From Micromonospora sp. WMMD1102 (GTDB taxonomy: Bacteria > Actinomycetota > Actinomycetes > Mycobacteriales > Micromonosporaceae), in assembly GCF_029626265.1 (NCBI RefSeq), contig NZ_JARUBN010000001.1, forward strand, positions 6,575,001 to 6,639,000: a stretch of 64,000 bases of DNA, written 5' to 3'. A program made the translations under genes and the position numbers. Of the stretch, positions 1 to 64,000 are shown one piece after another (position 1 is the stretch's first letter; each line of letters begins with the position of its first letter). Below the pieces are notes generated by a model. It saw only the letters and a program-made list of their open reading frames with translations, was not told where the DNA came from and ran no database searches.

Positions 1-940
1 ACACTTCGATGCCGAAGCGGCGGGCCAACACGCGCAGATCCTCCGAGATGGATCGACGCTGTGCTCGCCGGACCATCGCCACCACTGAATCGCGAGCTAT
101 CGGGTTCATCGCGAAGAGCCGCGGCGCAGCGCGCTCGGCCCGGATGAACGCGACCAGCGCCTCCCGGTCGGCCTCGGCCAGGTGGGACCGGGCGTCGTCC
201 TGCCTGCCGGCCACTGCCGACGTGAACGCGGCGGCCAGGTGGAGTTGGCCGAGAACCTGCCGGACGTCCTGGGCGGCAGCCGTCGACTGGAGATCGACCA
301 GGGCGCGGTCGGCCACCCGGGCGGCGAGTTCGGGCGCCTCCATCGGCAGAGACTGGGTGCAGGTGAAACGGGTCGCGCCGATCCAGGCCGGCGACTCGGT
401 CTCCTGCGCCGCCGCCAGGGCAACCTTCGCCGCATTGAGCGCCAGGTGCCGATAGCCGATGTGCCGCAGACACGTCGAGGTCTGGTACGCGACCTGCGCG
501 AGCATCGTCCCGCCGTAGCCTGCGGCGTCCAGGAGCAGCCCGGGGAGCAGTGGTGCCATGGCGGCGTGGTTGGCACGGAGGCGAAGCGCGGCACTCTGTT
601 CGATCGCGGCGGTCAGCTCGCCGATGCTGTGGCTGGGCGTACGCCGCTCGCCTTCCTCGATCTCGATCAGGGCCGCCCAGATCGCCGGAACCGCGTCGGC
701 AGCACCCGCCTTGGCCGGGTCGGTGGGGTCACCCGGCTGGTCGAGCAGGTCCGCGACGGTCACCTGGAGCGCGGCCGCGATGCCGACAAGCGTGGATCGC
801 CGGTCGACGACCCTCCGCCCGGCCTCCACCTGCGAGATGTAGGACTGCGAGACACCGGCCAGCCCGGCCAGGACCGTCTGGGTCATGCCGCCCCGCCGCA
901 GACGCCGGTAGCGGATCCGCGCACCGATGCTGTCGGCCAT
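1..940 (-). CDS. XRE-family transcriptional regulator, 3' part cut by window edge
   Basis: The minus frame is open from an ATG at 940 to the left edge with no stop, giving about 313 residues. Residues 1-65 form a helix-turn-helix: the start MADSIGARIRYRRLRRG is followed by MTQTVLAGLAGVSQSYISQV and an acidic-aliphatic helix, typical of Cro/CI (XRE) DNA-binding domains. The rest is alpha-helical and Ala-rich with TPR-like spacing, as in the roughly 400-residue actinomycete regulators that couple an HTH to a TPR-like sensor region. It is probably a cytoplasmic DNA-binding regulator of unknown targets. The gene stands apart from the next gene, which is on the same strand. The C-terminus lies outside the window. 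Confidence 0.8.
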   Translation of the reverse strand, partial: MADSIGARIRYRRLRRGGMTQTVLAGLAGVSQSYISQVEAGRRVVDRRSTLVGIAAALQVTVADLLDQPGDPTDPAKAGAADAVPAIWAALIEIEEGERRTPSHSIGELTAAIEQSAALRLRANHAAMAPLLPGLLLDAAGYGGTMLAQVAYQTSTCLRHIGYRHLALNAAKVALAAAQETESPAWIGATRFTCTQSLPMEAPELAARVADRALVDLQSTAAAQDVRQVLGQLHLAAAFTSAVAGRQDDARSHLAEADREALVAFIRAERAAPRLFAMNPIARDSVVAMVRRAQRRSISEDLRVLARRFGIEV

Positions 941-1071
941 CTCGATCTCCCAGGTCAAGCTGGGTGGACGTGACCGCTGACCTCGGCCACCATTCCGGAC
1001 GGTAGCACCCGAAGCGACCCGGTTCGATGTTCGACAGCGGTCACTGCGCGAACAGCACCGCCGACACCCGG

Positions 1072-2337
1072 TTACCCTTCGGTGGCGAGTGCCTGCTCCA
1101 GGCGTACCTCGGCGAGGGCTTCGGCACGGGCGATCGAACCGGTGGGTAGCGCCGCGACCACCGCGGCGGCTGCCACCGCCACGCCGGCGAAGACGAAGGC
1201 CCACGGTACGCCGACCTGGTCGGCGAGTACTCCGGCCACCGCGCCGCCGGCCGCGCTGGCCGCCACCGCGACGGTGACCACCCAGGTGTACGCCTCGTTC
1301 AGCATGCTGACCGGGGAGATCCGGCCGACCATCGTGTTCTCCACGGTCAGTGCGGGCGCGATGGTGGCCCCACCGACGACCAGGGCCACGCCGAGCGCGA
1401 TCGGGTTCGGCATCACCGCGAAGACCGCGAAGGTGGCCGCGAGCAGGCCGAGGAGCTGGGCGAACTGCCGTGCGGCGTTCCGGGCCGGCTTGCGGGTGCC
1501 GAACCAGAGGCCGCCGATCGCGCTGCCGGTCCCCCAGGTCGCCAGCAGCACCCCGGCCACGCTCTCCGCGTCGACCGGGTCGTGTGCGGAGGCGTACGCC
1601 GGCACGGCCACCCCGGCGGCGCCGAACGCGATGCCGAGCCCGGCCACGCAGAACAGCAGGGCCGGGAAGCCGCCGACCCGCAGCGGGCCGAGTCCCTTGG
1701 CGTGGCTGCCACTCGGGTGGGGCCGCCAGCCGCGCATCACCCGGCCGAGTGCCACGGTCAGGGTGCCGACCAGGGTCACCACGGCGGCCCCGAGCAGTGC
1801 CGCCCCGGCGTCGGCGACCAGCACGAACCCGGCGACCAGCAGCGGGCCGAGCACGAAGACCAGCTCGAAGAGCGTGGTCTCGGCGGCGAGCGCGGTGTTG
1901 CGCAGGGCGTACCGGCCGGAGGCGGGGTCGGTGAGGTCGTTCCAGGCGCCCCGGATGGCGGCGGTCAGCGGCGGGAACGTCGCGCCGGCCACCGCCGAGG
2001 CGGCGAAGATCACTGCCAGCGCGTCCGAGCCGGCGCGGCTGGCCAGCAGCAGCCCGACCAGGGCCACCGGGTGTGTCACGCCGGTGACCAGCAGCACCGG
2101 GCTCGGCCCGACCCGGTCGGCGATCCGGCCGGCGATCGGGCTGACCGCGGCGCCGGCGAGCGCGTAGACGCCGCCGGCCACGGCGGCGAGCGAATACCGG
2201 CCGGTGACCTGCTCGACGACGAGCAGCAGCGCCAGCGGGGTCATGCCGATGCCGAGCCGGCCGACTATGCCGGAGACGAGCAGCATCGGTGCACCAGGGA
2301 TCCGCCACACTCCCAGGTACTGGCGCAGCGCGGTCAC
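1072..2337 (-). CDS. MFS transporter (probable drug/metabolite exporter)
   Basis: This is a polytopic membrane protein of about 421 residues with roughly 12 hydrophobic segments and a cytoplasmic Arg/Asp loop after the second segment ([18 protein letters not shown]), the MFS motif A region. The family moves small molecules by proton coupling; the substrate cannot be read from the sequence. I chose the GTG at 2337 because GGGAG lies 7 nt upstream; an in-frame ATG at 2391 would add 18 residues without a ribosome site. It is monocistronic, between an XRE regulator and htpX. The XRE gene downstream could control it, but nothing in the sequence proves this. Confidence 0.85.
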
Positions 2338-2490
2338 GGCGGAACTCCCTTTGCGGGTCGGTGGTGGCGTGTGTAACGAGCGGATAGCCAACCGACCCTA
2401 ACCTGAGCTCTGCGTCCCGCAGTACCGGATTCCCGGCTGTGCGCTGCCGGTCACGTCCCACCGCAGCACGCGCACCTCACATAGCAGAGA

Positions 2491-2528
2491 ACCTGCGCCC
2501 GCTCGGCGTCGATGCCGTGGGCGCAGGT
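2491..2528. terminator. Hairpin downstream of htpX
   Basis: ACCTGCGCCC at 2491-2500 pairs perfectly with GGGCGCAGGT at 2519-2528 around an 18-nt loop. It lies about 70-105 nt beyond the htpX stop and could act as a secondary terminator. It has no clear U-tract, which is usual for high-GC actinomycetes. Confidence 0.4.
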
Positions 2529-2544
2529 CCTCGGCCGGAGGTGT

Positions 2545-2595
2545 TAGGAGGGGGCCCTTCTACAACAGAAAACGATAAGCGGGGGCCCTTCCTTA
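2545..2595. repeat. GGGCCC-cored palindromic repeat, copy 1 (degenerate)
   Basis: Two inverted arms carrying the hexamer GGGCCC flank an A-rich centre (ACAACAGAAAACGATAAGC). The right arm ends next to the htpX stop codon at 2597-2599, so the element probably terminates htpX. The arms differ at about 5 of 18 positions. A near-perfect relative sits at 53601-53666, showing this is a dispersed family. Confidence 0.65.
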
Positions 2596-2596
2596 C

Positions 2597-3481
2597 TCAG
2601 CGCTGGTACTGCACCGGGCCGACGTTGGTGGCCGCCATCCGCTCCAGGCGGCGTACCCGCTCCTCCATCTTCGGGTGGGTGGAGAAGAGGTTCGCAACGC
2701 CGCCACCCTTGAACGGGTTGTCGATCATCAGGTGGGCGGTGCTGGTCAGCCGGTTGTCGGCCGGCAGCGGCAGCGCCTTGGTGCCAGCGTGGATCTTGCG
2801 AAGCGCGCTGGCCAGCGCCAGCGGGTCGCGGGTGAGCGCGGCACCCGAGGCGTCCGCCTGGAACTCCCGGTTACGGCTGATGGCGAGCTGGATCAGGGTG
2901 GCCGCGATCGGGCCGAGGATCAGCGTCAGCAGCAGTACCGCCGGGTTCGGCGAGTCCTCGTCGTCCCCGCCGCCGAGCGGGATGAACCAGGCGATGTTGG
3001 CCAGCATGGTGATGATGCCGGCCAGGCCGGCGGCCACGCTGGAGATCAGGATGTCCCGGTTGTAGACGTGGGACAGCTCGTGCCCGATGACGCCCCGCAG
3101 CTCCCGGTAGTCCAGGATCTGCGTGATGCCCTGGGTCACGGCGACCGCCGCGTTCTTCGGGTTGCGCCCGGTGGCGAACGCGTTGGGCTGCATGGTCGGG
3201 CTTACGTACAACCGGGGCATCGGCTGCTTCGCCTCGGTCGCCAGCTCCCGGACCATCTGGTAGAGCGCCGGGAATTCGGCCTCGGTGACCGGTTGGGCCC
3301 GCATCGAGCGAAGTGCGAGCTTGTCCGACCAGAAGTAGCTGGCAGCGTTCAGGGCCAGCGACACGAAGACGGCGATCACCAGACCGCCGCTGCCGCCGAA
3401 CCAGTAGCCGACGCCGAGGATCAGTGCGGTGAGCAGGCCAAGTAGCGCGGCTGTCTTGAGCCGGTTGTGATGGCTATGCAC
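2597..3481 (-). CDS. htpX: Zinc metalloprotease HtpX
   Basis: This membrane-embedded M48 metalloprotease takes part in quality control of damaged or misfolded membrane proteins. It has 294 residues, typical for HtpX. Two N-terminal hydrophobic helices lie at about residues 11-29 and 32-50. The zinc motif HELSH is at residues 134-138 with the third ligand in [13 protein letters not shown], and two further hydrophobic segments follow the HExxH helix. The GTG at 3481 is preceded by GAAGGAG with a 5-nt spacer and gives the usual N-terminus [17 protein letters not shown]; longer starts are unlikely. It is a single gene, with a palindromic repeat directly after the stop. Confidence 0.95.
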
Positions 3482-3631
3482 GATAACTCCTTCGGTGCGC
3501 GGGCCGGTGGACCCGCTGACCGGTACAACACCGGGATACCCTCTCCACAATCCGGATATGACTGAGAGTTGCCTGGGAAAGGGCCATGTCGAGGGCCGAA
3601 GGCGGCCGAAATCACACCCGGAGGACGAACC

Positions 3632-5236
3632 TCACAGCGCGGCGACGTCCAGGATCAACTGTGGGGCGAAGCCGACGACCACCGCGACGGCGGTGGCCAG
3701 GGCCAGCGCGGCGACAACCGCCCAGGCCGGTCGTGCCGGCTCGGCGGCCGGGACCGGGCTGCCGTCGTCGGGCGGGACCGGGGCGGCCGGATCGGCGGCG
3801 GCCGGCACGACGGGTGCGGCAGCCGCTTCCCCGGCCCGGTCGGCGGCCGGCTCGGGAGCGTAGAGGGTGGCGGCGACCCGTACGTAGTAGGCGAGTCCGA
3901 CCACCGCGTTCAGCGCCACCACCACGGCGAGCCAGCCTGCCTCCCCGGCGAGCAGCGACCGCACGACGGTGATCTTGGCGAACAGCCCGGCCAGCCCCGG
4001 CGGCAACCCGGCCAGCCCGACCAGGGCGAACACGAACGCCGCCCCGACCCACGGCCGGCGCCGGGCCGCACCCCGGTAGTCGGCGATCTCGCCGCCGTCG
4101 GCGACCGCCGGCCGCAGCGCCACCACCGCCCCGAACGCGGCCAGCTCCAGCAGCACGAAGAAGACCGTGTACGCCACCGCGGCGGCGACCGCCGTGTCGA
4201 CCGCCTCCGCACTGCGCCCCGAGGCCAGCGCCAGTGCGCCGAGCGGGGCCAGGATGTAGCCGGCCTGGGCCACCGACGACCAGGCCAGCAGCCGGACCAT
4301 CCGGCGCTGCCGGAGCGCCACCAGGTTGCCGACGGTCATCGTCAGCACCGCCACCGCCGCCAGCACCGGGCCGGTCAGCCGCGCCGGCAGCGCGGCGGCG
4401 GTGACCGCGAGCAGCGCGACCACCCCGCCCAGCTTCGACGCGGTCGACAGGTACGCCGCCACCGGCACCGGGGCGCCGTCGTAGGTGGCCGGCGCCCAGG
4501 CGTGGAACGGCACCGCCGCCACCTTGAAAGCCAGCCCGAGCACGACCAGGGCCACCGCGACCACGGTCAGCGGCAGGCTCAGCAGCGCCGGCCCGGTCGG
4601 GAAGTCGCCGCCGCCGAGCGCCACCGGCCGGTTCGCCTCGGCGGTGAAGACCGCGTCCAGTCGACTCAGGTGCACCGCCCCGGTGACCGCGTAGAGCAGC
4701 GCCGCACCGAGCAGGGTGACGGCGGTGGCGACCACGCTCACCACGAAGAAGGTGAGCGCCGCCTCGGCACCGGCGACACTGCGCTGCCGGAGCCCGACCA
4801 GCACGTAGAGCGGCAGGGTCAGGGTTTCCAGCGCCACGACCAGGGTGATCAGGTCGCCGGCCGCGCCGAGTACCACGCCGCCGGTCATCGAGCAGGCGAG
4901 CAGGAAGCAGTACTCCCCCGGCGGCACCTGGCCGGACCGGAGCAGCGGGACGGAGAGCGCCAGCACCCCGAGGGTGAGCAGCGCGAAGAGGCAGCCGACC
5001 AGCGCCGCCCGGCCGTTCGCCAGATAGGAGCAGTCGGTGCCGGCGCAGAACGTCCGGCGCGGTCCGGCGACGCCGACCAGCACCGCACCGAGGGCGGTGG
5101 CGGCGGCCCCGGCCGCGAAGACGGCCACCGTCGCGCCCCGCCGGGCCAGCAGCAGGTCCGCCAGCAGCACGAGTACGGCGGTACCGGCCGCCAGGTACGC
5201 CGGCAGCAGCGCCACACTGTCCACGGTCTGGATCAC
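3632..5236 (-). CDS. nuoN: NADH-quinone oxidoreductase subunit N
   Basis: This antiporter-like membrane subunit belongs to the proton-pumping arm of respiratory complex I. It has about 534 residues and 14 hydrophobic segments. The conserved family parts are visible: LVVALETLTLPLYVLVGLR, an AFKVAAVPFHAWAPATYDGA segment carrying the broken-helix Lys/His region, and LLAWSSVAQAGYILAPLGAL. The start is GTG at 5236 (VIQTVDSVALLPAYLAAG), 26 nt after the nuoM stop region; GTG at 5245 is also possible. It is the last gene of the nuoIJKLMN block. The C-terminus carries a long Ala/Pro linker before a last hydrophobic segment. Confidence 0.93.
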   Translation of the reverse strand: MIQTVDSVALLPAYLAAGTAVLVLLADLLLARRGATVAVFAAGAAATALGAVLVGVAGPRRTFCAGTDCSYLANGRAALVGCLFALLTLGVLALSVPLLRSGQVPPGEYCFLLACSMTGGVVLGAAGDLITLVVALETLTLPLYVLVGLRQRSVAGAEAALTFFVVSVVATAVTLLGAALLYAVTGAVHLSRLDAVFTAEANRPVALGGGDFPTGPALLSLPLTVVAVALVVLGLAFKVAAVPFHAWAPATYDGAPVPVAAYLSTASKLGGVVALLAVTAAALPARLTGPVLAAVAVLTMTVGNLVALRQRRMVRLLAWSSVAQAGYILAPLGALALASGRSAEAVDTAVAAAVAYTVFFVLLELAAFGAVVALRPAVADGGEIADYRGAARRRPWVGAAFVFALVGLAGLPPGLAGLFAKITVVRSLLAGEAGWLAVVVALNAVVGLAYYVRVAATLYAPEPAADRAGEAAAAPVVPAAADPAAPVPPDDGSPVPAAEPARPAWAVVAALALATAVAVVVGFAPQLILDVAAL

Positions 5237-5261
5237 GACGCCCACCCGTCGGCCGAGCTGC

Positions 5262-6800
5262 TCATCGGATCGCCTCCAGCAGCGCCTCGACCGGCACCTC
5301 GGCATAGCCGAGCACCAGGGTCGGGGCGAGCCCGAGCGCCACGGCGAGCAGCACCAGCGGCCCCCAGGCGGCCCACTCCGCCCCGGCCAGTCCCGGCGTC
5401 AGCGTCAGCACCCTCGGGCTGGCCGGCCCGTGCGTGACCCGGCGCAGCAGCCGCAGCAGGTACGCCGCCGTCAGCGCGCCGCCGAGCGCGGCGAGCACGG
5501 CCAGGGTGGTCCAGAGTGGACCTCCCACCTGCCAGGCGGCCACCACCGCGAAGGCTTCGCCCCAGAATCCGGCCAGGCCGGGTAGTCCGAGCGAGGCGAC
5601 GGCGGCGAAGCCGAGCAGCCCGGCCAGCCGCGGGCTGCTCTCCCGGAGCCCGCCCAGTTCGGCCAGCCCCCCGGTGTGCGCGCGGTCCTTGACCGCCCCG
5701 GCCAGGAAGAAGAGCAGGCCGGTGATGACCCCGTGTGCGATGTTCCCGATCAGCGCCGCCTGGAGGCCGGTGGCGGTGAGCGTGGCGATGCCGAGCAGCA
5801 CGAACCCCATGTGCCCGACACTCGAATAGGCGATCAGCCGCTTCAGCTCGCTCTGCGCCAGGCAGACCAGCGAGCCGACGATTATCGCCGCCACCGCCAG
5901 CACCCCGAGCACCCCGGCCGCCGCCCGCGCCCCCTCCGGCGCCACCCCGACCGCCACCCGGATCAGCCCGTAGGTGCCCATCTTCAGCAGTACGCCGGCC
6001 AGGATCACGCTGCCGACCGTCGGCGCGGCGGTGTGCGCGTCCGGCAGCCAGGAGTGCAGCGGCCAGAGCGGACTCTTCACCGCGAACGCGATCGCCAGCA
6101 GCACGAACGCGCCGATCTGGGTGCCCCGGGACAGGCCGGTGCCGCCGGTCAGCTCGGTCAGGTCGGCGGTGCCGGCGGCGGTCACCACGGTGAAGACGCC
6201 GACCAGCAGCAGCACCGAGCCGAAGAGGGTGTAGAGGGCGAACTTCCGGGCCGCGTGCTGCCGGCCCTCGCCGCCCCAGACCGCGATGATCGCGTACATC
6301 GGCAGCAGGACGACCTCGAAGAAGAGGAAGAAGAGCACCAGGTCGAGGGCGAGGAAGGTGCCGAGGATGCCGACCTCGACCACCAGCAGCAGCGCGACGA
6401 GGCTGCGGCCCCGGCCCGGCGCCGGCACCCGCCACCAGGTGTACGCGCAGCAGAGCAGCGTCAGCAGCGCGGTAAGCACCACCAGCGGGTAGGAGATCCC
6501 GTCCACGCCGAGCTGGAACCGCAGGTCGAGTCCGGGCACCCAGGCCAGGTCCACCTGGTGCCACGGCCAGATGGCCGGCGCCGCCGTCCCGGGCGCGCCG
6601 ACCGGGGACGCGTCGTAGACCACCCAACTGTCGGTGGCGCCCAGCACGAGCAGCGCGGCGAGCACCAGGGTCACCGCCGCGAAGGCCGTACCGGTGATCC
6701 GGGCGGCCCGGTCGAACCGCCCCGGCAGCAGAGCGAGCACCGCCGCACCGACCGCCGGCACCGCCAGCGTGCCGACCAGCCCCGTCCCGCCGAGGGTCAT
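5262..6800 (-). CDS. nuoM: NADH-quinone oxidoreductase subunit M
   Basis: This is an antiporter-like proton-translocating subunit of complex I, 512 residues with about 14 transmembrane segments. Recognised blocks are LDLVLFFLFFEVVLLPMYAI (the conserved Glu of transmembrane helix 5), FAVKSPLWPLHSWLPDAHTA and SELKRLIAYSSVGHMGFVLL. It starts at the ATG at 6800, whose ATGA overlaps the nuoL stop by 4 bp. Translational coupling is therefore likely. It ends just before nuoN. Confidence 0.96.
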   Translation of the reverse strand: MTLGGTGLVGTLAVPAVGAAVLALLPGRFDRAARITGTAFAAVTLVLAALLVLGATDSWVVYDASPVGAPGTAAPAIWPWHQVDLAWVPGLDLRFQLGVDGISYPLVVLTALLTLLCCAYTWWRVPAPGRGRSLVALLLVVEVGILGTFLALDLVLFFLFFEVVLLPMYAIIAVWGGEGRQHAARKFALYTLFGSVLLLVGVFTVVTAAGTADLTELTGGTGLSRGTQIGAFVLLAIAFAVKSPLWPLHSWLPDAHTAAPTVGSVILAGVLLKMGTYGLIRVAVGVAPEGARAAAGVLGVLAVAAIIVGSLVCLAQSELKRLIAYSSVGHMGFVLLGIATLTATGLQAALIGNIAHGVITGLLFFLAGAVKDRAHTGGLAELGGLRESSPRLAGLLGFAAVASLGLPGLAGFWGEAFAVVAAWQVGGPLWTTLAVLAALGGALTAAYLLRLLRRVTHGPASPRVLTLTPGLAGAEWAAWGPLVLLAVALGLAPTLVLGYAEVPVEALLEAIR

Positions 6801-8797
6801 GCCACGCCCCCGAGGGCCAGTACGGCGGCGAGGCCGAGCAGCAGGGCGCCGCCGAGTACCGCCACCACCGCCCGGGGCACCCCGGCCCGGTGCAGCGACT
6901 CCAGCCCGCCGCCGAGTCCGCCGGTCCCCCGGCCGGTCCGCTCGACCGCCCCGTCCACCAGCCCCTCGTCGGCGCGCCGGGCCAGCCGGCCGAGCGCCCG
7001 CACCGGGCGTACGACAAGGGCGTGCTGGGCCTCGTCGAGCCAGAAGGCGCGGGCGAAGGCCGGGCGCAGCGGCCCCAGCGCGGTCGCCGGGTCGGCGGCC
7101 GGGTCGGCCCGCCAGCGCCACCAGGCGAGCGCCGCACCGGCGACCAGCAACGCCACCGGGATGATCACGAAGCTGCCCAGGTGGGCCTCGTCGAGCGCCA
7201 GCGCGTCCCGGAACGGGGTGACGAAGACCGCCAGTCCGAGTAGCGCGCTCGGCACCGCGAGCAGGATCACCGGCCAGCGCAGCAGGCCGGGCGGGTCGTG
7301 CGGCGGGCCGGCCGGGGTGTGCGCGGGCGAGCCGGCCGGCGCGTCGATCGCCGACGCGCCCCGCTCGGCGGGCGACAGGTCCGGGCTCGCCGGGCCGGCG
7401 TGCGCTGCCGGGCTCGCCGGGCCGGCGTGCGCTGCCGGGGTGTCGACCGGGTGGGTCTGCGCCCGGGAGGTGCCGAGGAAGGTGCGCAGCAGCAGGCGGG
7501 TGGCGTACCAGGCGGTCAGCGCGACCCCGGCCAGCCCGGCCAGCCAGACCAGCCAGCCGACCCAGGCTGCGGTCGGGCCGGCGTGGTGCCGGGCCGCCCG
7601 CTCGGCGACAACCAGGATGCCGTCCTTGCTCCAGAAGCCGGCCAGCGGCGGCACCCCGGCCAGCGCGGCCAGCCCGACCGTGGTGCACCAGAAGGTCACC
7701 GGCATCGGCCGGCGCAGCCCGCCCATCGCCGACATCAGGTTGCTGCCGACTGCGTGGATCACCGCACCCGCGGCCAGGAAGAGCAGCGCCTTGAAGGCAG
7801 CATGGCTGAGCAGGTGGAACAGTGCGGCCGGCGGCGAGCCGACCGCCAGCGCCCCGGCCATGTAGCCGAGCTGGGAGACCGTCGACCAGGCGAGTACCCG
7901 CTTGATGTCGTCCTGGGCGGTGGCGGCGAGCGCGCCGAGCAGCAGGGTGACCGCCGCCAGCACACCGAGCACGGCGAGCGCGGCCGGGGCCTGCTCGAAG
8001 AGCGGGAAGAGCCGGGTCAGCACGTAGATCCCGGCGGCCACCATCGTCGCGGCGTGGATCAGCGCGGAGATCGGGGTCGGGCCGGCCATCGCGTCCGGCA
8101 GCCAGGTGTGCAGCGGGAACTGGGCGCTCTTCCCGGCCACCCCGGCGAGCAGCAGCAGGCAGGCGGCGGTGAGGGTGCCGGGGCTGAAGTCGTGGGCCAG
8201 CACGTCCGAGATCCGGAAACTGCCGGCCTGCACGCCGAGGATCACGATGCCGAGCAGGAAGCCGACGTCGCCGACCCGGGTCACCAGGAACGCCTTCACG
8301 GCGGCGGCCGGCGCCTCCGGCAGCCGCCGGTCGTGGCCGATGAGCAGGTAGGAGCAGATGCCCATCACCTCCCAGCCGACCAGCAGCATGATCAGGTCAC
8401 CGGCGACCACCACCAGCAGCATCGCGGCGGTGAAGAGGCTGATCTGGGCGGCGTAGGGGGCGTACCGGTCGTCGTCGTGCAGATAGCCGACCGAGTAGAC
8501 CTGCACCGCCAGGGCCACCGCGGCGACCGCCACCGCGACCAGGGCGGCGGCCGGGTCCAGCCGGAGCGTGAGGGTGACCGCCAGCCCGCCGAAGTCGACC
8601 CACCCGGTGCCCGCCTCGGCACCCCGGCCGTCGAGGGCGACGACCAGGCCGATCGCCGCCGCCAGCGCCACCGCCGCGCCGCCGATGCCGAGCGCCGCCG
8701 CACCCGCCCGGGACCGCTGCGGCAGCAGCAACCCGACCAGGGCCAGTCCGAAGGGTACGGACGGCAGCAGCGCGGCCAGCACCGTCGCGGCGCTCAT
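6797..8797 (-). CDS. nuoL: NADH-quinone oxidoreductase subunit L
   Basis: This is the distal antiporter-like subunit of complex I, which also carries the long lateral helix. It has 666 residues. Family blocks include [55 protein letters not shown] and [20 protein letters not shown]. The start overlaps the nuoK stop (ATGA at 8794-8797). Between the antiporter domain and the C-terminal helix there is an unusual Ala/Pro/His-rich insert with AAHAGPASP repeated twice, from an exact 27-bp DNA duplication at 7383-7436. Confidence 0.95.
7383..7436. repeat. Exact 27-bp tandem duplication inside nuoL
   Basis: Two identical 27-bp units, 7383-7409 and 7410-7436, encode AAHAGPASP twice in the loop before the lateral helix of NuoL. 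The length is a multiple of three, so the frame is kept. Confidence 0.95.
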
Positions 8798-9273
8798 CGG
8801 CCCGCCCCCGGCGTAGTCCCCGGTCGCGCCGGCCCTGTCCCAGGTCCCGGTCCCGGTGCCGGCGTCGGGCCGGTGCCGGTCCGGGCCGGAGCCGCCACGA
8901 TCCCCTGCGGGCCGGCGTCCGGGGTGTGCGTGTCGAGGCGTACGTCGTCGACTGTCACCGTGCCGCGCAGCCGGTAGAGCTGGAGCACGATCGCCAGCCC
9001 CACCCCCACCTCGGCGGCGGCGATCACGATGACGAAGAGCGTGAACACCTGCCCGGTCAGCGGCAGCGGGGCGGCACCGTCGGCGCCCGGGGCGGGGTGG
9101 CCCAGCGCCCGGTGCAGCGGGGCGGCGTCGGCGGTGACCAGCAGCAGGTTCACCGCGTTCAGCATCAGCTCCACGGCCATCAGCACCAGTACGGCGTTGC
9201 GCCGGCGCAGGACGCCGTAGACGCCGATGCCGAAGAGGAGGGCGGCGACGACGTACGGGATGGCGGGTCTCAC
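8794..9273 (-). CDS. nuoK: NADH-quinone oxidoreductase subunit K with C-terminal extension
   Basis: This small membrane subunit of complex I is about 159 residues long, against a usual length near 100. The first 105 residues hold three transmembrane helices and the family segments [19 protein letters not shown] and [20 protein letters not shown], each with the buried Glu needed for proton transfer. The remaining 50 residues are a Gly/Pro/Thr-rich tail not seen in standard NuoK. The start is GTG at 9273, overlapping the nuoJ stop (GTGA). Its own stop overlaps nuoL. Confidence 0.93.
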
Positions 9274-9773
9274 CGGGGCCGCCCCGGCAGCCGTACGCTC
9301 ACCGCGATCGCACCGACGAGTGCGGAGAGCAGCAGCACCGAGAGCACCTCGAACGGGAGCACCCAGGAGCGGAACAGCTCGGTGCCGACCCGTTCGGCGG
9401 TGCCCGGCTCGGGCAGCTCCACGGTGGACCACCGGTACGCGTCGACGAGCAGGGCGGCCAGGCCCAGCCCGGTCCCGCCGCCGACGAGCGCGGCCGGCCA
9501 GCCGGGCCGGTCCAGGTCGTCGGCGGCGCCGATCGGCGCCCGGGTCAGCATCACCGCGAAGAGCAGCAGCACCACCACCGCGCCGACGTAGATCAACAAC
9601 TGCACCCAGGCGACCAGCTCGGCGGTGAGCACCAGGTAGAGCCCGGCGACCGCGCCCAGGCAGACCACCAGGTAGAGGCCGGCCCGGACCAGGTGCCGGG
9701 TGGCGACCACGAGTACGCCGGAGCCGACCGCCACCGCCCCGAGGGCCAGCATCAGCACGTCGGCGGCGGTCAC
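9270..9773 (-). CDS. nuoJ: NADH-quinone oxidoreductase subunit J
   Basis: This is a membrane subunit of complex I with 167 residues and five hydrophobic helices. The family block [22 protein letters not shown] contains the conserved Tyr/Gly (pi-bulge) helix. It starts at the GTG at 9773, overlapping the nuoI stop by 4 bp, and overlaps nuoK at its end. The tight coupling indicates one transcript with nuoI-N. Confidence 0.94.
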
Positions 9774-10348
9774 GGCGGCTCCTCCTCCCGGCCCGCAGCG
9801 GCGGCGGGGCTGCCGGCGGGACGGGTGGCGGGACGGCCGGCGGGGCGGGCGGCGGCCTTCTGCGCGGCGGTCTCCTCCTTGGCCGGCTCGCCGTTCGGGT
9901 CGTGCGCGGGCGGCGGCGGCACGCTGCCCATCCACTCCCCGAGGTGCTCCTTGTCGTGCAGCAGGTCCCGGATGTCGTACTCGGCGTACTCGAACTCCGG
10001 CGACCAGTAGAGCGCGTCGAAGGGGCAGACCTCGATGCAGATGCCGCAGTACATGCAGAGCGAGAAGTCGATGTCGAAGCGGTCCAGTACGTTGCGCTGG
10101 CGCGGCCGGGCCGCACCGGGCATCGCCACCTCCTCCTTGTGGGAGTCGATGTAGATGCACCAGTCCGGGCACTCCCGGGCGCAGAGCATGCAGACCGTGC
10201 AGTTCTCCTCCAGCAGGGCGATCACGCCCCGGGATCGTGGCGGCAGCTCGGGGGCGACGTCCGGGTACTGCTGGGTGTGCGAGTGCCGCGTCATCGTCCT
10301 GAAGGTGACGGCAAGCCCCTTCGTCAACCCCTCGCCCGGCACACTCAT
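9770..10348 (-). CDS. nuoI: NADH-quinone oxidoreductase subunit I (two 4Fe-4S)
   Basis: This peripheral-arm subunit carries clusters N6a and N6b, which relay electrons to NuoB. It has 192 residues. Two complete ferredoxin motifs are present, Cys50/53/56/60 ([12 protein letters not shown]) and Cys98/101/104/108 ([12 protein letters not shown]). After residue 135 there is a roughly 55-residue Ala/Pro/Gly-rich tail that is unusual for the family. The ATG at 10348 has AGGATAAGG just upstream. It is the first gene of the I-N block, separated from nuoH by two plus-strand genes, so it must have its own promoter in the roughly 110 bp before 10457. Confidence 0.95.
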
Positions 10349-10456
10349 GCGCCTTATCCTGCCGTGTCGGCGGTTCCGGCGCGACCACCCCTGGCCAGTT
10401 GAAGCGGTACGGTGGCGTCGGGTGACCTGAGCCCCGCCGTCCGCGAGAGGGATGCC

Positions 10457-11029
10457 ATGACCGCGGCCCTGAACGATCCGTACCCGCCCAGCGGCGGGTG
10501 GACCACCGACGACCTCGACGCCATGCCCGACGACGGCCACCGCCGCGAGCTTCTCGACGGAGTCTTGATCATGTCGCCCTCCCCCACCGCGGCACACCAG
10601 ACCATCGCCGGCCGTCTGATGGTCGCGCTCGAAGAGGACTGCCCCGACCAGTACGACGTGACCCAGGCCGTCGAGGTGCGGCTCAGCCAGCGCCGCTCGT
10701 TCATCCCGGACGTGCTGGTCAGCACGGCCACCGCGGCGGCCCGCCGGACCGCCCGGTACGAGCCGCACGAGGTGGTACTCGCCGTCGAGATCGTCTCGGA
10801 CAGCTCGGAGAGCATGGACCGGTTCACCAAGCCGGCCCTCTACGCCAGGGCCGGCATACCGTTCTACTGGCGGATCGAGACGAAGCACGGGCTGGTCGTG
10901 CACACCAACCGGCTGGACCCGGTCGAGGAGGTCTACGTCGAGACGGGCCGGTGGACGAAGTTCGTCGACACCGGCGAGCCCTGGCCGATCAACCTGCCGA
11001 TCAGCCGGCTGACCCCCCGGCACCTGTAG
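10457..11029 (+). CDS. Uma2-family (DUF820) putative restriction-like endonuclease
   Basis: The protein has 190 residues. The PD-(D/E)XK-type signature of the Uma2 family is visible: [20 protein letters not shown], then FIPDVLV (Asp), then [17 protein letters not shown] (Glu of the active site) and [17 protein letters not shown]. Members are scattered, often multicopy and functionally undefined. The start at ATG 10457 follows GAGAGGG; an upstream ATG at 10412 has no site. It lies divergently between nuoI and nuoH, breaking the complex I set, which suggests a later insertion into the region. Confidence 0.85.
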
Positions 11030-11169
11030 CCCAACCCGGCTCGCCGCCCCGCGCATCGCTCCGGCGACGACGGACATCGCGGGTGGGGCGGGGGTCGCGA
11101 ACGGCCGCACACTGCTCTCGCAGAGCGGCGCGGAGCCCGTCCGCGCCGCCCGGACGAGGGGGTGGCGGC

Positions 11170-11508
11170 GTGGAACTCGACGCACGCGAGGCGCTGGTCC
11201 TCAGCGGCCATCTGGACGTCGCGGCGGACGGCCCGCCGCTACCCGCCGAGGTCGTCCGGACACGACTTGTCGAAACGATCCGGCTGCATCGGATGATCGG
11301 CGGATTGTGTCAGGCGTGTGGCGAGCGGGCCGGTCCAGGCGGCCGGTGCTTCAAAGCCGCGATAGCGGTGGAATGGTGCCGGCAAAACCCGACGACGTTT
11401 CTCGATCAGTCGGTTCCCGGGGTCGTGGAGTCGGACCGTCGCGGCAACGACGGCCCGACTCCACGACCCCGGGCCGCCGCCACCCGGCCGAGCGGCCCGA
11501 AGCGGTGA
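11170..11508 (+). CDS. Small Cys-containing protein (CX2CX9C)
   Basis: A GTG at 11170 with GAGGGGG 7 nt upstream opens a 112-residue frame. Residues 1-45 are helical ([16 protein letters not shown]), followed by [14 protein letters not shown], a possible zinc knuckle, and a short amphipathic helix ([10 protein letters not shown]). The C-terminal 40 residues are Arg/Pro-rich and are encoded across a strong DNA hairpin, so this end may be non-functional. The same helix, CX2CX9C and helix layout occurs at 25122-25397. I know no defined function. It could belong to the small DNA- or protein-binding zinc proteins common in actinomycetes. Confidence 0.6.
11416..11473. terminator. Strong hairpin between the small CX2CX9C gene and nuoH
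   Basis: The arms 11416-11434 and 11455-11473 are perfectly complementary over 19 bp (core GGGGTCGTGGAGTC / GACTCCACGACCCC), and the inner segment adds CCGTCG/CGACGG. It lies at the 3' ends of two convergent genes (stops at 11508 and 11557), the expected place for a bidirectional terminator. Confidence 0.75.
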
Positions 11509-11556
11509 CCTCGACGCGTCCGACCATCGTCGCCATTCGCGGCTGGGCGCCCGGGA

Positions 11557-12525
11557 TCAGGCGATCGCCAACTTCACCCCGGCGGTCAGCACCAGCTGGC
11601 CGAGCGCCACCGGGACCAACACCAGCCAGCAGAGCCGCTGCAACTGGTCCTCGCGCAGCCGGGGGTACGTCACCCGGAACCAGATGATCACGAACGAGAC
11701 GGCGAAGACCTTCAGCAGGGTCCAGAGCCAGCCGAGGTACTCGTCACCGAACGGCCCCTGCCAACCGCCGAGGAACAGCACCGTGGTCAGCGCGGCGATC
11801 ACCACGATGCCGACGTACTCGGCGAGCAGGAAGAAGGCGAACCGGAGACCCGTGTACTCGGTCATGTACCCGAAGACCAGTTCGGAGTCGGCGATCGGCA
11901 TGTCGAACGGCGGGCGGCGGATCTCGGCGAGCCCGGCGACGAAGAAGACCACCATCGCCGGGGCCTGCCAGAGCAGCCACCACGGCTGCCACGCCTGCAC
12001 GATGCCGGGCAGGCTCAGCGTGCCGGCCGCCATCGCCACACTTGCCGCCGCGAGCACCAGCGGCAGTTCGTAGCCGAGCAACTGGGCGGCGCCCCGGAGC
12101 CCGCCGAGCAGGCTGTACTTGTTGGCCGAGGCCCAGGCCGACATGAGTACCGCGACCACCCCGACGCCGACCACCGCGAGCACGAAGAAGAGCCCGATGT
12201 CCAGCGGCTGCCCGACCAGGTCGTTCGGGCCGAGCGGGATCACCAGCAATGCCAGCAGGTACGGCACCAGCGCCACCACCGGGGCGAGCCGGAACACCGC
12301 CCGGTCCGCCTCGCGCGGGGTGATGTCCTCCTTCTGCACGAACTTGACGCCGTCGGCGATCAACTGTGCCCAGCCGTGGAAGCCACCCGCGTACATCGGG
12401 CCGAGCCGGCCCTGCATGTGCGCCATCACCTTGTGCTCGGCCTGCCCGACCACCAGCGGCAGGACCAGGAACGCCGCCACCACCCCGACGACCCGGACCA
12501 GCAGTTCCAGCCAGAGCGGCATCAC
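11557..12525 (-). CDS. nuoH: NADH-quinone oxidoreductase subunit H
   Basis: This membrane subunit forms the quinone chamber at the junction of the peripheral and membrane arms of complex I. It has 322 residues and eight helices. The hallmark loop AEIRRPPFDMPIADSELVFG and YMTEYTGLRFAFFLLAEY is present, as is QAEHKVMAHMQGRLGPMYAG near the N-terminus. The start is GTG at 12525 or ATG at 12522, overlapping the nuoC stop. In the standard order nuoD, E, F and G would sit between C and H; here there is no room for them. Confidence 0.95.
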   Translation of the reverse strand: MMPLWLELLVRVVGVVAAFLVLPLVVGQAEHKVMAHMQGRLGPMYAGGFHGWAQLIADGVKFVQKEDITPREADRAVFRLAPVVALVPYLLALLVIPLGPNDLVGQPLDIGLFFVLAVVGVGVVAVLMSAWASANKYSLLGGLRGAAQLLGYELPLVLAAASVAMAAGTLSLPGIVQAWQPWWLLWQAPAMVVFFVAGLAEIRRPPFDMPIADSELVFGYMTEYTGLRFAFFLLAEYVGIVVIAALTTVLFLGGWQGPFGDEYLGWLWTLLKVFAVSFVIIWFRVTYPRLREDQLQRLCWLVLVPVALGQLVLTAGVKLAIA

Positions 12526-13304
12526 GCGCCCCCGTCCCGGCGCTCCGGCTCCGCCGCCCCGGCCCCGCCAGCCACCCCGCCGCCGCCATCATCCGGCGAC
12601 CCCGAGGCAGACCGGGCCGGCGGCCCCGACGCGGGCGCGGCCGGCGGGGTGCGGCGCGGCGGTCTGTTGGCCGGGGAGGTCCGGGCGGGCGGGCCGGAGG
12701 CGGGTGCGGCGGAGACGGGTACGGCGGCGGCCACCCCCCACTCCCCAGGTGCCGGTACGCCCGGTGGGCGCATCGCCTGCCGCCGGGTGGTACCCGCCTC
12801 GGACTCGCCCGGCTCCTTCGCACCCGGCCACGCCTTCGCCACCCGGGAGGCGAGCACGAACTCCTTGCGCAGCGGATGCCCCTCGAACTCCGGCGGCAGC
12901 AGCAGGGGCGCCAGGCCGGGATGGCCGGCGAAGTCGACGCCGAACATCTCGTGCGTCTCCCGCTCGTGCCAGGCCGCCCCCGGATAGAGGTCCACCACGG
13001 ACCCGACGGTCGCGGCGTCCCGGGGCACCCGGGTCCGGAGCAGCACGCCGTGCCGGTGCCGGGTCGACCAGAGGTGCGCCACCACGTCGAACCCGCCGTC
13101 CAACTCGTCGACGGCGGAGAGCCAGTCGAAGAAGTCGCAGGCCAGCTCGGTGTCGTCCCGGACCGCCCGGACCGCGTCCCGCCACCGGCCGGCCGGTACG
13201 TCGACGGTCGCCCGCGCGTACGCCTGGCCGCCGGACTGCCCGACGGTCGTCTCCGCATCCGCGAGCAGGGTGGCCAACCGGTCACCGACCTGTTCCGGGG
13301 TCAT
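12522..13304 (-). CDS. nuoC: NADH-quinone oxidoreductase subunit C (30 kDa) with long tail
   Basis: This 30-kDa peripheral-arm subunit supports the iron-sulfur core. It has about 260 residues. The signature PGAAWHERETHEMFGVDF is followed by EFEGHPLRKEFVLASR, matching the family motif ERE..DMFGI..GHP..RK. The last 100 residues are Pro/Ala/Gly-rich (SPANRPPRRTPPAAPASG) and are not part of the family fold. I chose the ATG at 13304; a TTG at 13364 would extend it by 20 residues. It is divergent from the dehydrogenase gene at 13406 and translationally coupled to nuoH. Confidence 0.92.
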   Translation of the reverse strand: MTPEQVGDRLATLLADAETTVGQSGGQAYARATVDVPAGRWRDAVRAVRDDTELACDFFDWLSAVDELDGGFDVVAHLWSTRHRHGVLLRTRVPRDAATVGSVVDLYPGAAWHERETHEMFGVDFAGHPGLAPLLLPPEFEGHPLRKEFVLASRVAKAWPGAKEPGESEAGTTRRQAMRPPGVPAPGEWGVAAAVPVSAAPASGPPARTSPANRPPRRTPPAAPASGPPARSASGSPDDGGGGVAGGAGAAEPERRDGGA

Positions 13305-13405
13305 GTCCGCGATCCTAGGGCCATCTCCGGCCGTACCGCCGGGCCCGGACGGGTTATTCGGCAACTCCCGGCGTACCGGACAGTCCGGGAGGGAAGAATG
13401 ACCAG

Positions 13406-14452
13406 GTGCGTGCGATTACCGTGACCCCGGGCCGGGCCGGCTCGCTGCGACTGGCCGACGACTTCCCGGAGCCGAGCCCCGAAGAGGGCGCGGTGCTGGT
13501 GGAGGCCGTCGCGGTCGGTGTCTGCGGCACCGACCGCGAGATCATCGACGGCGATTACGGCGAGCCGCCGCCCGGCAGCACCGAACTGGTGCTCGGGCAC
13601 GAGTCGCTGGGCCGGGTGCTGGAGGACCCGAGCGGCTCGCTCGCCCCCGGTGACCTGGTCGCCGGGATCGTCCGGCACCCGGACCCGGTGCCCTGCACCA
13701 ACTGCGCGGTCGGCGAGTGGGACATGTGCCGCAACGGTCTCTACACCGAGCACGGCATCAAGTGCCTCCAGGGTTTCGCCCGGGACCGCTGGCGGGTCTC
13801 GCCGAAGTTCGCCGTACGCCTCGACCCGGCCCTCGCCGAGCTGGGCATGCTGCTCGAACCGACGAGTGTGGTGGCGAAGGCGTGGGAGCACATCGAGCGG
13901 ATCGGCGCCCGCGCCGCCTGGGAACCGAAACGGGTACTGGTGGCCGGGGCGGGACCGATCGGCCTGCTGGCCGCCCTGCTCGCCGCGCAGCGCGGCCACG
14001 AGTTGCACGTGCTGAACCGCTCGGCGAACGGCGAGAAGCCGGCCCTGGTGGAGGCGCTCGGCGGCCAGTTCCACACCGGCAGCATCCCCGAGCTGGGCGT
14101 GGAGTTCGACATCGTGCTGGAGTGCACCGGCGCCCCGACGGTGGTGCTGGACGCGATGTGCCAGGCGGCGCCGAACGGGATCGTCTGCCTGACCGGCGTC
14201 TCCTCCGGCGGGCGGACGATCGACTTCGACGCGGGCGCGCTCAACCGCGAACTGGTGCTGGAGAACAACGTCGTCTTCGGCACCGTGAACGCGAACCGGC
14301 GGCACTGGGAACTCGCCGCCGAGGCGCTCGCCGCCGCCGACCGGGACTGGCTGGCCAGGATGGTCACCCGGCGGGTGCCGGTCGACAGGTATGCCGAGGC
14401 GTACGCCTCGGAGCCCGACGACATCAAGGTGGTGCTGGAGTTCCCGCACTGA
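13406..14452 (+). CDS. Zinc-dependent glucose 1-dehydrogenase-like alcohol dehydrogenase
   Basis: This is a medium-chain zinc oxidoreductase of 348 residues, most like the glucose 1-dehydrogenase branch that oxidises aldoses with NAD(P)+. Catalytic zinc ligands are visible: Cys40 in VGVCGTDREI, His-Glu in LVLGHESLG and Glu in LLEPTSVVAKAW. A structural zinc set is seen in PDPVPCTNCAVGEWDMC. The nucleotide site is VLVAGAGPIGLLAALLA. The start is GTG at 13406 with GGAGGGAAG upstream. It reads away from nuoC, sharing its promoter region. A link to reduced cofactor supply for the respiratory set is possible but unproven, as is the true sugar substrate. Confidence 0.85.
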   Translation: MRAITVTPGRAGSLRLADDFPEPSPEEGAVLVEAVAVGVCGTDREIIDGDYGEPPPGSTELVLGHESLGRVLEDPSGSLAPGDLVAGIVRHPDPVPCTNCAVGEWDMCRNGLYTEHGIKCLQGFARDRWRVSPKFAVRLDPALAELGMLLEPTSVVAKAWEHIERIGARAAWEPKRVLVAGAGPIGLLAALLAAQRGHELHVLNRSANGEKPALVEALGGQFHTGSIPELGVEFDIVLECTGAPTVVLDAMCQAAPNGIVCLTGVSSGGRTIDFDAGALNRELVLENNVVFGTVNANRRHWELAAEALAAADRDWLARMVTRRVPVDRYAEAYASEPDDIKVVLEFPH

Positions 14453-14495
14453 CCGACGACCACGGGAACGGTCGGCACCGACGGCACGGGACCGG

Positions 14496-16385
14496 CTAGC
14501 CTCCGGGCCGGGGCGCGCAGGTGGTGACCAGGTCCAGTTCCAGCGTCGTGGCCCGGTCGTCGGTGACCTGGACCGGGCTGGCGGTCCTCGGCCCGGCGTT
14601 CCCGTCGGCCGGTAGCCCGTACCAGCAGGTGGTGGCGGCCTCGGCGTACTCGACGTGCACCTGTTGGGTGCGGTGGCCGGGCAGGACGAACCGGCCGTCC
14701 GGGCCCGGGTGCGCCGGCCCGGCCCCCGCGACGTCCCCGGTCCGGTGGTGGTACGTCCAGACGTACCCGGAACCGGCCGGCACGCCGCGCCGGGTGAGGG
14801 TGCCGGCCAGGCTGCCCCCGGCGACCAGCCGGGCCGGCAGTTCGGCGGTCCGGCCGGCGGCGACCGGGGTGAGTCGGGCGGTCAGCCGGTCGGCGACGTC
14901 CCCGGACCACTGCCAGGCGTACCCGTTGCCCGGAGGCGGGACGAACTGCACCGGCCAGGAGTACGGGCCGAGGTCGTCGATCGTGTAGCGGCCGTCCGGT
15001 CCCGAGCAGTGCCGGCCGTGCCCGCTGCCCCGGTCGGGCCGGAAGGCGTACGGGTAGGCGCAGACCCCCGGCACCGGCGCCCCGGTCGACGCGTCGGTGA
15101 CGGTGCCGCCGATCGCGCCGGGCGGGTCCATCACGATCGGCGCGATGGCGGCGGTCCGGCCGGCCCTGATCCGCACCCGGGCGGCGAGCCGCTGGTCACC
15201 GGTACCGCCGTTGGGGGTAACCCACTGGGCGCCGTACCGCCGGTCGGTCCGTTCGTACGGGTCGTCGGCCCGGTAGGCATAGAGCTGCACGGTGGCCGAG
15301 TGGTCCAGCGGGCCGATCGCGAGCCGGCCGGTGGCGTCGGAGCAGTAGCCGGGCTGGCCGGCGGACTGCCCGCCCCGACCCGGCACGACCAGCCGGACGC
15401 AGACCCGGTCCACGGGTCCTCCGGTGACCGAGTCCCGGACCGTGCCGGTCAGCCCGGCACCCGCGACCAGCGTCACCGCGGGCCGGGCCACCGCGCCCCG
15501 GACCACCTCGACCGCCGCCGGACGGGCGGGCGGGAAGTGCGAGGGTGCGGCGGTGACGGCCACCTCCCACCGGCCGGGCGGGACCTGGCCGAGCCGGACC
15601 AGCCCGGCGGCCCCGCAGGACTCCACGGTCCGGGTGGGGGCGTCGATCCGGGCACAGGGCCGGGGTACCGGTGCTCCGGTCGCCGCGTCGGTGACCCGCA
15701 CCTCGACGGTGCCGAGTGGCAGCCACGCCTCGTCCAGGGTCAGCGTTCGGGCGTCGGCCAGCGGGTAGGTTCCGGCGTCCGTCCGGTCCTCCCGGCCCGG
15801 CAGCCACTGGGTGCCGTGCACGTCGTCGAAGAGGGAGACCTGGTAGCGGCCGGGCCGAAGGTTGCCGATCTGGTAGCGGCCGTCCCCGTCCGGCGTGGCG
15901 TACGCCAGCGCGTGCCAGTCCCGGTCGGTGGCCCAGACGGTGACCGTGGCGTCGGCCGGGGCGCCGGAGTCGTCCACCACCCGCCCCCGCAGGGTGCCGG
16001 CGCCGGTGCCGAGCACCACGTCGCGTTCCAGCACCGTGTCGCCGGGCACCCAGACGGTCTCGGCGTTGCCGTAGTCGGGTGCGTCCGGCCACCAGTGGGT
16101 GCGGTGGCCGGGGGCGGTCACCCGGACCCGGTAGCCGAGGTCGGTCGGCACCCCGCTGATCGAGTACCGGCCGGCGGGATCGGTGCAGAAGGTGGCCTGT
16201 TCCACCGTCTCGGTGCGGAGCAGCGCGAGACAGGCGCCGGGCACCGGGCGGCCGTGTTCGGTGCGGACCGTGCCGGCGTAGCCGGCGGAGGTCTGTGCGA
16301 CCGGCGCGGCCGCCGCCGGTGTGGTCGGCAGGCAGAGCGCCACTACCAGCACTCCGGCCATAGAAGTCACCCAACGCAGTTCCAT
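14496..16385 (-). CDS. Secreted carboxypeptidase-regulatory-like repeat protein
   Basis: The 629-residue protein has a clear signal peptide (MELRWVTSMAGVLVVALCLP through about residue 27, AAA before PVAQTS). The mature part is a series of beta-sandwich modules that start with phrases such as YAGTVRTEHGRPVPGACLAL, LRGRVVDDSGAPADATVTVW, LTGTVRDSVTGGPVDRVCV and IGGTVTDASTGAPVPGVCAY. These are carboxypeptidase-regulatory-like (CarboxypepD_reg/Cna-B) folds, about six in all. Paired cysteines within modules suggest disulfides. No catalytic domain is visible, so it is probably an exported adhesive or scaffold protein. It separates nuoB from nuoC and faces the dehydrogenase gene tail to tail. Confidence 0.8.
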   Translation of the reverse strand: MELRWVTSMAGVLVVALCLPTTPAAAAPVAQTSAGYAGTVRTEHGRPVPGACLALLRTETVEQATFCTDPAGRYSISGVPTDLGYRVRVTAPGHRTHWWPDAPDYGNAETVWVPGDTVLERDVVLGTGAGTLRGRVVDDSGAPADATVTVWATDRDWHALAYATPDGDGRYQIGNLRPGRYQVSLFDDVHGTQWLPGREDRTDAGTYPLADARTLTLDEAWLPLGTVEVRVTDAATGAPVPRPCARIDAPTRTVESCGAAGLVRLGQVPPGRWEVAVTAAPSHFPPARPAAVEVVRGAVARPAVTLVAGAGLTGTVRDSVTGGPVDRVCVRLVVPGRGGQSAGQPGYCSDATGRLAIGPLDHSATVQLYAYRADDPYERTDRRYGAQWVTPNGGTGDQRLAARVRIRAGRTAAIAPIVMDPPGAIGGTVTDASTGAPVPGVCAYPYAFRPDRGSGHGRHCSGPDGRYTIDDLGPYSWPVQFVPPPGNGYAWQWSGDVADRLTARLTPVAAGRTAELPARLVAGGSLAGTLTRRGVPAGSGYVWTYHHRTGDVAGAGPAHPGPDGRFVLPGHRTQQVHVEYAEAATTCWYGLPADGNAGPRTASPVQVTDDRATTLELDLVTTCAPRPGG

Positions 16386-16507
16386 GAGCCGGGAGAGTAA
16401 TCGTGCCGGTCCCCCGGACGCGGTTCAATCGGTCAACCTGCCAATTCCGGCAGATCAGGCACCAATCGCTACTTTCCGCCGCCGCTGTCCGGACGGTGGA
16501 CGGGAGG

Positions 16508-17086
16508 TCACTGCCGGGCGGCCGGGGGCGGCACCGGAGGCGCGGTGAGCGCGTCGGCGCCGCGCCCGGCCGGTACGCCGCCCCGGTCGGCCGGCGAGGC
16601 CAGCTCGTCCGGCCGGGCCACCCCGCCGGGGCCGGAGCGCTCGGCAGCGATCTTGTCCTGTAGGCGCAGGATGCCGTGCAGCAGTGCCTCGGGGCGCGGC
16701 GGGCAGCCGGGGACGTAGACGTCGACCGGGATGATCTGGTCCACGCCCTTGGTCACCGAGTACGAGTCCCAGTACGGGCCTCCGCAGTTGGAGCAGGCGC
16801 CGAACGAGATCACGTACTTCGGCTCGGGCATCTGGTCGTAGAGCCGCTTGATCGCCGGGGCCATCTTGTCGGTGACCGTCCCGGAGACCACCATCAGGTC
16901 GGCCTGCCGGGGACCGTGCGCGAACGGGATCACGCCGAGCCGGATGAAGTCGTGCCGGCCCATGCTGGTCGCGATGAACTCGATCGCGCAGCAGGCCAGC
17001 CCGAAGTTGAAGACCCAGAGCGAGTAGCGCCGACCCCAGTTGAGCACGAACCGGATCGGCTCGCCGAGCACCGCCGGCAACTGCAC
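16508..17086 (-). CDS. nuoB: NADH-quinone oxidoreductase subunit B (cluster N2)
   Basis: This peripheral-arm subunit holds the terminal 4Fe-4S cluster N2, which reduces quinone. It has 192 residues. The N2 ligands are all present: adjacent Cys-Cys in [17 protein letters not shown], Cys in [16 protein letters not shown] and Cys in [14 protein letters not shown]. The last 45 residues form a Pro/Ala-rich tail. The GTG at 17086 has GGAGGAGG 9 nt upstream and gives the usual start [20 protein letters not shown]. It stands alone: no nuoA upstream, and nuoC lies 3.2 kb downstream beyond two unrelated genes. Confidence 0.95.
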
Positions 17087-17247
17087 GGTCCACCCCCTCC
17101 TCCGGTCCCCGGTCCACGCCTCCGGTTCCCCGTCGACTCGGCCGGTTCCCCGTCGACAGTGAACCACAGGACGCCGGGTCCCGACCCGGGCCGTCACTCC
17201 AGCTCGGGTCCGGCTCGGGTCCGCTCGGGTCGGGACCGGGTGCCCGG

Positions 17248-18600
17248 TCAGCCCGGCAGGCCCCGCCGGTCCCAGACGAACACGTCCGGCGCCTCGTTGC
17301 CGTCGGACGGCACGAGGTTGGACGCGTAGGACGCGAAGACGACGTGCCGACCGTCCCCGCTGACCTGGCCGGGCAGCACGCTGCCGTTGCCCTGGACACC
17401 GCCGGTGGAGACGCTCACCCGGACCGTCCGCCCCGCCCGGCGATCGTGCAGGAACATGTCCAGGTCCTGGTTGGTGTCCCCGGGCACCAGGTTGGTCGCG
17501 TCCGAGCTGAACGCGACGTACCGGCCGTCGGCGCTGATCGACGGGCCGCGACCGGCGGCGTCGGCCTGGACCCCGTCGGACGAGACGCTCACCATCCGGG
17601 TGGTCCCGGCCCGGCGGTCCCGGACGAACACGTCCGGGAAGTCGTTGGTGTCGCCGGGCACCAGGTTGAGGGCGAACGAGGTGAAGGCCACGTACCGGCC
17701 GTCCGCGCTGATCGCCGGGCTGCGGCTGCCGAGTTCCTCCGCCGGCCCGACCCCCTCGCCCCCGTCGTCGGTCACGCTGACCCGGCTCGTCCGGCCGGTC
17801 CGCCGGTCGTGCACGAAGACGTCCGGCGACAGGTTGGTGTCGCCGGACACCAGGTTCGAGGCGCTGGACGAGAAGGCCACGTAGCGGCCGTCCGCCGAGA
17901 CGGCCGGCTCCTGGCTGAGGTGGTCGCCCTCGGCACCGAGGCTCGACACGCTCACCCTGCCGGTGACGCCGGTGCGCAGGTCGTGGACGAAGACGTCCGA
18001 GATGCCGTTCGTGTCGCCGGGGACCAGGGTGGAGGCCCAGGAGTCGAAGGCGACGTACCGGCCGTCCGCGCTGATCGTCGTACCGCCGGCTCCGCTGTCG
18101 GCCGGGACGCCTGCGGTGGAGACGCTGGCTATCCGGGTCGTGCCGGTACGCCTGTCGTGCACGAACGCGTCCGATTCGTCGTTCGTGTCGCCGGGCACGA
18201 GATTGGACGCCCTGGAGGTGAAGACCACGAACCGGCCGTCGGCGCTGAGTACGGGCTCGACGCTCCAGCCGTCGCCCTGGGTCCCGTCGCTGGCGACGCT
18301 CACCCGGGTCGTACTGCCGGCCACCCGGTCGCGGACGAACACGTCGGAATCCCCGTTGGTGTCCCCCGGCACCAGGTTCGCGGAGTACGACGAGAAGGCC
18401 ACGTACCGCCCGTCCCGGCTGGTCGTGCCGTCGGAACCGCCGGCCTCGCCCTGCTCGCCGGCGCCGGAGACGCTGACCCGGCTGGTCGTGCCGTGACCCG
18501 GTGCCGGACCGGCCGCCGGAGAACCGGGGGTTCCGTCGGCGCCGCCGGGTGGTACGGCCAGCATCGCCGCCAGGGCCAGGGACAGCGCAGCACTGATCAT
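17248..18600 (-). CDS. Secreted seven-bladed TolB-like beta-propeller protein
   Basis: The 450-residue protein starts with a signal peptide ([20 protein letters not shown]). Seven repeats of about 53 residues follow, each built as [19 protein letters not shown] then [10 protein letters not shown] then a RVSVS strand; the last blade ends at [12 protein letters not shown]. An N-terminal strand [11 protein letters not shown] would close the ring, the usual propeller latch. This is the WD40-like/PD40 (TolB) fold. DTN and DGR turns suggest calcium or loop stabilisation. No enzyme motif is seen. The ATG at 18600 has GGAGGTGAGG upstream. Its role is unknown, probably extracellular binding. Confidence 0.85.
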
Positions 18601-18753
18601 CGGGGCCTCACCTCCGGTCGACGCGCACACGTTGCCGTGCGTCGATCGCCAGGCTAGGCCGACCGGGCAACGCGACGGTCCGATCGGGGCGGAACCTCCG
18701 GCAACGGGACGGTCCGAGCGGCGCGGGGACTCCGGGCAGGGCGACGGGTCCGG

Positions 18754-19398
18754 TCAGCGGGCCGGTCCGGCCGGGGGCAGCATCTTCAGCATCTGGTCGA
18801 TCTGCGCGGTCCGGGACATGTCGATCCGCCGGGCCAGCTCGCGCATCTCGGGGTGGCTGCCGGCCCTCGTCTCCGTCCGGGCCAGCTCGACGGCGCTGTG
18901 CTGGTGCCCGATCAGTAGGTTGAGGAAGTCCGTCTCGAACCTCGCCCCGCTGGTCCGGGCCAGCGCGGCGAGCTGCGCCGGGTCGAGTACCGGCAGTCCG
19001 CCGTGGTCGGCGTGCGCGTGCGCGGCCGGGTCCGCCGACGGGCTCCGGCCCCAACCGCGCAGCCAGTCCCGCATGGTTTGCTGCTCGGCCTCCTGGGTGA
19101 CCTCGATCGCGGCGGCCAGGATCTTCAGCTCCTCCTGCCGGGCCCGCTCGGGTGCCAGCCGGACCAGGGCCAGCCCCTGACCGTGCGAGGTCACCATCAT
19201 CTGCAGGAACATCACGTCGGTGTCGTTGACGGCGCCGGCGGGCGCGGTCGCCGGGACGGAGCCCGCCGCCGCCGGGGTGGGACCGGTCGGCGCGGGTGCC
19301 GGCGCCGCCACCGGACCGCCGGTCCCGGCCGGTGCGGGTGCGCAGCCGGCGAGCAGCGCCAGCGTCGCGACGATCAGGGTACGGCGGAAGCGCTTCAT
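18754..19398 (-). CDS. DUF305 lipoprotein
   Basis: The 214-residue protein carries a lipoprotein signal (MKRFRRTLIVATLALLAGC, lipid on Cys19), a Pro/Ala-rich linker, then two DUF305 ferritin-like helical halves. Hallmarks are DTDVMFLQMMVTSHGQGLAL and ETDFLNLLIGHQHSAVELA, each with the Met/His pairs that in this family are thought to bind metal such as copper. It also has an internal HAHADHGG segment. It is surface-exposed on the membrane. It lies downstream of the LPMO gene but is separated from it by a hairpin, so it is probably independently expressed. A link between its possible copper binding and the copper-dependent LPMO is speculative. Confidence 0.88.
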   Translation of the reverse strand: MKRFRRTLIVATLALLAGCAPAPAGTGGPVAAPAPAPTGPTPAAAGSVPATAPAGAVNDTDVMFLQMMVTSHGQGLALVRLAPERARQEELKILAAAIEVTQEAEQQTMRDWLRGWGRSPSADPAAHAHADHGGLPVLDPAQLAALARTSGARFETDFLNLLIGHQHSAVELARTETRAGSHPEMRELARRIDMSRTAQIDQMLKMLPPAGPAR

Positions 19399-19437
19399 GC
19401 CCTCGTCTCCTGGTACGGCCTTGGGAGCGGACCTGTG

Positions 19438-19476
19438 GCGGATACGGACCCGCAGGGGGTACGGGTCCGTATCCGC
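19438..19476 (-). terminator. Terminator hairpin after the LPMO gene
   Basis: GCGGATACGGACCC at 19438-19451 is perfectly complementary to GGGTCCGTATCCGC at 19463-19476, with an 11-nt loop. It starts 27 nt beyond the LPMO stop codon (19503) and before the DUF305 gene. Confidence 0.8.
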
Positions 19477-19502
19477 GACGGGTACGTCCCGGCGGGCTGG
19501 CG

Positions 19503-20249
19503 TCAGACGCGCTGCCAGAGCGCCGGTACGTTCGGCGGCTCCCAGCCGGCGATCGCGGTGTGCGCCTGGCGGCAGCGGTACGTCGCACCGCCGTAGGTCA
19601 CCTGGCTGCCGACCGAGTACGCCGTACCGGCCCGCCAGGTTCCGCCGGCCGGCGGCGGGGCGGTGGTGGCCGGCGGCGGGGTCGGGCTGTTGGTCCGGGT
19701 GGGGGTGGGGTTCGGGTTGGGGTTGCCGCTCCCGCCACCGATCTGGAGGTCGACGCAGACGTAGAACGCGTTCGCGGTGTCGGCGACGTTCCAGATCGCC
19801 AGCAGCTTCTGCCGGCCGCTGCGACCGCCCAGGTTCACGCTGTGCGAGACGGTGGCACCGGGCTGCCGGCCGCCGTCGTCGAAGACGGCGATCCGGGAGT
19901 TGCCGATGTAGTACTCCCAGGTGCTGGTGGCGTGCCGGGCGGTGAGTACCCAGTTGAAGTTGACCGTCTGGCCGACCGAGGTGGCCGGCCAGGGCCGGCT
20001 GTCGTCGTTGAGCACCGAGAAGTGCCCGATGTTGGCGTGGCAGCTGCGCAGCCCCTTCGGGCCCTCCACGCTCTGCGGCTCCCACTGGATCTGGCCGCAG
20101 TCGAAGGACACCGCCCGCTGCGCACAGAGCGCCTGCCGGCTCGGTGGTGAGGAGATGTAGCCGTGCGCCTGGGCGGCCTGCGGGGCGACGAGGAGGGCGG
20201 AGACGACGGTCGCCACCGTCGTGACCGCCAGGACCACGGTTCTTCGCAT
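19503..20249 (-). CDS. AA10 lytic polysaccharide monooxygenase with C-terminal carbohydrate-binding module
   Basis: This secreted copper enzyme oxidatively cleaves chitin or cellulose. It has 248 residues. The signal peptide is residues 1-28 (ending APQAAQA) and leaves His29 as the mature N-terminus (HGYISSPPSRQALC), the first ligand of the copper histidine brace. The second is His106 in NWVLTARHATSTWEYYIG. Cys pairs suit disulfides. A Pro/Thr/Asn linker at about 175-200 leads to a CBM5/12-type module (GTWRAGTAYSVGSQVTYGGA, then YRCRQAHTAIAGWEPPNVPA) with exposed Trp. The ATG is preceded by AAAGGAG. Substrate preference, chitin or cellulose, cannot be fixed by eye; the CBM favours chitin. Confidence 0.94.
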   Translation of the reverse strand: MRRTVVLAVTTVATVVSALLVAPQAAQAHGYISSPPSRQALCAQRAVSFDCGQIQWEPQSVEGPKGLRSCHANIGHFSVLNDDSRPWPATSVGQTVNFNWVLTARHATSTWEYYIGNSRIAVFDDGGRQPGATVSHSVNLGGRSGRQKLLAIWNVADTANAFYVCVDLQIGGGSGNPNPNPTPTRTNSPTPPPATTAPPPAGGTWRAGTAYSVGSQVTYGGATYRCRQAHTAIAGWEPPNVPALWQRV

Positions 20250-20284
20250 CGTGGGCTCCTTTACTGCATCGGGAAGGTCTCTTC

Positions 20285-20320
20285 AACATAAGAGAAAGAT
20301 TGTTAACAGTAAATACTCAC
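20285..20320 (-). promoter_or_regulatory. AT-rich promoter/operator region of the LPMO gene
   Basis: This is one of the few AT-rich patches in the window. It contains the 8-bp palindrome TGTTAACA within GATTGTTAACAGTAAAT and lies about 40-70 nt before the LPMO start. It probably holds the promoter and perhaps a repressor site. The divergent surface-protein gene starts at 20508. Confidence 0.4.
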
Positions 20321-20507
20321 CGGCAACATTCGTCGATGGATTGCCACGCCGGTCGCCGGTGGCCCACCGCCACCCGGCACCGGTCGCGGGGTGTCGGCCA
20401 GCCGACACGATGCGGGGTGCAACCGGTCTTCGGGCGGCGACGTGTCTTGGCCGCAACACGAAACGGGGGGACCGTCCACCCGTCCAATGTGGAGTTGGAG
20501 GACAGTC

Positions 20508-21467
20508 ATGACCATCAGCAGGAGCCGCCGGCTGGCGGCCGGCGCACTCGGCGCCGCCACCGCGCTCGCCACTCTCGCCATGGCACCGGCGGCACAGGCC
20601 GGGACCCGGGACGGCCAGCCGCCGGCGTACCGGGACACCTCGGTCACGGTCGGCCGGCTCGTGCTGGAGCCGACCGAGCGCGGCTACCGGGGCAGCGTGC
20701 CGCTTACCGTCTCCTACCGGGGCCGGGGCAGCGCCGACCTCCAGGTGACCGTCGCCGAGCCGGTGGCCGGCGCCTTCGCCGACATCGACACCGACCTGCC
20801 GTGCTGGTTCGGGACCCGTCCCGGCGAGCTGCGCCGGGACATCCACTGTGGCGCGTCGGCGATCCGGGGCGGCGAGCACCGGACGTACACGATCGACTTC
20901 GAGGTGCTGACCAGCACCCGGGCGTACCCGATGTCGGTCGACGGCGGTGCGGTGACCGTGCAGACCAGGGACGCGCAGCCGGCGACCGTGACCGACAGCT
21001 TCCAGACGCTGTTCCGGTCCACCACCGGGTCGCTGCGCGACCCCCGGCCGTACGTGCAGGACACCCGGACCGACGCGAGCGTCACCGCCGGGGCCGCCAC
21101 CCTGGTACGCCAGCCCGACGGCAGCTACCTCGGCCGGGTCCCGGTGACCGTCCGGTACGGCGGCGACGCCCCGCACGACATGCTCCAGGTCGAGACGCAA
21201 CTCCCGGCCGGGGTGCAGCTGCGCGGCATCGAGCCGGGCGCCGTCTGTGCGGGGACCTGGTGCGAGGTGCCGGGCGGCAGGTTCATGCCCGGCGAGGAGC
21301 GGTCGGTTGAGGTACTGGTCGGCGCTCCGGCCGGCACCGCCCCCGGCGACCTGGGCACCGGCTCGATCCGGCTGCACGCCGGTTTCTTGTTCACCGAGCT
21401 GTCCGACGTGGACCCGTCGGACAACACCGCCGGCTTCGCGGTCACCGCCGTTGACGGCGCTGCCTAG
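20508..21467 (+). CDS. Secreted two-domain surface protein (DUF11/CARDB-like)
   Basis: The 319-residue protein has a Tat/Sec-like signal peptide (MTISRSRRLAAGALGAATAL, cleavage near AQAGTRD). Two similar beta-rich domains follow, one beginning SVTVGRLVLEPTERGYRGSV and one SVTAGAATLVRQPDGSYLGR, each continuing with P(L/V)TV.YRG or RYGG and ending in an acidic-strand motif. The layout resembles CARDB/DUF11 adhesion-type beta sandwiches. Each half has a Cys pair. There is no anchor or LPXTG. The start ATG at 20508 follows GGAGGA. The related extracellular domain at 22206 and the sigma factor between them suggest one functional group. Confidence 0.7.
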   Translation: MTISRSRRLAAGALGAATALATLAMAPAAQAGTRDGQPPAYRDTSVTVGRLVLEPTERGYRGSVPLTVSYRGRGSADLQVTVAEPVAGAFADIDTDLPCWFGTRPGELRRDIHCGASAIRGGEHRTYTIDFEVLTSTRAYPMSVDGGAVTVQTRDAQPATVTDSFQTLFRSTTGSLRDPRPYVQDTRTDASVTAGAATLVRQPDGSYLGRVPVTVRYGGDAPHDMLQVETQLPAGVQLRGIEPGAVCAGTWCEVPGGRFMPGEERSVEVLVGAPAGTAPGDLGTGSIRLHAGFLFTELSDVDPSDNTAGFAVTAVDGAA

Positions 21468-21587
21468 CATGTCGGTCGTCGACGCCCGGCCCCTGACCTT
21501 CCAGGGGCCGGGCGGCTCCCTCCTGGCCACCCGGTCGGTCAACCGGTGGGCAGGGCGGGCACACGGAACAGCCACGGGGAGACGGGT

Positions 21588-22204
21588 GTGCAGGCAGCGG
21601 AGTCGGGGCCACGGTTCGACGACGTCTACCGGGCCCACTTCCAGCCGCTTGTCGTCCAGCTGTTCGCGTACGTCGGTGACATGACCGAGGCACAGGACCT
21701 GGTGCAGGAGGCGTTCAGCCGCGCCTGGCCGCGCTGGGACCGGATCGCCCGGTACGAGGACCCGGTCGCCTGGGTCCGCCGGGTCGCCTGGAACACCGCC
21801 ACCAGCCGGTGGCGCCGGCTGCGTACCGCCCGGAGATATCTGGAGCGGCAGCGGCCGGAGAACGTACCCGGTCCCGGCCCGGACCGGGTGGCCCTGGCGG
21901 CGGCGCTGGCGACCCTGCCGCCGAACCAGCGCCGGGCCGTGGTGCTGCACCACCTGGCGGACCTCTCCATCAGCGAGATCGCCCTGGAGTGCGAGGTGGC
22001 CCCGGCACGGTCAAATCCTGGCTGCACCGGGGGCGGATCGCGCTGGCCGCCCGACTCGGCGACACTGCTCGGGACGGCACGGACTCCCGGTCGGCTGGCA
22101 CGGACTCCCGATCGGGTGGCACGGACTCCCGATCCGGTGGCACGGCCGGCAGGTCCGGCGGCCGGAAACCGACGGAGCCGACCGGTCGGATGGAGGTGAG
22201 CTGA
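21588..22204 (+). pseudogene. ECF-type (SigE-like) RNA polymerase sigma factor, frameshifted in region 4
   Basis: The GTG at 21588 (GGGGAGACGGGT upstream) opens a sigma-70 family protein. Region 2 is intact: FDDVYRAHFQPLVVQLFAY, DMTEAQDLVQEAFSRAWPRW and VAWVRRVAWNTATSRWRR. Region 4 begins LATLPPNQRRAVVLHHLADL, then SISEIALECEVA. At the CCCC run at 22000-22003 the frame breaks: the expected recognition helix GTVKSWLHRGRIALAARLG continues in the +1 frame to a stop at 22204, whereas the open frame gives an unrelated tail to 22199. One missing C would explain it. The tail has three TDSRSGG-type repeats. It is followed at once by its likely partner at 22206. It could be a real decay event or a sequence error. 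Confidence 0.8.
22076..22138. repeat. Three 21-bp tandem repeats in the sigma-factor tail
   Basis: Three adjacent 21-bp units (22076-22096, 22097-22117, 22118-22138) share GGCACGGACTCCCG. In the restored frame they encode GTDSRSA, GTDSRSG and GTDSRSG. Confidence 0.85.
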
Positions 22205-22205
22205 G

Positions 22206-23081
22206 GTGGCGGAGCTGGACCCGGCGACCAACCGCCGGCTCGACGCGGCCTTCGCCGACTTCCGGGCCGAGGCGCTGGACCGGATGACGAGCGGAGATCC
22301 GGACGCCCCCCGGCGGATCGCCTACCGGCGCACCCGCAACCGGATGGCCGCCACCGGGGCGCTCGCGCTGGCCGTGGTGGCCGGCAGCCTGGTCGGCGTA
22401 CTCGGCCTGCCCGGTGTCGAACGGTCCGACCCGCCGGTCGCCGAGACCCCCAACCCGACCGCCGCGCCGACGGGCGCCGCGCCGTCGGCCGCCCCCTCCG
22501 GCTCTCCCACGCCGAGCGGCACCCCCAGCCCGAGCGCCACGCCCAGCCCGACGGTGTCGCCGACCGCCCCGGCCACCCCGGTCGGCCCGCCGCCGACCCG
22601 CCCGCCCGACCAGGGCCAGGCTCCCGACCCCGGACCGGCCGAGCCGTCCCGGCCGACGGACCTGGTGCTGACCGGCCCGTCCGAGGTGACCCTCACCCCG
22701 GTCGACGGGAGATACAGCGGCAGCATCCCGATCGCCATCCGCAACCAGGGCGAGCAGCCGTACGACGCGAACGCCCTGATCGTGGTGGAGCCGCTGGAGG
22801 TGCGGACCCGCACCGACGGCAGCGAGTTCGGCGCCTGCTGGTACACCGACGAGAACAACGAGACCCGCACCAACGAGTGCACCGGGTTCCGCACCGTCCC
22901 GTCCGGCGGCTCCCAGACCACCGCCCTGACCCTCTTCGTCGACGTGGCGCCGGCACCGGGCACCCGGACGATCGAGGGCTACCGGATGACCATCCGCAGC
23001 AACCTGGACGGCAGGCTGCTGACCGACCGGACGCCCGGCAACAACACCATCGAGGTACGCCTCCGGCTGGTCGGCGACTGA
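22206..23081 (+). CDS. One-pass membrane protein with Pro-rich linker and CARDB-like exterior domain (possible anti-sigma partner)
   Basis: The 291-residue protein has a cytoplasmic part at 1-48 (DPATNRRLDAAFADFRAEAL), one membrane helix at about 49-70 (GALALAVVAGSLVGVLGLPG), a 75-residue Pro/Ser/Thr stalk and an extracellular beta domain (LTGPSEVTLTPVDGRYSGSI onward, with CWYTDE and NECTGF cysteines). The beta domain matches the modules of the 20508 protein. Position directly after the sigma factor (start 2 nt past its restored stop) and the topology are those of anti-sigma factors, but no ZAS His/Cys motif is present. Regulation of the sigma factor is therefore inference. Confidence 0.7.
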   Translation: MAELDPATNRRLDAAFADFRAEALDRMTSGDPDAPRRIAYRRTRNRMAATGALALAVVAGSLVGVLGLPGVERSDPPVAETPNPTAAPTGAAPSAAPSGSPTPSGTPSPSATPSPTVSPTAPATPVGPPPTRPPDQGQAPDPGPAEPSRPTDLVLTGPSEVTLTPVDGRYSGSIPIAIRNQGEQPYDANALIVVEPLEVRTRTDGSEFGACWYTDENNETRTNECTGFRTVPSGGSQTTALTLFVDVAPAPGTRTIEGYRMTIRSNLDGRLLTDRTPGNNTIEVRLRLVGD

Positions 23082-23160
23082 GCTGACCGGCGAGGGCCAG
23101 GGCGGCGGCGGTCCCGTCCCCGGTGCCCGCCGGTCGGCTCGGCCGGCACCGGACCGCAGA

Positions 23161-24627
23161 TCAGTAGCCGGGGCGTTGCAGCAGGCCGAGGAACTCCGCC
23201 AGCAGCGCCTCCCGGACCGGGACCGGCGCCGCGTCCAGCAGGGTGTTGACCGGGGCCATCCGCTCCGGCGGACGGCCGGCGGCCGGGTCCAGGCCCAGCC
23301 CGCCGGCCACCCCGGCGACCAGCTCCGGGGTGAGCGACTCGGGCCTCAGCGTGTCGAGGACGCCCAGCAGTTCGGCGGGAAGCGCGACCGGGCCGGCCGA
23401 GCGGGCGTCCGCCACCGCCGCCCGCAGGTCCGCGCCGAACTCCGGCACCCGGGGCGCCACCGAGGCGGTCACCGAGAGGTGGATGCTGGCCGGCAGGCCG
23501 GCGTACGAGAGCTGGGGCTGGGTGTGCCAGCCACGCCGGGTCAGCTCGTCGGCCAGGACGAACAGGTCCAGCCCCGGATCGGTGCTGGTGAAGCAGACCA
23601 CCGTCGACTCCGGCTCGGTGACCAGTCGCAGGCCGTCCACCGCGGAGACCGCGCCGGCCAGTCCGCGTACCGCCGTCAGGGTCTGCTCGGCAAGCGTCAG
23701 ATAGCCGGCGTCGCCGAGGTGCCGCAGCGTGGCGTACGCGGCGGCGATCGGCCCACCGGACCGGGTGGACGAGAGCACCGGGTTCACCATCGTGTAGCCG
23801 GGCCAGCCGGCGAACGCGAAGTACTGCGGCCGGCGCAGCCCCGGGTCCCGGTGCAGCAGCACCGAGACGCCCTTCGGGGTGTACGCGTACTTGTGCAGGT
23901 CCACCGAGATCGAGGTGACCCCGGGCAACCCGAAGTCGAACGGCGGCACCGGCACGCCGAGCCGGCGCAGGTAGGGCAGGACCCAGCCGCCGAAGCAGGC
24001 GTCCACGTGGCAGCGCACCCCGGCCGTGGCGGCCAGCTCGGCGATCTCGGCCACCGGGTCCAGCACCCCGTACGGGTACGACGGCGCCGAGCAGGCCACG
24101 AGTACGGTCTCCGGGCCGATCGCCGCCGCCACGTCCCCAGGTGCGGGGCGGAGCGTCTCCGCCGACACCGGCACCTGGTCGAGGGCGACCCCGAGCAGGT
24201 GCGCCGCCTTGGCGAACGCCGCGTGCCCGCTGGTCGGCACCACCAGCCGGGGCCGGGCCACCTCCGGCCGGGCGTCCCGGGCCGCCTTGACGGCCAGGAT
24301 CAGCGACTCGGTGCCGCCACCGGTGACGCTGCCGGCGACCTCCGGCGCCGCCGTCCCCGGCCCGCCGCCGAGCAGCCGGGCGGCGGCGCCGACGAGTGCG
24401 TTCTCCAGGGCCAGCAGGGACGGGAAGGCGGTCGGGTCCAGCCCGTTGACGTGTGCCGCCAGCGCGTGCGCCGCGTTCGCCAGCTCGTCCAGCCCGGCGA
24501 CCGCCGGGTCGTAGACGTAGGCGAAGAGCCGGCCGCCGTGCGTCGGCAGGTCCGCGGCGCGCAGGTCGCCCAGCTCGGCAAGCACCTTGTCCGCGGGTAC
24601 GCCCACCGGCGGCAACGCGTCGATCAT
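23161..24627 (-). CDS. PLP-dependent group II decarboxylase/lyase
   Basis: This aspartate aminotransferase-fold enzyme of about 488 residues belongs to the pyridoxal-dependent decarboxylase family (glutamate/tyrosine decarboxylase and sphingosine-phosphate lyase types). PLP-site features are VTGGGTESLILAVKAARDA (phosphate loop), VRCHVDACFGGWVLPYLRR (His-x-Asp-Ala binding the ring), and SVDLHKYAYTPKGVSVLLHR, where Lys after His forms the Schiff base. The acidic or aromatic substrate cannot be told. The ATG at 24627 gives a normal N-terminus. It lies tail to tail with the surface protein at 22206, with a GntR mini-regulator upstream. Confidence 0.87.
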   Translation of the reverse strand: MIDALPPVGVPADKVLAELGDLRAADLPTHGGRLFAYVYDPAVAGLDELANAAHALAAHVNGLDPTAFPSLLALENALVGAAARLLGGGPGTAAPEVAGSVTGGGTESLILAVKAARDARPEVARPRLVVPTSGHAAFAKAAHLLGVALDQVPVSAETLRPAPGDVAAAIGPETVLVACSAPSYPYGVLDPVAEIAELAATAGVRCHVDACFGGWVLPYLRRLGVPVPPFDFGLPGVTSISVDLHKYAYTPKGVSVLLHRDPGLRRPQYFAFAGWPGYTMVNPVLSSTRSGGPIAAAYATLRHLGDAGYLTLAEQTLTAVRGLAGAVSAVDGLRLVTEPESTVVCFTSTDPGLDLFVLADELTRRGWHTQPQLSYAGLPASIHLSVTASVAPRVPEFGADLRAAVADARSAGPVALPAELLGVLDTLRPESLTPELVAGVAGGLGLDPAAGRPPERMAPVNTLLDAAPVPVREALLAEFLGLLQRPGY

Positions 24628-24714
24628 GGCGGCCACCGTAACAGTCGTAACGACCCCGTCGACCCCCTTGTGACCTGCGACCACGGCACGATTCCCTGCC
24701 GTGGTGCCGGCCGC

Positions 24715-24933
24715 TCAGCGCTCCCGGACGTACACGCCGACGCCGGGCAGCGTCTCGGTGATGCCCTTGGCGCGGAGGTTCTGCATGGCCCGGTCGATGA
24801 CCGGCTCCGTGACGCCGTAATGCTCGATCAACTCTCGTCGGCTGGGCAGCCGGGAGCCGGGCGGAAACTCTCCCGCCTCGATCCGCTTCTCCAGGTCGTC
24901 AGCTATTTCCTCGTAGCGGTAACGCGGTGGCAC
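24715..24933 (-). CDS. Minimal GntR-type winged-helix regulator
   Basis: The 72-residue protein is only a winged helix-turn-helix: YRYEEIADDLEKRIEAGEFP, GSRLPSRRELIEHYGVTEP, VIDRAMQNLRAKGITE and a wing ending GVGVYVRER. This is the GntR DNA-binding domain without an effector domain. The GTG at 24933 has GGAGGG 6 nt upstream. Such short GntR proteins are common in actinomycetes and often act as multimers or partner with other proteins. It lies just upstream, on the same strand, of the PLP enzyme and could regulate it. Confidence 0.85.
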   Translation of the reverse strand: MPPRYRYEEIADDLEKRIEAGEFPPGSRLPSRRELIEHYGVTEPVIDRAMQNLRAKGITETLPGVGVYVRER

Positions 24934-25121
24934 GGTGATCCCTCCGGTCGGCACCTACAGGAAATCACCAAAGGGAAGCCATTGACTACCCAACGCTAGC
25001 TGTGGGAAGTTCGACAGCAGCCTCCTCCGGTCGGCAAACCAGGTGGGGCGGAAGGCGGTCCGGCTACGCGACGTAGGGCTCCGTGGCCGGACCTGCCGTC
25101 TGGCGGCGAAGGAGGACGCGG

Positions 25122-25397
25122 GTGTTCAGCGACGACCTACCGCAGCAGCCCGTGCCACTGACGAACCCTGGACCGGTACCCGTGCCGGAGTCCGTCGAAC
25201 GGGCCGAGATGCGCAGCGTGCTCCTGCGCCACGTCAGCAGCGGCGGCAACTGCCGGTCGTGCGGCAGGCCGCCGGATCACACCGGAATGTGCTGGGCCGC
25301 CAGGGTGGCGTACGAACGGCTCACCAGCGACTGGGGAAGCGACCCGGCTACCGCTCCGGCTCGGCGGCCGACGCCGCCGCCAGCCGCTCCGGGGTGA
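25122..25397 (+). CDS. Small Cys-containing protein (CX2CX9C), second member
   Basis: A GTG at 25122 with GAAGGAGG just upstream opens 91 residues. After a Pro-rich start comes a helix (ERAEMRSVLLRHVSSGG), then CRSCGRPPDHTGMC and another helix (WAARVAYERLTSDW). The Cys spacing and flanking helices match the protein at 11170-11508. The last 50 bp overlap the 3' end of the convergent symporter gene. Function unknown; zinc binding is plausible with three Cys and a nearby His. Confidence 0.6.
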   Translation: MFSDDLPQQPVPLTNPGPVPVPESVERAEMRSVLLRHVSSGGNCRSCGRPPDHTGMCWAARVAYERLTSDWGSDPATAPARRPTPPPAAPG

Positions 25398-26739
25398 GGT
25401 CGTAGCCGCGCATGGCCAGCAGGGCGAGCCCGACCAGCAGCGCGGGCAGCACGGTGAAGCCGACCAGCACCCCGGCCCGCGCGGTGCCGGACTGCGCCGC
25501 CGCCTGACCGGTCGACGAGGAGACGTAGCCGGACAGTTGCAGCACCAGGCCGTAGATGCCCGGCCCGAGCGCCAACCCGAACGTCTCGCCGGCCGTCCAC
25601 ACCCCGGTGAAGACTCCCGCCTGGCGGCGGCCGGTGCGCGCGGTGTCGTACCCGATGCAGTCCGGCAGCATCGCCATCCCGAAGACCTGCTGGCCGGCGT
25701 ACCCGCAGCCGATCATCGCGACGACCAGATAGACCGCCGGGGCCGGCAGCACCGGCGCGGCGGCCAGCGCGAGCGCGCCGCCCGCGAAGATCAGCGACGC
25801 GACGGCGAACGCGCGGGGCTTGCCGAGCCGGGCACCGGCCCGGCTCCAGAGCGGCATCACCAGCAGCGCCGGACCGACGAAACAGGCGAAGAGCAGCGTC
25901 GCGCCGGTCTCCGGATCCCGCAGCACGTGTTCGGCGAAGTAGGCCACCCCGGCCAGCACGGTCGCGATCCCGGCCGCCTGCACCACGAAGCAGACCAGCA
26001 GCAGCCGGAACGGCCGGTTGGCGGCGGCGACCGCGAGCTGGGCCCGCAGGCTCGGTTCGCTGGCCAGCACCGTCCCGGCCGGCGCGGACCGGGTGCCGCG
26101 GAACGCACCGACCGCGCCGACCGCGATCAGCACCGCCACGAAGAGACCGAGCCAGCGGTGCCCGGACACGCCGTCGCCACCGGCGGCCACCACCACCGGG
26201 GCCAGCGCGCCGGAGACCAGGATGGCCAGCGCCAGCACCGCCACCCGCCAGGTCATCAGCCGGGTCCGCTCGGCGTAGTCGTCGGTCAGCTCGGCCGGCA
26301 TGGCGACGTACGGGACCTGGAAGAAGGCGAACGCGGTCGCGGTGAGCAGGAAGGCCAGCGCTACGTACCCGGCGGCGGCCGGGCCGGGCGGGAACGGCGC
26401 CGCGAAGATGGCGGCAAAGAGGACGGCGAGGGCGAGCCCGCCGCCGAGCAGGTACGGGCGGCGGGCACCCCAGCGCGACCGGGTCCGGTCCGAGATCCGC
26501 CCGGCGACCGGGTTCACCAGCACGTCCCAGGCCTTCGGCAGCAGCACCAGCAGGGCGGCCAGCCCGGCGGCCACCCCCAGGGTGTCGGTCAGGTACGGCA
26601 GCAGCACCAGGCCGGGCACCGTACCGAAGGCGCCGGTGGCCAGCGAGCCGAGGGCGTACCCGGCGTGCACCCGGCGCGGCAGGGTGGCCGGGGACGGGGA
26701 CTCGGAGGGGTCGGCGCGAGTGCCGGGCACGGCGTCCAT
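25348..26739 (-). CDS. GPH-type (MFS_2) sugar:cation symporter
   Basis: The polytopic protein has about 463 residues and 12 hydrophobic helices. Family features are LPKAWDVLVNPVAGRISDRT (helix 2-3 loop with the cation-site Asp), FFQVPYVAMPAELTDDYAER and GCGYAGQQVFGMAMLPDCIG, as in MelB/XylP-like glycoside-pentoside-hexuronide symporters. It would import a sugar or glycoside with H+ or Na+. I chose the ATG at 26739 (MDAVPGTRADPSESPSP). No glycosidase gene is adjacent, so the sugar is unknown. Its start lies about 140 bp from the broken toxin gene. Confidence 0.85.
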   Translation of the reverse strand: MDAVPGTRADPSESPSPATLPRRVHAGYALGSLATGAFGTVPGLVLLPYLTDTLGVAAGLAALLVLLPKAWDVLVNPVAGRISDRTRSRWGARRPYLLGGGLALAVLFAAIFAAPFPPGPAAAGYVALAFLLTATAFAFFQVPYVAMPAELTDDYAERTRLMTWRVAVLALAILVSGALAPVVVAAGGDGVSGHRWLGLFVAVLIAVGAVGAFRGTRSAPAGTVLASEPSLRAQLAVAAANRPFRLLLVCFVVQAAGIATVLAGVAYFAEHVLRDPETGATLLFACFVGPALLVMPLWSRAGARLGKPRAFAVASLIFAGGALALAAAPVLPAPAVYLVVAMIGCGYAGQQVFGMAMLPDCIGYDTARTGRRQAGVFTGVWTAGETFGLALGPGIYGLVLQLSGYVSSSTGQAAAQSGTARAGVLVGFTVLPALLVGLALLAMRGYDLTPERLAAASAAEPER

Positions 26740-26878
26740 GCGCCGGGATGCTATCGGTATCGATCTTGCCTGCGGGCTCCCGCTTTCGTACGGCGACGGT
26801 GGCCGATCGGTGTAACGCCGCCCGACCAAGGCGGACGGCCGGCGAAGCACCCGCGTCGGGCATGGTGGATGCGAAGTA

Positions 26879-27070
26879 TCCGAGCGCGCCTTTCAACGGG
26901 TGCTGGCGCTGATCGATCTTGCGGGGGTCACTGGTCAACGCGACCCACGCCCGGTCCAGGTTGCCGGGTATAACGGTCAGCAGTCCCTGCCACCCCTGGT
27001 ATGCCTGACGATCGGCCGCGCGGACCGTCCATGGTGTCGGTCGTGGGATCTCGGCGCCCCGTCCGGTCAC
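26879..27070 (-). pseudogene. Truncated RelE-like toxin gene
   Basis: A GTG at 27070 overlaps the antitoxin stop by 4 bp and gives about 64 residues resembling the N-terminal half of RelE/ParE-type toxins found in actinomycetes: YQGWQGLLTVIPGNLDRAWV, then LTSDPRKIDQRQHPLKGALG. In intact relatives this is followed by a beta-sheet half with W-Q-Y and R-I-W-Y; here the sequence after LKGALG is unrelated and reads through to frames over the symporter. So the catalytic half is lost, probably by a deletion that joined it to the symporter region. The family call is from pattern memory and is moderate. Confidence 0.55.
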
Positions 27071-27531
27071 GCGGCGTCCTCGCCGGGGCGGTCGATGACG
27101 GGGCCGTCGCCGTTGAATGGCCCTTGAAGTTCGCGGGCCAGGCGCGGGTCGGACCAGGCTTCGGCGGTGGACCGCCAGGAAGCGAGGTTTCGAGCGAACG
27201 GCGTCAGTAGGCCGGTATCGGCCCCAGCGACGAGATCGGAGAGGAGTTCACGGACGCAGGTGAGCCGCTCCTCGGCCGGCAGCCAGGACAGCCAGGGCAG
27301 TTCTTCAGCGAGAGCCTCTTCGGCGAGGTCGCGGTGGCGTCGAGCGAGGATCGCCAGCGATCGCGCCGCGATCCGAAGCCCGGTCGCGACGGCTTCGAAC
27401 CGCTCCACCCGAGTGAGGACCAGATTCTCCTCATCACGGCGCTCAAGGATGACGTCCGCGTCAGTCAGCGACGGGAGGACCTGTGAGGGTCCGCGAAGAA
27501 ATGAGCTGTATGGGAAGGTCTGCACTGCCAC
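27067..27531 (-). CDS. Antitoxin-like protein of a decayed toxin-antitoxin pair
   Basis: The 154-residue protein is helical and acidic. The N-terminal 55 residues (QVLPSLTDADVILERRDEEN, LVLTRVERFEAVATGLR) resemble Phd/YefM-like antitoxin starts. It continues with ARRHRDLAEEALAEELPWLS and LSDLVAGADTGLLTPFARNL, a pattern seen in actinomycete proteins paired with small RelE-like toxins. Its stop overlaps the GTG of a toxin remnant by 4 bp, the usual TA arrangement. It would bind DNA and toxin. With the toxin cut, it may be an orphan. No other function is suggested. Confidence 0.6.
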   Translation of the reverse strand: MAVQTFPYSSFLRGPSQVLPSLTDADVILERRDEENLVLTRVERFEAVATGLRIAARSLAILARRHRDLAEEALAEELPWLSWLPAEERLTCVRELLSDLVAGADTGLLTPFARNLASWRSTAEAWSDPRLARELQGPFNGDGPVIDRPGEDAA

Positions 27532-27893
27532 CTGTCAAGGTAATCTGAAGTAGTTCAGACTGGCCACCCGATCACCGGCGGTCAGTGTTGTCGGCGGCCG
27601 CCGCGAGCAAGATCGCCGTCTCGCCCGTGTCGCGGCCCAGTGCGAGCAAGCTCTGCACGAGCTGCAGCGCCTCCGGAGTGTCGGCCTTGATGTCATACAC
27701 CTCGAACGAACGCACCGTGCGCCGGTGGTAACCGTCCTGGTGGGGCCAGCCCCCGGCCGTCCTGCCCGCACTGCGGCTTGAAGCCGATCGTTGAGCCAAT
27801 CTTGAGTGTTCCGGCATCCCGCGCCGCTGTGTTCGACCAGCCGGATGCGGGATGATGCGCAACGGCTGGTACGACAGACGAGGAGCGGCCGGC
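27532..27893. other. Intergenic region with a doubtful small frame
   Basis: A minus-strand frame ending at 27572 contains SFEVYDIKADTPEALQLVQS and LLALGRDTGETAILLAAAAD, which look protein-like. It has no clear ribosome site (possible GTG at 27715) and no recognised family; it may be a gene remnant. The right part (27780-27893) must hold the promoter of the response regulator. Nothing else is recognised. Confidence 0.35.
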
Positions 27894-28550
27894 ATGCGCA
27901 TCCTGTTGGTCGAGGACGACGCCCGGGTCGCCGGTGCGATGGCCGGCGCCCTCTCCCGGCGGGGCTACGACGTGGAGCGGGCCGGCACCGCCGCCGCCGC
28001 GCTCGCCGCCGCCCCCTGCGACCTGGTGCTGCTCGACCTCACCCTGCCGGACGGCGACGGGGTGGAGGTGTGCCGGGCTCTGCGGCAGCGCAGTGCCCAG
28101 CTCGGCATCATCGCGGTGACCGCGCGCGGCGAGGAACGCGACCGGGTCATCGGGCTGCGGATGGGCGCCGACGACTACGTGGTGAAGCCGTTCTCGATGG
28201 CCGAGCTGGAGGCCCGGATCGTCGCGGTGCTGCGCCGGGCCCGGGCCGGGGTGCCGCGCCCCGAGGTGATCGAGGTCGGCCCGATCTCGATCGACGTCGC
28301 CGCCCGGCTGGTCACGGTACGCGCCGCCGGGGTCGCGCTGACCCGCAAGGAGTTCGACATCCTGGTGTCGCTGGCCCGGCAACCCGGTGTGGTGGTGCCG
28401 CACGAGCGGATCGTCCTGGACGTCTGGCCGACCACCGGCGCCGCCCGGCACACCGTCGAGGTGCACGTCGGCTCGCTGCGCGGCAAGCTCGGCGACCCCG
28501 ACCTGGTGCAGACGGTACGCGGCGTCGGCTACCGGCTCCGAGCCGAGTAG
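27894..28550 (+). CDS. OmpR-family response regulator
   Basis: The 218-residue two-component regulator has a receiver domain at 1-115 with acidic pocket Glu7-Asp8-Asp9, phospho-acceptor Asp48 in LVLLDLTLPDGDG, Thr in IIAVTARGEE and Lys in DDYVVKPFSM. The winged-helix DNA-binding domain at about 130-218 ends with HTVEVHVGSLRGKLGDPDLV and VRGVGYRLRAE. The ATG at 27894 follows GAGGAG. The histidine kinase gene begins 8 nt after its stop, so they are one operon. Confidence 0.95.
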   Translation: MRILLVEDDARVAGAMAGALSRRGYDVERAGTAAAALAAAPCDLVLLDLTLPDGDGVEVCRALRQRSAQLGIIAVTARGEERDRVIGLRMGADDYVVKPFSMAELEARIVAVLRRARAGVPRPEVIEVGPISIDVAARLVTVRAAGVALTRKEFDILVSLARQPGVVVPHERIVLDVWPTTGAARHTVEVHVGSLRGKLGDPDLVQTVRGVGYRLRAE

Positions 28551-28558
28551 GACCGTCC

Positions 28559-29935
28559 GTGCGCCGCCGCCTGGTCTTCAGCTATTCGCTGCTCATGATC
28601 CTGGTCCTGCTCGCCCTGGAGACTCCGCTGGCGGTCACGCTGGCGAACCGGGAGACCGAACGGGTCCGGGCGGACCGGCTCGCCGACGCCAACCGGTTCG
28701 CCTCGCTCGCCGGCCCCGCCCTGCGTACCGGCGCGGTAAGCGCGATAACCGACGAGTTGCAGCGCTACCAGGAGCTGTACGGCATCCGGGCGGCCGTGAT
28801 CGACCGGGAGGGCCGCCAGGTGGCCGCCCCGGCCGGCCCGCGCCTGGACACCGAACCGGCCGACACGGCGACCTTCGGGGCGCTCGCCGGCCGGCAGATG
28901 ACCGTGCCGGAGGTGCTCTGGCCCTGGCAGGTCGGCCCGCTGGTGGTGGCCGTACCGGTGAACGACGGCGGTGAGGTGATCGGTGCCGTGATCACCGTCT
29001 CGGCCACCGAACGGGTGCGTCGGACCGTCACCATCTGGTGGGCGGTCCTGGCCGCCGTCGGGCTGCTCGCGGTCTCCGCCGGGGTGATGACGGCGTTCCG
29101 GCTGGCCGGTTGGGTGCTGCGCCCGGTGACCGTACTCGACGTGGTGACCCACGACATCGCGGCCGGTGACGGCCTGGCCCGGGTGCCGACCCAGCAGGGA
29201 CCGCCGGAACTGCGCCGGCTCGCCACCAGCTTCAACGAGATGGCCGACGCGGTCGCCGACGCGCTGGAACGGCAGCGGGCCTTCGTCGCGCACGCCAGCC
29301 ACCAGCTCCGCAACCCGCTGACCGCGCTCCGGCTGCGGGTCGAGGAACTCGGGCCGAGCCTGACCGACGAGTACGGCCGGGACGAGCACAAACTGGCGCT
29401 GGAGGAGACCGACCGGCTGGCCCAGGTACTCGACGGGCTGCTCACCCTGGCCCGCGCGGAGCGTGCCCAGCACACCATGGTGGTGGTGGACGCGGCGGCC
29501 GTGGCCGCGTCCCGGGTCGCCGCCTGGCAACCGCTGGCCAACCACCGGGGGATGACGCTGACCCTCACCCCGGTTGACGGCCCGGTGCCCGCCCGGGCGG
29601 TGCGTACCGCCGTCGACCAGGTGCTCGACGCGCTCATCGACAACGCGGTCAAGTTCGGCCACCCCGGCGGCCGGGTCGAGGTCTCGGTGCACCGCGACGA
29701 CGACGGGGTGGTGGTCCGGGTCAGCGACGACGGCCCGGGGATGACCGGCGCCCAGCTCCAGTCCTCGACCGAGCGTTTCTGGCGGGCCCCGGACACCCAG
29801 AACATCGACGGCGCCGGCCTCGGCCTGACCATCGTGGCGGTACTCGTCGACGCCTCCGGCGGCCGGCTCACCATGCGCCCGGCCGAGCCGACCGGGCTGA
29901 CCGCCGACGTCTGGTTCCGCCCCGGCGAGCCGTGA
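28559..29935 (+). CDS. Two-component sensor histidine kinase
   Basis: The 458-residue membrane kinase has a first helix at about 6-28, an extracytoplasmic sensor at 29-150, a second helix at about 155-180, then HAMP (WVLRPVTVLDVVTHDIAAGD). The H-box is FVAHASHQLRNPLTALRLRV, with Asn in place of the more common Thr after Arg. The N-box is VLDALIDNAVKFG, and the ATPase G-boxes are VSDDGPGM and GAGLGLTIVAVL. It probably phosphorylates the regulator encoded just before it. The convergent TAXI-type receptor gene next door may supply ligand sensing; this is inference. Confidence 0.94.
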   Translation: MRRRLVFSYSLLMILVLLALETPLAVTLANRETERVRADRLADANRFASLAGPALRTGAVSAITDELQRYQELYGIRAAVIDREGRQVAAPAGPRLDTEPADTATFGALAGRQMTVPEVLWPWQVGPLVVAVPVNDGGEVIGAVITVSATERVRRTVTIWWAVLAAVGLLAVSAGVMTAFRLAGWVLRPVTVLDVVTHDIAAGDGLARVPTQQGPPELRRLATSFNEMADAVADALERQRAFVAHASHQLRNPLTALRLRVEELGPSLTDEYGRDEHKLALEETDRLAQVLDGLLTLARAERAQHTMVVVDAAAVAASRVAAWQPLANHRGMTLTLTPVDGPVPARAVRTAVDQVLDALIDNAVKFGHPGGRVEVSVHRDDDGVVVRVSDDGPGMTGAQLQSSTERFWRAPDTQNIDGAGLGLTIVAVLVDASGGRLTMRPAEPTGLTADVWFRPGEP

Positions 29936-29977
29936 GCCGGCTCCGCGGCGGCGAGCCGGGAAAAGGGCGGCTCCCGC

Positions 29978-31015
29978 TCAGGGCTTGTGCGTCTGGTAGT
30001 AGCGGGCCGCGCCGGGGTGCAGCGCCAGCGGGGTGGTGGTGATCGCCGACTGCACGTTCAGCCGGGCGGCGGCCGGATGCGCGCTGGAGAGTTCGTCCCG
30101 GCGCTGCATCAGCAGCCGGGTCACGTCGTAGACCAGCTGCTCCGGCAGGTTCGTCGCCACCACCAGGTAGTTCGGCACCGCCACCGTGGTCACCGGCGCC
30201 GACCCGTACGCCGAGGCGGGGATGTCCCGCTGCACGTAGACCTCCCGGTACGACCGCCGCAGCGGCTCCACCCACTGTCCGAGGTCGACGAAGCGGGCCC
30301 GGGTCTGCGCGGCGAAGTCCGCCACCGCCTTGACCGGCAGCCCGCCGGAGAAGAAGAACGCGTCGATCCGGCCGGCCCGCAGCGCGGCCACCGAGTCGTC
30401 GATGCCGAGCCGGAGCGTCTCGGCCAGCTTGTCGTCGACCTTTGCCACGTCGAGCAGGCGCTCGGCGGTGACCGCGGTGCCGGAGCCGGGTGCGCCGATC
30501 GCCACCCGCTTGCCGGTCAGGTCGGTCAGCCTACGGATCGGCTGCTGGCTCAGCGTGACCAGGTGCAGCAGGTCGTCGTAGACCCGGGCGACGGCGCTCA
30601 GCCCGACCCGCTGATCCGGCTCGGTCGCCAGGATGTCGGCCTGGGTGAAGCCGAGTTCGGCCCGGCCGGCGCGGACCAGCGAGACGTTCTCCGCCGACGC
30701 GGCGGTCACCACCACGCTCGCCGTGACGTCCGGCAACTCCCGGTTGAGGATGCCGGCCAGCGACTGACCGACCGCGTAGTAGACCGCCGTGGCGCTGCCG
30801 GTGGCGATCCGCAGCCGGGTCGGCTCGGCCGCCTCGGTGGTGCAGCCGGTGGAGCCCGGCAGCGCGACCGCGACCACGGCCAGTGCCGCGGCGAGCCTGC
30901 CGGACCGCGTACGCGGCAGCCCGAGCCGGGGCACGGGCAGCCCGAGCCGGGGCAGCCCGAACCGCCGACCGGGCAGTTTCCGGCCGACGTGTCGGTGCCA
31001 CCGTGCCTCGCCCAC
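29978..31015 (-). CDS. TAXI-family TRAP-type solute-binding lipoprotein
   Basis: The 345-residue protein has a basic N-terminus, a hydrophobic signal segment and a lipobox-like GSTGC. The mature fold is that of TAXI receptors: RLRIATGSATAVYYAVGQSL, VTAASAENVSLVRAGRAELG, DILATEPDQ, GKRVAIGAPGSGTAVTAERL and IDAFFFSGGLP. In other bacteria such receptors bind dicarboxylates or amino acids for TRAP permeases. No DctQ/DctM permease gene is near. It is tail to tail with the sensor kinase (42 nt apart). It may therefore work with a distant permease or as a sensor for the two-component system. Confidence 0.88.
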   Translation of the reverse strand: MGEARWHRHVGRKLPGRRFGLPRLGLPVPRLGLPRTRSGRLAAALAVVAVALPGSTGCTTEAAEPTRLRIATGSATAVYYAVGQSLAGILNRELPDVTASVVVTAASAENVSLVRAGRAELGFTQADILATEPDQRVGLSAVARVYDDLLHLVTLSQQPIRRLTDLTGKRVAIGAPGSGTAVTAERLLDVAKVDDKLAETLRLGIDDSVAALRAGRIDAFFFSGGLPVKAVADFAAQTRARFVDLGQWVEPLRRSYREVYVQRDIPASAYGSAPVTTVAVPNYLVVATNLPEQLVYDVTRLLMQRRDELSSAHPAAARLNVQSAITTTPLALHPGAARYYQTHKP

Positions 31016-31149
31016 CCCACCACCACCCCGGCGATGATCGACACTCAGCGCAAATTTTGCTCAAGCCTTCAGCCGATGTCTACCGCGTCGGCGCGCTAAC
31101 GGCCACCGTTGAAAGTAGTTGGTCGTCGCGACAACGGGGGGCGACAGAG

Positions 31150-31797
31150 ATGGTCTGGAGCACCGGGGCGTACGCCTTCACGCGGTCACCCCTACGGCCG
31201 TCCGGCAGAACCAACCTGCTGGACCGCACCTCGCTGGCGGACGCCTTCGAGGCGGCGTGCCTGATCAGGTGCATCCAGGTGGAGGGGGTGCGGCAGCCGG
31301 CAACGCTGGTGGCCGAGTTCAGCTCGGAGGCTGCCGCCACCCGTCTGGCCGAACTGCTGGTCCGGCTCGGCATGCCGGCCCGGCCGGAACGGATCACCGC
31401 CGGTGTCCGGCGCCGCTACGAACTGCACCGCCTGCACCTCACCGACCCGGGGCAGCCGGCCGTACTCGCGATGGGCTGGCGGCAGGGGCGTACCGCCCTG
31501 CTCGACCCGGCCGCCATCGGCGCCTCCGCGCCGCGCAACGCCCGCCGGCAGGCGCTGGCCGCCGCCGCCTGGCGGGCCGCGCTGCTCGCCGCCGGCCGAC
31601 ACGTCCGGACCACGATCCTCGGGGTACGCATCCGGGACACCGAACTCGCGGCGGTGCTGGTCCGCGGCGCCCAGGTGCTCGGCTCGCCCGCCTCGGTCGC
31701 GCCCCGCTCGGGCTGCCTGCTGGTGACCGTGCCGGGCGGCCCGGACAAGGACCGCATCCTGCGCCGCAGCGCCCAGCCGACCGTCCTGGTGAGCTGA
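31150..31797 (+). CDS. WhiA N-terminal-like (LAGLIDADG-fold) protein without HTH
   Basis: The 215-residue protein starts at the ATG at 31150. Its order of motifs matches the N-terminal two-thirds of the sporulation regulator WhiA: LVAEFSSEAAATRLAELLVR, then an Arg-rich strand (RRRYELHRLHL), then AWRAALLAAGRHVRTTILGV and ELAAVLVRGAQVLG, SGCLLVTVP. The WhiA C-terminal helix-turn-helix is absent. It has no catalytic LAGLIDADG Asp. It is probably a non-enzymatic domain protein, perhaps binding DNA or a partner. The match is by pattern only; a plain hypothetical protein is the alternative. The gene is monocistronic, between the TAXI receptor and the ATL gene. Confidence 0.5.
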   Translation: MVWSTGAYAFTRSPLRPSGRTNLLDRTSLADAFEAACLIRCIQVEGVRQPATLVAEFSSEAAATRLAELLVRLGMPARPERITAGVRRRYELHRLHLTDPGQPAVLAMGWRQGRTALLDPAAIGASAPRNARRQALAAAAWRAALLAAGRHVRTTILGVRIRDTELAAVLVRGAQVLGSPASVAPRSGCLLVTVPGGPDKDRILRRSAQPTVLVS

Positions 31798-31822
31798 CCG
31801 GGGCCGGCCGGGCGACGCTCGT

Positions 31823-32149
31823 TCAGTCGGACGGGTGCGGCTCCTCGACCGGCCGCCAGTCGGCCGCCGCCATGTCGACCCCGGCGCCGCGCAGCGGAGC
31901 ACCCTCGGCGCGCAGTCGGGACCGGACCTCGGACTCGTGCCCCGGCGGCAGCCGGCCGGCCGAGTTGACCACCCGGTGCCACGGCACCCCGCCACCGTGC
32001 CGGGCCATAATCGAGCCGACAAGTCGGGCCGAGGACCGGCCGGAGCGGTCGGCCAGGTGGTCGGCGATCCCGCCGTACGACATGACCCGGCCGGGTGGGA
32101 TCCGCTCGACCAGCGCGAGCACCTCTTCGACGTACTCCTCGGGCGTCAT
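31823..32149 (-). CDS. Alkyltransferase-like protein (ATL, MGMT family)
   Basis: The 108-residue protein resembles the C-terminal DNA-binding domain of O6-alkylguanine-DNA alkyltransferase: YVEEVLALVERIPPGRVMSY, GGIADHLADR, LVGSIMARHGGGVPWHRVVN. In true methyltransferases the active site is PCHRV; here it is PWHRV with Trp in place of Cys. ATL proteins bind alkylated bases and flag them for nucleotide excision repair without removing the alkyl group. The ATG at 32149 was chosen. It is divergent from proB, which starts 71 bp away. Confidence 0.9.
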   Translation of the reverse strand: MTPEEYVEEVLALVERIPPGRVMSYGGIADHLADRSGRSSARLVGSIMARHGGGVPWHRVVNSAGRLPPGHESEVRSRLRAEGAPLRGAGVDMAAADWRPVEEPHPSD

Positions 32150-32220
32150 GAGCTGCCACGATATGGGAGTACCGGACGGGCCGGCGGGGCGGGCCGACAG
32201 GCGCACCGCAGAATGGGCGG

Positions 32221-33411
32221 GTGCGGGAAGCAGTCACCACAGCACGCCGGATCGTGGTCAAGGTCGGCTCCTCGTCGCTGACCACCGCCGCCGGTGGCCT
32301 GGACGCGACGCGGGTCGACGCGCTGGCCGACGTACTCGCCGGCTGGCTGGCCGAGGGTCCGGCCGGCGCCCCGGGCACCGAGCCGGACGCCCGACCGGCC
32401 GGGGTGGGGCGCCGGCGGACCGCCGCGGCGGACCGCCGGGAGCTGGTGCTGGTGTCGTCCGGGGCGATCGCCGCCGGCCTGGCGCCGCTGGGGCTGCCGG
32501 CCCGCCCCCGTGACCTGGCCACCCAGCAGGCCGCCGCCAGCGTCGGGCAGGGCCTGCTGATCGGCCGCTACTCCGCCGGTTTCGCCCGGCACGGCCGCAC
32601 GGTCGGCCAGGTGCTGCTCACCGTCGACGACGTGACCCGGCGGGCGCACTACCGCAACGCCTACCGCACGCTGCGCAAGCTGCTCGACCTCGGTGCGGTG
32701 CCGATCGTCAACGAGAACGACACGGTGGCCACCGACGAGATCCGGTTCGGCGACAACGACCGGCTGGCCGCCCTGGTGGCCGCCCTGGTACACGCCGACC
32801 TGCTGATCCTGCTCTCCGATGTGGACGCCCTCTACACCGGCGATCCGGCCCGCCCCGGCACGGTGCGCGTCGAGGAGGTCCGTGACGAGCAGGACCTCGC
32901 CGAGGTGGCGGTCGGCCGGGCCGGGCGGGCCGGGGTCGGCACCGGCGGCATGGTCACCAAGGTGGAGGCGGCCCGGATCGCCACCGGCTTCGGCATCCCG
33001 GTGGTGCTGACCGCCGCGCCGCTGGCCCCCGCCGCGCTGGCCGGCGAGCCGGTCGGCACCCTCTTCCACCGGGTACGCCAGCGCCCGGCGGCCCGGCTCT
33101 TCTGGCTGGCCCACGCCACCTCGCCCCGGGGGCGGCTGCACCTCGACCCCGGCGCGGTGCAGGCGGTGGTGGACCGGCGCAAGTCCCTGCTGCCGGCCGG
33201 GATCACCGCGGTCGACGGCACCTTCACCGCCGGCGACCCGGTGGACCTGGTCGACGGCGCGGGTGCGGCGGTCGCCCGGGGGCTGGTCAACTACGACGCG
33301 GTGGAGCTGCCGGGCCTGCTCGGCCGCTCCACCGCGGAACTCGCCGCCGCCCTGGGGCCGGGGTACGAGCGCGAGGTCGTGCACCGCGACGACCTGGTAC
33401 TGCTGGTCTGA
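32221..33411 (+). CDS. proB: Glutamate 5-kinase
   Basis: This enzyme phosphorylates glutamate, the first step of proline synthesis. It has 396 residues. The amino-acid kinase domain shows RIVVKVGSSSLTT, LVLVSSGAIAAGLAPLGLP, QQAAASVGQGLL, VPIVNENDTVATDEIRFGDN and LLSDVDALYTGDP, then GTGGMVTKVEAA. The C-terminal PUA domain ends the protein (KSLLPAGITAVDGTFTAGDP). A roughly 28-residue Gly/Ala/Arg-rich insert (residues 43-72) is unusual. It starts at GTG 32221. The common actinomycete partner obgE is not upstream here. Confidence 0.95.
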   Translation: MREAVTTARRIVVKVGSSSLTTAAGGLDATRVDALADVLAGWLAEGPAGAPGTEPDARPAGVGRRRTAAADRRELVLVSSGAIAAGLAPLGLPARPRDLATQQAAASVGQGLLIGRYSAGFARHGRTVGQVLLTVDDVTRRAHYRNAYRTLRKLLDLGAVPIVNENDTVATDEIRFGDNDRLAALVAALVHADLLILLSDVDALYTGDPARPGTVRVEEVRDEQDLAEVAVGRAGRAGVGTGGMVTKVEAARIATGFGIPVVLTAAPLAPAALAGEPVGTLFHRVRQRPAARLFWLAHATSPRGRLHLDPGAVQAVVDRRKSLLPAGITAVDGTFTAGDPVDLVDGAGAAVARGLVNYDAVELPGLLGRSTAELAAALGPGYEREVVHRDDLVLLV

Positions 33412-33645
33412 TCCGCCGGCCAGCGGCTCCTCGGTCGTCGGCCCTCGGTCGTCGGCCCTCGGTCACCGCCCCTCGGTCGTCGCTCTTGGCCTCGGCATGA
33501 CGCTGTGTCCTTCGGTCCTCGGCATGACTCTGTTTTCGAGACTGTCGAGCTGGGTGCACGAACGGGGCAGCGCCCGGGTGCGCAAGCGGGGCAACTCGAC
33601 AGTCCGCACGCCGTGGTACCGCCGGTGGCCAGCCCGACCGGAGGC

Positions 33646-33888
33646 TCAGGCGCTGGCGCGTTCGGCGGCCCCGATCCTCGGGAAGGGCTCGGTGGAGAAG
33701 ACCACCTCCACCGAGACCTCGAAATGCCGGGCGATCCGCAACGCCAGGTGCAGGCTCGGGTTGTATTCGCCGCGCTCCAGATAGCCGATCGTCTGGTAGT
33801 GCACCCCGAGCGCGTCGGCGAGTTCCCGCCGGGAGGTCCCGCGTTCGGCCCGCAGCACCGCGATGCGGTTGTAGATCGCCTCGCTCAT
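33646..33888 (-). CDS. XRE-family regulator of the ABC exporter operon
   Basis: This 80-residue protein is only a helix-turn-helix: YNRIAVLRAERGTSRRELAD, ALGVHYQTIGYLERGEYNPS, LHLALRIARHFEVSVEVVFS. It is close to the short YdeI/YozG-type Cro regulators that accompany ABC-2 exporters. Its ATG overlaps the permease stop by one base (TGATG), so it is translated with the exporter. It may bind the inverted repeat in front of the operon at 35730-35765; this is inference. Confidence 0.9.
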   Translation of the reverse strand: MSEAIYNRIAVLRAERGTSRRELADALGVHYQTIGYLERGEYNPSLHLALRIARHFEVSVEVVFSTEPFPRIGAAERASA

Positions 33889-34742
33889 CAAGTGCCGACT
33901 CTCTGCATCGCCTTCTCCTTTCGAGCGGCGACACTCGAACCGGACTCCCGCCGGGCCATCCGGCGCAACACGATCGGTGCCACCAGCAGACCCAGCAGTG
34001 CCCAGCCGGCCAGCATGCCGAACGTCGTCAGGTGCTGCCAGGAGCCGCCGATCTCCGTCGCCGCCAGCTCGTCCGGCAGCAGGGCGGAGCGGGTGCCCAG
34101 ACCCAGCCAGTAGATCGGGAACGCCTGGCCGATCCACTGCAACCAGACCGGGAAGTTGGTGATCGGATAGAAGATCCCCGAGGTCGCGACGAGGCCCATG
34201 ATGGGCAGCATGATGATGCCGACGTTGCGGGGATTGTCGAAGATCGAGCCGAGCACCGCACCGAGCGGCAGGCAGGCGACCAGGCCGAGTGGCACCACCC
34301 AGGCCAGGGTCAGCCAGGAGCCGAGGCCGTCCACGGTCATCCCGCCGACCAGGAGCACCCCGGGCACCACCAGGATGACGGAGCCGAGCACGCTCATCCC
34401 GGCGACCTGCACCACCTTGCCGACCAGATAGCCGAGCATCCCGTTCGGAATCGCCTTGGCCCGCAGCAGGGTGCCGTCCTCGCGCTCCACGGTGAGCGTC
34501 ATCATCATCGTGACCAGCGCACCGAAGGCCAGCCCGCCGCCGAGCACGCTGGGCAGGGTCCGGGCGCCGAGCGAGAAGTCCGTGCCGGGCACCGTGGCGT
34601 CGCGCATGAAGAACATGACGAGCAGGAAGGAGAAGTTGGGGAAGATGTAGTTCCACAGGTCCTGTGCGTTGGTGAGGGACTGCCGCACCTCGATCCCGCC
34701 GCGTCGCACACCGGACCGGAGCGCTGTCGAGATCGGGTTCAT
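33888..34742 (-). CDS. ABC-2 type exporter permease
   Basis: The 284-residue protein has six hydrophobic helices and the ABC-2 pattern: TALRSGVRRGGIEVRQSLTN before helix 1, REDGTLLRAKAIPNGMLGYL, and NVGIIMLPIMGLVATSGIFY followed by PITNFPVWLQWIGQAFPIYW. This is the DrrB/YadH-like family that exports drugs or lipids with a cytoplasmic ATPase. The ATG at 34742 overlaps the ATPase stop by 4 bp. The substrate is not evident. Confidence 0.9.
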   Translation of the reverse strand: MNPISTALRSGVRRGGIEVRQSLTNAQDLWNYIFPNFSFLLVMFFMRDATVPGTDFSLGARTLPSVLGGGLAFGALVTMMMTLTVEREDGTLLRAKAIPNGMLGYLVGKVVQVAGMSVLGSVILVVPGVLLVGGMTVDGLGSWLTLAWVVPLGLVACLPLGAVLGSIFDNPRNVGIIMLPIMGLVATSGIFYPITNFPVWLQWIGQAFPIYWLGLGTRSALLPDELAATEIGGSWQHLTTFGMLAGWALLGLLVAPIVLRRMARRESGSSVAARKEKAMQRVGT

Positions 34743-35710
34743 CGGTCGGACTCCTCGAAGTCGCGCAGCGCGGCGAGGCTCCGGCCGGACTCGAACTCCC
34801 GGACCAGTGCCATGTAGGTGTCCTCCAGGCTCGCCCGCCGGACCTCCAGGTCGGCGATGCTGTCGCCGTACTGCCCGAAGAGCTCCCGGACGAATCGGGT
34901 GGCATCGGTGGTGGCGTGCACGAACCGCTGCCCGTCCCGGCTCCACCTGACCTCGGCCTCCGCCGACATCCGTCGGGAGAGCTGGTCGGCCGAGCCGTCG
35001 GCGATGATCGTGCCGCCGGCCAGGATCAGGATCCGGTCGGCCAGCTTCTCGGCCTCGTCGAGGTCGTGCGTGGTGAGCAGGATGGTGGTCTGGTCGAAGT
35101 CGCTGAGCCGGTGCACCAGGTCGTGGAACTCGCGCCGGGCCTCCGGGTCGAACCCGGCGGTCGGCTCGTCGAGGAAGAGCAGTTCGGGACGGCCGACGAT
35201 GCCGATCGCCACGTCCAGCCGCCGTCGCTGCCCGCCGGAGAGCTGGCCGACCCGCCTGCCGGCGTGCGGGTTGAGCCCGACGGTGTCGATCAGCTCGTCG
35301 ACGTCCCAGGGGCGCCGGATCTGCTCGGTCGAGTATGGCCGGTAGTAGGAGCCGAGGTGGGCGAGGAGTTCGCGTACCCGCCACTTGGCGTGGTCGCGCC
35401 AGGACTGGAGCACCACGCCGAGGCGGGCCCGCCAGCGCTCGTCCCCGTGTGCCGGGTCGACCCCGAGCACCGTGACGTCGCCGGCCGACCGCTTCCGGAA
35501 CCCTTCGAGGATCTCGATCGTGGTCGTCTTGCCGGCACCGTTCGGACCGAGCAGCACCAGCACCTCACCCGGGCGGGCCGTGAAGGTGACCCCGGTCAGC
35601 ACGTCGGTGCTGCCGTAGCGCATCCGCAGGTCACGGACGTTCAGCACCGGCTGCTCGGCCGTCGTCCCGGCGGACTCGGCGGTCCGGTCCGGAGTCTCGG
35701 CGATGGTCAT
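34739..35710 (-). CDS. ABC exporter ATP-binding protein
   Basis: This cytoplasmic ATPase subunit has about 323 residues. Motifs: Walker A VLLGPNGAGKTTTIEILEGF, Q-loop VLQSWRDHAKW, signature VGQLSGGQRRRLDVAIG, Walker B PELLFLDEPTAGFD and switch His TTILLTTHDLDEAE. The C-terminal 100 residues form the DrrA-type tail (ADGSADQLSRRMSAEAEVRW). The ATG at 35710 was chosen (MTIAETPDR). It is the first gene of a three-gene operon with permease and XRE regulator, consistent with a self-regulated drug or toxin exporter. Confidence 0.93.
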   Translation of the reverse strand: MTIAETPDRTAESAGTTAEQPVLNVRDLRMRYGSTDVLTGVTFTARPGEVLVLLGPNGAGKTTTIEILEGFRKRSAGDVTVLGVDPAHGDERWRARLGVVLQSWRDHAKWRVRELLAHLGSYYRPYSTEQIRRPWDVDELIDTVGLNPHAGRRVGQLSGGQRRRLDVAIGIVGRPELLFLDEPTAGFDPEARREFHDLVHRLSDFDQTTILLTTHDLDEAEKLADRILILAGGTIIADGSADQLSRRMSAEAEVRWSRDGQRFVHATTDATRFVRELFGQYGDSIADLEVRRASLEDTYMALVREFESGRSLAALRDFEESDR

Positions 35711-35729
35711 AGGTCTACACCCCCTCGTC

Positions 35730-35765
35730 ATGTAGCTATGCGGGAAGATAGTACATCTGCTACAT
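35730..35765 (-). promoter_or_regulatory. Putative operator/promoter of the ABC exporter operon
   Basis: A perfect 7-bp inverted repeat, ATGTAGC at 35730-35736 and GCTACAT at 35759-35765, lies 20-55 nt before the ATPase start in an AT-richer patch that also contains GATAGTACATC. A site for the operon's own HTH regulator is plausible. Confidence 0.45.
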
Positions 35766-35791
35766 CGCCGAGCAGGCGTGCTGCCGGAAAC

Positions 35792-35834
35792 GCGACGCGG
35801 GGACGGCTCCGGAAAGGAGCCGCCCCCGCGTCGC
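35792..35834 (-). terminator. Terminator hairpin after moeZ
   Basis: Arms 35792-35810 and 35816-35834 pair over 19 positions with one mismatch around the 5-nt loop GGAAA (GCGACGCGGGG.CGGCTCC). It begins 17 nt past the moeZ stop and also separates moeZ from the exporter promoter. Confidence 0.85.
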
Positions 35835-35850
35835 AGGAGTCGGGCCGCGG

Positions 35851-37032
35851 TCAGTAGGCGGGCAGCGACGGGTCGATCTGCTTGATCCAGGAGAGCACGC
35901 CACCCTGGACGTGCACCGCGTCCCGGAACCCGGCGGCCTTCACCGCGGCCAGCGCCTCGGCGGAGCGTACGCCGGACTTGCAGTGCAGCACGATCTGCCT
36001 GTCCTGCGGCAGCGTGGCCAGCGCGGCACCGGAGAGGATGTCACCCTTCGGGATCAGCGTCGCCCCGGGGATCCGGACGATCTCGTACTCCGCCGGCTCC
36101 CGGACGTCGACCAGGAAGATGTCCTTGCCGGCGTCCTGCCACTCCTTCAGCTCCCGGGCCGTGATGGTGGCGTCCAGCGTCGCCTCCTCGGCCTCCGGCG
36201 AGACCGCGCCGCAGAAGTCCTCGTAGTCCTCCAGCAGCTCCGTCACGGTCGGGTTCTCCCCGCAGAGCGCGCAGTTCGGGTCCTTGCGGACCTTGATCTT
36301 CCGGTACGACATCTCCAACGCGTCGTAGACCATCAGCCGGCCGACCAGCGGCTCGCCGATCCCGGTCAGCAGCTTGATCGCCTCGGTGACCTGGATCGAG
36401 CCGACCGACGCGCAGAGCACGCCGAGCACGCCGCCCTCGGCACAGGACGGCACCATCCCGGGCGGCGGCGGCTCCGGGTAGAGGCAGCGGTAGCAGGGGC
36501 CGTGCTCGGCCCAGAACACCGACGCCTGGCCGTCGAACCGGTAGATCGACCCCCAGACGTACGGCTTGCCGAGCAGTACGGCCGCGTCGTTGACCATGTA
36601 GCGGGTGGCGAAGTTGTCCGTACCGTCGACGATCAGGTCGTACTGGCCGAAGATCTCCAGTACGTTGTCCCGGTCCAGCGCGGTGTTGTGGATCTCGACC
36701 TGCACCAGCGGGTTGATCTCGCGGATGCTCGCCGCCGCGGACTCGGCCTTCGACCGGCCGACGTCCGACTGGCCGTGGATGATCTGCCGCTGGAGGTTGG
36801 ACTCGTCGACGGTGTCGAAGTCGATGATCCCCAGCGTGCCGACTCCGGCCGCGGCCAGGTACATCAGGGCGGGCGAGCCGAGGCCGCCGGCGCCGACGCA
36901 GAGCACCCGGGCGTTCTTCAGCCGCTTCTGCCCCTCCACCCCGACGTCCGGGATGATCAGGTGGCGCGAGTAGCGGCGGATCTCGTCAACGGTCAGCTCG
37001 GCGGCGGGTTCGACGAGCGGGGGCAGTGACAC
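35851..37032 (-). CDS. moeZ: Adenylyltransferase/sulfurtransferase MoeZ (ThiF + rhodanese)
   Basis: The 393-residue fusion activates the C-terminus of sulfur-carrier proteins by adenylation and then loads sulfur. It serves molybdopterin, thiamine, cysteine and some antibiotic pathways in actinomycetes. The ThiF/MoeB domain (1-265) shows VLCVGAGGLGSPALMYLAAA, IDFDTVDESNLQRQ, and zinc Cys pairs in GPCYRCLYPE and NCALCGENP. The rhodanese domain (285-390) has the active Cys in LHCKSGVRSAEAL. It starts at 37032. A short palindrome (GCTCAGCCG/CGGCTGAGC, 37058-37076) lies 26 nt upstream of the start. Confidence 0.96.
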   Translation of the reverse strand: MSLPPLVEPAAELTVDEIRRYSRHLIIPDVGVEGQKRLKNARVLCVGAGGLGSPALMYLAAAGVGTLGIIDFDTVDESNLQRQIIHGQSDVGRSKAESAAASIREINPLVQVEIHNTALDRDNVLEIFGQYDLIVDGTDNFATRYMVNDAAVLLGKPYVWGSIYRFDGQASVFWAEHGPCYRCLYPEPPPPGMVPSCAEGGVLGVLCASVGSIQVTEAIKLLTGIGEPLVGRLMVYDALEMSYRKIKVRKDPNCALCGENPTVTELLEDYEDFCGAVSPEAEEATLDATITARELKEWQDAGKDIFLVDVREPAEYEIVRIPGATLIPKGDILSGAALATLPQDRQIVLHCKSGVRSAEALAAVKAAGFRDAVHVQGGVLSWIKQIDPSLPAY

Positions 37033-37181
37033 GGTGGACTCCCCGGTTCGGATCCTCGCTCAGCCGGCGGCTGAGCGCATCGACAGTGGCATGTCCGGCC
37101 ATTGTTCCTCGCCGGAGCGGAAACGGGCCATGAGCTGAAACACCTGCCCGAAATCCGGGAGCGGGGAATACGGGCGGGCGG

Positions 37182-38084
37182 CTACAGCGGCGGACCGGCG
37201 TACCGCTCACCTTCCAGGTACGGCCACGGGTTCGCCACACAGCCGTTGAGGAAGAGCGTCTGCTGCATCATCACCGGGGCGGCCCGGCCCCGGCGCGGAC
37301 AGCGCTCGTGCCCGTGTCCCAACTCGTGCCCGACCTCGTGGTTGACCACGTACGTCCGGTACCGGTCCAGCGGCACCTTCGCCGAGACGTAGTGCGGCAC
37401 CGAGGAGACCCAACGGTCCAGGTTGATGATCACCCGCCCGGTGCCCCGGCAGGAGGTGTACGGCTTGCCGCCGATCCGGATGTTCACCCCGGACGCGGCA
37501 CACATCTTCTGGGCCGTACCGGCGGTGACCAGGTAGACCGTGAAGTCGTGACCGGACCGGTCCGGTACCCGCTGCAACCTCAGCTGGCCGCTGCCGATCC
37601 AACTGCGCCGATCGGCCAGCGAGGCGTCCACCTTCGCGGCGAACTCGGCGAGGTGCTCGTCGACGTTGCGCTCCACCGCCACCCGGTAGCGCCGTAGCGT
37701 CCCGGCCCGGCCCAGCACCTCGCCCCGGCCGGTCGCGTAGCTGAAACTGCCCGGCCCGGTCGACGGCACCGCGCCGGTGAGCCGGAGCACCGGCGCGGGC
37801 GTCCGGCTCGGCGTGGCCGTGGGGCTCGGGCCCGGGGTCGGGGTCGATCCGGCCGGCGACGACGTCGGTCCGGCGGCGGCCGGCGACTCGTCCGCGGTCA
37901 GCCGATCGGTCGGCGGCACCAGCAGTCCGACCACCGCGACCGCGCCGGCCACGCTCAGCAGCAGCACCGCGAGCCGCCGGCCACGCCGGTACCGCCGGGC
38001 GGGTCGCCGGTGCGCCGATCTCGGAGCCGCCGGTACGTCCTCGGTCGCCGGGGGCCGGCCACGCTCTCTTCTCCACACGCTCAC
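37182..38084 (-). CDS. DUF3152 membrane-anchored metalloprotease-like protein
   Basis: The 300-residue protein has a basic N-terminus and one membrane helix (RLAVLLLSVAGAVAVVGLLV, about 37-56), a Pro/Thr stalk, then an exterior DUF3152 domain. It begins GSFSYATGRGEVLGRAGTLR and contains a metzincin-like zinc motif, VVNHEVGHELGHGHERC (HExGHxxGH). Cysteines in MCAASGV, SCRGTG, RCPRRG and GCVANPW suggest disulfides. The fold predicts peptidase activity outside the membrane; no substrate is known. The start at 38084 is a GTG. A gene on the same strand ends 63 nt upstream. Confidence 0.85.
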   Translation of the reverse strand: MSVWRRERGRPPATEDVPAAPRSAHRRPARRYRRGRRLAVLLLSVAGAVAVVGLLVPPTDRLTADESPAAAGPTSSPAGSTPTPGPSPTATPSRTPAPVLRLTGAVPSTGPGSFSYATGRGEVLGRAGTLRRYRVAVERNVDEHLAEFAAKVDASLADRRSWIGSGQLRLQRVPDRSGHDFTVYLVTAGTAQKMCAASGVNIRIGGKPYTSCRGTGRVIINLDRWVSSVPHYVSAKVPLDRYRTYVVNHEVGHELGHGHERCPRRGRAAPVMMQQTLFLNGCVANPWPYLEGERYAGPPL

Positions 38085-38147
38085 TTAGTACGCCTGACCC
38101 GTCCGGTTGGTTGCACCCCATCCTCGCGGGTCAACCGTCGACGCAGG

Positions 38148-39113
38148 TCAGCGGGGTACGGCCGGCAGCGGGCTGGTCTCGTCCAGCAGCGCCAGGGCGG
38201 CCCGGGCGACCGTCCGGGGCACCTCCAGCTGCGGCACGTGCCCGACACCGGGCAGCAGTAGCAGTCGACTGTCCGGGATCAGCCGGGCCACCTGGGCCGG
38301 TACCCGGACGTCCACCAGCCGGTCCTGCCCGCCGCCGATCACCAGGGTCGGCGCGCTGACCAGGCTGGCGATCCGCCACAGCGAGCCGGCCCCCGGCAGG
38401 TACGCCCGGACGAAGCTGCCGACCAGGCCGCGCAGGGTACGCAGGTACGCCGCCGCGTAGTGCTCGGCGGTGTACCGGATCCGGATCTCCTCGACCGCCT
38501 CCAGCCGGCGCTGGTCGCAGATCCGGGTGACGTCGGCGACACACGCCTCCATCACCTGCCGGGCCATCTCCTCCGGCGGCAACTGGGTCAGCCAGCGCGA
38601 GGCCAGCCGTTCCGCCCCGGGCACCGCCAGCAGCGGCACCAGCCGACCCTGCAACGACCGTCGCGGATCCAGGAACGGCATCGCCGGCGAGACCAGGGTG
38701 AGCGTACGGACCAGGTCCGGGCGGAGGCCGGCGACGCGTACCGAGACGGCTCCGCCGAGCGAGTTCCCGAACAGGTGCACCGGTCCCCGGCCGGAGTGCT
38801 CGATGTACCGGACCACCCGGTCGGCGAAGGCCGGAATCGTGTATCTCCGGGCCGGGTCGCTGCGCCCGAAGCCGGGCAGGTCGATGGCGTGCCCGTCCAG
38901 CCGGTCGGCGAGCAGGCCGGCGAGGTCCGTCCAGTTCTGCGCCGAGCCGCCGAGCCCGTGCACGTAGAGCGCCGGTTCGGCGTCCGGGCGGGTGGCCGGG
39001 GTCTGCCGGACGTAGGTGATCGCGCCGTCGATCCGTACGCCCCGGCCGGGCCAGGGCGGCGGTATCTCGTCCCGGACGATCGACTCGTCCGCCGCCAGCA
39101 GCGCACGCTTCAT
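38148..39113 (-). CDS. Alpha/beta hydrolase
   Basis: The 321-residue enzyme has an alpha/beta hydrolase fold: oxyanion region ALYVHGLGGSAQNW, nucleophile elbow Ser in LFGNSLGGAVSV, acid Asp in VIGGGQDRLVDV, and His in LPGVGHVPQLEVP. The cap region is helical. Substrate is unknown; esterase, lipase or C-C hydrolase activity is possible. The ATG at 39113 (MKRALLAADESIV) was used. The DUF3152 gene follows 63 nt downstream, so the two may be co-transcribed. Confidence 0.88.
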   Translation of the reverse strand: MKRALLAADESIVRDEIPPPWPGRGVRIDGAITYVRQTPATRPDAEPALYVHGLGGSAQNWTDLAGLLADRLDGHAIDLPGFGRSDPARRYTIPAFADRVVRYIEHSGRGPVHLFGNSLGGAVSVRVAGLRPDLVRTLTLVSPAMPFLDPRRSLQGRLVPLLAVPGAERLASRWLTQLPPEEMARQVMEACVADVTRICDQRRLEAVEEIRIRYTAEHYAAAYLRTLRGLVGSFVRAYLPGAGSLWRIASLVSAPTLVIGGGQDRLVDVRVPAQVARLIPDSRLLLLPGVGHVPQLEVPRTVARAALALLDETSPLPAVPR

Positions 39114-39248
39114 CCGTCAAGTGTGCCGGCCGTACGGAGATCACGCCGCCGTGCCGGGCCGGGACTGTCCGGGGCGGAGAGATCTACTGGCGTTCTCCGC
39201 CCCGGTTCGTGCCGTTTGCCCCGCCGATCGCACCGGCTCGGAGGCGAC

Positions 39249-42200
39249 TCAGGTGAGCAACGCCTCAAGGCGACGGTTGACCGCCGCCAGGGTGGCCCGG
39301 ACCACCGCCTGCCGCGGGTCGCCGGAGACCAGCGCCGAGCCGGCCAACTGCTCCACCCAGCCGTCGCAGACCAGCAGCACCACCACGGTGGCCACCTCGC
39401 AACTGCCGAACGGCACCACCGCGGCGTGCTCGACGAAGCACCGGCCCCGCTCGGTCACCCGGGTCGAGGCGCTCAGTAGTTCGTCGACGGCCGCGGCGGC
39501 GGCCACGGCGCAGAGCCGCAGCACGTACCCGTCGACGGCCGGCCCGGTGGCCAGCCCGGCCGCCGGCTGCTTCCCTGCGGCGAGCCGCACCTCGACGGTG
39601 GCGTCCAGCCCGAAGGTGCTCACCTGCACGTGGTCGATGATCACTCGAGGGCCGGGCGGCGTACCCGGGTTCAGCGGCCGGGACGGCGCGGTCTCGGTGG
39701 TGGTCACCTGGCTGCCCGAGTAGAAGGTGCCGCCGGTGCTCGTACCGCCGACGGTGCTCGTGCCGCTGACGGGCGGAGCCGCGTTGCGGGCCGGCTCCGT
39801 CCGTGGCGCCGTCGCCGGTTCGCCGACGGTGGCCCGGCCCCGGTGTCCCGGCGCCTGGTGCCGGCGGCGGGGTTCCTCGGCGGCCGGCTCGACCCGGGAT
39901 TCCGGCTCGACCGGCGGCGCGTGCCGGGGCGGTGTCGCCGCGGCGCGCGGCGGCTCGGCGGTGCCGGTGAAGCTGGCCGGTGCCGGCGCGCCGGGCAGGT
40001 TCTGCGGGGCGGCGGCCAGTCCCATCCGTTCCTGGAGCAGCCGCGCCACGTGCCGGCTCACCTCGGCGGGATCGGCGCCGTCGGCGAGATCCAGCCGCAG
40101 GCTGTGCGCTCCGGCCGGGGTGGTGCGCAGCGAGGCGTCGCGTACCCCGGCAACTCCGCGGACCGCGTCCAGGATCGCGTTGACGTCGAAGCCGTCCGGT
40201 CGCTCCTGCAGCTGTGCCGCTCCGTCCTCCCGACGCAGATGGGTGGCGATCCGGGCCAGTTCCGGCGTCTCGGCGGGCGGTTCCACGTTGGGTGGCTCCG
40301 GCACGGTCGGCACGTCTGGCTCGGCCGGGACGCGTTGCGGCAACACGTCACCGGGGTCCGCCGGCCGGGCGGCGGGCGCGGGCTCCGCCGGGGCCGACTC
40401 CGGATAGCGGTACGGCGCACCGGGATGACTCGGCGCGGTCGGCAACGCCAGGGCCTCCCTCCGGTACGGATATCCGGGCGCCTGCCCGACCGGCGGATAG
40501 CCAGGCGCCTCACCAGCCGGCGGGTAGCCAGGTGTCTGACCGGCCTGAGGGTAGCCGGCCGGTTCCGGCCCCGGCTGCGGGCCGGGCGGGGCGGACGGAT
40601 AGCCGGACCCTTCGGCGCTGGAGTTGTGCCAGGACGGCCGGGCCGCGGATTCCGGCCCCGGGACCGGCCCGGCCTGCGGGCCCGACGGCTCGGACCCCGG
40701 TCCGGCCGGAGCGCCCAGGTAGCCGGACGACTCGGACCCGCCCGAGCCGGAAAGCTCACCGGGACCGACGAGGCCACCATGACCGGCGAGCCCACCAGGA
40801 CCGGAAAGTTCACCAGGGCCGGAAAGTTCACCAGGGCCGGCGAGATCGCCAGGGCCGACGAGTCCGCCAGGGCGGGAGAGACCGCCGGGGCCGGGCAGGT
40901 AGCCGGGTGCGTCCGGACCGGGTGGGCCGGAGAGGTAGCCGGCCGTCTCCTGCCCAGGCAACTGGCCCGATGCCTCCGCTCCGGGCGGGCCGGCGAGGCC
41001 ACCGGGGCCAGGCAGGTAGCCCGGCGCGTCCGGACCGGGTCCGATCGGCCCGGGATAGCCGGCGGAATCACCCGCCGCGCCGGGCCGGGCCCCGCCCTCT
41101 GGCGCCGCCGGTGCGTTCCGGCCGGCCGCGTTCGCGGCAAAGCCCGCTCCGGCCGCGTTCGCGGGAAAGCCCGGTCCGGCCGCCGACCGGTCCTGCCCCT
41201 CTCCCGGCTCCGGGCCGGCCGGAGCCTCGGCGGCCCGCTGCGCCGGCTGGTCGGCCCAGCTCGGCGACCAGCGTTGCTCTCGCCCGCCGGAGATTTCCGG
41301 CTCGCGGGACGGCTCGACCGGCGGGACGGCCTCGGCGGCGTGCTGGCTCTCCGGGTGGCGGCTGCCCTCCTGCTCCCCGGACGTCCCGGCCGGGGCCCAC
41401 GGCGGGGCCCAGCCGGACGACCAGGGCGGTTGCTCCTGGGCCCGGAAATCGGCCGGATGGGCCGGCATCGGCCCGCGCTCGTCCGTCTCCGCCGGGCGCC
41501 AGCCCGGTCCTGCCGGGCCGGCCTGTTCCGGAGCGGCCGGCTGGCCGGCGGACCGGTCGGGTTGCCGGGGAACGGCAGGCATCAGCGCGGTCATCTCGGT
41601 CACCGGCGGGTGGTCCTGCTCGGGCAGCGACCGGAAACCGTGCCCACGCTCGAAGTCGGCCGGTACGAGGTGCTCGGGCGACGCCACACCACCCGGCTGA
41701 CCGGGCATCCCGAGCGGCGGTCCGGAGACCGCGGCCGGTGGTCCGGAGGCGGCGGGCAGCCCGGAGGCGGCGGCCGGTGGACCCGACGTCACCACCGGCG
41801 GCATCGGCACCGGGCCGGGCGGCCCGGAGACCGCGGCCGGTGGCGCGGAGATCGGACCCGGGTGCGCCGGTGCCGCCGGTTCTCCCCAGCGCGGCGGATA
41901 GCCGGCAGGGCCGAAACCGGCACGGTCCGGGTCGCCGTAACCGGGTTCGCCGAAGGCGTGCCGGGCGGTGCCCGTCGGATCCGGCTCGCCCGGAGTTTGC
42001 CCCGGCTGGCCCGGATAGTCCGGGATGCCACCGGTCGGCAGTTCGGGCCCGACTCCGTGCCGTCCGGCGGGATCGAGCACCTCCGCCTCGTACGGATAGC
42101 CAGGCCCGCCGCTCCAGCCCCGGTCCGCCTCGGGCGCCTCCCCCAGATGCACGCCGTTGACCGGCTGCCGGAGTTCGCGGATCGGAATGCCGGGCGAGGC

Positions 42201-42428
42201 GGGCAGCGGCCGTGGAGCGTACGCCGCCCGGTCACCCCAGCCGCGGCTCACCGCCGGCTCGACCGCCGGTTGCCACTGCCGTCCGCCCGGATCGACGCCG
42301 GTCTCGGCGCCGGACCAGCCGGCGTCGGCCGCCCAGCCGTTGACCGGACGGGCCGGGTCACCCTGCGGACCTGCCCCGTTACCGTTCTCTCCCGGTGTGG
42401 GGGCTCCGGGTTGCCCTGTTTCGTCCAC
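39249..42428 (-). CDS. Giant Pro/Gly-rich low-complexity protein with conserved C-terminal domain
   Basis: The 1059-residue protein starts at GTG 42428 with AAGGAG upstream. Residues 1-700 are disordered and rich in Pro, Gly, Ala and Tyr, with loose repeats such as GYPPAGEAPGYPPVGQAPGY and GPGELSGPGELSGPGGLAGH. Two structured parts follow: about 720-810 (DVNAILDAVRGVAGVRDASL, RLDLADGADPAEVSRHVARL), and 930-1059, a beta-alpha domain beginning GPRVIIDHVQVSTFGLDATV and ending VRATLAAVNRRLEALL. There is no signal peptide or helix for the membrane. I do not recognise the family. It is divergent from the TetR gene at 42577. Confidence 0.7.
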   Translation of the reverse strand: MDETGQPGAPTPGENGNGAGPQGDPARPVNGWAADAGWSGAETGVDPGGRQWQPAVEPAVSRGWGDRAAYAPRPLPASPGIPIRELRQPVNGVHLGEAPEADRGWSGGPGYPYEAEVLDPAGRHGVGPELPTGGIPDYPGQPGQTPGEPDPTGTARHAFGEPGYGDPDRAGFGPAGYPPRWGEPAAPAHPGPISAPPAAVSGPPGPVPMPPVVTSGPPAAASGLPAASGPPAAVSGPPLGMPGQPGGVASPEHLVPADFERGHGFRSLPEQDHPPVTEMTALMPAVPRQPDRSAGQPAAPEQAGPAGPGWRPAETDERGPMPAHPADFRAQEQPPWSSGWAPPWAPAGTSGEQEGSRHPESQHAAEAVPPVEPSREPEISGGREQRWSPSWADQPAQRAAEAPAGPEPGEGQDRSAAGPGFPANAAGAGFAANAAGRNAPAAPEGGARPGAAGDSAGYPGPIGPGPDAPGYLPGPGGLAGPPGAEASGQLPGQETAGYLSGPPGPDAPGYLPGPGGLSRPGGLVGPGDLAGPGELSGPGELSGPGGLAGHGGLVGPGELSGSGGSESSGYLGAPAGPGSEPSGPQAGPVPGPESAARPSWHNSSAEGSGYPSAPPGPQPGPEPAGYPQAGQTPGYPPAGEAPGYPPVGQAPGYPYRREALALPTAPSHPGAPYRYPESAPAEPAPAARPADPGDVLPQRVPAEPDVPTVPEPPNVEPPAETPELARIATHLRREDGAAQLQERPDGFDVNAILDAVRGVAGVRDASLRTTPAGAHSLRLDLADGADPAEVSRHVARLLQERMGLAAAPQNLPGAPAPASFTGTAEPPRAAATPPRHAPPVEPESRVEPAAEEPRRRHQAPGHRGRATVGEPATAPRTEPARNAAPPVSGTSTVGGTSTGGTFYSGSQVTTTETAPSRPLNPGTPPGPRVIIDHVQVSTFGLDATVEVRLAAGKQPAAGLATGPAVDGYVLRLCAVAAAAAVDELLSASTRVTERGRCFVEHAAVVPFGSCEVATVVVLLVCDGWVEQLAGSALVSGDPRQAVVRATLAAVNRRLEALLT

Positions 42429-42576
42429 CGTGCGCTCCTTGGTCGCCCCCGCTGAGGCTACCGTGTGGTGGCAGTGCCGATAAGTTACAGCAGCGGGCTA
42501 ATTCGGCAGTCGCACGACGGATCCCTGCTCCGGTCGGAAGAAGCTCCACAGCGTGCGAGGGGAAGCGGAGGTGACC

Positions 42577-43215
42577 ATGACCCAGGTGGGAAACGGCGCG
42601 CAGACAGCCGGCCGGCCAACGCGGCTACCGCGCTCGGCTCGGCGTAAGCAGCTGCTGGCCGCGGCTCAGGAGGTGTTCGTCGCCCAGGGATACCACTCGG
42701 CCGCGATGGACGACATCGCCGAGCGGGCCGGAGTCTCCAAGCCTGTTCTCTACCAGCACTTTCCGGGGAAGCTGGAGCTCTATCTGGCGCTGCTGGACAC
42801 GCACTGTGACGCGATCGTGGCCAAGGTCCGCGAGGCGATGGCGGCGACCATCGACAACAAGGAGCGGGTCAGCGGGGCGGTCCGGGCGTACTTCGACTTC
42901 GTCGACCACGAGAGTGGGGCGTTCCGGCTGGTGTTCGAGTCGGACCTGCGCAACGAGCCGGCCGTACGCGAGCGGGTCGAGCGGGTCGAGCAGGGCTGCA
43001 TCGCGGCCATCACCGACACCATCATCTCGGACACCGGCGTGAGCCGGTCCCGGGCCGAGCTGCTCGCCTCCGGTCTGGTCGGTGCGGCCGAGACGGCGGC
43101 GCAGTTCTGGCTGGCCGGTGGGCGGCAGGTGCCGAAGGCCGAGGCCGAGGCGCTGCTCACCGGGTTGACCTGGCGCGGGATCGCGAGCTTTCCGTTGCAG
43201 GGCGAGTCAGCCTGA
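42577..43215 (+). CDS. TetR-family transcriptional regulator
   Basis: The 212-residue regulator has an N-terminal HTH: RRKQLLAAAQEVFVAQGYHS, AAMDDIAERAGVSKPVLYQH, FPGKLELYLALLDTH. The helical ligand-binding half includes AYFDFVDHESGAFRLVFESD. The ATG at 42577 sits after GGAGGTGACC. It is divergent from the 1059-residue protein gene and 66 bp ahead of a DUF3107 gene on the same strand. This TetR-DUF3107-ferritin-like-helicase order is, as I recall, common to actinomycetes, so it is likely a housekeeping region. Confidence 0.93.
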   Translation: MTQVGNGAQTAGRPTRLPRSARRKQLLAAAQEVFVAQGYHSAAMDDIAERAGVSKPVLYQHFPGKLELYLALLDTHCDAIVAKVREAMAATIDNKERVSGAVRAYFDFVDHESGAFRLVFESDLRNEPAVRERVERVEQGCIAAITDTIISDTGVSRSRAELLASGLVGAAETAAQFWLAGGRQVPKAEAEALLTGLTWRGIASFPLQGESA

Positions 43216-43281
43216 ACGTAACCGGCGCGGATCGGATAGCCTTTCCGACGGCGGATCTTTCGCCCCGAACGAGGAGGCCAC

Positions 43282-43509
43282 GTGGAGGTCAAGATCGGCG
43301 TGCAGTACGCGCCGCGCGAACTGGTCCTGGAGAGCGCGCAGACGCCGGCCGAGATCGAGCAGATCGTGACCGACGCCCTCAGCACCAGCGACGGCACGTT
43401 GTCGCTGACGGACGAGAAGGGCCGTCGGGTCATCGTGCCGGTCGGCAAGGTGGCCTACGTGGAGATCGCCGAGGCGTCGCCCCGCGCGGTCGGTTTCGTC
43501 GCCCGCTGA
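43282..43509 (+). CDS. DUF3107 protein
   Basis: The 75-residue protein is a compact alpha/beta domain: MEVKIGVQYAPRELVLESAQ, AEIEQIVTDALSTSDGTLSL, RRVIVPVGKVAYVEIAEA. This is the DUF3107 family, small actinomycete proteins of unknown function that can bind ATP-like or protein partners only by conjecture. It starts at GTG 43282 behind AACGAGGAGG. It may be co-transcribed with the TetR gene. Confidence 0.93.
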   Translation: MEVKIGVQYAPRELVLESAQTPAEIEQIVTDALSTSDGTLSLTDEKGRRVIVPVGKVAYVEIAEASPRAVGFVAR

Positions 43510-43597
43510 ACCGCGGGCGGACACCGGACCCGGCTGGGCCCGGTGTCCGCCCGGCCGGTCGGGCTGGCACGTCCGGCCCGGCCAGCCGGGCTCGTCC

Positions 43598-43645
43598 GGC
43601 TCAGTTGTTGAGGCCGACCACCGGGCTCAGTTGTTGAGGCCGACC
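43598..43645. repeat. Direct repeat at the stop codon of the ferritin-like gene
   Basis: Two identical 22-bp units (43598-43619 and 43624-43645), each with TCAGTTGTTGAGGCC, lie 26 bp apart. The second contains the real stop and the last codons LNN of the ferritin-like gene; the first repeats them just downstream. Confidence 0.9.
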
Positions 43646-44364
43646 GCCGACATCCGGGCGGTGTGCGCGGCGGTCAGTCGCTTGAACAGCGCCTGCACTC
43701 CCGCCTGGTCGTCGAAGCCGGTCGCGATCAGGGTGGTCAGCGCCACCCGCTCGCCCGCGGTGCGTCCGGCCTGGGACAGTCCCTCGCCGACCAGCCGCCG
43801 GGCCCACATCGACAGCCGGTTCGCCACCTTCGGGTCGGCCCGGATCGCCCGCCGGATCTCCTGACCTGCGAACTCGTCGTACCTGGAGTCGTGCAGTACG
43901 TCCAGCACGAGTTGCCGGTCCGGCTCGGCCAGGAACGCCGCCATCTCCCGGAAGAAGTCGTCGGCGATGGCGTCCCCGACGTACGCCTTGGTCAGCGCCT
44001 CCAGCCAGTCCTTCGGCTCGGTCGAGTCGTGGTACGACTGAAGCGCCGGCACGAACGGGGCCATCGCCTCGCCAGGTGGTACGCCGAGTTCGGTGAGCCG
44101 GTCGGCGAGCCGGCGGTAGTGCGCGATCTCGGCCGCCGCCATCTCGCTGAGTACCGCCCGACGCGCCAGGTCCGGCGCCAGCCGGGCGTCGGCTGCCATC
44201 CGGTCGAAGGCCACCAGTTCGCCGTACGCAACCAGCCCGAGGAGGTCGACGACGGCACCGGGTACCGCCGGAAGGTCGGCCGGCCCGGCGGGCGGGACGG
44301 GCTCGCCGAGCCGCTCGGCGGGACCGTGGGACGGAACGGGGGCAGGCTCTGCGGGGGCGGACAC
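43627..44364 (-). CDS. Ferritin-like fold protein (MiaE-like)
   Basis: The 245-residue all-helical protein belongs to the ferritin-like set annotated near MiaE hydroxylases. Iron-ligand-type residues are in LVAYGELVAFDRMAADARLA, AVLSEMAAAEIAHYRRLADR (Glu...ExxH) and YVGDAIADDFFREMAAFLAE, with DSRYDEFAGQEIRRAIRADP in the last helix. This could give a di-iron site, but tRNA hydroxylation is unproven. The GTG at 44364 was chosen; the longer frame upstream crosses a tandem repeat and is unlikely to be coding. It is divergent from the DEAD-box helicase gene. Confidence 0.85.
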   Translation of the reverse strand: MSAPAEPAPVPSHGPAERLGEPVPPAGPADLPAVPGAVVDLLGLVAYGELVAFDRMAADARLAPDLARRAVLSEMAAAEIAHYRRLADRLTELGVPPGEAMAPFVPALQSYHDSTEPKDWLEALTKAYVGDAIADDFFREMAAFLAEPDRQLVLDVLHDSRYDEFAGQEIRRAIRADPKVANRLSMWARRLVGEGLSQAGRTAGERVALTTLIATGFDDQAGVQALFKRLTAAHTARMSAVGLNN

Positions 44365-44862
44365 GCCCGCAGGGTACCGCCCGGTCGCCGGGGTCGGGTT
44401 GTCGTTCGGTGCGTCGTTGTCTGGTTGCTGTCCTGACTTGCTGTCCTGCTTGCTGTCGTGGTTGCTGTCCTGCTTGCTGTCGTGGTTGCTGTCCTGCTTG
44501 CTGTCGCGGTTGTGCTCGTGGATGTTTTCGTGGTTGTTGTCCTGGCTGTGGGGCGGCGACCTGCCTGTCCGTAGTGGCAGGAGGCGCGATGTGTAACCGA
44601 TGTCACATCTGTGGCCCCCGGGCGCGGGCCGTCTCGGAGGACCCGAGACGCCGTTTGCCGGGCTCAGGTAGCATGGATCAGTTGCCGAAGGAGGCAGAGG
44701 TCCGGAAGAGCTCGACCGTTCCGGAAATTCTGCCCTACGGCGCGCGCGTGCGGCCCGGTCTTCTACTCGGCGTTCAGCCGTCGACCGTGTGGCCCGCGCC
44801 ATACCGATACCGCGCCCTACGGACGAACGGGGCGCACCACGAGAGGGCACCCCCACAACCAC
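44365..44862. other. Intergenic region with tandem repeat and helicase leader
   Basis: This 498-bp stretch separates two divergent genes. It holds the 12/24-bp repeat at 44438-44509 and then a roughly 280-bp region before the DEAD-box helicase. The latter contains ATGGATCAGTTGCCGAAG with AGGAGGCAGAGG, no convincing long gene and GC composition typical of an untranslated leader. Long structured leaders are usual for cold-regulated DEAD-box helicase genes. No known RNA motif was recognised. Confidence 0.5.
44438..44509. repeat. Three 24-bp tandem repeats (six 12-bp subunits)
   Basis: Alternating TTGCTGTCCTGC and TTGCTGTCGTGG subunits run six times without gaps; the last has one change (TTGCTGTCGCGG). 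Degenerate copies continue on both sides. T-richness is unlike the surroundings. Confidence 0.92.
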
Positions 44863-46545
44863 ATGAGCGATCAAATCGAGAACATCATGGCCGGCGAGGC
44901 GCTTACCGACGCGCTGACCGCCGATGCACCGGTCCGACCCGAAGCACCGACCTTCGCCGAGCTGGGCGCCCGGCAGGAGACCGTGGCCGCGCTCGCCGAG
45001 GTGGGCATCACCCGGGCGTTCGCCATCCAGGAGTACGCCCTGCCGATCGCGCTGCGCGGCACCGACCTGATCGGCCAGGCGCCGACCGGCACCGGCAAGA
45101 CCCTCGGCTTCGGCGTACCGCTGCTGGAGCGGGTCTTCGCGCCGGGTGAGGGCAGCGACGGCCTGCCGCAGGCGCTTGTCGTCGTACCGACCCGGGAGCT
45201 GGGCCTCCAGGTCGCCAAGGATCTCGCGGCGGCGGGCCGCACCCGGGGCGTACGCGTCCTGCCGATCTACGGCGGCGTGGCGTACGAGCCGCAGGTCGAG
45301 GCGCTGCGCAAGGGCGTCGAGATTCTGGTCGGCACGCCCGGTCGACTGCTGGACCTGGCCAAGCAGAAGCAGCTCCGGCTGGACCGGGTGCACGCGCTGG
45401 TGCTGGACGAGGCGGACCGGATGCTCGACCTGGGCTTCCTGGACGACGTGGAGAAGATCCTGGCGATGCTGCCGGAGGACCGGCAGACGATGCTCTTCTC
45501 CGCCACCATGCCGGACCCGATCGTCGCGCTGTCCCGCCGGTTCCTCCGGCAGCCGGTCACGATCCACGCCGGGCACACCGCCGAGACCGGGCCGTCGCCG
45601 CTCACCGAGCAGCTCGTCTACCGCACCCACTCGATGAACAAGGTCGAGATCGTCGCCCGGATCATGCAGGCGAAGGAACGCGGCCTGACGATGATCTTCA
45701 CACGTACCAAGCGGGCCGCCGACCGGGTCGCCGAGGATCTCGACTTCCGCGGGTTCGCGGTCGCGGCCGTGCACGGCGACCTGGGCCAGGGCGCCCGGGA
45801 GCGGGCGTTGCGGGCGTTCCGGGCCGGCAAGATCGACATCCTGGTCGCCACCGACGTGGCCGCCCGGGGGCTGGACGTCACCGGCGTCACCCACGTGATC
45901 AACTACGACTGCCCGGAGGACCAGGACACCTACACGCACCGGATCGGCCGTACCGGTCGGGCCGGCGCGACCGGTGTCGCGGTGACCTTCGTCGACTGGG
46001 ACGACATGCCCCGCTGGCGGATCATCGACAAGACCCTCGGGCTGGAGATGCCGGAGCCGCCGGAGACGTACCACACCTCCGCGCACCTTTACACGGACCT
46101 GGACATCCCGACCGACGTCGCCGGTACCCTGCCGTCCGCCGAGCGGACCCGGGCCGGGCTGTCTGCCGAGGTCGAGGAGGACCTCGGCGGCCGCTCCCGG
46201 GGACCCGCCGGCCGGCGGGGTCGCGGTGAGGCTCCGGGCCGGTCCCGCAGCCGGCGCGGCGGCGGTGGCCGCAGCGGCGGCGTGGCCGACCCGGTCGTCC
46301 CGGACGCCGAGGTCACCGGCGAGGCCGAGCCGAACCGCCGGCAGCGCCGACGGCGCCGGGCGGGCGAGGTCGTCGCCGGTCCGGGCGGCTCGGCGGAGGT
46401 GGTCGAGGCCGGCACCGGCCCGGCCGAGGCGACCGAGGCCGGCAGCGGCGGCGCCTCGACCGCGGTCGACGGGGCCGCCAAGCCGCGCCGTCGACGCCGG
46501 CGCAGCCGCCGCGGTTCCGGCGGCGACGCCGCCACCGGCGAGTAG
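44863..46545 (+). CDS. DEAD-box ATP-dependent RNA helicase
   Basis: The 560-residue RNA unwinding enzyme shows all helicase motifs: Q-motif FAIQEYALPIAL, I APTGTGKT, Ia VVPTRELGLQ, Ib VGTPGRLLDL, II VLDEADRMLD, III LFSATMP, IV MIFTRTKRAADRVA, V ATDVAARGLDV and VI HRIGRTGRAG. The C-terminal 130 residues are Arg/Gly-rich and basic (RRQRRRRRAGE, PRRRRRRSRRGSGG), for RNA binding. It is of the RhlE/CshA type used in ribosome assembly and cold adaptation. The start at ATG 44863 gives MSDQIENIMAGE; 44887 is an alternative. The methyltransferase gene begins directly after its stop. Confidence 0.94.
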   Translation: MSDQIENIMAGEALTDALTADAPVRPEAPTFAELGARQETVAALAEVGITRAFAIQEYALPIALRGTDLIGQAPTGTGKTLGFGVPLLERVFAPGEGSDGLPQALVVVPTRELGLQVAKDLAAAGRTRGVRVLPIYGGVAYEPQVEALRKGVEILVGTPGRLLDLAKQKQLRLDRVHALVLDEADRMLDLGFLDDVEKILAMLPEDRQTMLFSATMPDPIVALSRRFLRQPVTIHAGHTAETGPSPLTEQLVYRTHSMNKVEIVARIMQAKERGLTMIFTRTKRAADRVAEDLDFRGFAVAAVHGDLGQGARERALRAFRAGKIDILVATDVAARGLDVTGVTHVINYDCPEDQDTYTHRIGRTGRAGATGVAVTFVDWDDMPRWRIIDKTLGLEMPEPPETYHTSAHLYTDLDIPTDVAGTLPSAERTRAGLSAEVEEDLGGRSRGPAGRRGRGEAPGRSRSRRGGGGRSGGVADPVVPDAEVTGEAEPNRRQRRRRRAGEVVAGPGGSAEVVEAGTGPAEATEAGSGGASTAVDGAAKPRRRRRRSRRGSGGDAATGE

Positions 46546-47694
46546 ATGCCGCAACAGCTCGACGCGGCGCTCGCCCAGGTGCGGGCGCTGCTGCTCGATC
46601 CCGGGTTGACCCGCGCCGTCGCCGCCGGGCGTCGGCGCGGCCAGCTCCCCACCGTGGTACGCGCCGAACTGCGCCCGGTCGCCCTCAAGTCGGGCGCCCA
46701 GCTCCAGATCGTCACCGACGACGGCGCCCGCCCGCACACCCGGAACGTGACACCCGGACCCGAGGCGGACGAGGCGGTCGACGCGCTGCTGGCCGAGCCG
46801 TTCGGCAACTGGCACGTCGAGACCGCCACCGCCACCCTGCAACTGCGGGTGACCAAGCGGGGCGAGGCGCAGCTGCACCGGGTCGCCGCGCAGCGGGCCG
46901 CCGCGCCGGCCACCGCACACGACCGGAGCCGGGAGCACCTGCTCGACCCGGGTGACCCGCTCTTCACCGCGATCGGCGGCAGCGCGGCCAAGCGCCGGCA
47001 GGTCGACGCGTTCCTGCGCGCCCTCGCGGCCACCCTGCCGGCCGCGCTGACCGGCCCGCTGCGGGTGGTCGACCTGGGCTGTGGCAACGCCTACCTGAGC
47101 TTCGCGGCATACCGCTATCTCGCCGGGCGGGGCATCGACGTCGAACTCGTCGGCGTGGACGTCCGCGAGGACCAGCGCCGCCGCAACACCGCGCTCGCCG
47201 CCGAACTCGGCTACGCCGACCGGGTACGTTTCGTCGCCGGCACCATCCTGAGCGCAACCGTCGAACCCGCCCCCGATCTGGTACTCGCACTGCACGCCTG
47301 CGACACCGCCACCGACGAGGCACTGGCCCGGGCGGTGCGCTGGGGAGCCCGCTGGATCCTCGCCGCCCCGTGCTGCCACCACGACCTCGCCGCCCAGTTG
47401 CGGACCCGCCCCGCCCCGGACCCGTACGAGCCGCTGGTGCGGCAGGGCATCCTGCGGGAGCGTTTCGCGGACGTACTCACCGACTCGCTGCGGGCGGCGC
47501 TGCTCCGGCTGCACGGCTACCGGGTCGAGGTGGTCGAGTTCGTCGACTCCCAGCACACCCCGCGCAACCTGCTGCTCCGGGCCCGGCACACCGGCGCCGA
47601 GCCGACCGACCGGCAGCGCGCCGACTACCTGGCGCTGACCGGCGACTGGCAGGTCACGCCACGCCTACAGACCCTGCTCGACCAGCAGCCCTGA
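46546..47694 (+). CDS. SAM-dependent methyltransferase (Methyltransf_32-like)
   Basis: The 382-residue protein has an N-terminal domain (1-150) of unknown role and a Rossmann methyltransferase domain. SAM motif I is LRVVDLGCGNAYLSFAAYRY, the acidic motif is VELVGVDVREDQRRRN, then VRFVAGTILSA, LALHACDTATDEALA and ILAAPCCHHDLA. HACDTATD and APCCHH are the marks of the Methyltransf_32 (RRNAD1/METTL25-like) family. Target unknown; rRNA or tRNA is suggested by the immediate coupling to the helicase gene (ATG right after TAG). Confidence 0.85.
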   Translation: MPQQLDAALAQVRALLLDPGLTRAVAAGRRRGQLPTVVRAELRPVALKSGAQLQIVTDDGARPHTRNVTPGPEADEAVDALLAEPFGNWHVETATATLQLRVTKRGEAQLHRVAAQRAAAPATAHDRSREHLLDPGDPLFTAIGGSAAKRRQVDAFLRALAATLPAALTGPLRVVDLGCGNAYLSFAAYRYLAGRGIDVELVGVDVREDQRRRNTALAAELGYADRVRFVAGTILSATVEPAPDLVLALHACDTATDEALARAVRWGARWILAAPCCHHDLAAQLRTRPAPDPYEPLVRQGILRERFADVLTDSLRAALLRLHGYRVEVVEFVDSQHTPRNLLLRARHTGAEPTDRQRADYLALTGDWQVTPRLQTLLDQQP

Positions 47695-47861
47695 CAGCCT
47701 GCCAGCCCGCGGGCGGAGTCTTCGAGGCGTCCTGCCCCGCCCCGGCGGGGCCCGTCGGGGCGGGCCGGCGACCGGCGGCTCATCCGCCGTACCGGCGGAC
47801 CTGTCCGGACGATCGGGCAGCCGGGGGCGATGCCGGCCGACCGATGGTACGGGCGGGGTGG

Positions 47862-48371
47862 GTGCGATCAGTCGGCTATGCCGGAGACGTTTCCGGATTA
47901 CTCTCGGAAGACCACCCGAAGTCCGGGCGAAAGGGTTCTCCGCTGAGCATCGGTGCCGCACAGGACTCGCCGCAGGCGGCCTTCGCCCGCTTCGTCCGGC
48001 GGGCCATCGACGACGCCAAGAGCGAGCGTGGCTGGACGGTCAGCGACGTGGCCGCGCACACGAACGTCGGCCGATCCACCCTGTTCCGCTGGCTCGCCGG
48101 AGACTGGCAGGACTATCCGGAGCTGGCCAAGGTGCGCGGCTTCTGCACCGCCCTGGACGTACCGGTCGGGGTGGCGTTCCGGGCCCTCGGCCTGCCCGAC
48201 GGCGAGCAGCCCGGCGCCTTCCGGCGGGAACGGGTCGAGTCGCCGGTGGAAGCCGACCTCCGAGTGATCATGACCCGGCTCGCCGATCCAGGCGTACCGC
48301 CGGAGGAGAAGAAACTGATCCGCGACATGCTGCGCTACCTCGCGCACCGCCAGGTCCGCCGGGCTGGCTGA
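47862..48371 (+). CDS. Helix-turn-helix (XRE-like) regulator
   Basis: The 169-residue protein has an HTH at about 45-95: AFARFVRRAIDDAKSERGWT, SDVAAHTNVGRSTLFRWLAG, DWQDYPELAKVRGFCTALDV, then PVGVAFRALGLPDGEQPGAF and a C-terminal helix (EEKKLIRDMLRYLAHRQVRR). It is typical of actinomycete Cro/CI-like regulators with a short tail. I used the GTG at 47862 with GGGCGGGG upstream; downstream starts near 47940 are possible. It stands alone, convergent with the YtkA-like gene. Confidence 0.75.
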   Translation: MRSVGYAGDVSGLLSEDHPKSGRKGSPLSIGAAQDSPQAAFARFVRRAIDDAKSERGWTVSDVAAHTNVGRSTLFRWLAGDWQDYPELAKVRGFCTALDVPVGVAFRALGLPDGEQPGAFRRERVESPVEADLRVIMTRLADPGVPPEEKKLIRDMLRYLAHRQVRRAG

Positions 48372-48435
48372 CCCCGGCCCTGACCGAGGGCGGCTCTGGT
48401 GGCGGGCCGGCCCTGGTCGAGGGCGGCGCGGCGGC

Positions 48436-49443
48436 TCAGGGGACCGTCAGGGTGAACTCGGCCGTCCGCACCTCGCCGGCGACCTGGAAGTCGAAGTACA
48501 TCCGGTAGCGTCCGGAACTCGGCAGGGCGAGCCAGAACTTCACCGCCCCGCCGGCCAACTCGGTCTCCGGGTGCACGTGCACGTAGCCCAGGTCGCCCTC
48601 CCGCAACACCACCAGGTGCCCGTACGCCCCGAGGTAGCGCTCCAGGTTGGTGACCGGATTGCCGCCGGAGAAGATCCGGAACAGCAGTGGCTGGCTCGCC
48701 CCGACCTGCGGGGTGCCCTCGTAGGTGACCGTGAACCCGTCGACGCCCGCCTCCCGGGCCGCCGCCGGCAGTGCCCGGGGGGTGTAGTCGCCGGCCACCA
48801 CCAGGTCCACCCCGAGGGTCAGCGGCAGTTGCCCGCCGGTGCCGTCGAGCGCGGTGAAGTCGGCGTACGCCCGCCAGACGCCCGGGGCGGGCAGGGTCAG
48901 CGGCACACTCCAGGTGCCGTCCGTCGCCATCGTCGGGTGCAGGTGCTGGTAGCCGCTCAGGTCCCGCCGGATCACGATCATGTGCAGCGGCTCTTCGTGC
49001 ACCACCGCGTACCCGGTCACCGGCTGGCGGTCCGGGCCGCGTACCTGGAACCGGAAGTCCTGCCTCCGCCCGGCGGTCAGGGTCGTGGTGGTCGGCACCA
49101 GGGTGTGGCCGCTCCCGCTCAGGCTCAGCCCGCCCGGCTCGGCACCGCCGCCCGGCACACCGGTCGGATGCTCGTGCGGCCCGGTCCCCGCCGGATGGGT
49201 GTGGTCGCCGGTGCTGGTCACGGGCTGCGGGCCGGCACCGGCCGGCGCAGTGCCACCGCTGTTCACCCGACCGAGCCCGAAGCCGGCGAGCAGGGCCAGC
49301 ACCAGGCCGCCCACGGTGAGCGCGAGCCGCACGGTGCCCCGGTCCGGCACGGCCGACTCGACGGCCCCCGGCACCGCTGGCTCGACGGCCCCCGGCACCG
49401 CTGGCTCGACGGCCCCCGGCACCGCTGGCTGCTCACGTGTCAC
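48436..49443 (-). CDS. Membrane-anchored YtkA-like/His-rich exterior protein
   Basis: The 335-residue protein has a cytoplasmic start with three PAVPGAVE repeats, one helix (LALTVGGLVLALLAGFGLG, about 40-60), a His/Gly/Pro stalk (GDHTHPAGTGPHEHPTG), then two beta-sandwich halves. The first has DLSGYQHLHPTMATDGTWSV and APGVWRAYADF, the second GAYGHLVVLREGDLGYVHVH and SSGRYRMYFDFQVAG. The paired H-x-H-P and aromatic-Tyr strands resemble YtkA/FixH-like modules of metal-related membrane proteins. Copper handling is possible but not shown. The GTG at 49443 was chosen. Confidence 0.75.
   Translation of the reverse strand: MTREQPAVPGAVEPAVPGAVEPAVPGAVESAVPDRGTVRLALTVGGLVLALLAGFGLGRVNSGGTAPAGAGPQPVTSTGDHTHPAGTGPHEHPTGVPGGGAEPGGLSLSGSGHTLVPTTTTLTAGRRQDFRFQVRGPDRQPVTGYAVVHEEPLHMIVIRRDLSGYQHLHPTMATDGTWSVPLTLPAPGVWRAYADFTALDGTGGQLPLTLGVDLVVAGDYTPRALPAAAREAGVDGFTVTYEGTPQVGASQPLLFRIFSGGNPVTNLERYLGAYGHLVVLREGDLGYVHVHPETELAGGAVKFWLALPSSGRYRMYFDFQVAGEVRTAEFTLTVP
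49355..49426. repeat. Three 24-bp tandem repeats in the start of the YtkA-like gene
   Basis: Three contiguous 24-bp units (49355-49378, 49379-49402, 49403-49426) encode PAVPGAVE repeats. The last two are identical; the first differs by one base. Confidence 0.92.
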
Positions 49444-49480
49444 GACCGGCAGGTTACCGCCCCGCTCCGCAGGCACCGCC

Positions 49481-49613
49481 GGGCCGGTCCCGGAACACGG
49501 CCGGGCCGGTCCCGGAACACGGCCGGGCCGGTCCCGGAACACGGCCGGGCCGGTCCCGGAACACGGCCGGGCCGGTCCCGGAACACGGCCGGATCGGTTC
49601 CGGAAACACCGCC
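49481..49613. repeat. 22-bp tandem repeat, five exact copies plus one degenerate
   Basis: Five identical 22-bp units, each with GGTCCCGGAACACGG, run from 49481 to 49590, followed by a 23-bp diverged sixth to 49613. They fill the 256-bp gap between the divergent YtkA-like and NlpC/P60 genes. No spacers occur, so it is not a CRISPR array. Confidence 0.95.
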
Positions 49614-49699
49614 GGGCTGCTCCCGACGCGCCGCCGGGCCGGTCGCCGAGGTCGCGCGGGGCAGCGACGGCCATCACGGTACGAACCCGAACGGTTTCG

Positions 49700-50701
49700 A
49701 TGCGTCGCCTCCGGCCCACATCGATCGTTGGACAGGTCGTGCCGACCTCCGCATTGTCATGTCGCGCCGCCGCCCTCGCCACCGCCATGACCGTGGCGCT
49801 GTCACTGACGCCCACGCCGGCCCGGGCCAATCCGGGCACCGACCCCGCCGAGCGGGTCGCCAGCGCGGCGGAGCAGTTGGAGATCGTCGTCGAGCAGTAC
49901 AACGAGCTGCGGGAGGCGCTGCGGGAAACCCGGGCGAACAGTGCGGCCATGCACGCCGAGATGACGCCGCTGGAGCACGCGATCGAGGCACACCGGAGCG
50001 AGGTCAGCCTGATCGCCGCCCGCGCGTACCGCACCGGCGACACCCGCGCGCTGGGGACGCTGGGCACCCTGATCGGCGCTGCCACCCCGGAGAACCTGCT
50101 GGATCCGCTGCTCCTGCTCGACCGGCTGACCCGGGAGCGACACCGGGCGATCGCCGCGCTGACCGAGGCGTACGAGCGGCTGGCCAAGGCCCGGCGCGCG
50201 GTCGAGGCGCTCGCGGCCCGGCAGCGCGGCCAGGAGCGGCAACTCGCCGCGCGGAAGCTGGCGATCGAGACCGAGCTGGCCCGGTTGGCCGGGATGACCG
50301 GACCGGACGAGCCGGCCGGGAAATCCGTCCCCCGGCTGCCGGAGGCGGTGGGCGGCGCCGCCGGCGAGGCAGTCCGGTTCGCGTACGCGCAGCTCGGCAA
50401 GCCGTACCGGTGGGCCGGGGACGGCCCCGACGGGTACGACTGTTCCGGCCTCACCTCGGCCGCCTGGGCGGCTGCCGGCGTACGGCTGCCGCACAACGCG
50501 GCGCGACAGTACCGGGCGGTGAACCTGGTCAGCCGATCCGCCCGGCGCGCCGGCGACCTGGTCTTCTACTACCGTGACCTGCACCATGTCGCGATCTACG
50601 TCGGCGGCGAAAAGATCATCCACGCGCCGCGTGCCGGCACCCGCATCCGGATCGACCGGGTCGACTACCAGCCGGTCGTCGGCTACGGCCGCCCCGGCTG
50701 A
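49700..50701 (+). CDS. NlpC/P60 peptidoglycan endopeptidase
   Basis: The 333-residue secreted enzyme has a signal segment (about 20-44, ending PTPARANPG), a long coiled coil at about 50-200 (AEQLEIVVEQYNELREALRE, ALAARQRGQERQLAARKLAI), then the NlpC/P60 domain. It cleaves peptide cross-links of peptidoglycan. Catalytic Cys248 lies in DGYDCSGLTSAAW, His296 in LHHVAIYVGGEKIIHAP. Coiled-coil-NlpC proteins are RipA/CwlO-like cell-separation hydrolases; control by FtsEX is known for relatives. It starts at ATG 49700. Confidence 0.92.
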   Translation: MRRLRPTSIVGQVVPTSALSCRAAALATAMTVALSLTPTPARANPGTDPAERVASAAEQLEIVVEQYNELREALRETRANSAAMHAEMTPLEHAIEAHRSEVSLIAARAYRTGDTRALGTLGTLIGAATPENLLDPLLLLDRLTRERHRAIAALTEAYERLAKARRAVEALAARQRGQERQLAARKLAIETELARLAGMTGPDEPAGKSVPRLPEAVGGAAGEAVRFAYAQLGKPYRWAGDGPDGYDCSGLTSAAWAAAGVRLPHNAARQYRAVNLVSRSARRAGDLVFYYRDLHHVAIYVGGEKIIHAPRAGTRIRIDRVDYQPVVGYGRPG

Positions 50702-50758
50702 GCCCGGGACCGGGCAACTGATTTCACCGGACCGGGCGACGGCCGCCTCAGCTCCCGG

Positions 50759-51178
50759 TCACTGCCTCCGGAACTTACAGCGATCGTTGGTGTCGGGATC
50801 GCCGATGTAGAAGAACACTTCGTCATCGGCGGCCTGCCAGTCACTCCAGGCGAACCTCTCCGGTGGCCCGAAACTCAGGTTCATCGTCTGGTAGGGCACG
50901 AGTGTTTCTGGCGCTTCCAGCTCCCAGGTTCCCCGCCCACCGTCGGGCTCGGCACGCTGTTCGGGCGGCTCGTCCCGCTCCGCGCAGACATGCAGAACTG
51001 TTGCGGTGAAGGTGCCGTCGGCATCGGGTTCCAGTGTCGCTCCCCGAGCGTTCACCCAGGTCCCGGCCAGGTCTTCCTGGCTGAGGTCCGGTGCGGGGCC
51101 GATTGGTCCGCACGCGCACGCACAGCCCCCCAGAACGAGGAGGCTGGCCAGCACCGTCCACAGTCGTCGTGCCAACAT
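50759..51178 (-). CDS. Small lipoprotein of unknown function
   Basis: The 139-residue protein has a lipoprotein signal (MLARRLWTVLASLLVLGGC, Cys19). The mature part starts LAGTWVNARGATLEPDADGT, then beta strands and LHVCAERDEPPEQ; the end is EVFFYIGDPDTNDRCKFRRQ. It resembles short lipocalin-like or META-type exported proteins, but no family is certain. It is convergent with the NlpC/P60 gene. Confidence 0.75.
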   Translation of the reverse strand: MLARRLWTVLASLLVLGGCACACGPIGPAPDLSQEDLAGTWVNARGATLEPDADGTFTATVLHVCAERDEPPEQRAEPDGGRGTWELEAPETLVPYQTMNLSFGPPERFAWSDWQAADDEVFFYIGDPDTNDRCKFRRQ

Positions 51179-51248
51179 TCGGACAGGCTATTCGCGACCG
51201 TCCAGGTCAGCCGACCGGGCCAGGCAACGGACCCTACGGCAGGAGGGC

Positions 51249-53512
51249 TCAGCCGGCCATGGCAAGGGCGAACGGGAGCACGCCGGGGGCACCGGCCTGG
51301 CGCAGCAGCCGGGCGACGACCGCCATCGTCCAGCCCGAGTCGACGAGATCGTCAACGAGCAGGACCGGACCGTCCAGCCCGGCCAGCGCATCGACCAGTG
51401 GCTCGGGCAGGGCGAAGGCGTCGTGCAGGGCGCGTACCCGCTGGGCACTGTTGCCCCGCGGACCGGCACCGGCCGTCGCGCCGCCCCGGGCCGGCACCTC
51501 GCCGAGCAGCGGCAGCCGGCCGACCCCGGCGATCCGCTCGGCCAGCCCGCGCACCAGCCGGGGCCGCCGCCGCGACCCGACGGCGAGTACGCCGACCGGC
51601 CGCGCCGGCCACGGGTCGTCGCCATGCGCCCACGCCCTGAGTACGTCGACCACGGCCGCCGCCACGTCCTCCGGCAGTTCCGCGTCCGGGGCCTCCGGCC
51701 CGGTCAACCCGCGCAGCCGGCCACCCCAGCCGAGGTCGGAGAGGCGCCCGACGGCCCGCCCCGGGTACGCCTGCTCGGCCGGCCCGATCTTCCCGCGCAG
51801 CGGTACGCCGACCGCCTCCAGCCCGGTCGGCCAGAGCTTCTTCGGCGGGACCTCCACCCCGGCGCGCCCGAGGAACGCCTGTGCGGCGGCGAGCGCCGGG
51901 GCCGACACCTCGGCGTCGAACCGCGCTCCGGCACACCTGTCGCAGCGCCCGCAGGCGGTGGCCGCCGGGTCGTCCAGGCAGCGCCGGAGGAACTCCATCC
52001 GGCAGCCCCCGGTCGAGACGTAGTCCACCATGGACCGCTGCTCGGCGGCGCGGGCCTGGGCCACCCGACCCAGCCGGGCGGCGTCGTACTGCCAGGGCTC
52101 GCCGGTGGCCAGCCAGCCGCCCCGGACCCGGCGTACGGCGCCGTCCACGTCGAGCACCTTGAGCATCAGCTCCAGCCGGGTCCGGCGCAGGTCGACGATC
52201 GGCTCCAGCGCCGGTGTGGAGAGTGGACGGTCCGGGTGCAGTGCGGCCAGCACGGCCCGGACCTGGTCCTCCGGCGGGAAGGCCAGCGACGCGAAGTACC
52301 GCCAGATCGCCTGGTCCTCGGCACCCGGCAGCAGCAGCACCTCGGCCGCGCCGACCGCCCGACCGGCCCGGCCGACCTGCTGGTAGTAGGCGATCGGTGA
52401 CGGCGGTGCGCCCAGGTGCATCACGAAGCCGAGATCCGGCTTGTCGAACCCCATGCCCAGTGCCGAGGTGGCGACCAGTGCCTTGAGCTTGTTGTCCAGC
52501 AGGTCCTGCTCGGCGGCGCGGCGGTCGGTGTCGTCGGCCTGACCGGTGTACGAAGCGACCGGGTAGCCCCGGCCGCGCAGGAACTCGGCCGTCTCGCCGG
52601 CCGCCGCCACGGTCAGGGTGTAGACGATTCCGGAGCCGGGCAGCCGGTCGAGCTGGTCAGCCAGCCAGCCGAGCCGGTGTGCCGGGCTGGGCAGCTCGAC
52701 CACGGCCAGCCGCAGCGACTCGCGGTCCAGCGGCCCGCGCAGCACCAGTGCGTCGCCGAGCTGCTCGGCCACGTCGTCGGTGACCCGGGCGTTGGCGGTG
52801 GCGGTGGTGGCCAGCACCGGCGTGCCGGCGGGCAACCCGGCCAGGAAGGTACGCAGCCGCCGGTAGTCGGGGCGGAAGTCGTGCCCCCAGTCGGAGACGC
52901 AGTGCGCCTCGTCCACCACCAGCAGTCCGGTGGTGGCGGCGAGCCGCGGCAGCACCCCGTCCCGGAGTCGGGATTGTTCAGCCGTTCCGGGCTGATCAGC
53001 AGTACGTCGACGGTGCCGGCCTCGATCTCGGCGACGATATCGGCCCACTCGTCGAGGTTGGCGGAGTTGATGGTGCGGGCCCGGATGCCGGCCCGGGCCG
53101 CCGCCTCCACCTGGTTGCGCATCAGCGCCAGCAGCGGCGAGACGATCACGGTCGGCCCGGTCCGCCCCGGGCCGACATCGCCCGGACCCGCACCCGCGCC
53201 GGTTCCGGTGGACTGCCGGAGCAGCGCGGTCGCGACGAAGTAGACGGCGGACTTGCCCCAGCCGGTCCGCTGTACGCAGAGCACCCGGCGCCGCCCCACC
53301 ACCAGCGCCTCGATCGCCCGCCACTGGTCGTCCCGGAGCCGGGCGTGCTCGCCGGCCAACCGGCGCAGCACGGCCTCGGCCCGCTCCCGGACCGACTCCG
53401 GTCCCGGCCCTGCCGCGCCCCGCACCGGCCCTGCGGCGTCCGGCACCGGCCTTGCCGCATCCCGCGTCCAACCGCCGGGGTCCTGGTCGTGCGGTGTCCG
53501 GTTTCCGTCCAT
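51249..53512 (-). pseudogene. RecQ-family DNA helicase fused to phosphoribosyltransferase-like domain, frameshifted
   Basis: From the ATG at 53512 the N-terminal frame shows motif I QRTGWGKSAVYFVATALL, Ia VIVSPLLALMRNQVEAA and DVLLISPERLNNPDS. Near 52961-52969 the frame breaks by one missing base; the remaining RecQ continues in the next frame: motif II LVVDEAHCVSDWGHDFRPDY, III ATTATANARV, VI YYQQVGRAGRAVG, a zinc Cys set (MEFLRRCLD, ACGRCDRCAG), and a PRPP-type motif VLLVDDLVDSGWTMAVVARL at the end. RecQ-PRTase fusions of about 700 residues are known in actinomycetes and would unwind DNA in recombination repair. The total here is about 755 codons. Either pseudogene or sequencing error. Confidence 0.85.
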
Positions 53513-53600
53513 CCGGCTTTTCTACCAGGTCGGGACGACAGGCTCGACGCAGCGTCACCAGGTCATCGACGTGACCGGCGGCTTTCACCTGCGCACCCTG

Positions 53601-53666
53601 TGACGTGCAAGGAAGGGCCCCTTCTTATACAAAAAGCGCTAAGAAGGGGCCCTTCCTTGCACGTCA
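53601..53666. repeat. GGGCCC-cored palindromic repeat, copy 2 (perfect 27-bp arms)
   Basis: Arms 53601-53627 and 53640-53666 are perfectly complementary over 27 bp (core AAGGAAGGGCCCCTTCTTA) with a 12-nt loop TACAAAAAGCGC. It lies between the divergent RecQ and receptor genes, so it is not at a 3' end. It shares its core layout with 2545-2595. It looks like a dispersed palindromic element (MITE-like or REP-like). Confidence 0.9.
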
Positions 53667-53748
53667 GCTTAGAGGCGTAGCCGGCCTTGTCCTTGGCACG
53701 ACACTGTGGTGATCTGTGGGACACCCATGGCAACGGCGGGAGATGCGC

Positions 53749-56481
53749 ATGCGCGGGGTGGCGACCCAGGGGCAACCGGCCTCCGGACGGGAACCGTCCT
53801 CGGGACGGGAACGGCTGCCCTCCGGCGGCTCGGAGTTCCTCGCCCTGCTCGCCCGGCTGCTCCGCCGGCCCCGCCGGGGCGACCGGCGGCTGCCGCTGAT
53901 CTGGCTGGTCCGCTCGGCCGGTTCGCCGGACGTGGTCGCCCTGCTACGCCGGGTACTCGGCCGGGGTCAGCGACGACGGATCCCGCACGCCGTACTCGAC
54001 CTGGCCGAGCTGGCCGGCACCGACATCGCCGCTGCGCTGCGCGAGGTGCACCGCCAGCTCTCGCTGGAGGCGTTCGGCGGCGAACGGCTGCGGTTCCGGC
54101 ACCACCCGCTGGCCGACTGGCTGCTGCACCAGCCGGTACCCGAGCCGGGCGAGGCGGGCGAGGACCGCCGGCCCGCCCTGGCCCGGCAGCTGCGGGACCG
54201 TCGGGGCAGCCGTCCGGGCAGCGACCAGGCCGGCACCGGCGACGGTGACGGCGACCTCTTCTCCACCGCCTACCAGCTCGCGTTCTGGCTGGTCCGGCGG
54301 GCGATCCCGAGTGCCGTCTTCCGGATCGCGGTCTCCGGCCGGGTACCGCTGCTCGGCCCGCACTACCGGTGGTTCATGCGGCAGCAGTACCTGGCGCCCC
54401 GGCAGTCGGTGACCTTTCTCGGGTTCGCCGAACGGCTCACCGCCGGATGGCGGGACGGGGAACAGCCGGACCAGGTGAACAAGCTGCTGGTGCACGCGTT
54501 CCTGGAGGACCTGCGGCAGGCGTACCGGCGGCGGTTCTGGCGGCCGTCGACCTGGCGGCGGACGGCCTACCCGGTGCTGCTGCTGGCCGGCGTCACGGCC
54601 GGCGACCCGGGGCACACCCTGATCCGGCTGGTCAACGACGTCCGCAACGAGACCGGCCGGAACGACCCGCTGCTGGTGGTCGCGGCCGGCGCCGAACCGC
54701 CCCCGGAACTGCCCGAACCGTACGCGCTCGTCGACGCCGAGGAGGCGTACGACGAATGGGTGGACGTGCTGCCGGAGACCCGGCGGCTGCGCCGCCAGGC
54801 CGCCTGGCTGATCGCCCTGCTGCTCGGCGACCCCAGCGCCGGCTCGGAACCGAGGGGCGGGCTGCTGAACTTCACCCCGCCGGAGCCGCCGTGGTGGAGT
54901 CGCCGCTTCCTGCCCACCGCCCTCGTGCTGCTGCTCGTCGCCGTCACGGCGATCTGGGCCAACTCGCGGTGGAGCCTCGACTGCCATCCGCGGCCGTTCG
55001 GCGGCGCCGTCGAGGTGGAACTGGTCGGCGACGAGTGCGTCGGCTACAGCGACACGGCCGGGCACGTCTTCAACCGGGACCCCGGACAGGACCGGCTGCG
55101 GGCCGTGCAGCGCCGGATCTTCGCCCAGAACGCCGCCGCCGAGCAGGTCTGGCAGCGCAGCGCGCAGCGCCGCCCGCTGGTCACCCTGGTCTACCTGGGC
55201 ACGCTCACCGGCAACCGGACCCGGGCCGACGAGGAGTCGTACGTCTCCGAGCGCGAGGAGCTGGAAGGGATGGCGACCGCCCAGTACGCGCTGCTGCGCG
55301 AGTCGGCCGGTGCCGACGGAGCCGCGCTGCTCCGGGTGGTGGTGGCGAACGCCGGACACCAGATGCGGTACGCCGGCCGGGCGGTGCGGATGCTCGCCGG
55401 GCTGGCCCGGGACGACCCGACCGTACTCGGCGTGGTCGGACTGGTGGAGAGTCGCACCAGTACCGCCGGCGCGCTGCGCGAACTCAACCGGATCGGCCTG
55501 CCCGCACTGGCACCGACGCTCTCCGCCGACGGCATGTTCCAGAACTCCAGGCTCTATCTCCAGATCTCCGCACCCAACCGCGACCAGGCCGCCCTGATCG
55601 ACGAGTACGCCCGCCAGGTGCTCCGGGTCACCGGCGCCCGGGTGTACTACACCACCGGGGAGAACAGCTCGCTCACCGAGGACCTCTACGTCGGCACCCT
55701 CGTCGAGGACCTGCGCCAGCGGTTCGGCGACCGGCTGACCCGGGTCGAGGAGTGGCGCACCGGCCAGCGGATGACCCAGGAGTGCGGCTACCCCGGAGTG
55801 CTGGTCTTCGCCGGCCGCTGGTCCGAGTTCGACGGCTTCCTCCGGGCGCTCAAGGAATGCGGCCCGAACCCGCCCCGACACCTGGTCGGCGACGACTCGG
55901 TCAACCGGTACATGGCCAACCCGGGGCTGCGGGTCAGCGCACCCGGCAACCTCCCGGTCACGTACGTCTCGAAGGCGGCTCTGGCCACCTGCGCCGCCCT
56001 GCGTGCCGCCCGGGACCGGCGCGACGACGTACGCGGCAGTTTCCTCGGCTGGATCCAGGCCGACGACCTGCTCGACCCGCCCCGGTGCCGGGACGGCGAG
56101 CCGAGCGCGGCGGTCGGCGAACGGGTCAGCCTGGCCTACGACGCCGCGACGATGGTGGTCCGGGCGGTGGAGAGCCTCGCCGCCCGGCTGCGGCACGGCA
56201 GCCCGCGCGAGGCGTGGGACCCCCGGGCCGTCAACCCGGCCGGCGTGCACACCGAGGTACTGCGGCAGAACGCCGAGAACGGCTACCCGGGGGTCAGCGG
56301 GCTGATCCGGTTTGCGGCCGACTCCGGCGAGCCGGTGGCGAAGCGGCTCTCCCTGGTCCGGGTCGACCGGGTCACCGACGTCGACACCGAACCGGTCGAG
56401 GTGTTCCACTGCGGCACCGCCGACGACCCCGCCGCGCAGAGCTGCCGACCCGCGTCAGCCACGCCACCCGCCCCGGCGTGA
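53749..56481 (+). CDS. One-pass receptor with extracellular type-1 periplasmic-binding-like domain
   Basis: The 910-residue protein has a cytoplasmic N-terminal half (1-380) that looks like a degenerate STAND/AAA-like region (LPLIWLVRSAGSPDVVALLR, TAYPVLLLAGVTAGDPGHTL) without a clear Walker A, then one helix (FLPTALVLLLVAVTAIWANS). The exterior half is a Leu/Ile/Val-binding-protein-like fold: VTLVYLGTLTG, LLRVVVANAGHQMRYAGRAV, VLGVVGLVESRTSTAGALRE and GLPALAPTLSADGMFQNSRL. ATG 53749 has GGGAG 6 nt upstream; ATG 53743 is the alternative. Ligand unknown. It is probably a signal receptor, not a transporter. Convergent with the SARP-HhH gene. Confidence 0.75.
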   Translation: MRGVATQGQPASGREPSSGRERLPSGGSEFLALLARLLRRPRRGDRRLPLIWLVRSAGSPDVVALLRRVLGRGQRRRIPHAVLDLAELAGTDIAAALREVHRQLSLEAFGGERLRFRHHPLADWLLHQPVPEPGEAGEDRRPALARQLRDRRGSRPGSDQAGTGDGDGDLFSTAYQLAFWLVRRAIPSAVFRIAVSGRVPLLGPHYRWFMRQQYLAPRQSVTFLGFAERLTAGWRDGEQPDQVNKLLVHAFLEDLRQAYRRRFWRPSTWRRTAYPVLLLAGVTAGDPGHTLIRLVNDVRNETGRNDPLLVVAAGAEPPPELPEPYALVDAEEAYDEWVDVLPETRRLRRQAAWLIALLLGDPSAGSEPRGGLLNFTPPEPPWWSRRFLPTALVLLLVAVTAIWANSRWSLDCHPRPFGGAVEVELVGDECVGYSDTAGHVFNRDPGQDRLRAVQRRIFAQNAAAEQVWQRSAQRRPLVTLVYLGTLTGNRTRADEESYVSEREELEGMATAQYALLRESAGADGAALLRVVVANAGHQMRYAGRAVRMLAGLARDDPTVLGVVGLVESRTSTAGALRELNRIGLPALAPTLSADGMFQNSRLYLQISAPNRDQAALIDEYARQVLRVTGARVYYTTGENSSLTEDLYVGTLVEDLRQRFGDRLTRVEEWRTGQRMTQECGYPGVLVFAGRWSEFDGFLRALKECGPNPPRHLVGDDSVNRYMANPGLRVSAPGNLPVTYVSKAALATCAALRAARDRRDDVRGSFLGWIQADDLLDPPRCRDGEPSAAVGERVSLAYDAATMVVRAVESLAARLRHGSPREAWDPRAVNPAGVHTEVLRQNAENGYPGVSGLIRFAADSGEPVAKRLSLVRVDRVTDVDTEPVEVFHCGTADDPAAQSCRPASATPPAPA

Positions 56482-56555
56482 CCTTCCGCCCCGGCGTGAC
56501 CTCCCGGCCCGGCGTGACGTCCCGTCCCGGCCCCGGGCCGGGTGGTCAGGGCCGG

Positions 56556-58511
56556 TCAGGCGTCCAGCTCGGCCGGGGCCGTCGGCTCCGGGCGGGCCAG
56601 CGGGGGCAGGAAGAGGAGTACCTCGCGGAGCGAGTCGGCCACCTCCATCGGCAGCAGGCAGCGGGCGACCAGTTGCTCCAGGGAGGCGTACGGTCCGCGT
56701 ACCAGGCGGTCCACCAGGATGTGCCGGCTCTGCTCCGGCGACGGTCCGGGCAGCCCCAGCACGACGTGCTCGGCGACGGCGTTGATGTCGATCAGGCCAC
56801 CGTCGTCGAAGTTGCGCGGCAGGTCGGGCCGGCCGATCCGCAGCTCCCTACGGGCGCTCGGGTAGTGGTAGAGCAGGTAGCGGGCGTGCTCCCGGCGTAC
56901 CCGCTGCTCGGTGGCGCTGCGCGGGACGGCCGGTGACGGCGGTCGCCGGCCACGGCCGAGGAAATTCTGCACCCCGCGGTTGAGCAGGACCACGTGCAGG
57001 ACGCCGCCGAGCCAGTTCACCAGGAGGAGGCCGAAGATCGCGAAGGACTCCCCCGTGGTCGCCGGAGCCTCCGGGTCGCCGGTCTCCATGGCGACGATGA
57101 ATCCGGCCGCCACCACGAGATAGCCGAATCCGGCCGCCAGCAGCCACCAGCTGCGGCGCCGCCAGGCGTAGACGAAGGCGACCAGCCAGCTGAGCATCCC
57201 GAAGGTGAGCAGGATGCCGACCGCCCCGACCACGGTGCCGGCGATGCTGGTCCAGTGCAGCGGGGCACCGTGCTGTCCGCCACCCGGCGGCGCCGTGATC
57301 GGCAGGAACGGCGGCGGCAACGACACCGGTGGCGGCACCGAAACCACCGGCAACCCCGTGGACGGCGCCGGCCGCGCATCCGCAGCGGGTACCGCCGGCT
57401 CTGCCGACGCGACAGGTTGGACCGACGCGACCGAGGCGACCGGTTCGACAGATTCGAGCGACGCGGCAGGCTCGACCGACGCGACAGGTTCGACAGGTTC
57501 GAGCGGCGCGGCCGACGCGACAGGTTCGAGCGGCGCGGCCGACGCGACAGGTTCGAGCGGCGCGGCCGGCTCGACCGGCGCGGCCGATCCGGGGGCCGCG
57601 AACGTCCCAGCGGCAGCCGTTCCAGCGGCAGCCGTCCCAGCGGCAACCGTCCCAGCCGGAACCGCTTCCGCCCGAGTCGGTGCGGCCCGAGTCGGTGCGG
57701 CCGGGGCGGGTGTGGCCGGTCCGGCGGGCCGGTCGGGGGCGGCCAGCGTCGGATCGGAGCGCAGGATCCGCCGGTGCAACTCCTGAAGCGGCTCGCCGGG
57801 CTCCAGCCCGTGCTCGTCGCGGAGCAGGGTGCGGACCTCGCGGAACGTGTCCAGCGCCTCCGCCTGCCGGCCCTCCCGGTAGAGCGCCAGCATCAGCAGG
57901 CCACGCAACCGTTCCCGTACCGGGAACTGGGCGACAAGTCGGGCCAGCTCGCCGACCACCTCGTGATGGTGGCCGAGTCGCAGCTCCAGTTCGGCCCAGC
58001 TCTCCAGCGCGGAGGTACGCAGCTCCACCAGCCGGTGCCGGGCGGCGTCGAAGAACGGCCCGGTCAGGCCGGGCAGCGGCTCACCGCGCCAGAGGTCGAG
58101 CGCGGCACGCAGTCCGGTCGCCGCCTCCGGCCAGCGTCCGGCGTCCCGGGCCGCCGTCGCCTGCCGGGCCGACCACTCGAAGCGCAGGGCGTCGACGTCG
58201 TCCCGGCCGACCCGCAGCAGATAGCCGGCGTCGGTCAGGCTGAGCACCTGACCGGGAGTACGCGGCGACCGCCCGGGCTCCAGCACCCGGCGCAGCCCGG
58301 CGACGTACTTCTGCACCACGTTCGTGCCGTTCGCCGGAGGCTCCTCGGCCCAGACGGCGTCGACGATCCGGTTCGTCGGCACCGGGCGCCCGGCCTGTAG
58401 CAGCAGGACGGTCAACACGGCCCGCTGCTTGCCCGGCCCCAGCTCCAGTTCGCGGTCGGCGTGCCAGGCGCGCAGCGGCCCGAGGATCTCGAAGCGCACC
58501 GCCTCCACCAT
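56556..58511 (-). CDS. SARP/BTAD regulator fused to membrane segments and a helix-hairpin-helix tail
   Basis: The 651-residue protein starts at ATG 58511. Residues 1-95 form the OmpR-like SARP DNA-binding domain (VRFEILGPLRAWHADRELEL, QRAVLTVLLLQAGRPVPTNR, GYLLRVGRDDVD). Residues 100-250 are a BTAD helical domain (WRGEPLPGLTGPFFDAARHR, LRGLLMLALYREGRQAEALD). Residues 265-420 form a repetitive Ala/Pro/Val/Glu linker. Residues 430-520 hold three hydrophobic helices (SIAGTVVGAVGILLTFGML, AAGFGYLVVAAGFIVAME, FAIFGLLLVNWLGGVLHVVL). The tail reads RRELRIGRPDLPRNFDDGGL then DINAVAEHVVLGLPGPSPEQ and YASLEQLVARCLLP, an HhH-like module. A membrane-tethered SARP is unusual. Confidence 0.8.
   Translation of the reverse strand: MVEAVRFEILGPLRAWHADRELELGPGKQRAVLTVLLLQAGRPVPTNRIVDAVWAEEPPANGTNVVQKYVAGLRRVLEPGRSPRTPGQVLSLTDAGYLLRVGRDDVDALRFEWSARQATAARDAGRWPEAATGLRAALDLWRGEPLPGLTGPFFDAARHRLVELRTSALESWAELELRLGHHHEVVGELARLVAQFPVRERLRGLLMLALYREGRQAEALDTFREVRTLLRDEHGLEPGEPLQELHRRILRSDPTLAAPDRPAGPATPAPAAPTRAAPTRAEAVPAGTVAAGTAAAGTAAAGTFAAPGSAAPVEPAAPLEPVASAAPLEPVASAAPLEPVEPVASVEPAASLESVEPVASVASVQPVASAEPAVPAADARPAPSTGLPVVSVPPPVSLPPPFLPITAPPGGGQHGAPLHWTSIAGTVVGAVGILLTFGMLSWLVAFVYAWRRRSWWLLAAGFGYLVVAAGFIVAMETGDPEAPATTGESFAIFGLLLVNWLGGVLHVVLLNRGVQNFLGRGRRPPSPAVPRSATEQRVRREHARYLLYHYPSARRELRIGRPDLPRNFDDGGLIDINAVAEHVVLGLPGPSPEQSRHILVDRLVRGPYASLEQLVARCLLPMEVADSLREVLLFLPPLARPEPTAPAELDA
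57492..57572. repeat. Three 27-bp tandem repeats in the SARP linker
   Basis: Three units of 27 bp (57492-57518, 57519-57545, 57546-57572) encode AAPLEPVAS-type repeats on the minus strand. The first two are identical. Shorter variants continue to both sides across about 57380-57660. Confidence 0.88.
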
Positions 58512-58675
58512 GCGCCCATCACCCCCCGACTGCTCGCGGACCAGCGCACGGCAGTCCGACGGCAGCATAACGGCAGTGGTCGAAGGCAGGTACGCAGTGC
58601 GGGGTCAGTGCGACGGCAGTCCGGGCCGGCAGCATTTCCGGCGTCGATCCACGGCACCGCTGAGAAGGGAACGCA

Positions 58676-59482
58676 ATGAACACAGAGATCCGCGCAGCAC
58701 GCTGGGCCCGGCGTACCGCCGGCCCGATGGCCGCACTGCTCGGCATGGCGGTACTGCTGGGCGGCTGCGGGAAGCTGAAGGAGGAAGTGGCGACCGTCAC
58801 CGCCAAGCAGACACTGCTGGGGACGGTGCCGGACGGTGACGAGGGACCGTTCAGGTTCAGCGGCAAGGACGGCAGCGACGACGTCTCCGGTACGGTCGAC
58901 CCGGCCGCGAAGGGGCTGGAACTCTCCACCGCGATCAAGGACCCGGAGCACGGCTTCACCACCAACATCGCGTTCCGGATCGTCGGCGACGACGTCTGGA
59001 CGAAGATCTCCTTCACCGGCACCAAGGGGCTGACCGGGCTTCCCAAGCTGCCGAAGAAGTGGCTGAAACTGGATCCCGCGAAGCTCACCGACGCGGAGAG
59101 CGTGCCGAAGTACGAGGGGACCGACCCGGGCAACACCGGGCCGCTGCTGGAGGCCGCCACCTCGGTGAACGACGAGGGCAACGGCAAGTACTCCGGCAGC
59201 ATCGACCTGACCTCGGGTGAGGCGGCGAAGGTGCTGGAGGCGGAGCAGATGACCGCGCTCGGTGAGGCGGCGAAGCAGGTGCCGTTCACCGCGACGGTCG
59301 ACGGCGAGCAGCGGCTGACCTCGCTCGTCCTCGACCTGGCGAAGGCCGGTGGCACCAACTCCGCCCAGTATGTCGTGAACTACCAGGACTTCGGCAGCAC
59401 GCCGAAGCTCGCCGCACCGGCGGGAGGGCAGGCCCAGAACGCGCCGAAGCTGGCGTACGACCTGCTCAACGGGGGCGAGTAG
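58676..59482 (+). CDS. LppX/LprAFG-family lipoprotein
   Basis: The 268-residue lipoprotein has a signal with lipobox LLGGC (Cys31), followed by KLKEEVATVTAKQTLL. The mature fold is the LppX/LprG beta-alpha hull: FRFSGKDGSDDVSGTVDPAA, AFRIVGDDVWTKISFTGTKG, YSGSIDLTSGEAAKVLEAEQ, FTATVDGEQRLTSLVLDLA and SAQYVVNYQDFGSTPKLAAP. In mycobacteria relatives carry lipids such as triacylglycerol or phthiocerol dimycocerosate across the envelope. ATG 58676 follows AAGGGAACGCA. Divergent from the SARP-HhH gene (165 bp gap), suggesting shared regulation. Confidence 0.88.
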   Translation: MNTEIRAARWARRTAGPMAALLGMAVLLGGCGKLKEEVATVTAKQTLLGTVPDGDEGPFRFSGKDGSDDVSGTVDPAAKGLELSTAIKDPEHGFTTNIAFRIVGDDVWTKISFTGTKGLTGLPKLPKKWLKLDPAKLTDAESVPKYEGTDPGNTGPLLEAATSVNDEGNGKYSGSIDLTSGEAAKVLEAEQMTALGEAAKQVPFTATVDGEQRLTSLVLDLAKAGGTNSAQYVVNYQDFGSTPKLAAPAGGQAQNAPKLAYDLLNGGE

Positions 59483-59603
59483 GCGGTCGCGGGCCGGCGC
59501 GACGGCATCGGGTGCGGGCCTGCGGGCCGGGTGGTGGCCACGGGGGCCCGCCACCCGGCCCGTTCGGGTAGCGCAGGCCGGCCTGCTCGCGTGTGCGGGC
59601 CGG

Positions 59604-59703
59604 CCCGTTCGCGCGGGCAGCCCGTTCGCGCGGGCAGCCCGTTCGCGCGGGCAGCCCGTTCGCGCGGGCAGCCCGTTCGCGCGGGCAGCCCGTTCGCGCG
59701 GGC
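59604..59703. repeat. 17-bp tandem repeat, about six copies
   Basis: The unit CCCGTTCGCGCGGGCAG runs five full times (59604-59688) plus a partial sixth to 59703. Each unit contains CCCG and CGGG ends that can form small stems. It fills the gap between the convergent lipoprotein and SDR genes. No spacers, so not CRISPR. Confidence 0.95.
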
Positions 59704-59731
59704 CGGCCTGCGGGCGGAATCGGCGGCCGGG

Positions 59732-60478
59732 TCAGCGGCCGAGGACCGAGCCGCCGTTCACGCCGAGCACCTGGCCGGTGACGTACCCGGCCGCCGGGCT
59801 GACCAGATATCTGACCGCCGCTGCGATATCGGCCGGCTCGCCGGCCCGCCCCACCAGGGTCGCGTCGACCCGCCGCCGGTGCCCCTCCGGCGTCATCCGG
59901 CCGTCGAAGAACTCGGTGTCGACGACGTAACCCGGGCTGATCACGTTGACCGTGATCTGCTCCGGCCCGAGTTCCTGGGCCAGGTGGTAACCCCAGCCGT
60001 GCAGCGCCGCCTTCGCCGCCGAGTACGGCCCGCCGCCGCCGCGCTGTGCCGCGATCGAGCTGATCAGCAGTACCCGACCGCCGGGGCGGCGCAGTGCCGG
60101 CCGGAGCGCCTCGGTCAGCAGTACGGCGGTGAGCACGTTGCTGTCGAGGTTGGCCCGCCACCGCGCGGCCACGCCGTCCAGGGTGGACGAATCGCCGTCC
60201 AGGTAACCGCCCGCGTTGTTGACCACCGCGTCGACGGTGCGTCCGGCGACCGCCTCGACGACCCGGCCGAGCTGTGCCGGGTCGGTCAGGTCCGCCGGTA
60301 CCGCCTGGACCGAGCCAGGCCGGTCGAGTTGCTTTCCGATCCGGGTCGCGGTCTGCTCCAGTGGTTCGGCGCGCCGACCGACCACGATGACGTCGTACCC
60401 GTCGGAGACCAGGCCCTCCGCGACGGCCGCGCCGATCCCGGTCGCGCCACCGCTGACCACCGCCAGTCTTTCCGCCAT
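59732..60478 (-). CDS. SDR-family NAD(P)-dependent oxidoreductase
   Basis: The 248-residue enzyme shows the short-chain dehydrogenase pattern: cofactor loop LAVVSGGATGIGAAVAEGLV, then VNNAGGYLDGD, catalytic Ser in VLLISSIAAQRGGG and Tyr/Lys in PYSAAKAALHGWGYH, and the ending YVTGQVLGVNGGSVLGR. It reduces or oxidises an alcohol/carbonyl; substrate unknown. The stop lies close to the 17-bp repeats. The TetR gene upstream ends 122 bp before its start and may be in the same transcript. Confidence 0.92.
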   Translation of the reverse strand: MAERLAVVSGGATGIGAAVAEGLVSDGYDVIVVGRRAEPLEQTATRIGKQLDRPGSVQAVPADLTDPAQLGRVVEAVAGRTVDAVVNNAGGYLDGDSSTLDGVAARWRANLDSNVLTAVLLTEALRPALRRPGGRVLLISSIAAQRGGGGPYSAAKAALHGWGYHLAQELGPEQITVNVISPGYVVDTEFFDGRMTPEGHRRRVDATLVGRAGEPADIAAAVRYLVSPAAGYVTGQVLGVNGGSVLGR

Positions 60479-60600
60479 CCGTCAGTCCTCCCCTGTCTCG
60501 TGCCGCACGAACGCCCGCTCCGCCCCGGGCCGGAGGTCGACCCCACCGACCAGGCGGCGGACGCCGCCACCCGAACCGTCGGCCGGGCCGGCGAGCCAGG

Positions 60601-61164
60601 CTACCCGGCAGGCTCGGCACGGGACTTGTCGAACGACCCGGCGATCTCCGCCACCCACGGTTCCGGCTGCACCGCGCCGGGCCCGAGCGCCCGCATCGAG
60701 GCCAGTACGGTGAGCAGCATCCCGCTGCTGAGGAACGCCCTGGTCTCGTCCTCGTCCGCGCCGGTCAGTTCCCGGATCAGCCGGTAGATCCCACCGAAGC
60801 AGTCGCGCACGGCGCTGCCGATCACCGGGTCGGAGCTGGCCGCGAAGCCGTGCAGGAGCAGGGTCAGCAGGTCCCGTTCGGCCAGCAGCTCGTCGTACGC
60901 CTCGCCGAGGCTCTCCAGGTCGGGCGAGCGCTCGGCCGCGTCCCGGAAAACCTGCTCGATCCGGGCGACGGCGTGCTCGACGGCGGCGATGAAGAGCCGT
61001 TGCTTGGAGCCGAACAGCCGGATGACGTACGGCTGGGAGACCCCGGCCAGCCGGGCGACGTCGTCGGTGGAGGTGCCGGCGTAGCCGGAGATGGCGAACG
61101 CCCTGACGGCGGCCTCGGCGAGCTGTTCGCCGCGCTCGGCGGCGGTCAGCCGGGTCCTGGACAT
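60601..61164 (-). CDS. TetR-family repressor, divergent from DHA2 exporter
   Basis: The roughly 187-residue regulator has an N-terminal HTH: RGEQLAEAAVRAFAISGYAG, TSTDDVARLAGVSQPYVIRL, FGSKQRLFIAAVEHAVARIE. The ligand domain continues to EPWVAEIAGSFDKSRAEPAG. ATG 61164 was chosen with AAGGGG 9 nt upstream; GTG 61170 is an alternative. The intergenic region to the exporter contains an inverted repeat, the usual layout for a TetR repressor of an efflux pump that is induced by its substrate. Confidence 0.9.
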   Translation of the reverse strand: MSRTRLTAAERGEQLAEAAVRAFAISGYAGTSTDDVARLAGVSQPYVIRLFGSKQRLFIAAVEHAVARIEQVFRDAAERSPDLESLGEAYDELLAERDLLTLLLHGFAASSDPVIGSAVRDCFGGIYRLIRELTGADEDETRAFLSSGMLLTVLASMRALGPGAVQPEPWVAEIAGSFDKSRAEPAG

Positions 61165-61273
61165 CGTCACGCACCCCTTCCGTCTCCGACACGTCGATCT
61201 CCCGGCCAGGTCGATCTTTCCGGCCGGGTCGATCCTGCCGCAGTCGCCGGGCCGCCGTCACCCCGGGCGGACG

Positions 61274-61329
61274 TTGACATGTTATCAGTCAATGCTTACC
61301 TTGGGAGCGTCTAGTTATCAGTCGATAAC
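61274..61329 (+). promoter_or_regulatory. Promoter and TetR operator of the DHA2 exporter
   Basis: TTGACA at 61274-61279 and TACCTT at 61297-61302 with a 17-nt spacer resemble a vegetative promoter. GTTATC at 61314 and GATAAC at 61324 form a perfect inverted repeat around AGTC (61314-61329). A second GTTATCAGTC half-site lies in the promoter spacer (61281-61290). Binding of the divergent TetR protein here would block transcription. Confidence 0.65.
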
Positions 61330-61345
61330 AACTAACGGAGCTGCC

Positions 61346-62803
61346 ATGTCCAGTGCGCCCACCCTCGGCGGTGCCAGCGCCGCGACCCCCGTGCCGGAAC
61401 GACCGATCGAGGCCGCCGGAGCGACGAGCGACCCCGGAACCCCCGCGCGACCGCTGGCGGCCGTGCTCGCCGCCGTCGGCATACCGATGTTCATGGTCAC
61501 CCTGGACAACCTGGTGGTCACCACGGCACTGCCGGTGATCCGGACCGAGCTCGGCGCGTCCCTGACCGACCTCCAGTGGTTCGTCAACGCCTACACGCTG
61601 CCGTTCGCCGCCCTGCTGCTCACCGCCGCCGCACTCGGCGACCGGGTCGGCCGCCGCCGGCTGTTCCTCGCCGGCATCGCGCTGTTCACCCTCGCCTCCG
61701 CCGCCTGCGCCCTGGCCACCGAACCCTGGATGCTCACCGCCGCCCGAGCCGTGCAGGGCCTGGCCGGCGCGGCCGTGATGCCGCTCTCGCTCACCCTGCT
61801 CGCCGCCGCCGTCCCCGACCGGCTCCGGGACGCCGCGATCGGGATCTGGGGCGGGATCAGCGGCCTCGGCGTCGCGGTCGGCCCGGTGGTCGGCGGCGCG
61901 GTGGTCGAGGGCCTCGACTGGACCTGGATCTTCTGGCTGAACGTGCCGGTGGGACTGCTCGCCCTGCTGCTGGCCGCGACCGTGCTGCGCGAGTCGCACG
62001 GCCCGGCCGCCCGGCTCGACCCGGTCGGGCTGGTGCTGAGTACGGCCGGGGTGTTCGCCCTGGTCTGGGGGGTGGTGCACGGGCAGGACCACGGCTGGAC
62101 CTCGACCCGGGCGCTGGTCGCCCTGATCGGCGGCGGCGTACTTGTCGTCGGGTTCCTCGGCTGGGAGACCCGGACCCCGGTACCGATGCTGCCACTGCGG
62201 CTCTTCCGGTCCCGCGCCTTCAGCGTGGTGAACGTGGTGGCGTTCACCTTCTCGCTCGGCGTCTTCGGCTCGGTCTTCCTGCTCGCCCAGTTCTTCCAGG
62301 TGGCGCAGGGGCACAGCCCGCTGGACGCCGGCATCCGGACGATGCCGTGGACCATGGCACCGATGGTGGTCGCCCCGCTGGCCGGGCTGCTGGTCGGCCG
62401 GCTCGGCGTGCGCACCCTGGTCGTCGCCGGGCAGGCGATGCTGGCCGTCGCGCTGGGCTGGCTCGCCCTGGCCAGCACCGCCGAGGTCGACTATGCCGTC
62501 CTGGTGGTGCCGCTGGCGCTGGCCGGGATCGGCATGGGCCTGACCTTCGCGCCGATGAGCACCGCCACGATGGCCAGTGTGCCCGTCGAGTCCCGGGGAG
62601 TCGCCTCCGGCACCAACAACAGCGTCCGGGAACTCGGGGTCGCCGTCGGGGTGGCGGTGCTGGCCTCCGTCTTCGCGGCCAACGGCGCCTACACCAGCCC
62701 TGCCTCCTTCGTGCAGGGCCTCACCCCGGCCGTACTCGTCGGCGCGGCCGTCGTCGCCACCGGCGCCCTGGCCGCCCTCCTCCTCCCCCGCAGAGGGCAG
62801 TGA
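61346..62803 (+). CDS. DHA2-family MFS drug exporter (EmrB/QacA)
   Basis: The 485-residue protein has 14 hydrophobic helices, typical of DHA2 proton-drug antiporters. Motif D1-like MFMVTLDNLVVTTALPVIRT in helix 1, LGDRVGRRRLFLAGIALFTL (motif A) after helix 2, ARAVQGLAGAAVMPLSLTLL (motif B) and GISGLGVAVGPVVGGAVVEG (motif C) are visible. ATG 61346 follows ACGGAG. It is regulated by the divergent TetR gene and ends in a convergent hairpin. Substrate unknown, probably a lipophilic toxin or antibiotic. Confidence 0.94.
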   Translation: MSSAPTLGGASAATPVPERPIEAAGATSDPGTPARPLAAVLAAVGIPMFMVTLDNLVVTTALPVIRTELGASLTDLQWFVNAYTLPFAALLLTAAALGDRVGRRRLFLAGIALFTLASAACALATEPWMLTAARAVQGLAGAAVMPLSLTLLAAAVPDRLRDAAIGIWGGISGLGVAVGPVVGGAVVEGLDWTWIFWLNVPVGLLALLLAATVLRESHGPAARLDPVGLVLSTAGVFALVWGVVHGQDHGWTSTRALVALIGGGVLVVGFLGWETRTPVPMLPLRLFRSRAFSVVNVVAFTFSLGVFGSVFLLAQFFQVAQGHSPLDAGIRTMPWTMAPMVVAPLAGLLVGRLGVRTLVVAGQAMLAVALGWLALASTAEVDYAVLVVPLALAGIGMGLTFAPMSTATMASVPVESRGVASGTNNSVRELGVAVGVAVLASVFAANGAYTSPASFVQGLTPAVLVGAAVVATGALAALLLPRRGQ

Positions 62804-62864
62804 TCACGTGGCGTCCGGCCTGCTCTGCGACAGGCTCTCGGGCAGGCCGGACGCTACGTGGTCA
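62801..62864. terminator. Bidirectional terminator between DHA2 exporter and LivM
   Basis: Arms 62801-62823 and 62842-62864 pair over 23 positions with two mismatches (core GCGTCCGGCCTGC / GCAGGCCGGACGC). It overlaps both convergent stop codons (62801-62803 and 62862-62864). Confidence 0.9.
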
Positions 62865-64000
62865 TGAAGAGCGGCGAGGGGGGCGGGGGCGGGTGGGTAG
62901 GAGGGTGCGGAAGGGGGCTAGGCGGGTGGAGAGGCTGGCCAGGCCGCCGGGGAAGAAGTAGACCGCCAGGATGAAGACGGTGCCGAGCACGAAGAGCGGC
63001 TGGGACAGCGGCCCGCTCAGCACCCCCGGCAGCGAGTCCACCGCCGACGAGGCGCCGAAGGCGGTCAGCCGGTGGTCCAGGTACATGTAGAGCATGCCGC
63101 CGAGCACCGGCCCCCAGCGGGTGCCGGGCCCGCCCAGCACCACCATGACCAGCAGGGACAGGGTCAGCTCGGAGGAGGTGACGTGCGGCGAGGCGCCGCC
63201 GACCAGCAGGCAGTAGATCGCCCCACCGGCGGTGGCGAGCCCGCCGGCCAGGGTGAACGCCAGCAGCTTGAACCGGTACGGGTCGAGCCCGAGCACCCCG
63301 ACCCGCCGCTCGTCGTCGCGCAGCCCGGCGAGTACCCGGCCGGTGGGCGAGCCGGTCACCCGGTGCACCACGAAGACGACCAGGGCGAGATAGGCCAGGG
63401 CCAACCAGTACAGGTTGACGGTGTTGCCGACCCCGACCAGCATCGCCGGCAGCCCCGACACGTCCAGCGAGAGTCCCTCCTCGCCGCCGGTGAGCCCGCC
63501 GAAGTCCCGGGCCACCAGGATCGCACCGACCTGGGCGAACGCCAGGGTCACCATCGCGAACGCGATCCCGGCGGTACGCAGCGCGATCGCCCCGAGCAGC
63601 CCGGCCAGGATGGTGCCGCCGACCAGGGTCAGCAGGGCGGCCTGCCACAGCGGCAGTCCGGCCCGGGTGACCAGGATGTCGGTGCCGTAGACGCCGGCCG
63701 CGAAATAGAGCGCGTGCCCGAAGGAGAGCATGCCGGTCCGGCCGAACAGCAGGTCGTAGCCGGCGGCCAGGCCACCGAAGACCAGGCAGATGGCGAGCAG
63801 TTGCAGCGTCCCCGGCCCGTTCAGCGGCCCGTCGAAGACCCCCGGTACCGAGAGCGTCGAGTACGGCAGGGCCGCGAAGACCAGCAGCACCAGCAGTGGT
63901 GACCAGGTGCGCAGGGCCGACCGCCAGTTCCGGCGGGATGCCGGTGCGGAACCGGCGGCCGGCGGTGCGGTCGGCGGTGCGGTAGGCGGGTCGGCCTCCG
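62862..64000 (-). CDS. livM: Branched-chain amino acid ABC permease (LivM-type), 5' cut by window edge
   Basis: The minus frame is open from the stop at 62862 to the right edge (about 379 residues). It has eight or more helices and LivM-type motifs: GYDLLFGRTGMLSFGHALYF, LRTAGIAFAMVTLAFAQVGA, GRVLAGLRDDERRVGVLGLD, PYRFKLLAFTLAGGLATAGG, LVMVVLGGPGTRWGPVLGGM. The substrate may be branched-chain amino acids, urea or amides. A GTG at 63890 could be a start, but the in-frame region before it (SRRNWRSALRTWSPLLVLL) completes the first helix, so the true start lies outside. Partner genes (LivH, LivF/G, LivJ) are presumably beyond the edge. Confidence 0.9.
   Translation of the reverse strand, partial: EADPPTAPPTAPPAAGSAPASRRNWRSALRTWSPLLVLLVFAALPYSTLSVPGVFDGPLNGPGTLQLLAICLVFGGLAAGYDLLFGRTGMLSFGHALYFAAGVYGTDILVTRAGLPLWQAALLTLVGGTILAGLLGAIALRTAGIAFAMVTLAFAQVGAILVARDFGGLTGGEEGLSLDVSGLPAMLVGVGNTVNLYWLALAYLALVVFVVHRVTGSPTGRVLAGLRDDERRVGVLGLDPYRFKLLAFTLAGGLATAGGAIYCLLVGGASPHVTSSELTLSLLVMVVLGGPGTRWGPVLGGMLYMYLDHRLTAFGASSAVDSLPGVLSGPLSQPLFVLGTVFILAVYFFPGGLASLSTRLAPFRTLLPTRPRPPRRSS

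What the first reader, a model, noticed from the sequence alone, without database searches (positions are those of the whole stretch)
3632..17086. Split, incomplete complex I set: nuoB, nuoC-H, nuoI-N without A, D, E, F, G
The order read on the minus strand is B, then C directly overlapping H, then I to N with 4-bp overlaps. nuoC and nuoH overlap, so nuoD, E, F and G are truly absent from their usual place, and no nuoA precedes nuoB. Four unrelated genes on either strand sit among the blocks. The retained subunits keep their Fe-S cysteines and pump motifs, so it is not simply decaying. A complex without the NADH module might take electrons from ferredoxin or a cofactor such as F420H2, as known for some archaeal and actinobacterial relatives; this is inference. 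nuoD, needed for the quinone site, would have to come from elsewhere.
Basis: partly seen in the sequence, partly recalled or inferred. Interest (0 to 1): 0.72.

Follow-up and report, generated by a model that had tools for sequence, protein, structure and literature searches.

The report
Scattered NADH-free complex I of actinobacteria
The incomplete-looking set of respiratory genes is the largest piece of a second, probably NADH-independent proton pump whose two missing parts lie elsewhere on the same chromosome; related bacteria have repeatedly dropped the pump and kept only its electron-handling core.

Summary
In detail: minus-strand nuoB, nuoC-H and nuoI-N, without A, D, E, F or G. The set is scattered rather than incomplete. 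The same chromosome carries a second nuoA beside korAB (2-oxoglutarate:ferredoxin oxidoreductase) at 8.41 Mb and a second nuoD near a MidA/NDUFAF7-type methyltransferase at 8.03 Mb. Together they would make an 11-subunit complex I without the NADH module, the nuo2 of Streptomyces, function unclear.

New here: (1) NuoD2 has Trp in every copy read where complex I has its "strictly conserved" quinone-binding Tyr. (2) NuoD2/NuoB2 carry the mitochondrial Arg/Thr arrangement at cluster N2, the main operon the Thermus one, so D2 fits B2; MidA co-occurs with D2. (3) Acidimicrobiia keep a collinear nuoABCDHIJKLMN operon, three with midA next. (4) At least four Actinomycetes lineages lost the membrane arm but kept B2, C2, I2 and D2, mostly with korAB, under purifying selection in the pairs tested: a pump-less Q module.

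Best explanation: KorAB/ferredoxin-fed menaquinone reduction with proton pumping; donor and acceptor are inferred. Not tested: second E, F, G genome-wide; expression; assembly. New variant of a known kind.

The parts
3632..5305 (-). nuoN2 open frame (true start probably a little inside)
   Evidence: NuoN best in NCBIfam, below its cut-off; TM5 Glu, TM7 and TM8 Lys motifs present (motif roles recalled)
5262..6800 (-). nuoM2
   Evidence: TIGR01972 above cut-off; FFE, VKSP, LKMG, GFWGE motifs
6797..8797 (-). nuoL2
   Evidence: TIGR01974 above cut-off; WEVMG, GKSAQFP, DIKR, FWSK motifs
8794..9273 (-). nuoK2
   Evidence: NuoK model PRK05715.1-2 above cut-off; start chosen
9270..9773 (-). nuoJ2
   Evidence: NuoJ models, below cut-off; start chosen
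9770..10294 (-). nuoI2, two 4Fe-4S motifs (N6a, N6b)
   Evidence: NuoI models, below cut-off; CxxCxxCxxxCP twice
10412..11029 (+). Uma2-like gene between I2 and H2 (not part of the complex)
   Evidence: PF05685; present at some family loci, absent at others
11557..12525 (-). nuoH2
   Evidence: PRK06076.1-2 just above cut-off; one of only two NuoH in the genome
12522..13364 (-). nuoC2 with a C-terminal extension
   Evidence: TIGR01961 best, below cut-off; NuoC-like gene upstream of H2 in all 40 nuo2 loci fetched, in L088 with another gene between
13406..14452 (+). glucose-dehydrogenase-like Zn oxidoreductase between C2 and B2 (not part of the complex)
   Evidence: PF16912, PF08240; on the same side of C2 in 12 of 20 family loci (in L091 and L096 B2 lies outside the stretch)
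14496..16385 (-). CarboxypepD_reg repeat protein (not part of the complex)
   Evidence: PF13620
16508..17086 (-). nuoB2, ligand of cluster N2, Thr at the Arg/Thr switch
   Evidence: TIGR01957 above cut-off; GLACC, FGAC, PGCPP and VSGT
2597..3550 (-). HtpX-type M48 protease, conserved neighbour of N2 (and of I2 at many loci where the arm is lost)
   Evidence: name recalled from the sequence, no family scan; synteny

Best explanation
The window carries nine of the eleven subunits of actinobacterial Nuo2, a second complex I without the NADH module, dispersed over three loci in this genome (B2,C2,H2-N2 here; A2 beside korAB; D2 near midA). Proposed working: KorAB oxidises 2-oxoglutarate and passes low-potential electrons, directly or through ferredoxin, to the two 4Fe-4S clusters of NuoI2, then to N2 in NuoB2 and on to a menaquinone at the B2/D2 site, while H2, A2 and J2-N2 pump protons. 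A MidA-type enzyme methylates the HRG arginine of NuoD2 so that N2 and the Q module assemble. Shown: the genes, the D2/B2 pairing signal, ligands, motifs, synteny and co-occurrence. Inferred: ferredoxin/Kor as donor, menaquinone as acceptor, pumping, and the methylation.
For: Second NuoA at C1:8411692 and second NuoD at C1:8029571, beside korAB and near a PF02636 methyltransferase; only two NuoH and two NuoB in the genome. Class survey of 197 genomes: 51 of 53 with H2-type NuoH have D2-type NuoD; 51 of 56 with strong (54) or partial strong (2) D2 have H2. A single-contig Micromonosporaceae genome, G013, has one NuoD, one NuoH and one NuoB only. KorA lies within 12 kb of H2 in 32 of the 53. Arg/Thr switch: D1 Thr with B1 Arg, D2 Arg with B2 Thr. 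MidA in 74 of 86 D2 genomes against 5 of 111 others. Collinear A-B-C-D-H-N operons in Acidimicrobiia, three with MidA right after N and a fourth weak match.
Against: NuoD2 lacks the quinone-binding Tyr (Trp in every copy read), so the acceptor may not be quinone in the usual way. The membrane arm is absent in 20 of 21 fetched loci that keep B2, C2 and I2, and only remnants are left in the 21st, so pumping cannot be the whole function. Kor is not a dedicated or obligatory partner: KorA occurs in 152 of 197 genomes, many without Nuo2, and was not found at 1e-100 in 10 of 34 pump-less genomes or in G134, G153 and G247 with H2. No expression, proteomic or activity data.
Confidence: 0.65

Rival explanations
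1. The core of the system is the Q module (B2,C2,D2,I2), usually Kor-linked, with an electron acceptor other than tunnel-bound quinone; the membrane arm is an optional, ancestral attachment that couples the reaction to pumping only in some lineages.
For: Trp for Tyr in all D2 copies read; at least four independent losses of the arm on a rooted tree; purifying selection on the leftovers, dN/dS 0.03-0.44 in the 20 of 21 pairs with a defined value; I2 ligands kept in 21 of 21 and the tandem Cys of B2 in 20 of 21 pump-less loci, the other extracted short.
Against: Acidimicrobiia and most Actinomycetes loci read here keep a full arm (pump motifs checked only in the window); the acceptor is unknown; some pump-less D2 sit on very long branches, and in two of them the second quinone-site His is also changed.
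Confidence: 0.3
2. Hybrid enzyme: nuo2 subunits borrow NuoC, D, E, F, G from the main operon, as suggested for S. coelicolor in PMC9239103.
For: That paper's passage says nuo2 lacks CDEFG and L and may form a hybrid machinery.
Against: C2 and L2 are present here, and C2 in all 40 nuo2 loci fetched; a dedicated D2 exists and matches B2, not B1, at the Arg/Thr switch.
Confidence: 0.06
3. Decaying or misassembled copy of complex I.
For: Operon broken up by unrelated genes; A and D far away.
Against: All nine frames open, ligands kept, same order in two further genomes of the genus, family-wide presence.
Confidence: 0.03
4. F420H2-fed (Fpo-like) complex.
Against: Fpo models score far below cut-off (FpoL 311 of 1050, FpoH 231 of 475 bits); korAB is the recurrent neighbour. 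FpoF was not searched for.
Confidence: 0.05

Closest known systems
nuo2 of Streptomyces (SCO4599-4608 and separate nuoD2)
   Same: Same gene set and order, kor nearby, D2 elsewhere; passages of PMC8388888, PMC9239103 and PMC13118837 read; named Streptomyces loci show A2-N2 divergent from korAB
   Different: Here A2 with korAB has also left the cluster, and three unrelated genes sit inside it. PMC9239103 says that C and L are lacking, PMC8388888 lists L2 but no C2, PMC13118837 mentions nuoA, B, C with korA, korB; none of these passages names a function.
[quoted passage not shown] Desulfitobacterium hafniense)
   Same: Eleven subunits, no NuoEFG, ferredoxin/PFOR proposed as donor (PMC11238625 passages)
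   Different: Actinobacterial NuoD carries Trp instead of the quinone Tyr; in Actinomycetes D2 and midA moved out and the arm was lost repeatedly
Mitochondrial NDUFS2 with NDUFAF7/MidA
   Same: HRG arginine in the NuoD subunit and a PF02636 methyltransferase; NDUFAF7 dimethylates Arg85 (PMC3829151, passages), the same Arg is needed for N2 (PMC8042128, passages)
   Different: Methylation of NuoD2 not shown; the quinone Tyr is replaced by Trp
Main Nuo operon of the same genome
   Same: Paralogous subunits (H1-type proteins match H2 at 38-48% identity)
   Different: NuoEFG-like genes in the operon (read from order), Tyr in NuoD, Thr/Arg switch of the Thermus type

Membership tests
[quoted passage not shown]
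   Nine in the window, A2 and D2 elsewhere
[quoted passage not shown]
   None seen at the three own loci, none matched in 40 nuo2 loci; Fodinicola L151 has a NuoF-like match (39%) near A2; no genome-wide search for second E, F, G was done
[quoted passage not shown]
canonical complex I | Quinone-binding Tyr of NuoD (T. thermophilus Tyr87, bovine Tyr108; numbers recalled or from PMC8042128) | tested here: not met
   Trp, aligned without gaps to solved structures and invariant in the D2 copies read
canonical complex I | Charged residues of the antiporter-like subunits L, M, N | tested here: met
   Motifs found in L2, M2, N2; which residues matter is recalled
Streptomyces-type nuo2 | A2-B2-C2-H2-I2...N2 cluster near korAB with D2 elsewhere | tested here: met
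   Content and D2 separation met; A2 and korAB have moved away in this genome
group 4 [NiFe] hydrogenase | Two CxxC motifs in the large subunit | tested here: not met
   NuoD2 has no CxxC (sequence); weaker match to hydrogenases than to complex I, 146-150 against 268 bits
F420H2 dehydrogenase (Fpo) | Fpo-type subunits above model cut-off, plus FpoF | tested here: not met
   Fpo models below cut-off; FpoF not tested
NDUFAF7/MidA-modified NuoD | Dimethylated HRG arginine | not testable with these tools
   Arg present, enzyme gene near; modification needs mass spectrometry

The most novel reading that the evidence does not exclude
Actinobacteria use a soluble or membrane-associated NuoBCDI module, in most cases linked to KorAB, as an electron-transfer enzyme in its own right. 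It evolved from a full 11-subunit complex I whose quinone site had already been altered (Tyr to Trp, probably methylated Arg), and the proton pump was discarded at least four times. This is a natural separation of the redox half of complex I from its pump.
Probability: 0.45. Interest if true: 0.82.

Novelty: new variant of a known kind. Interest (0 to 1): 0.66.

Why it matters
Complex I research treats the NuoD tyrosine as essential for quinone reduction and asks how the redox half drives the pump. Here every copy read in an actinobacterial clade has Trp at that place, together with a mitochondria-like arginine and its likely methylase, in organisms of which some can be grown and mutated. Lineages that discarded the pump but kept the redox half make the division of labour directly testable. 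The finding also suggests what the unexplained nuo2 of Streptomyces is and why it looked incomplete.

Tried and rejected
Considered and rejected: truncated or decayed operon (open frames, synteny, family-wide presence); hybrid with the main operon (own D2 and A2; Arg/Thr switch); hydrogenase (no CxxC in D2); Fpo-type (family models). KorA as a phyletic marker of Nuo2 was rejected: it is too widespread (152 of 197) and is missing at 1e-100 in 10 of 34 pump-less genomes, so only its proximity is informative. On re-checking this I lowered the best explanation from 0.68 to 0.65 and the novel case from 0.5 to 0.45. Rooting the NuoD tree on D1 alone gave an unusable branch, so I rebuilt it with named non-actinobacterial NuoD. 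In one search G190 was labelled Q-only; its B2 lies near a contig end, so I left it out as undetermined. A first idea that the Q-only form is ancestral was dropped after the Acidimicrobiia operons appeared. Papers 10.1007/s00239-011-9447-2 and 10.1128/mBio.00389-15 are not held, so prior mention there cannot be excluded. Searches in which I saw no description of the pump-less module: (listings only). Structure prediction was not run.

Limits of counts: match lists were cut by the tool. The class-survey sets were typed in from the listed rows, and D2-type rows weaker than about 1e-64 could be missing. Fisher tests ignore relatedness. In one search one of 65 rows (L112) was mis-extracted; it was re-extracted and shows HRG and RHDW. 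Five of those 65 loci repeat a genome, so 60 genomes. One search read NuoD from 24 of 80 named loci; the rest had no frame with the motifs I searched for. Because that search required an HRG or HTG motif, its Arg result is not independent. G309 has D2 but only one NuoB match. Five D2-negative genomes have a PF02636 gene.
Full report
What is in the window. Searches confirm minus-strand genes for NuoB, C, H, I, J, K, L, M and N between 3632 and 17086, with 4-bp overlaps at C/H, I/J, J/K, K/L and L/M (starts chosen). M, L, K, H and B pass an NCBIfam cut-off; N, J, I and C are best hits below it. Three unrelated genes interrupt them. The order is shared with two other genomes of the genus, L085 and L086.

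The missing parts exist. The window is C1:6575001-6639000 of an 8.92 Mb assembly. A main nuo operon lies at C1:7.11-7.12 Mb; fourteen frames in the order A to N can be read there, the nuoN frame running off the fetched stretch, with A, B, D and H confirmed by Pfam. A second nuoA (126 aa) starts near C1:8411620, divergent from korA and korB. A second, full-length NuoD of 387 aa lies at C1:8029568-8030731, with a PF02636 (MidA/NDUFAF7 family) gene upstream and a PIN-domain match below cut-off between them on the other strand. NuoH and NuoB occur only twice each in the genome, so the extra A and D have one candidate partner set. A genome-wide search for second E, F and G was not made.

This is Streptomyces nuo2. 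Papers describe the nuo2 operon with nuoD2 separate (PMC8388888, passage), say that it lacks CDEFG and L with unclear function (PMC9239103, passage), and note nuoA, nuoB and nuoC in one region with korA and korB (PMC13118837, passage). PMC8981147 (passages) names SCO4594 an alpha-ketoglutarate ferredoxin oxidoreductase and SCO4595 an alpha-ketoglutarate dehydrogenase; that these are KorA and KorB is recalled. In my loci C2 and L2 are present. Among 20 class-wide H2 loci (L063-L082), a NuoC-like gene lies upstream of H2 in 20 of 20, A2 was found in 16, korA in 16 and D2 in none. In 20 Micromonosporaceae H2 loci (L083-L102), C2 is upstream of H2 in 20 of 20 (in L088 with a gene between) and D2 is in none; A2 was found in 2. 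Some loci are cut by contig ends. Two exceptions to distance: in Fodinicola D2 and MidA follow N2 (L151), and in G142 a NuoN-like match lies near D2 (L034).

Do the scattered genes belong together? In 197 class genomes, D2-type NuoD was found in 86 (54 at 70% identity or more, 2 partial, 30 at 40-67%), H2-type NuoH in 53, and both in 51. The two H2 genomes without D2 are 72% and 80% complete. KorA is within 12 kb of H2 in 32 of 53. A residue-level test supports the pairing. In mitochondria an arginine of NDUFS2 (HRGxE motif) sits at cluster N2 and is dimethylated by NDUFAF7; in T. thermophilus it is Thr, and Arg83 of the NuoB homologue fills the same space (PMC8042128 and PMC3829151, abstracts and passages). 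One search aligns Arg83 (VAGR, counted from the alignment) with an Arg in own NuoB1, and own NuoD1 has Thr. NuoB2 has Thr (VSGT) and NuoD2 has Arg. So D2 fits B2. Thr was found in 39 of 39 nuo2-type B2 sequences, the window's included, and is invariant in the 13-row alignment A1. For the 21 pump-less B2 the pattern matched 6; in 14 of the other 15 the Thr is visible in the printed stretch, and L124 does not reach it. A PF02636 gene occurs in 74 of 86 D2 genomes and 5 of 111 others. It lies in the fetched stretch in 18 of 20 (L043-L062) and 12 of 15 (L103-L117) D2 loci; in the two misses of the first set, G270 and G209, it lies 6-7 kb from D2, just outside.

The tyrosine. A review calls the NDUFS2 tyrosine strictly conserved and says that it binds the quinone head group (PMC8119997, passages). 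NuoD2 aligns to solved complex I chains without a gap here and has Trp. Trp and the HRG Arg are in 64 of 64 correctly extracted D2 sequences, and the 65th shows both. The second His of HPSTHG is replaced in 2 of the 64, both from pump-less genomes. In named records, Trp is in 14 of 14 NuoD from records titled Acidimicrobiia or relatives or just Actinomycetota (L167-L183) and in Fodinicola; Tyr is in 9 of 9 NuoD from Chloroflexota, Bacillota and Kordiimonadaceae.

Origin and repeated loss of the pump. The same actinobacterial records, several cut by contig ends, show collinear A-B-C-D-H-I-J-K-L-M-N with NuoB2-type NuoB; MidA follows N in L169, L170 and L173, with a weak match (22%) in L179. A rooted NuoD tree of 65 rows puts all Trp sequences in one clade (100/99) and Actinomycetes D2 inside it (100/100). 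I searched 34 D2-positive genomes in which no H2-type NuoH had been found, plus G207 as a positive control, for any NuoH: 29 of 34 have exactly one, of main-operon type; G180 has none; G156, G140, G131 and G150 have further pieces or distant copies. At least two NuoB matches were found in 33 of these 34 (not G309). I fetched 21 of their loci around B2. All 21 have B2, C2 and I2, often followed by HtpX, and two CxxCxxCxxxCP motifs in I2. korA is divergent and adjacent in 16, a weak match in L141 and outside the stretch in four (L138, L139, L140, L142). KorA was found in 24 of the 34 genomes and not at 1e-100 in 10, so the link to Kor is common but not universal. On the tree, pump-less rows fall in four places nested among full ones: G133/G156/G174, a large clade of twelve, G280, and G150. 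G150 still has remnants of A2, H2 and J2. The large clade has long branches, so its exact place is less sure; its nesting among full rows is supported at 96/91. dN/dS for B2, C2, I2 and D2 is 0.03-0.44 in 20 of 21 pairs and undefined in one, where dS is saturated (two of the D2 pairs compare a full with a pump-less genome): constraint, not decay. Only NuoH was searched genome-wide in these genomes; J-N were checked in the loci alone.

Mechanism. Shown: ligands from NuoI2 to NuoB2, a complete set of membrane-arm genes in this genome, kor linkage, and a probable methylase gene. Inferred: 2-oxoglutarate to KorAB to ferredoxin to N6a/N6b to N2 to menaquinone, with pumping by L2, M2 and N2. The Trp and the pump-less relatives argue that acceptor chemistry at D2/B2 differs from canonical complex I; whether the acceptor is menaquinone is the main open point. 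PFOR and ferredoxin were proposed as donors for the Desulfitobacterium 11-subunit enzyme (PMC11238625, passages), a precedent, not proof.

Verdict. Ordinary as a gene set (nuo2 is known); new, as far as the searches named above show, in its completeness, its pairing evidence, the Trp-bearing NuoD, the MidA link and the repeated, independent loss of the pump.

Noticed in passing
window 2597-3550 (-): An HtpX-type protease gene (name recalled) follows N2 and is kept beside I2 at many loci where the membrane arm is lost, hinting at a functional link.
   Followed up: partly
L138 (G150), 9547-12070: Remnants of A2, H2 and J2 around B2, C2 and I2: a genome in the course of losing the membrane arm.
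   Followed up: partly
L121 (G280), 9805-16650: Single-contig genome with korAB, B2, C2, I2 and HtpX; other open frames, not identified, fill the gap where H2 would lie. G136 of the same genus also has one NuoH only.
   Followed up: partly
L151 (Fodinicola feengrottensis), 8450 and 18353-19539: D2 and MidA sit right behind N2 in the opposite direction, perhaps a state between the Acidimicrobiia operon and the dispersed form; a NuoF-like match (39%) lies upstream of A2.
   Followed up: no
L006 9109-9630 (+): PIN-domain match below cut-off between nuoD2 and midA in the own genome, possibly a toxin-antitoxin insertion.
   Followed up: no
L178 (record titled Bifidobacterium breve MAG): Carries nuo clusters like those of Acidimicrobiia; the bin label is probably wrong.
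   Followed up: no
L118 and L119 (G003): Two korAB copies in one Micromonosporaceae genome, one beside A2 and one not.
   Followed up: no
D2 loci such as L045-L048, L104, L107: A gene similar (31-40%) to the DHPS-like gene (name recalled) next to A2 in the own genome recurs within the fetched 12-20 kb around nuoD2 in 8 of 20 and 10 of 15 D2 loci.
   Followed up: no
pump-less genomes of group f35 (G185, G235, G286, G305, G313): These keep D2 and a second NuoB but show no KorA at 1e-100; L141 has only weak korA/korB matches next to B2.
   Followed up: no
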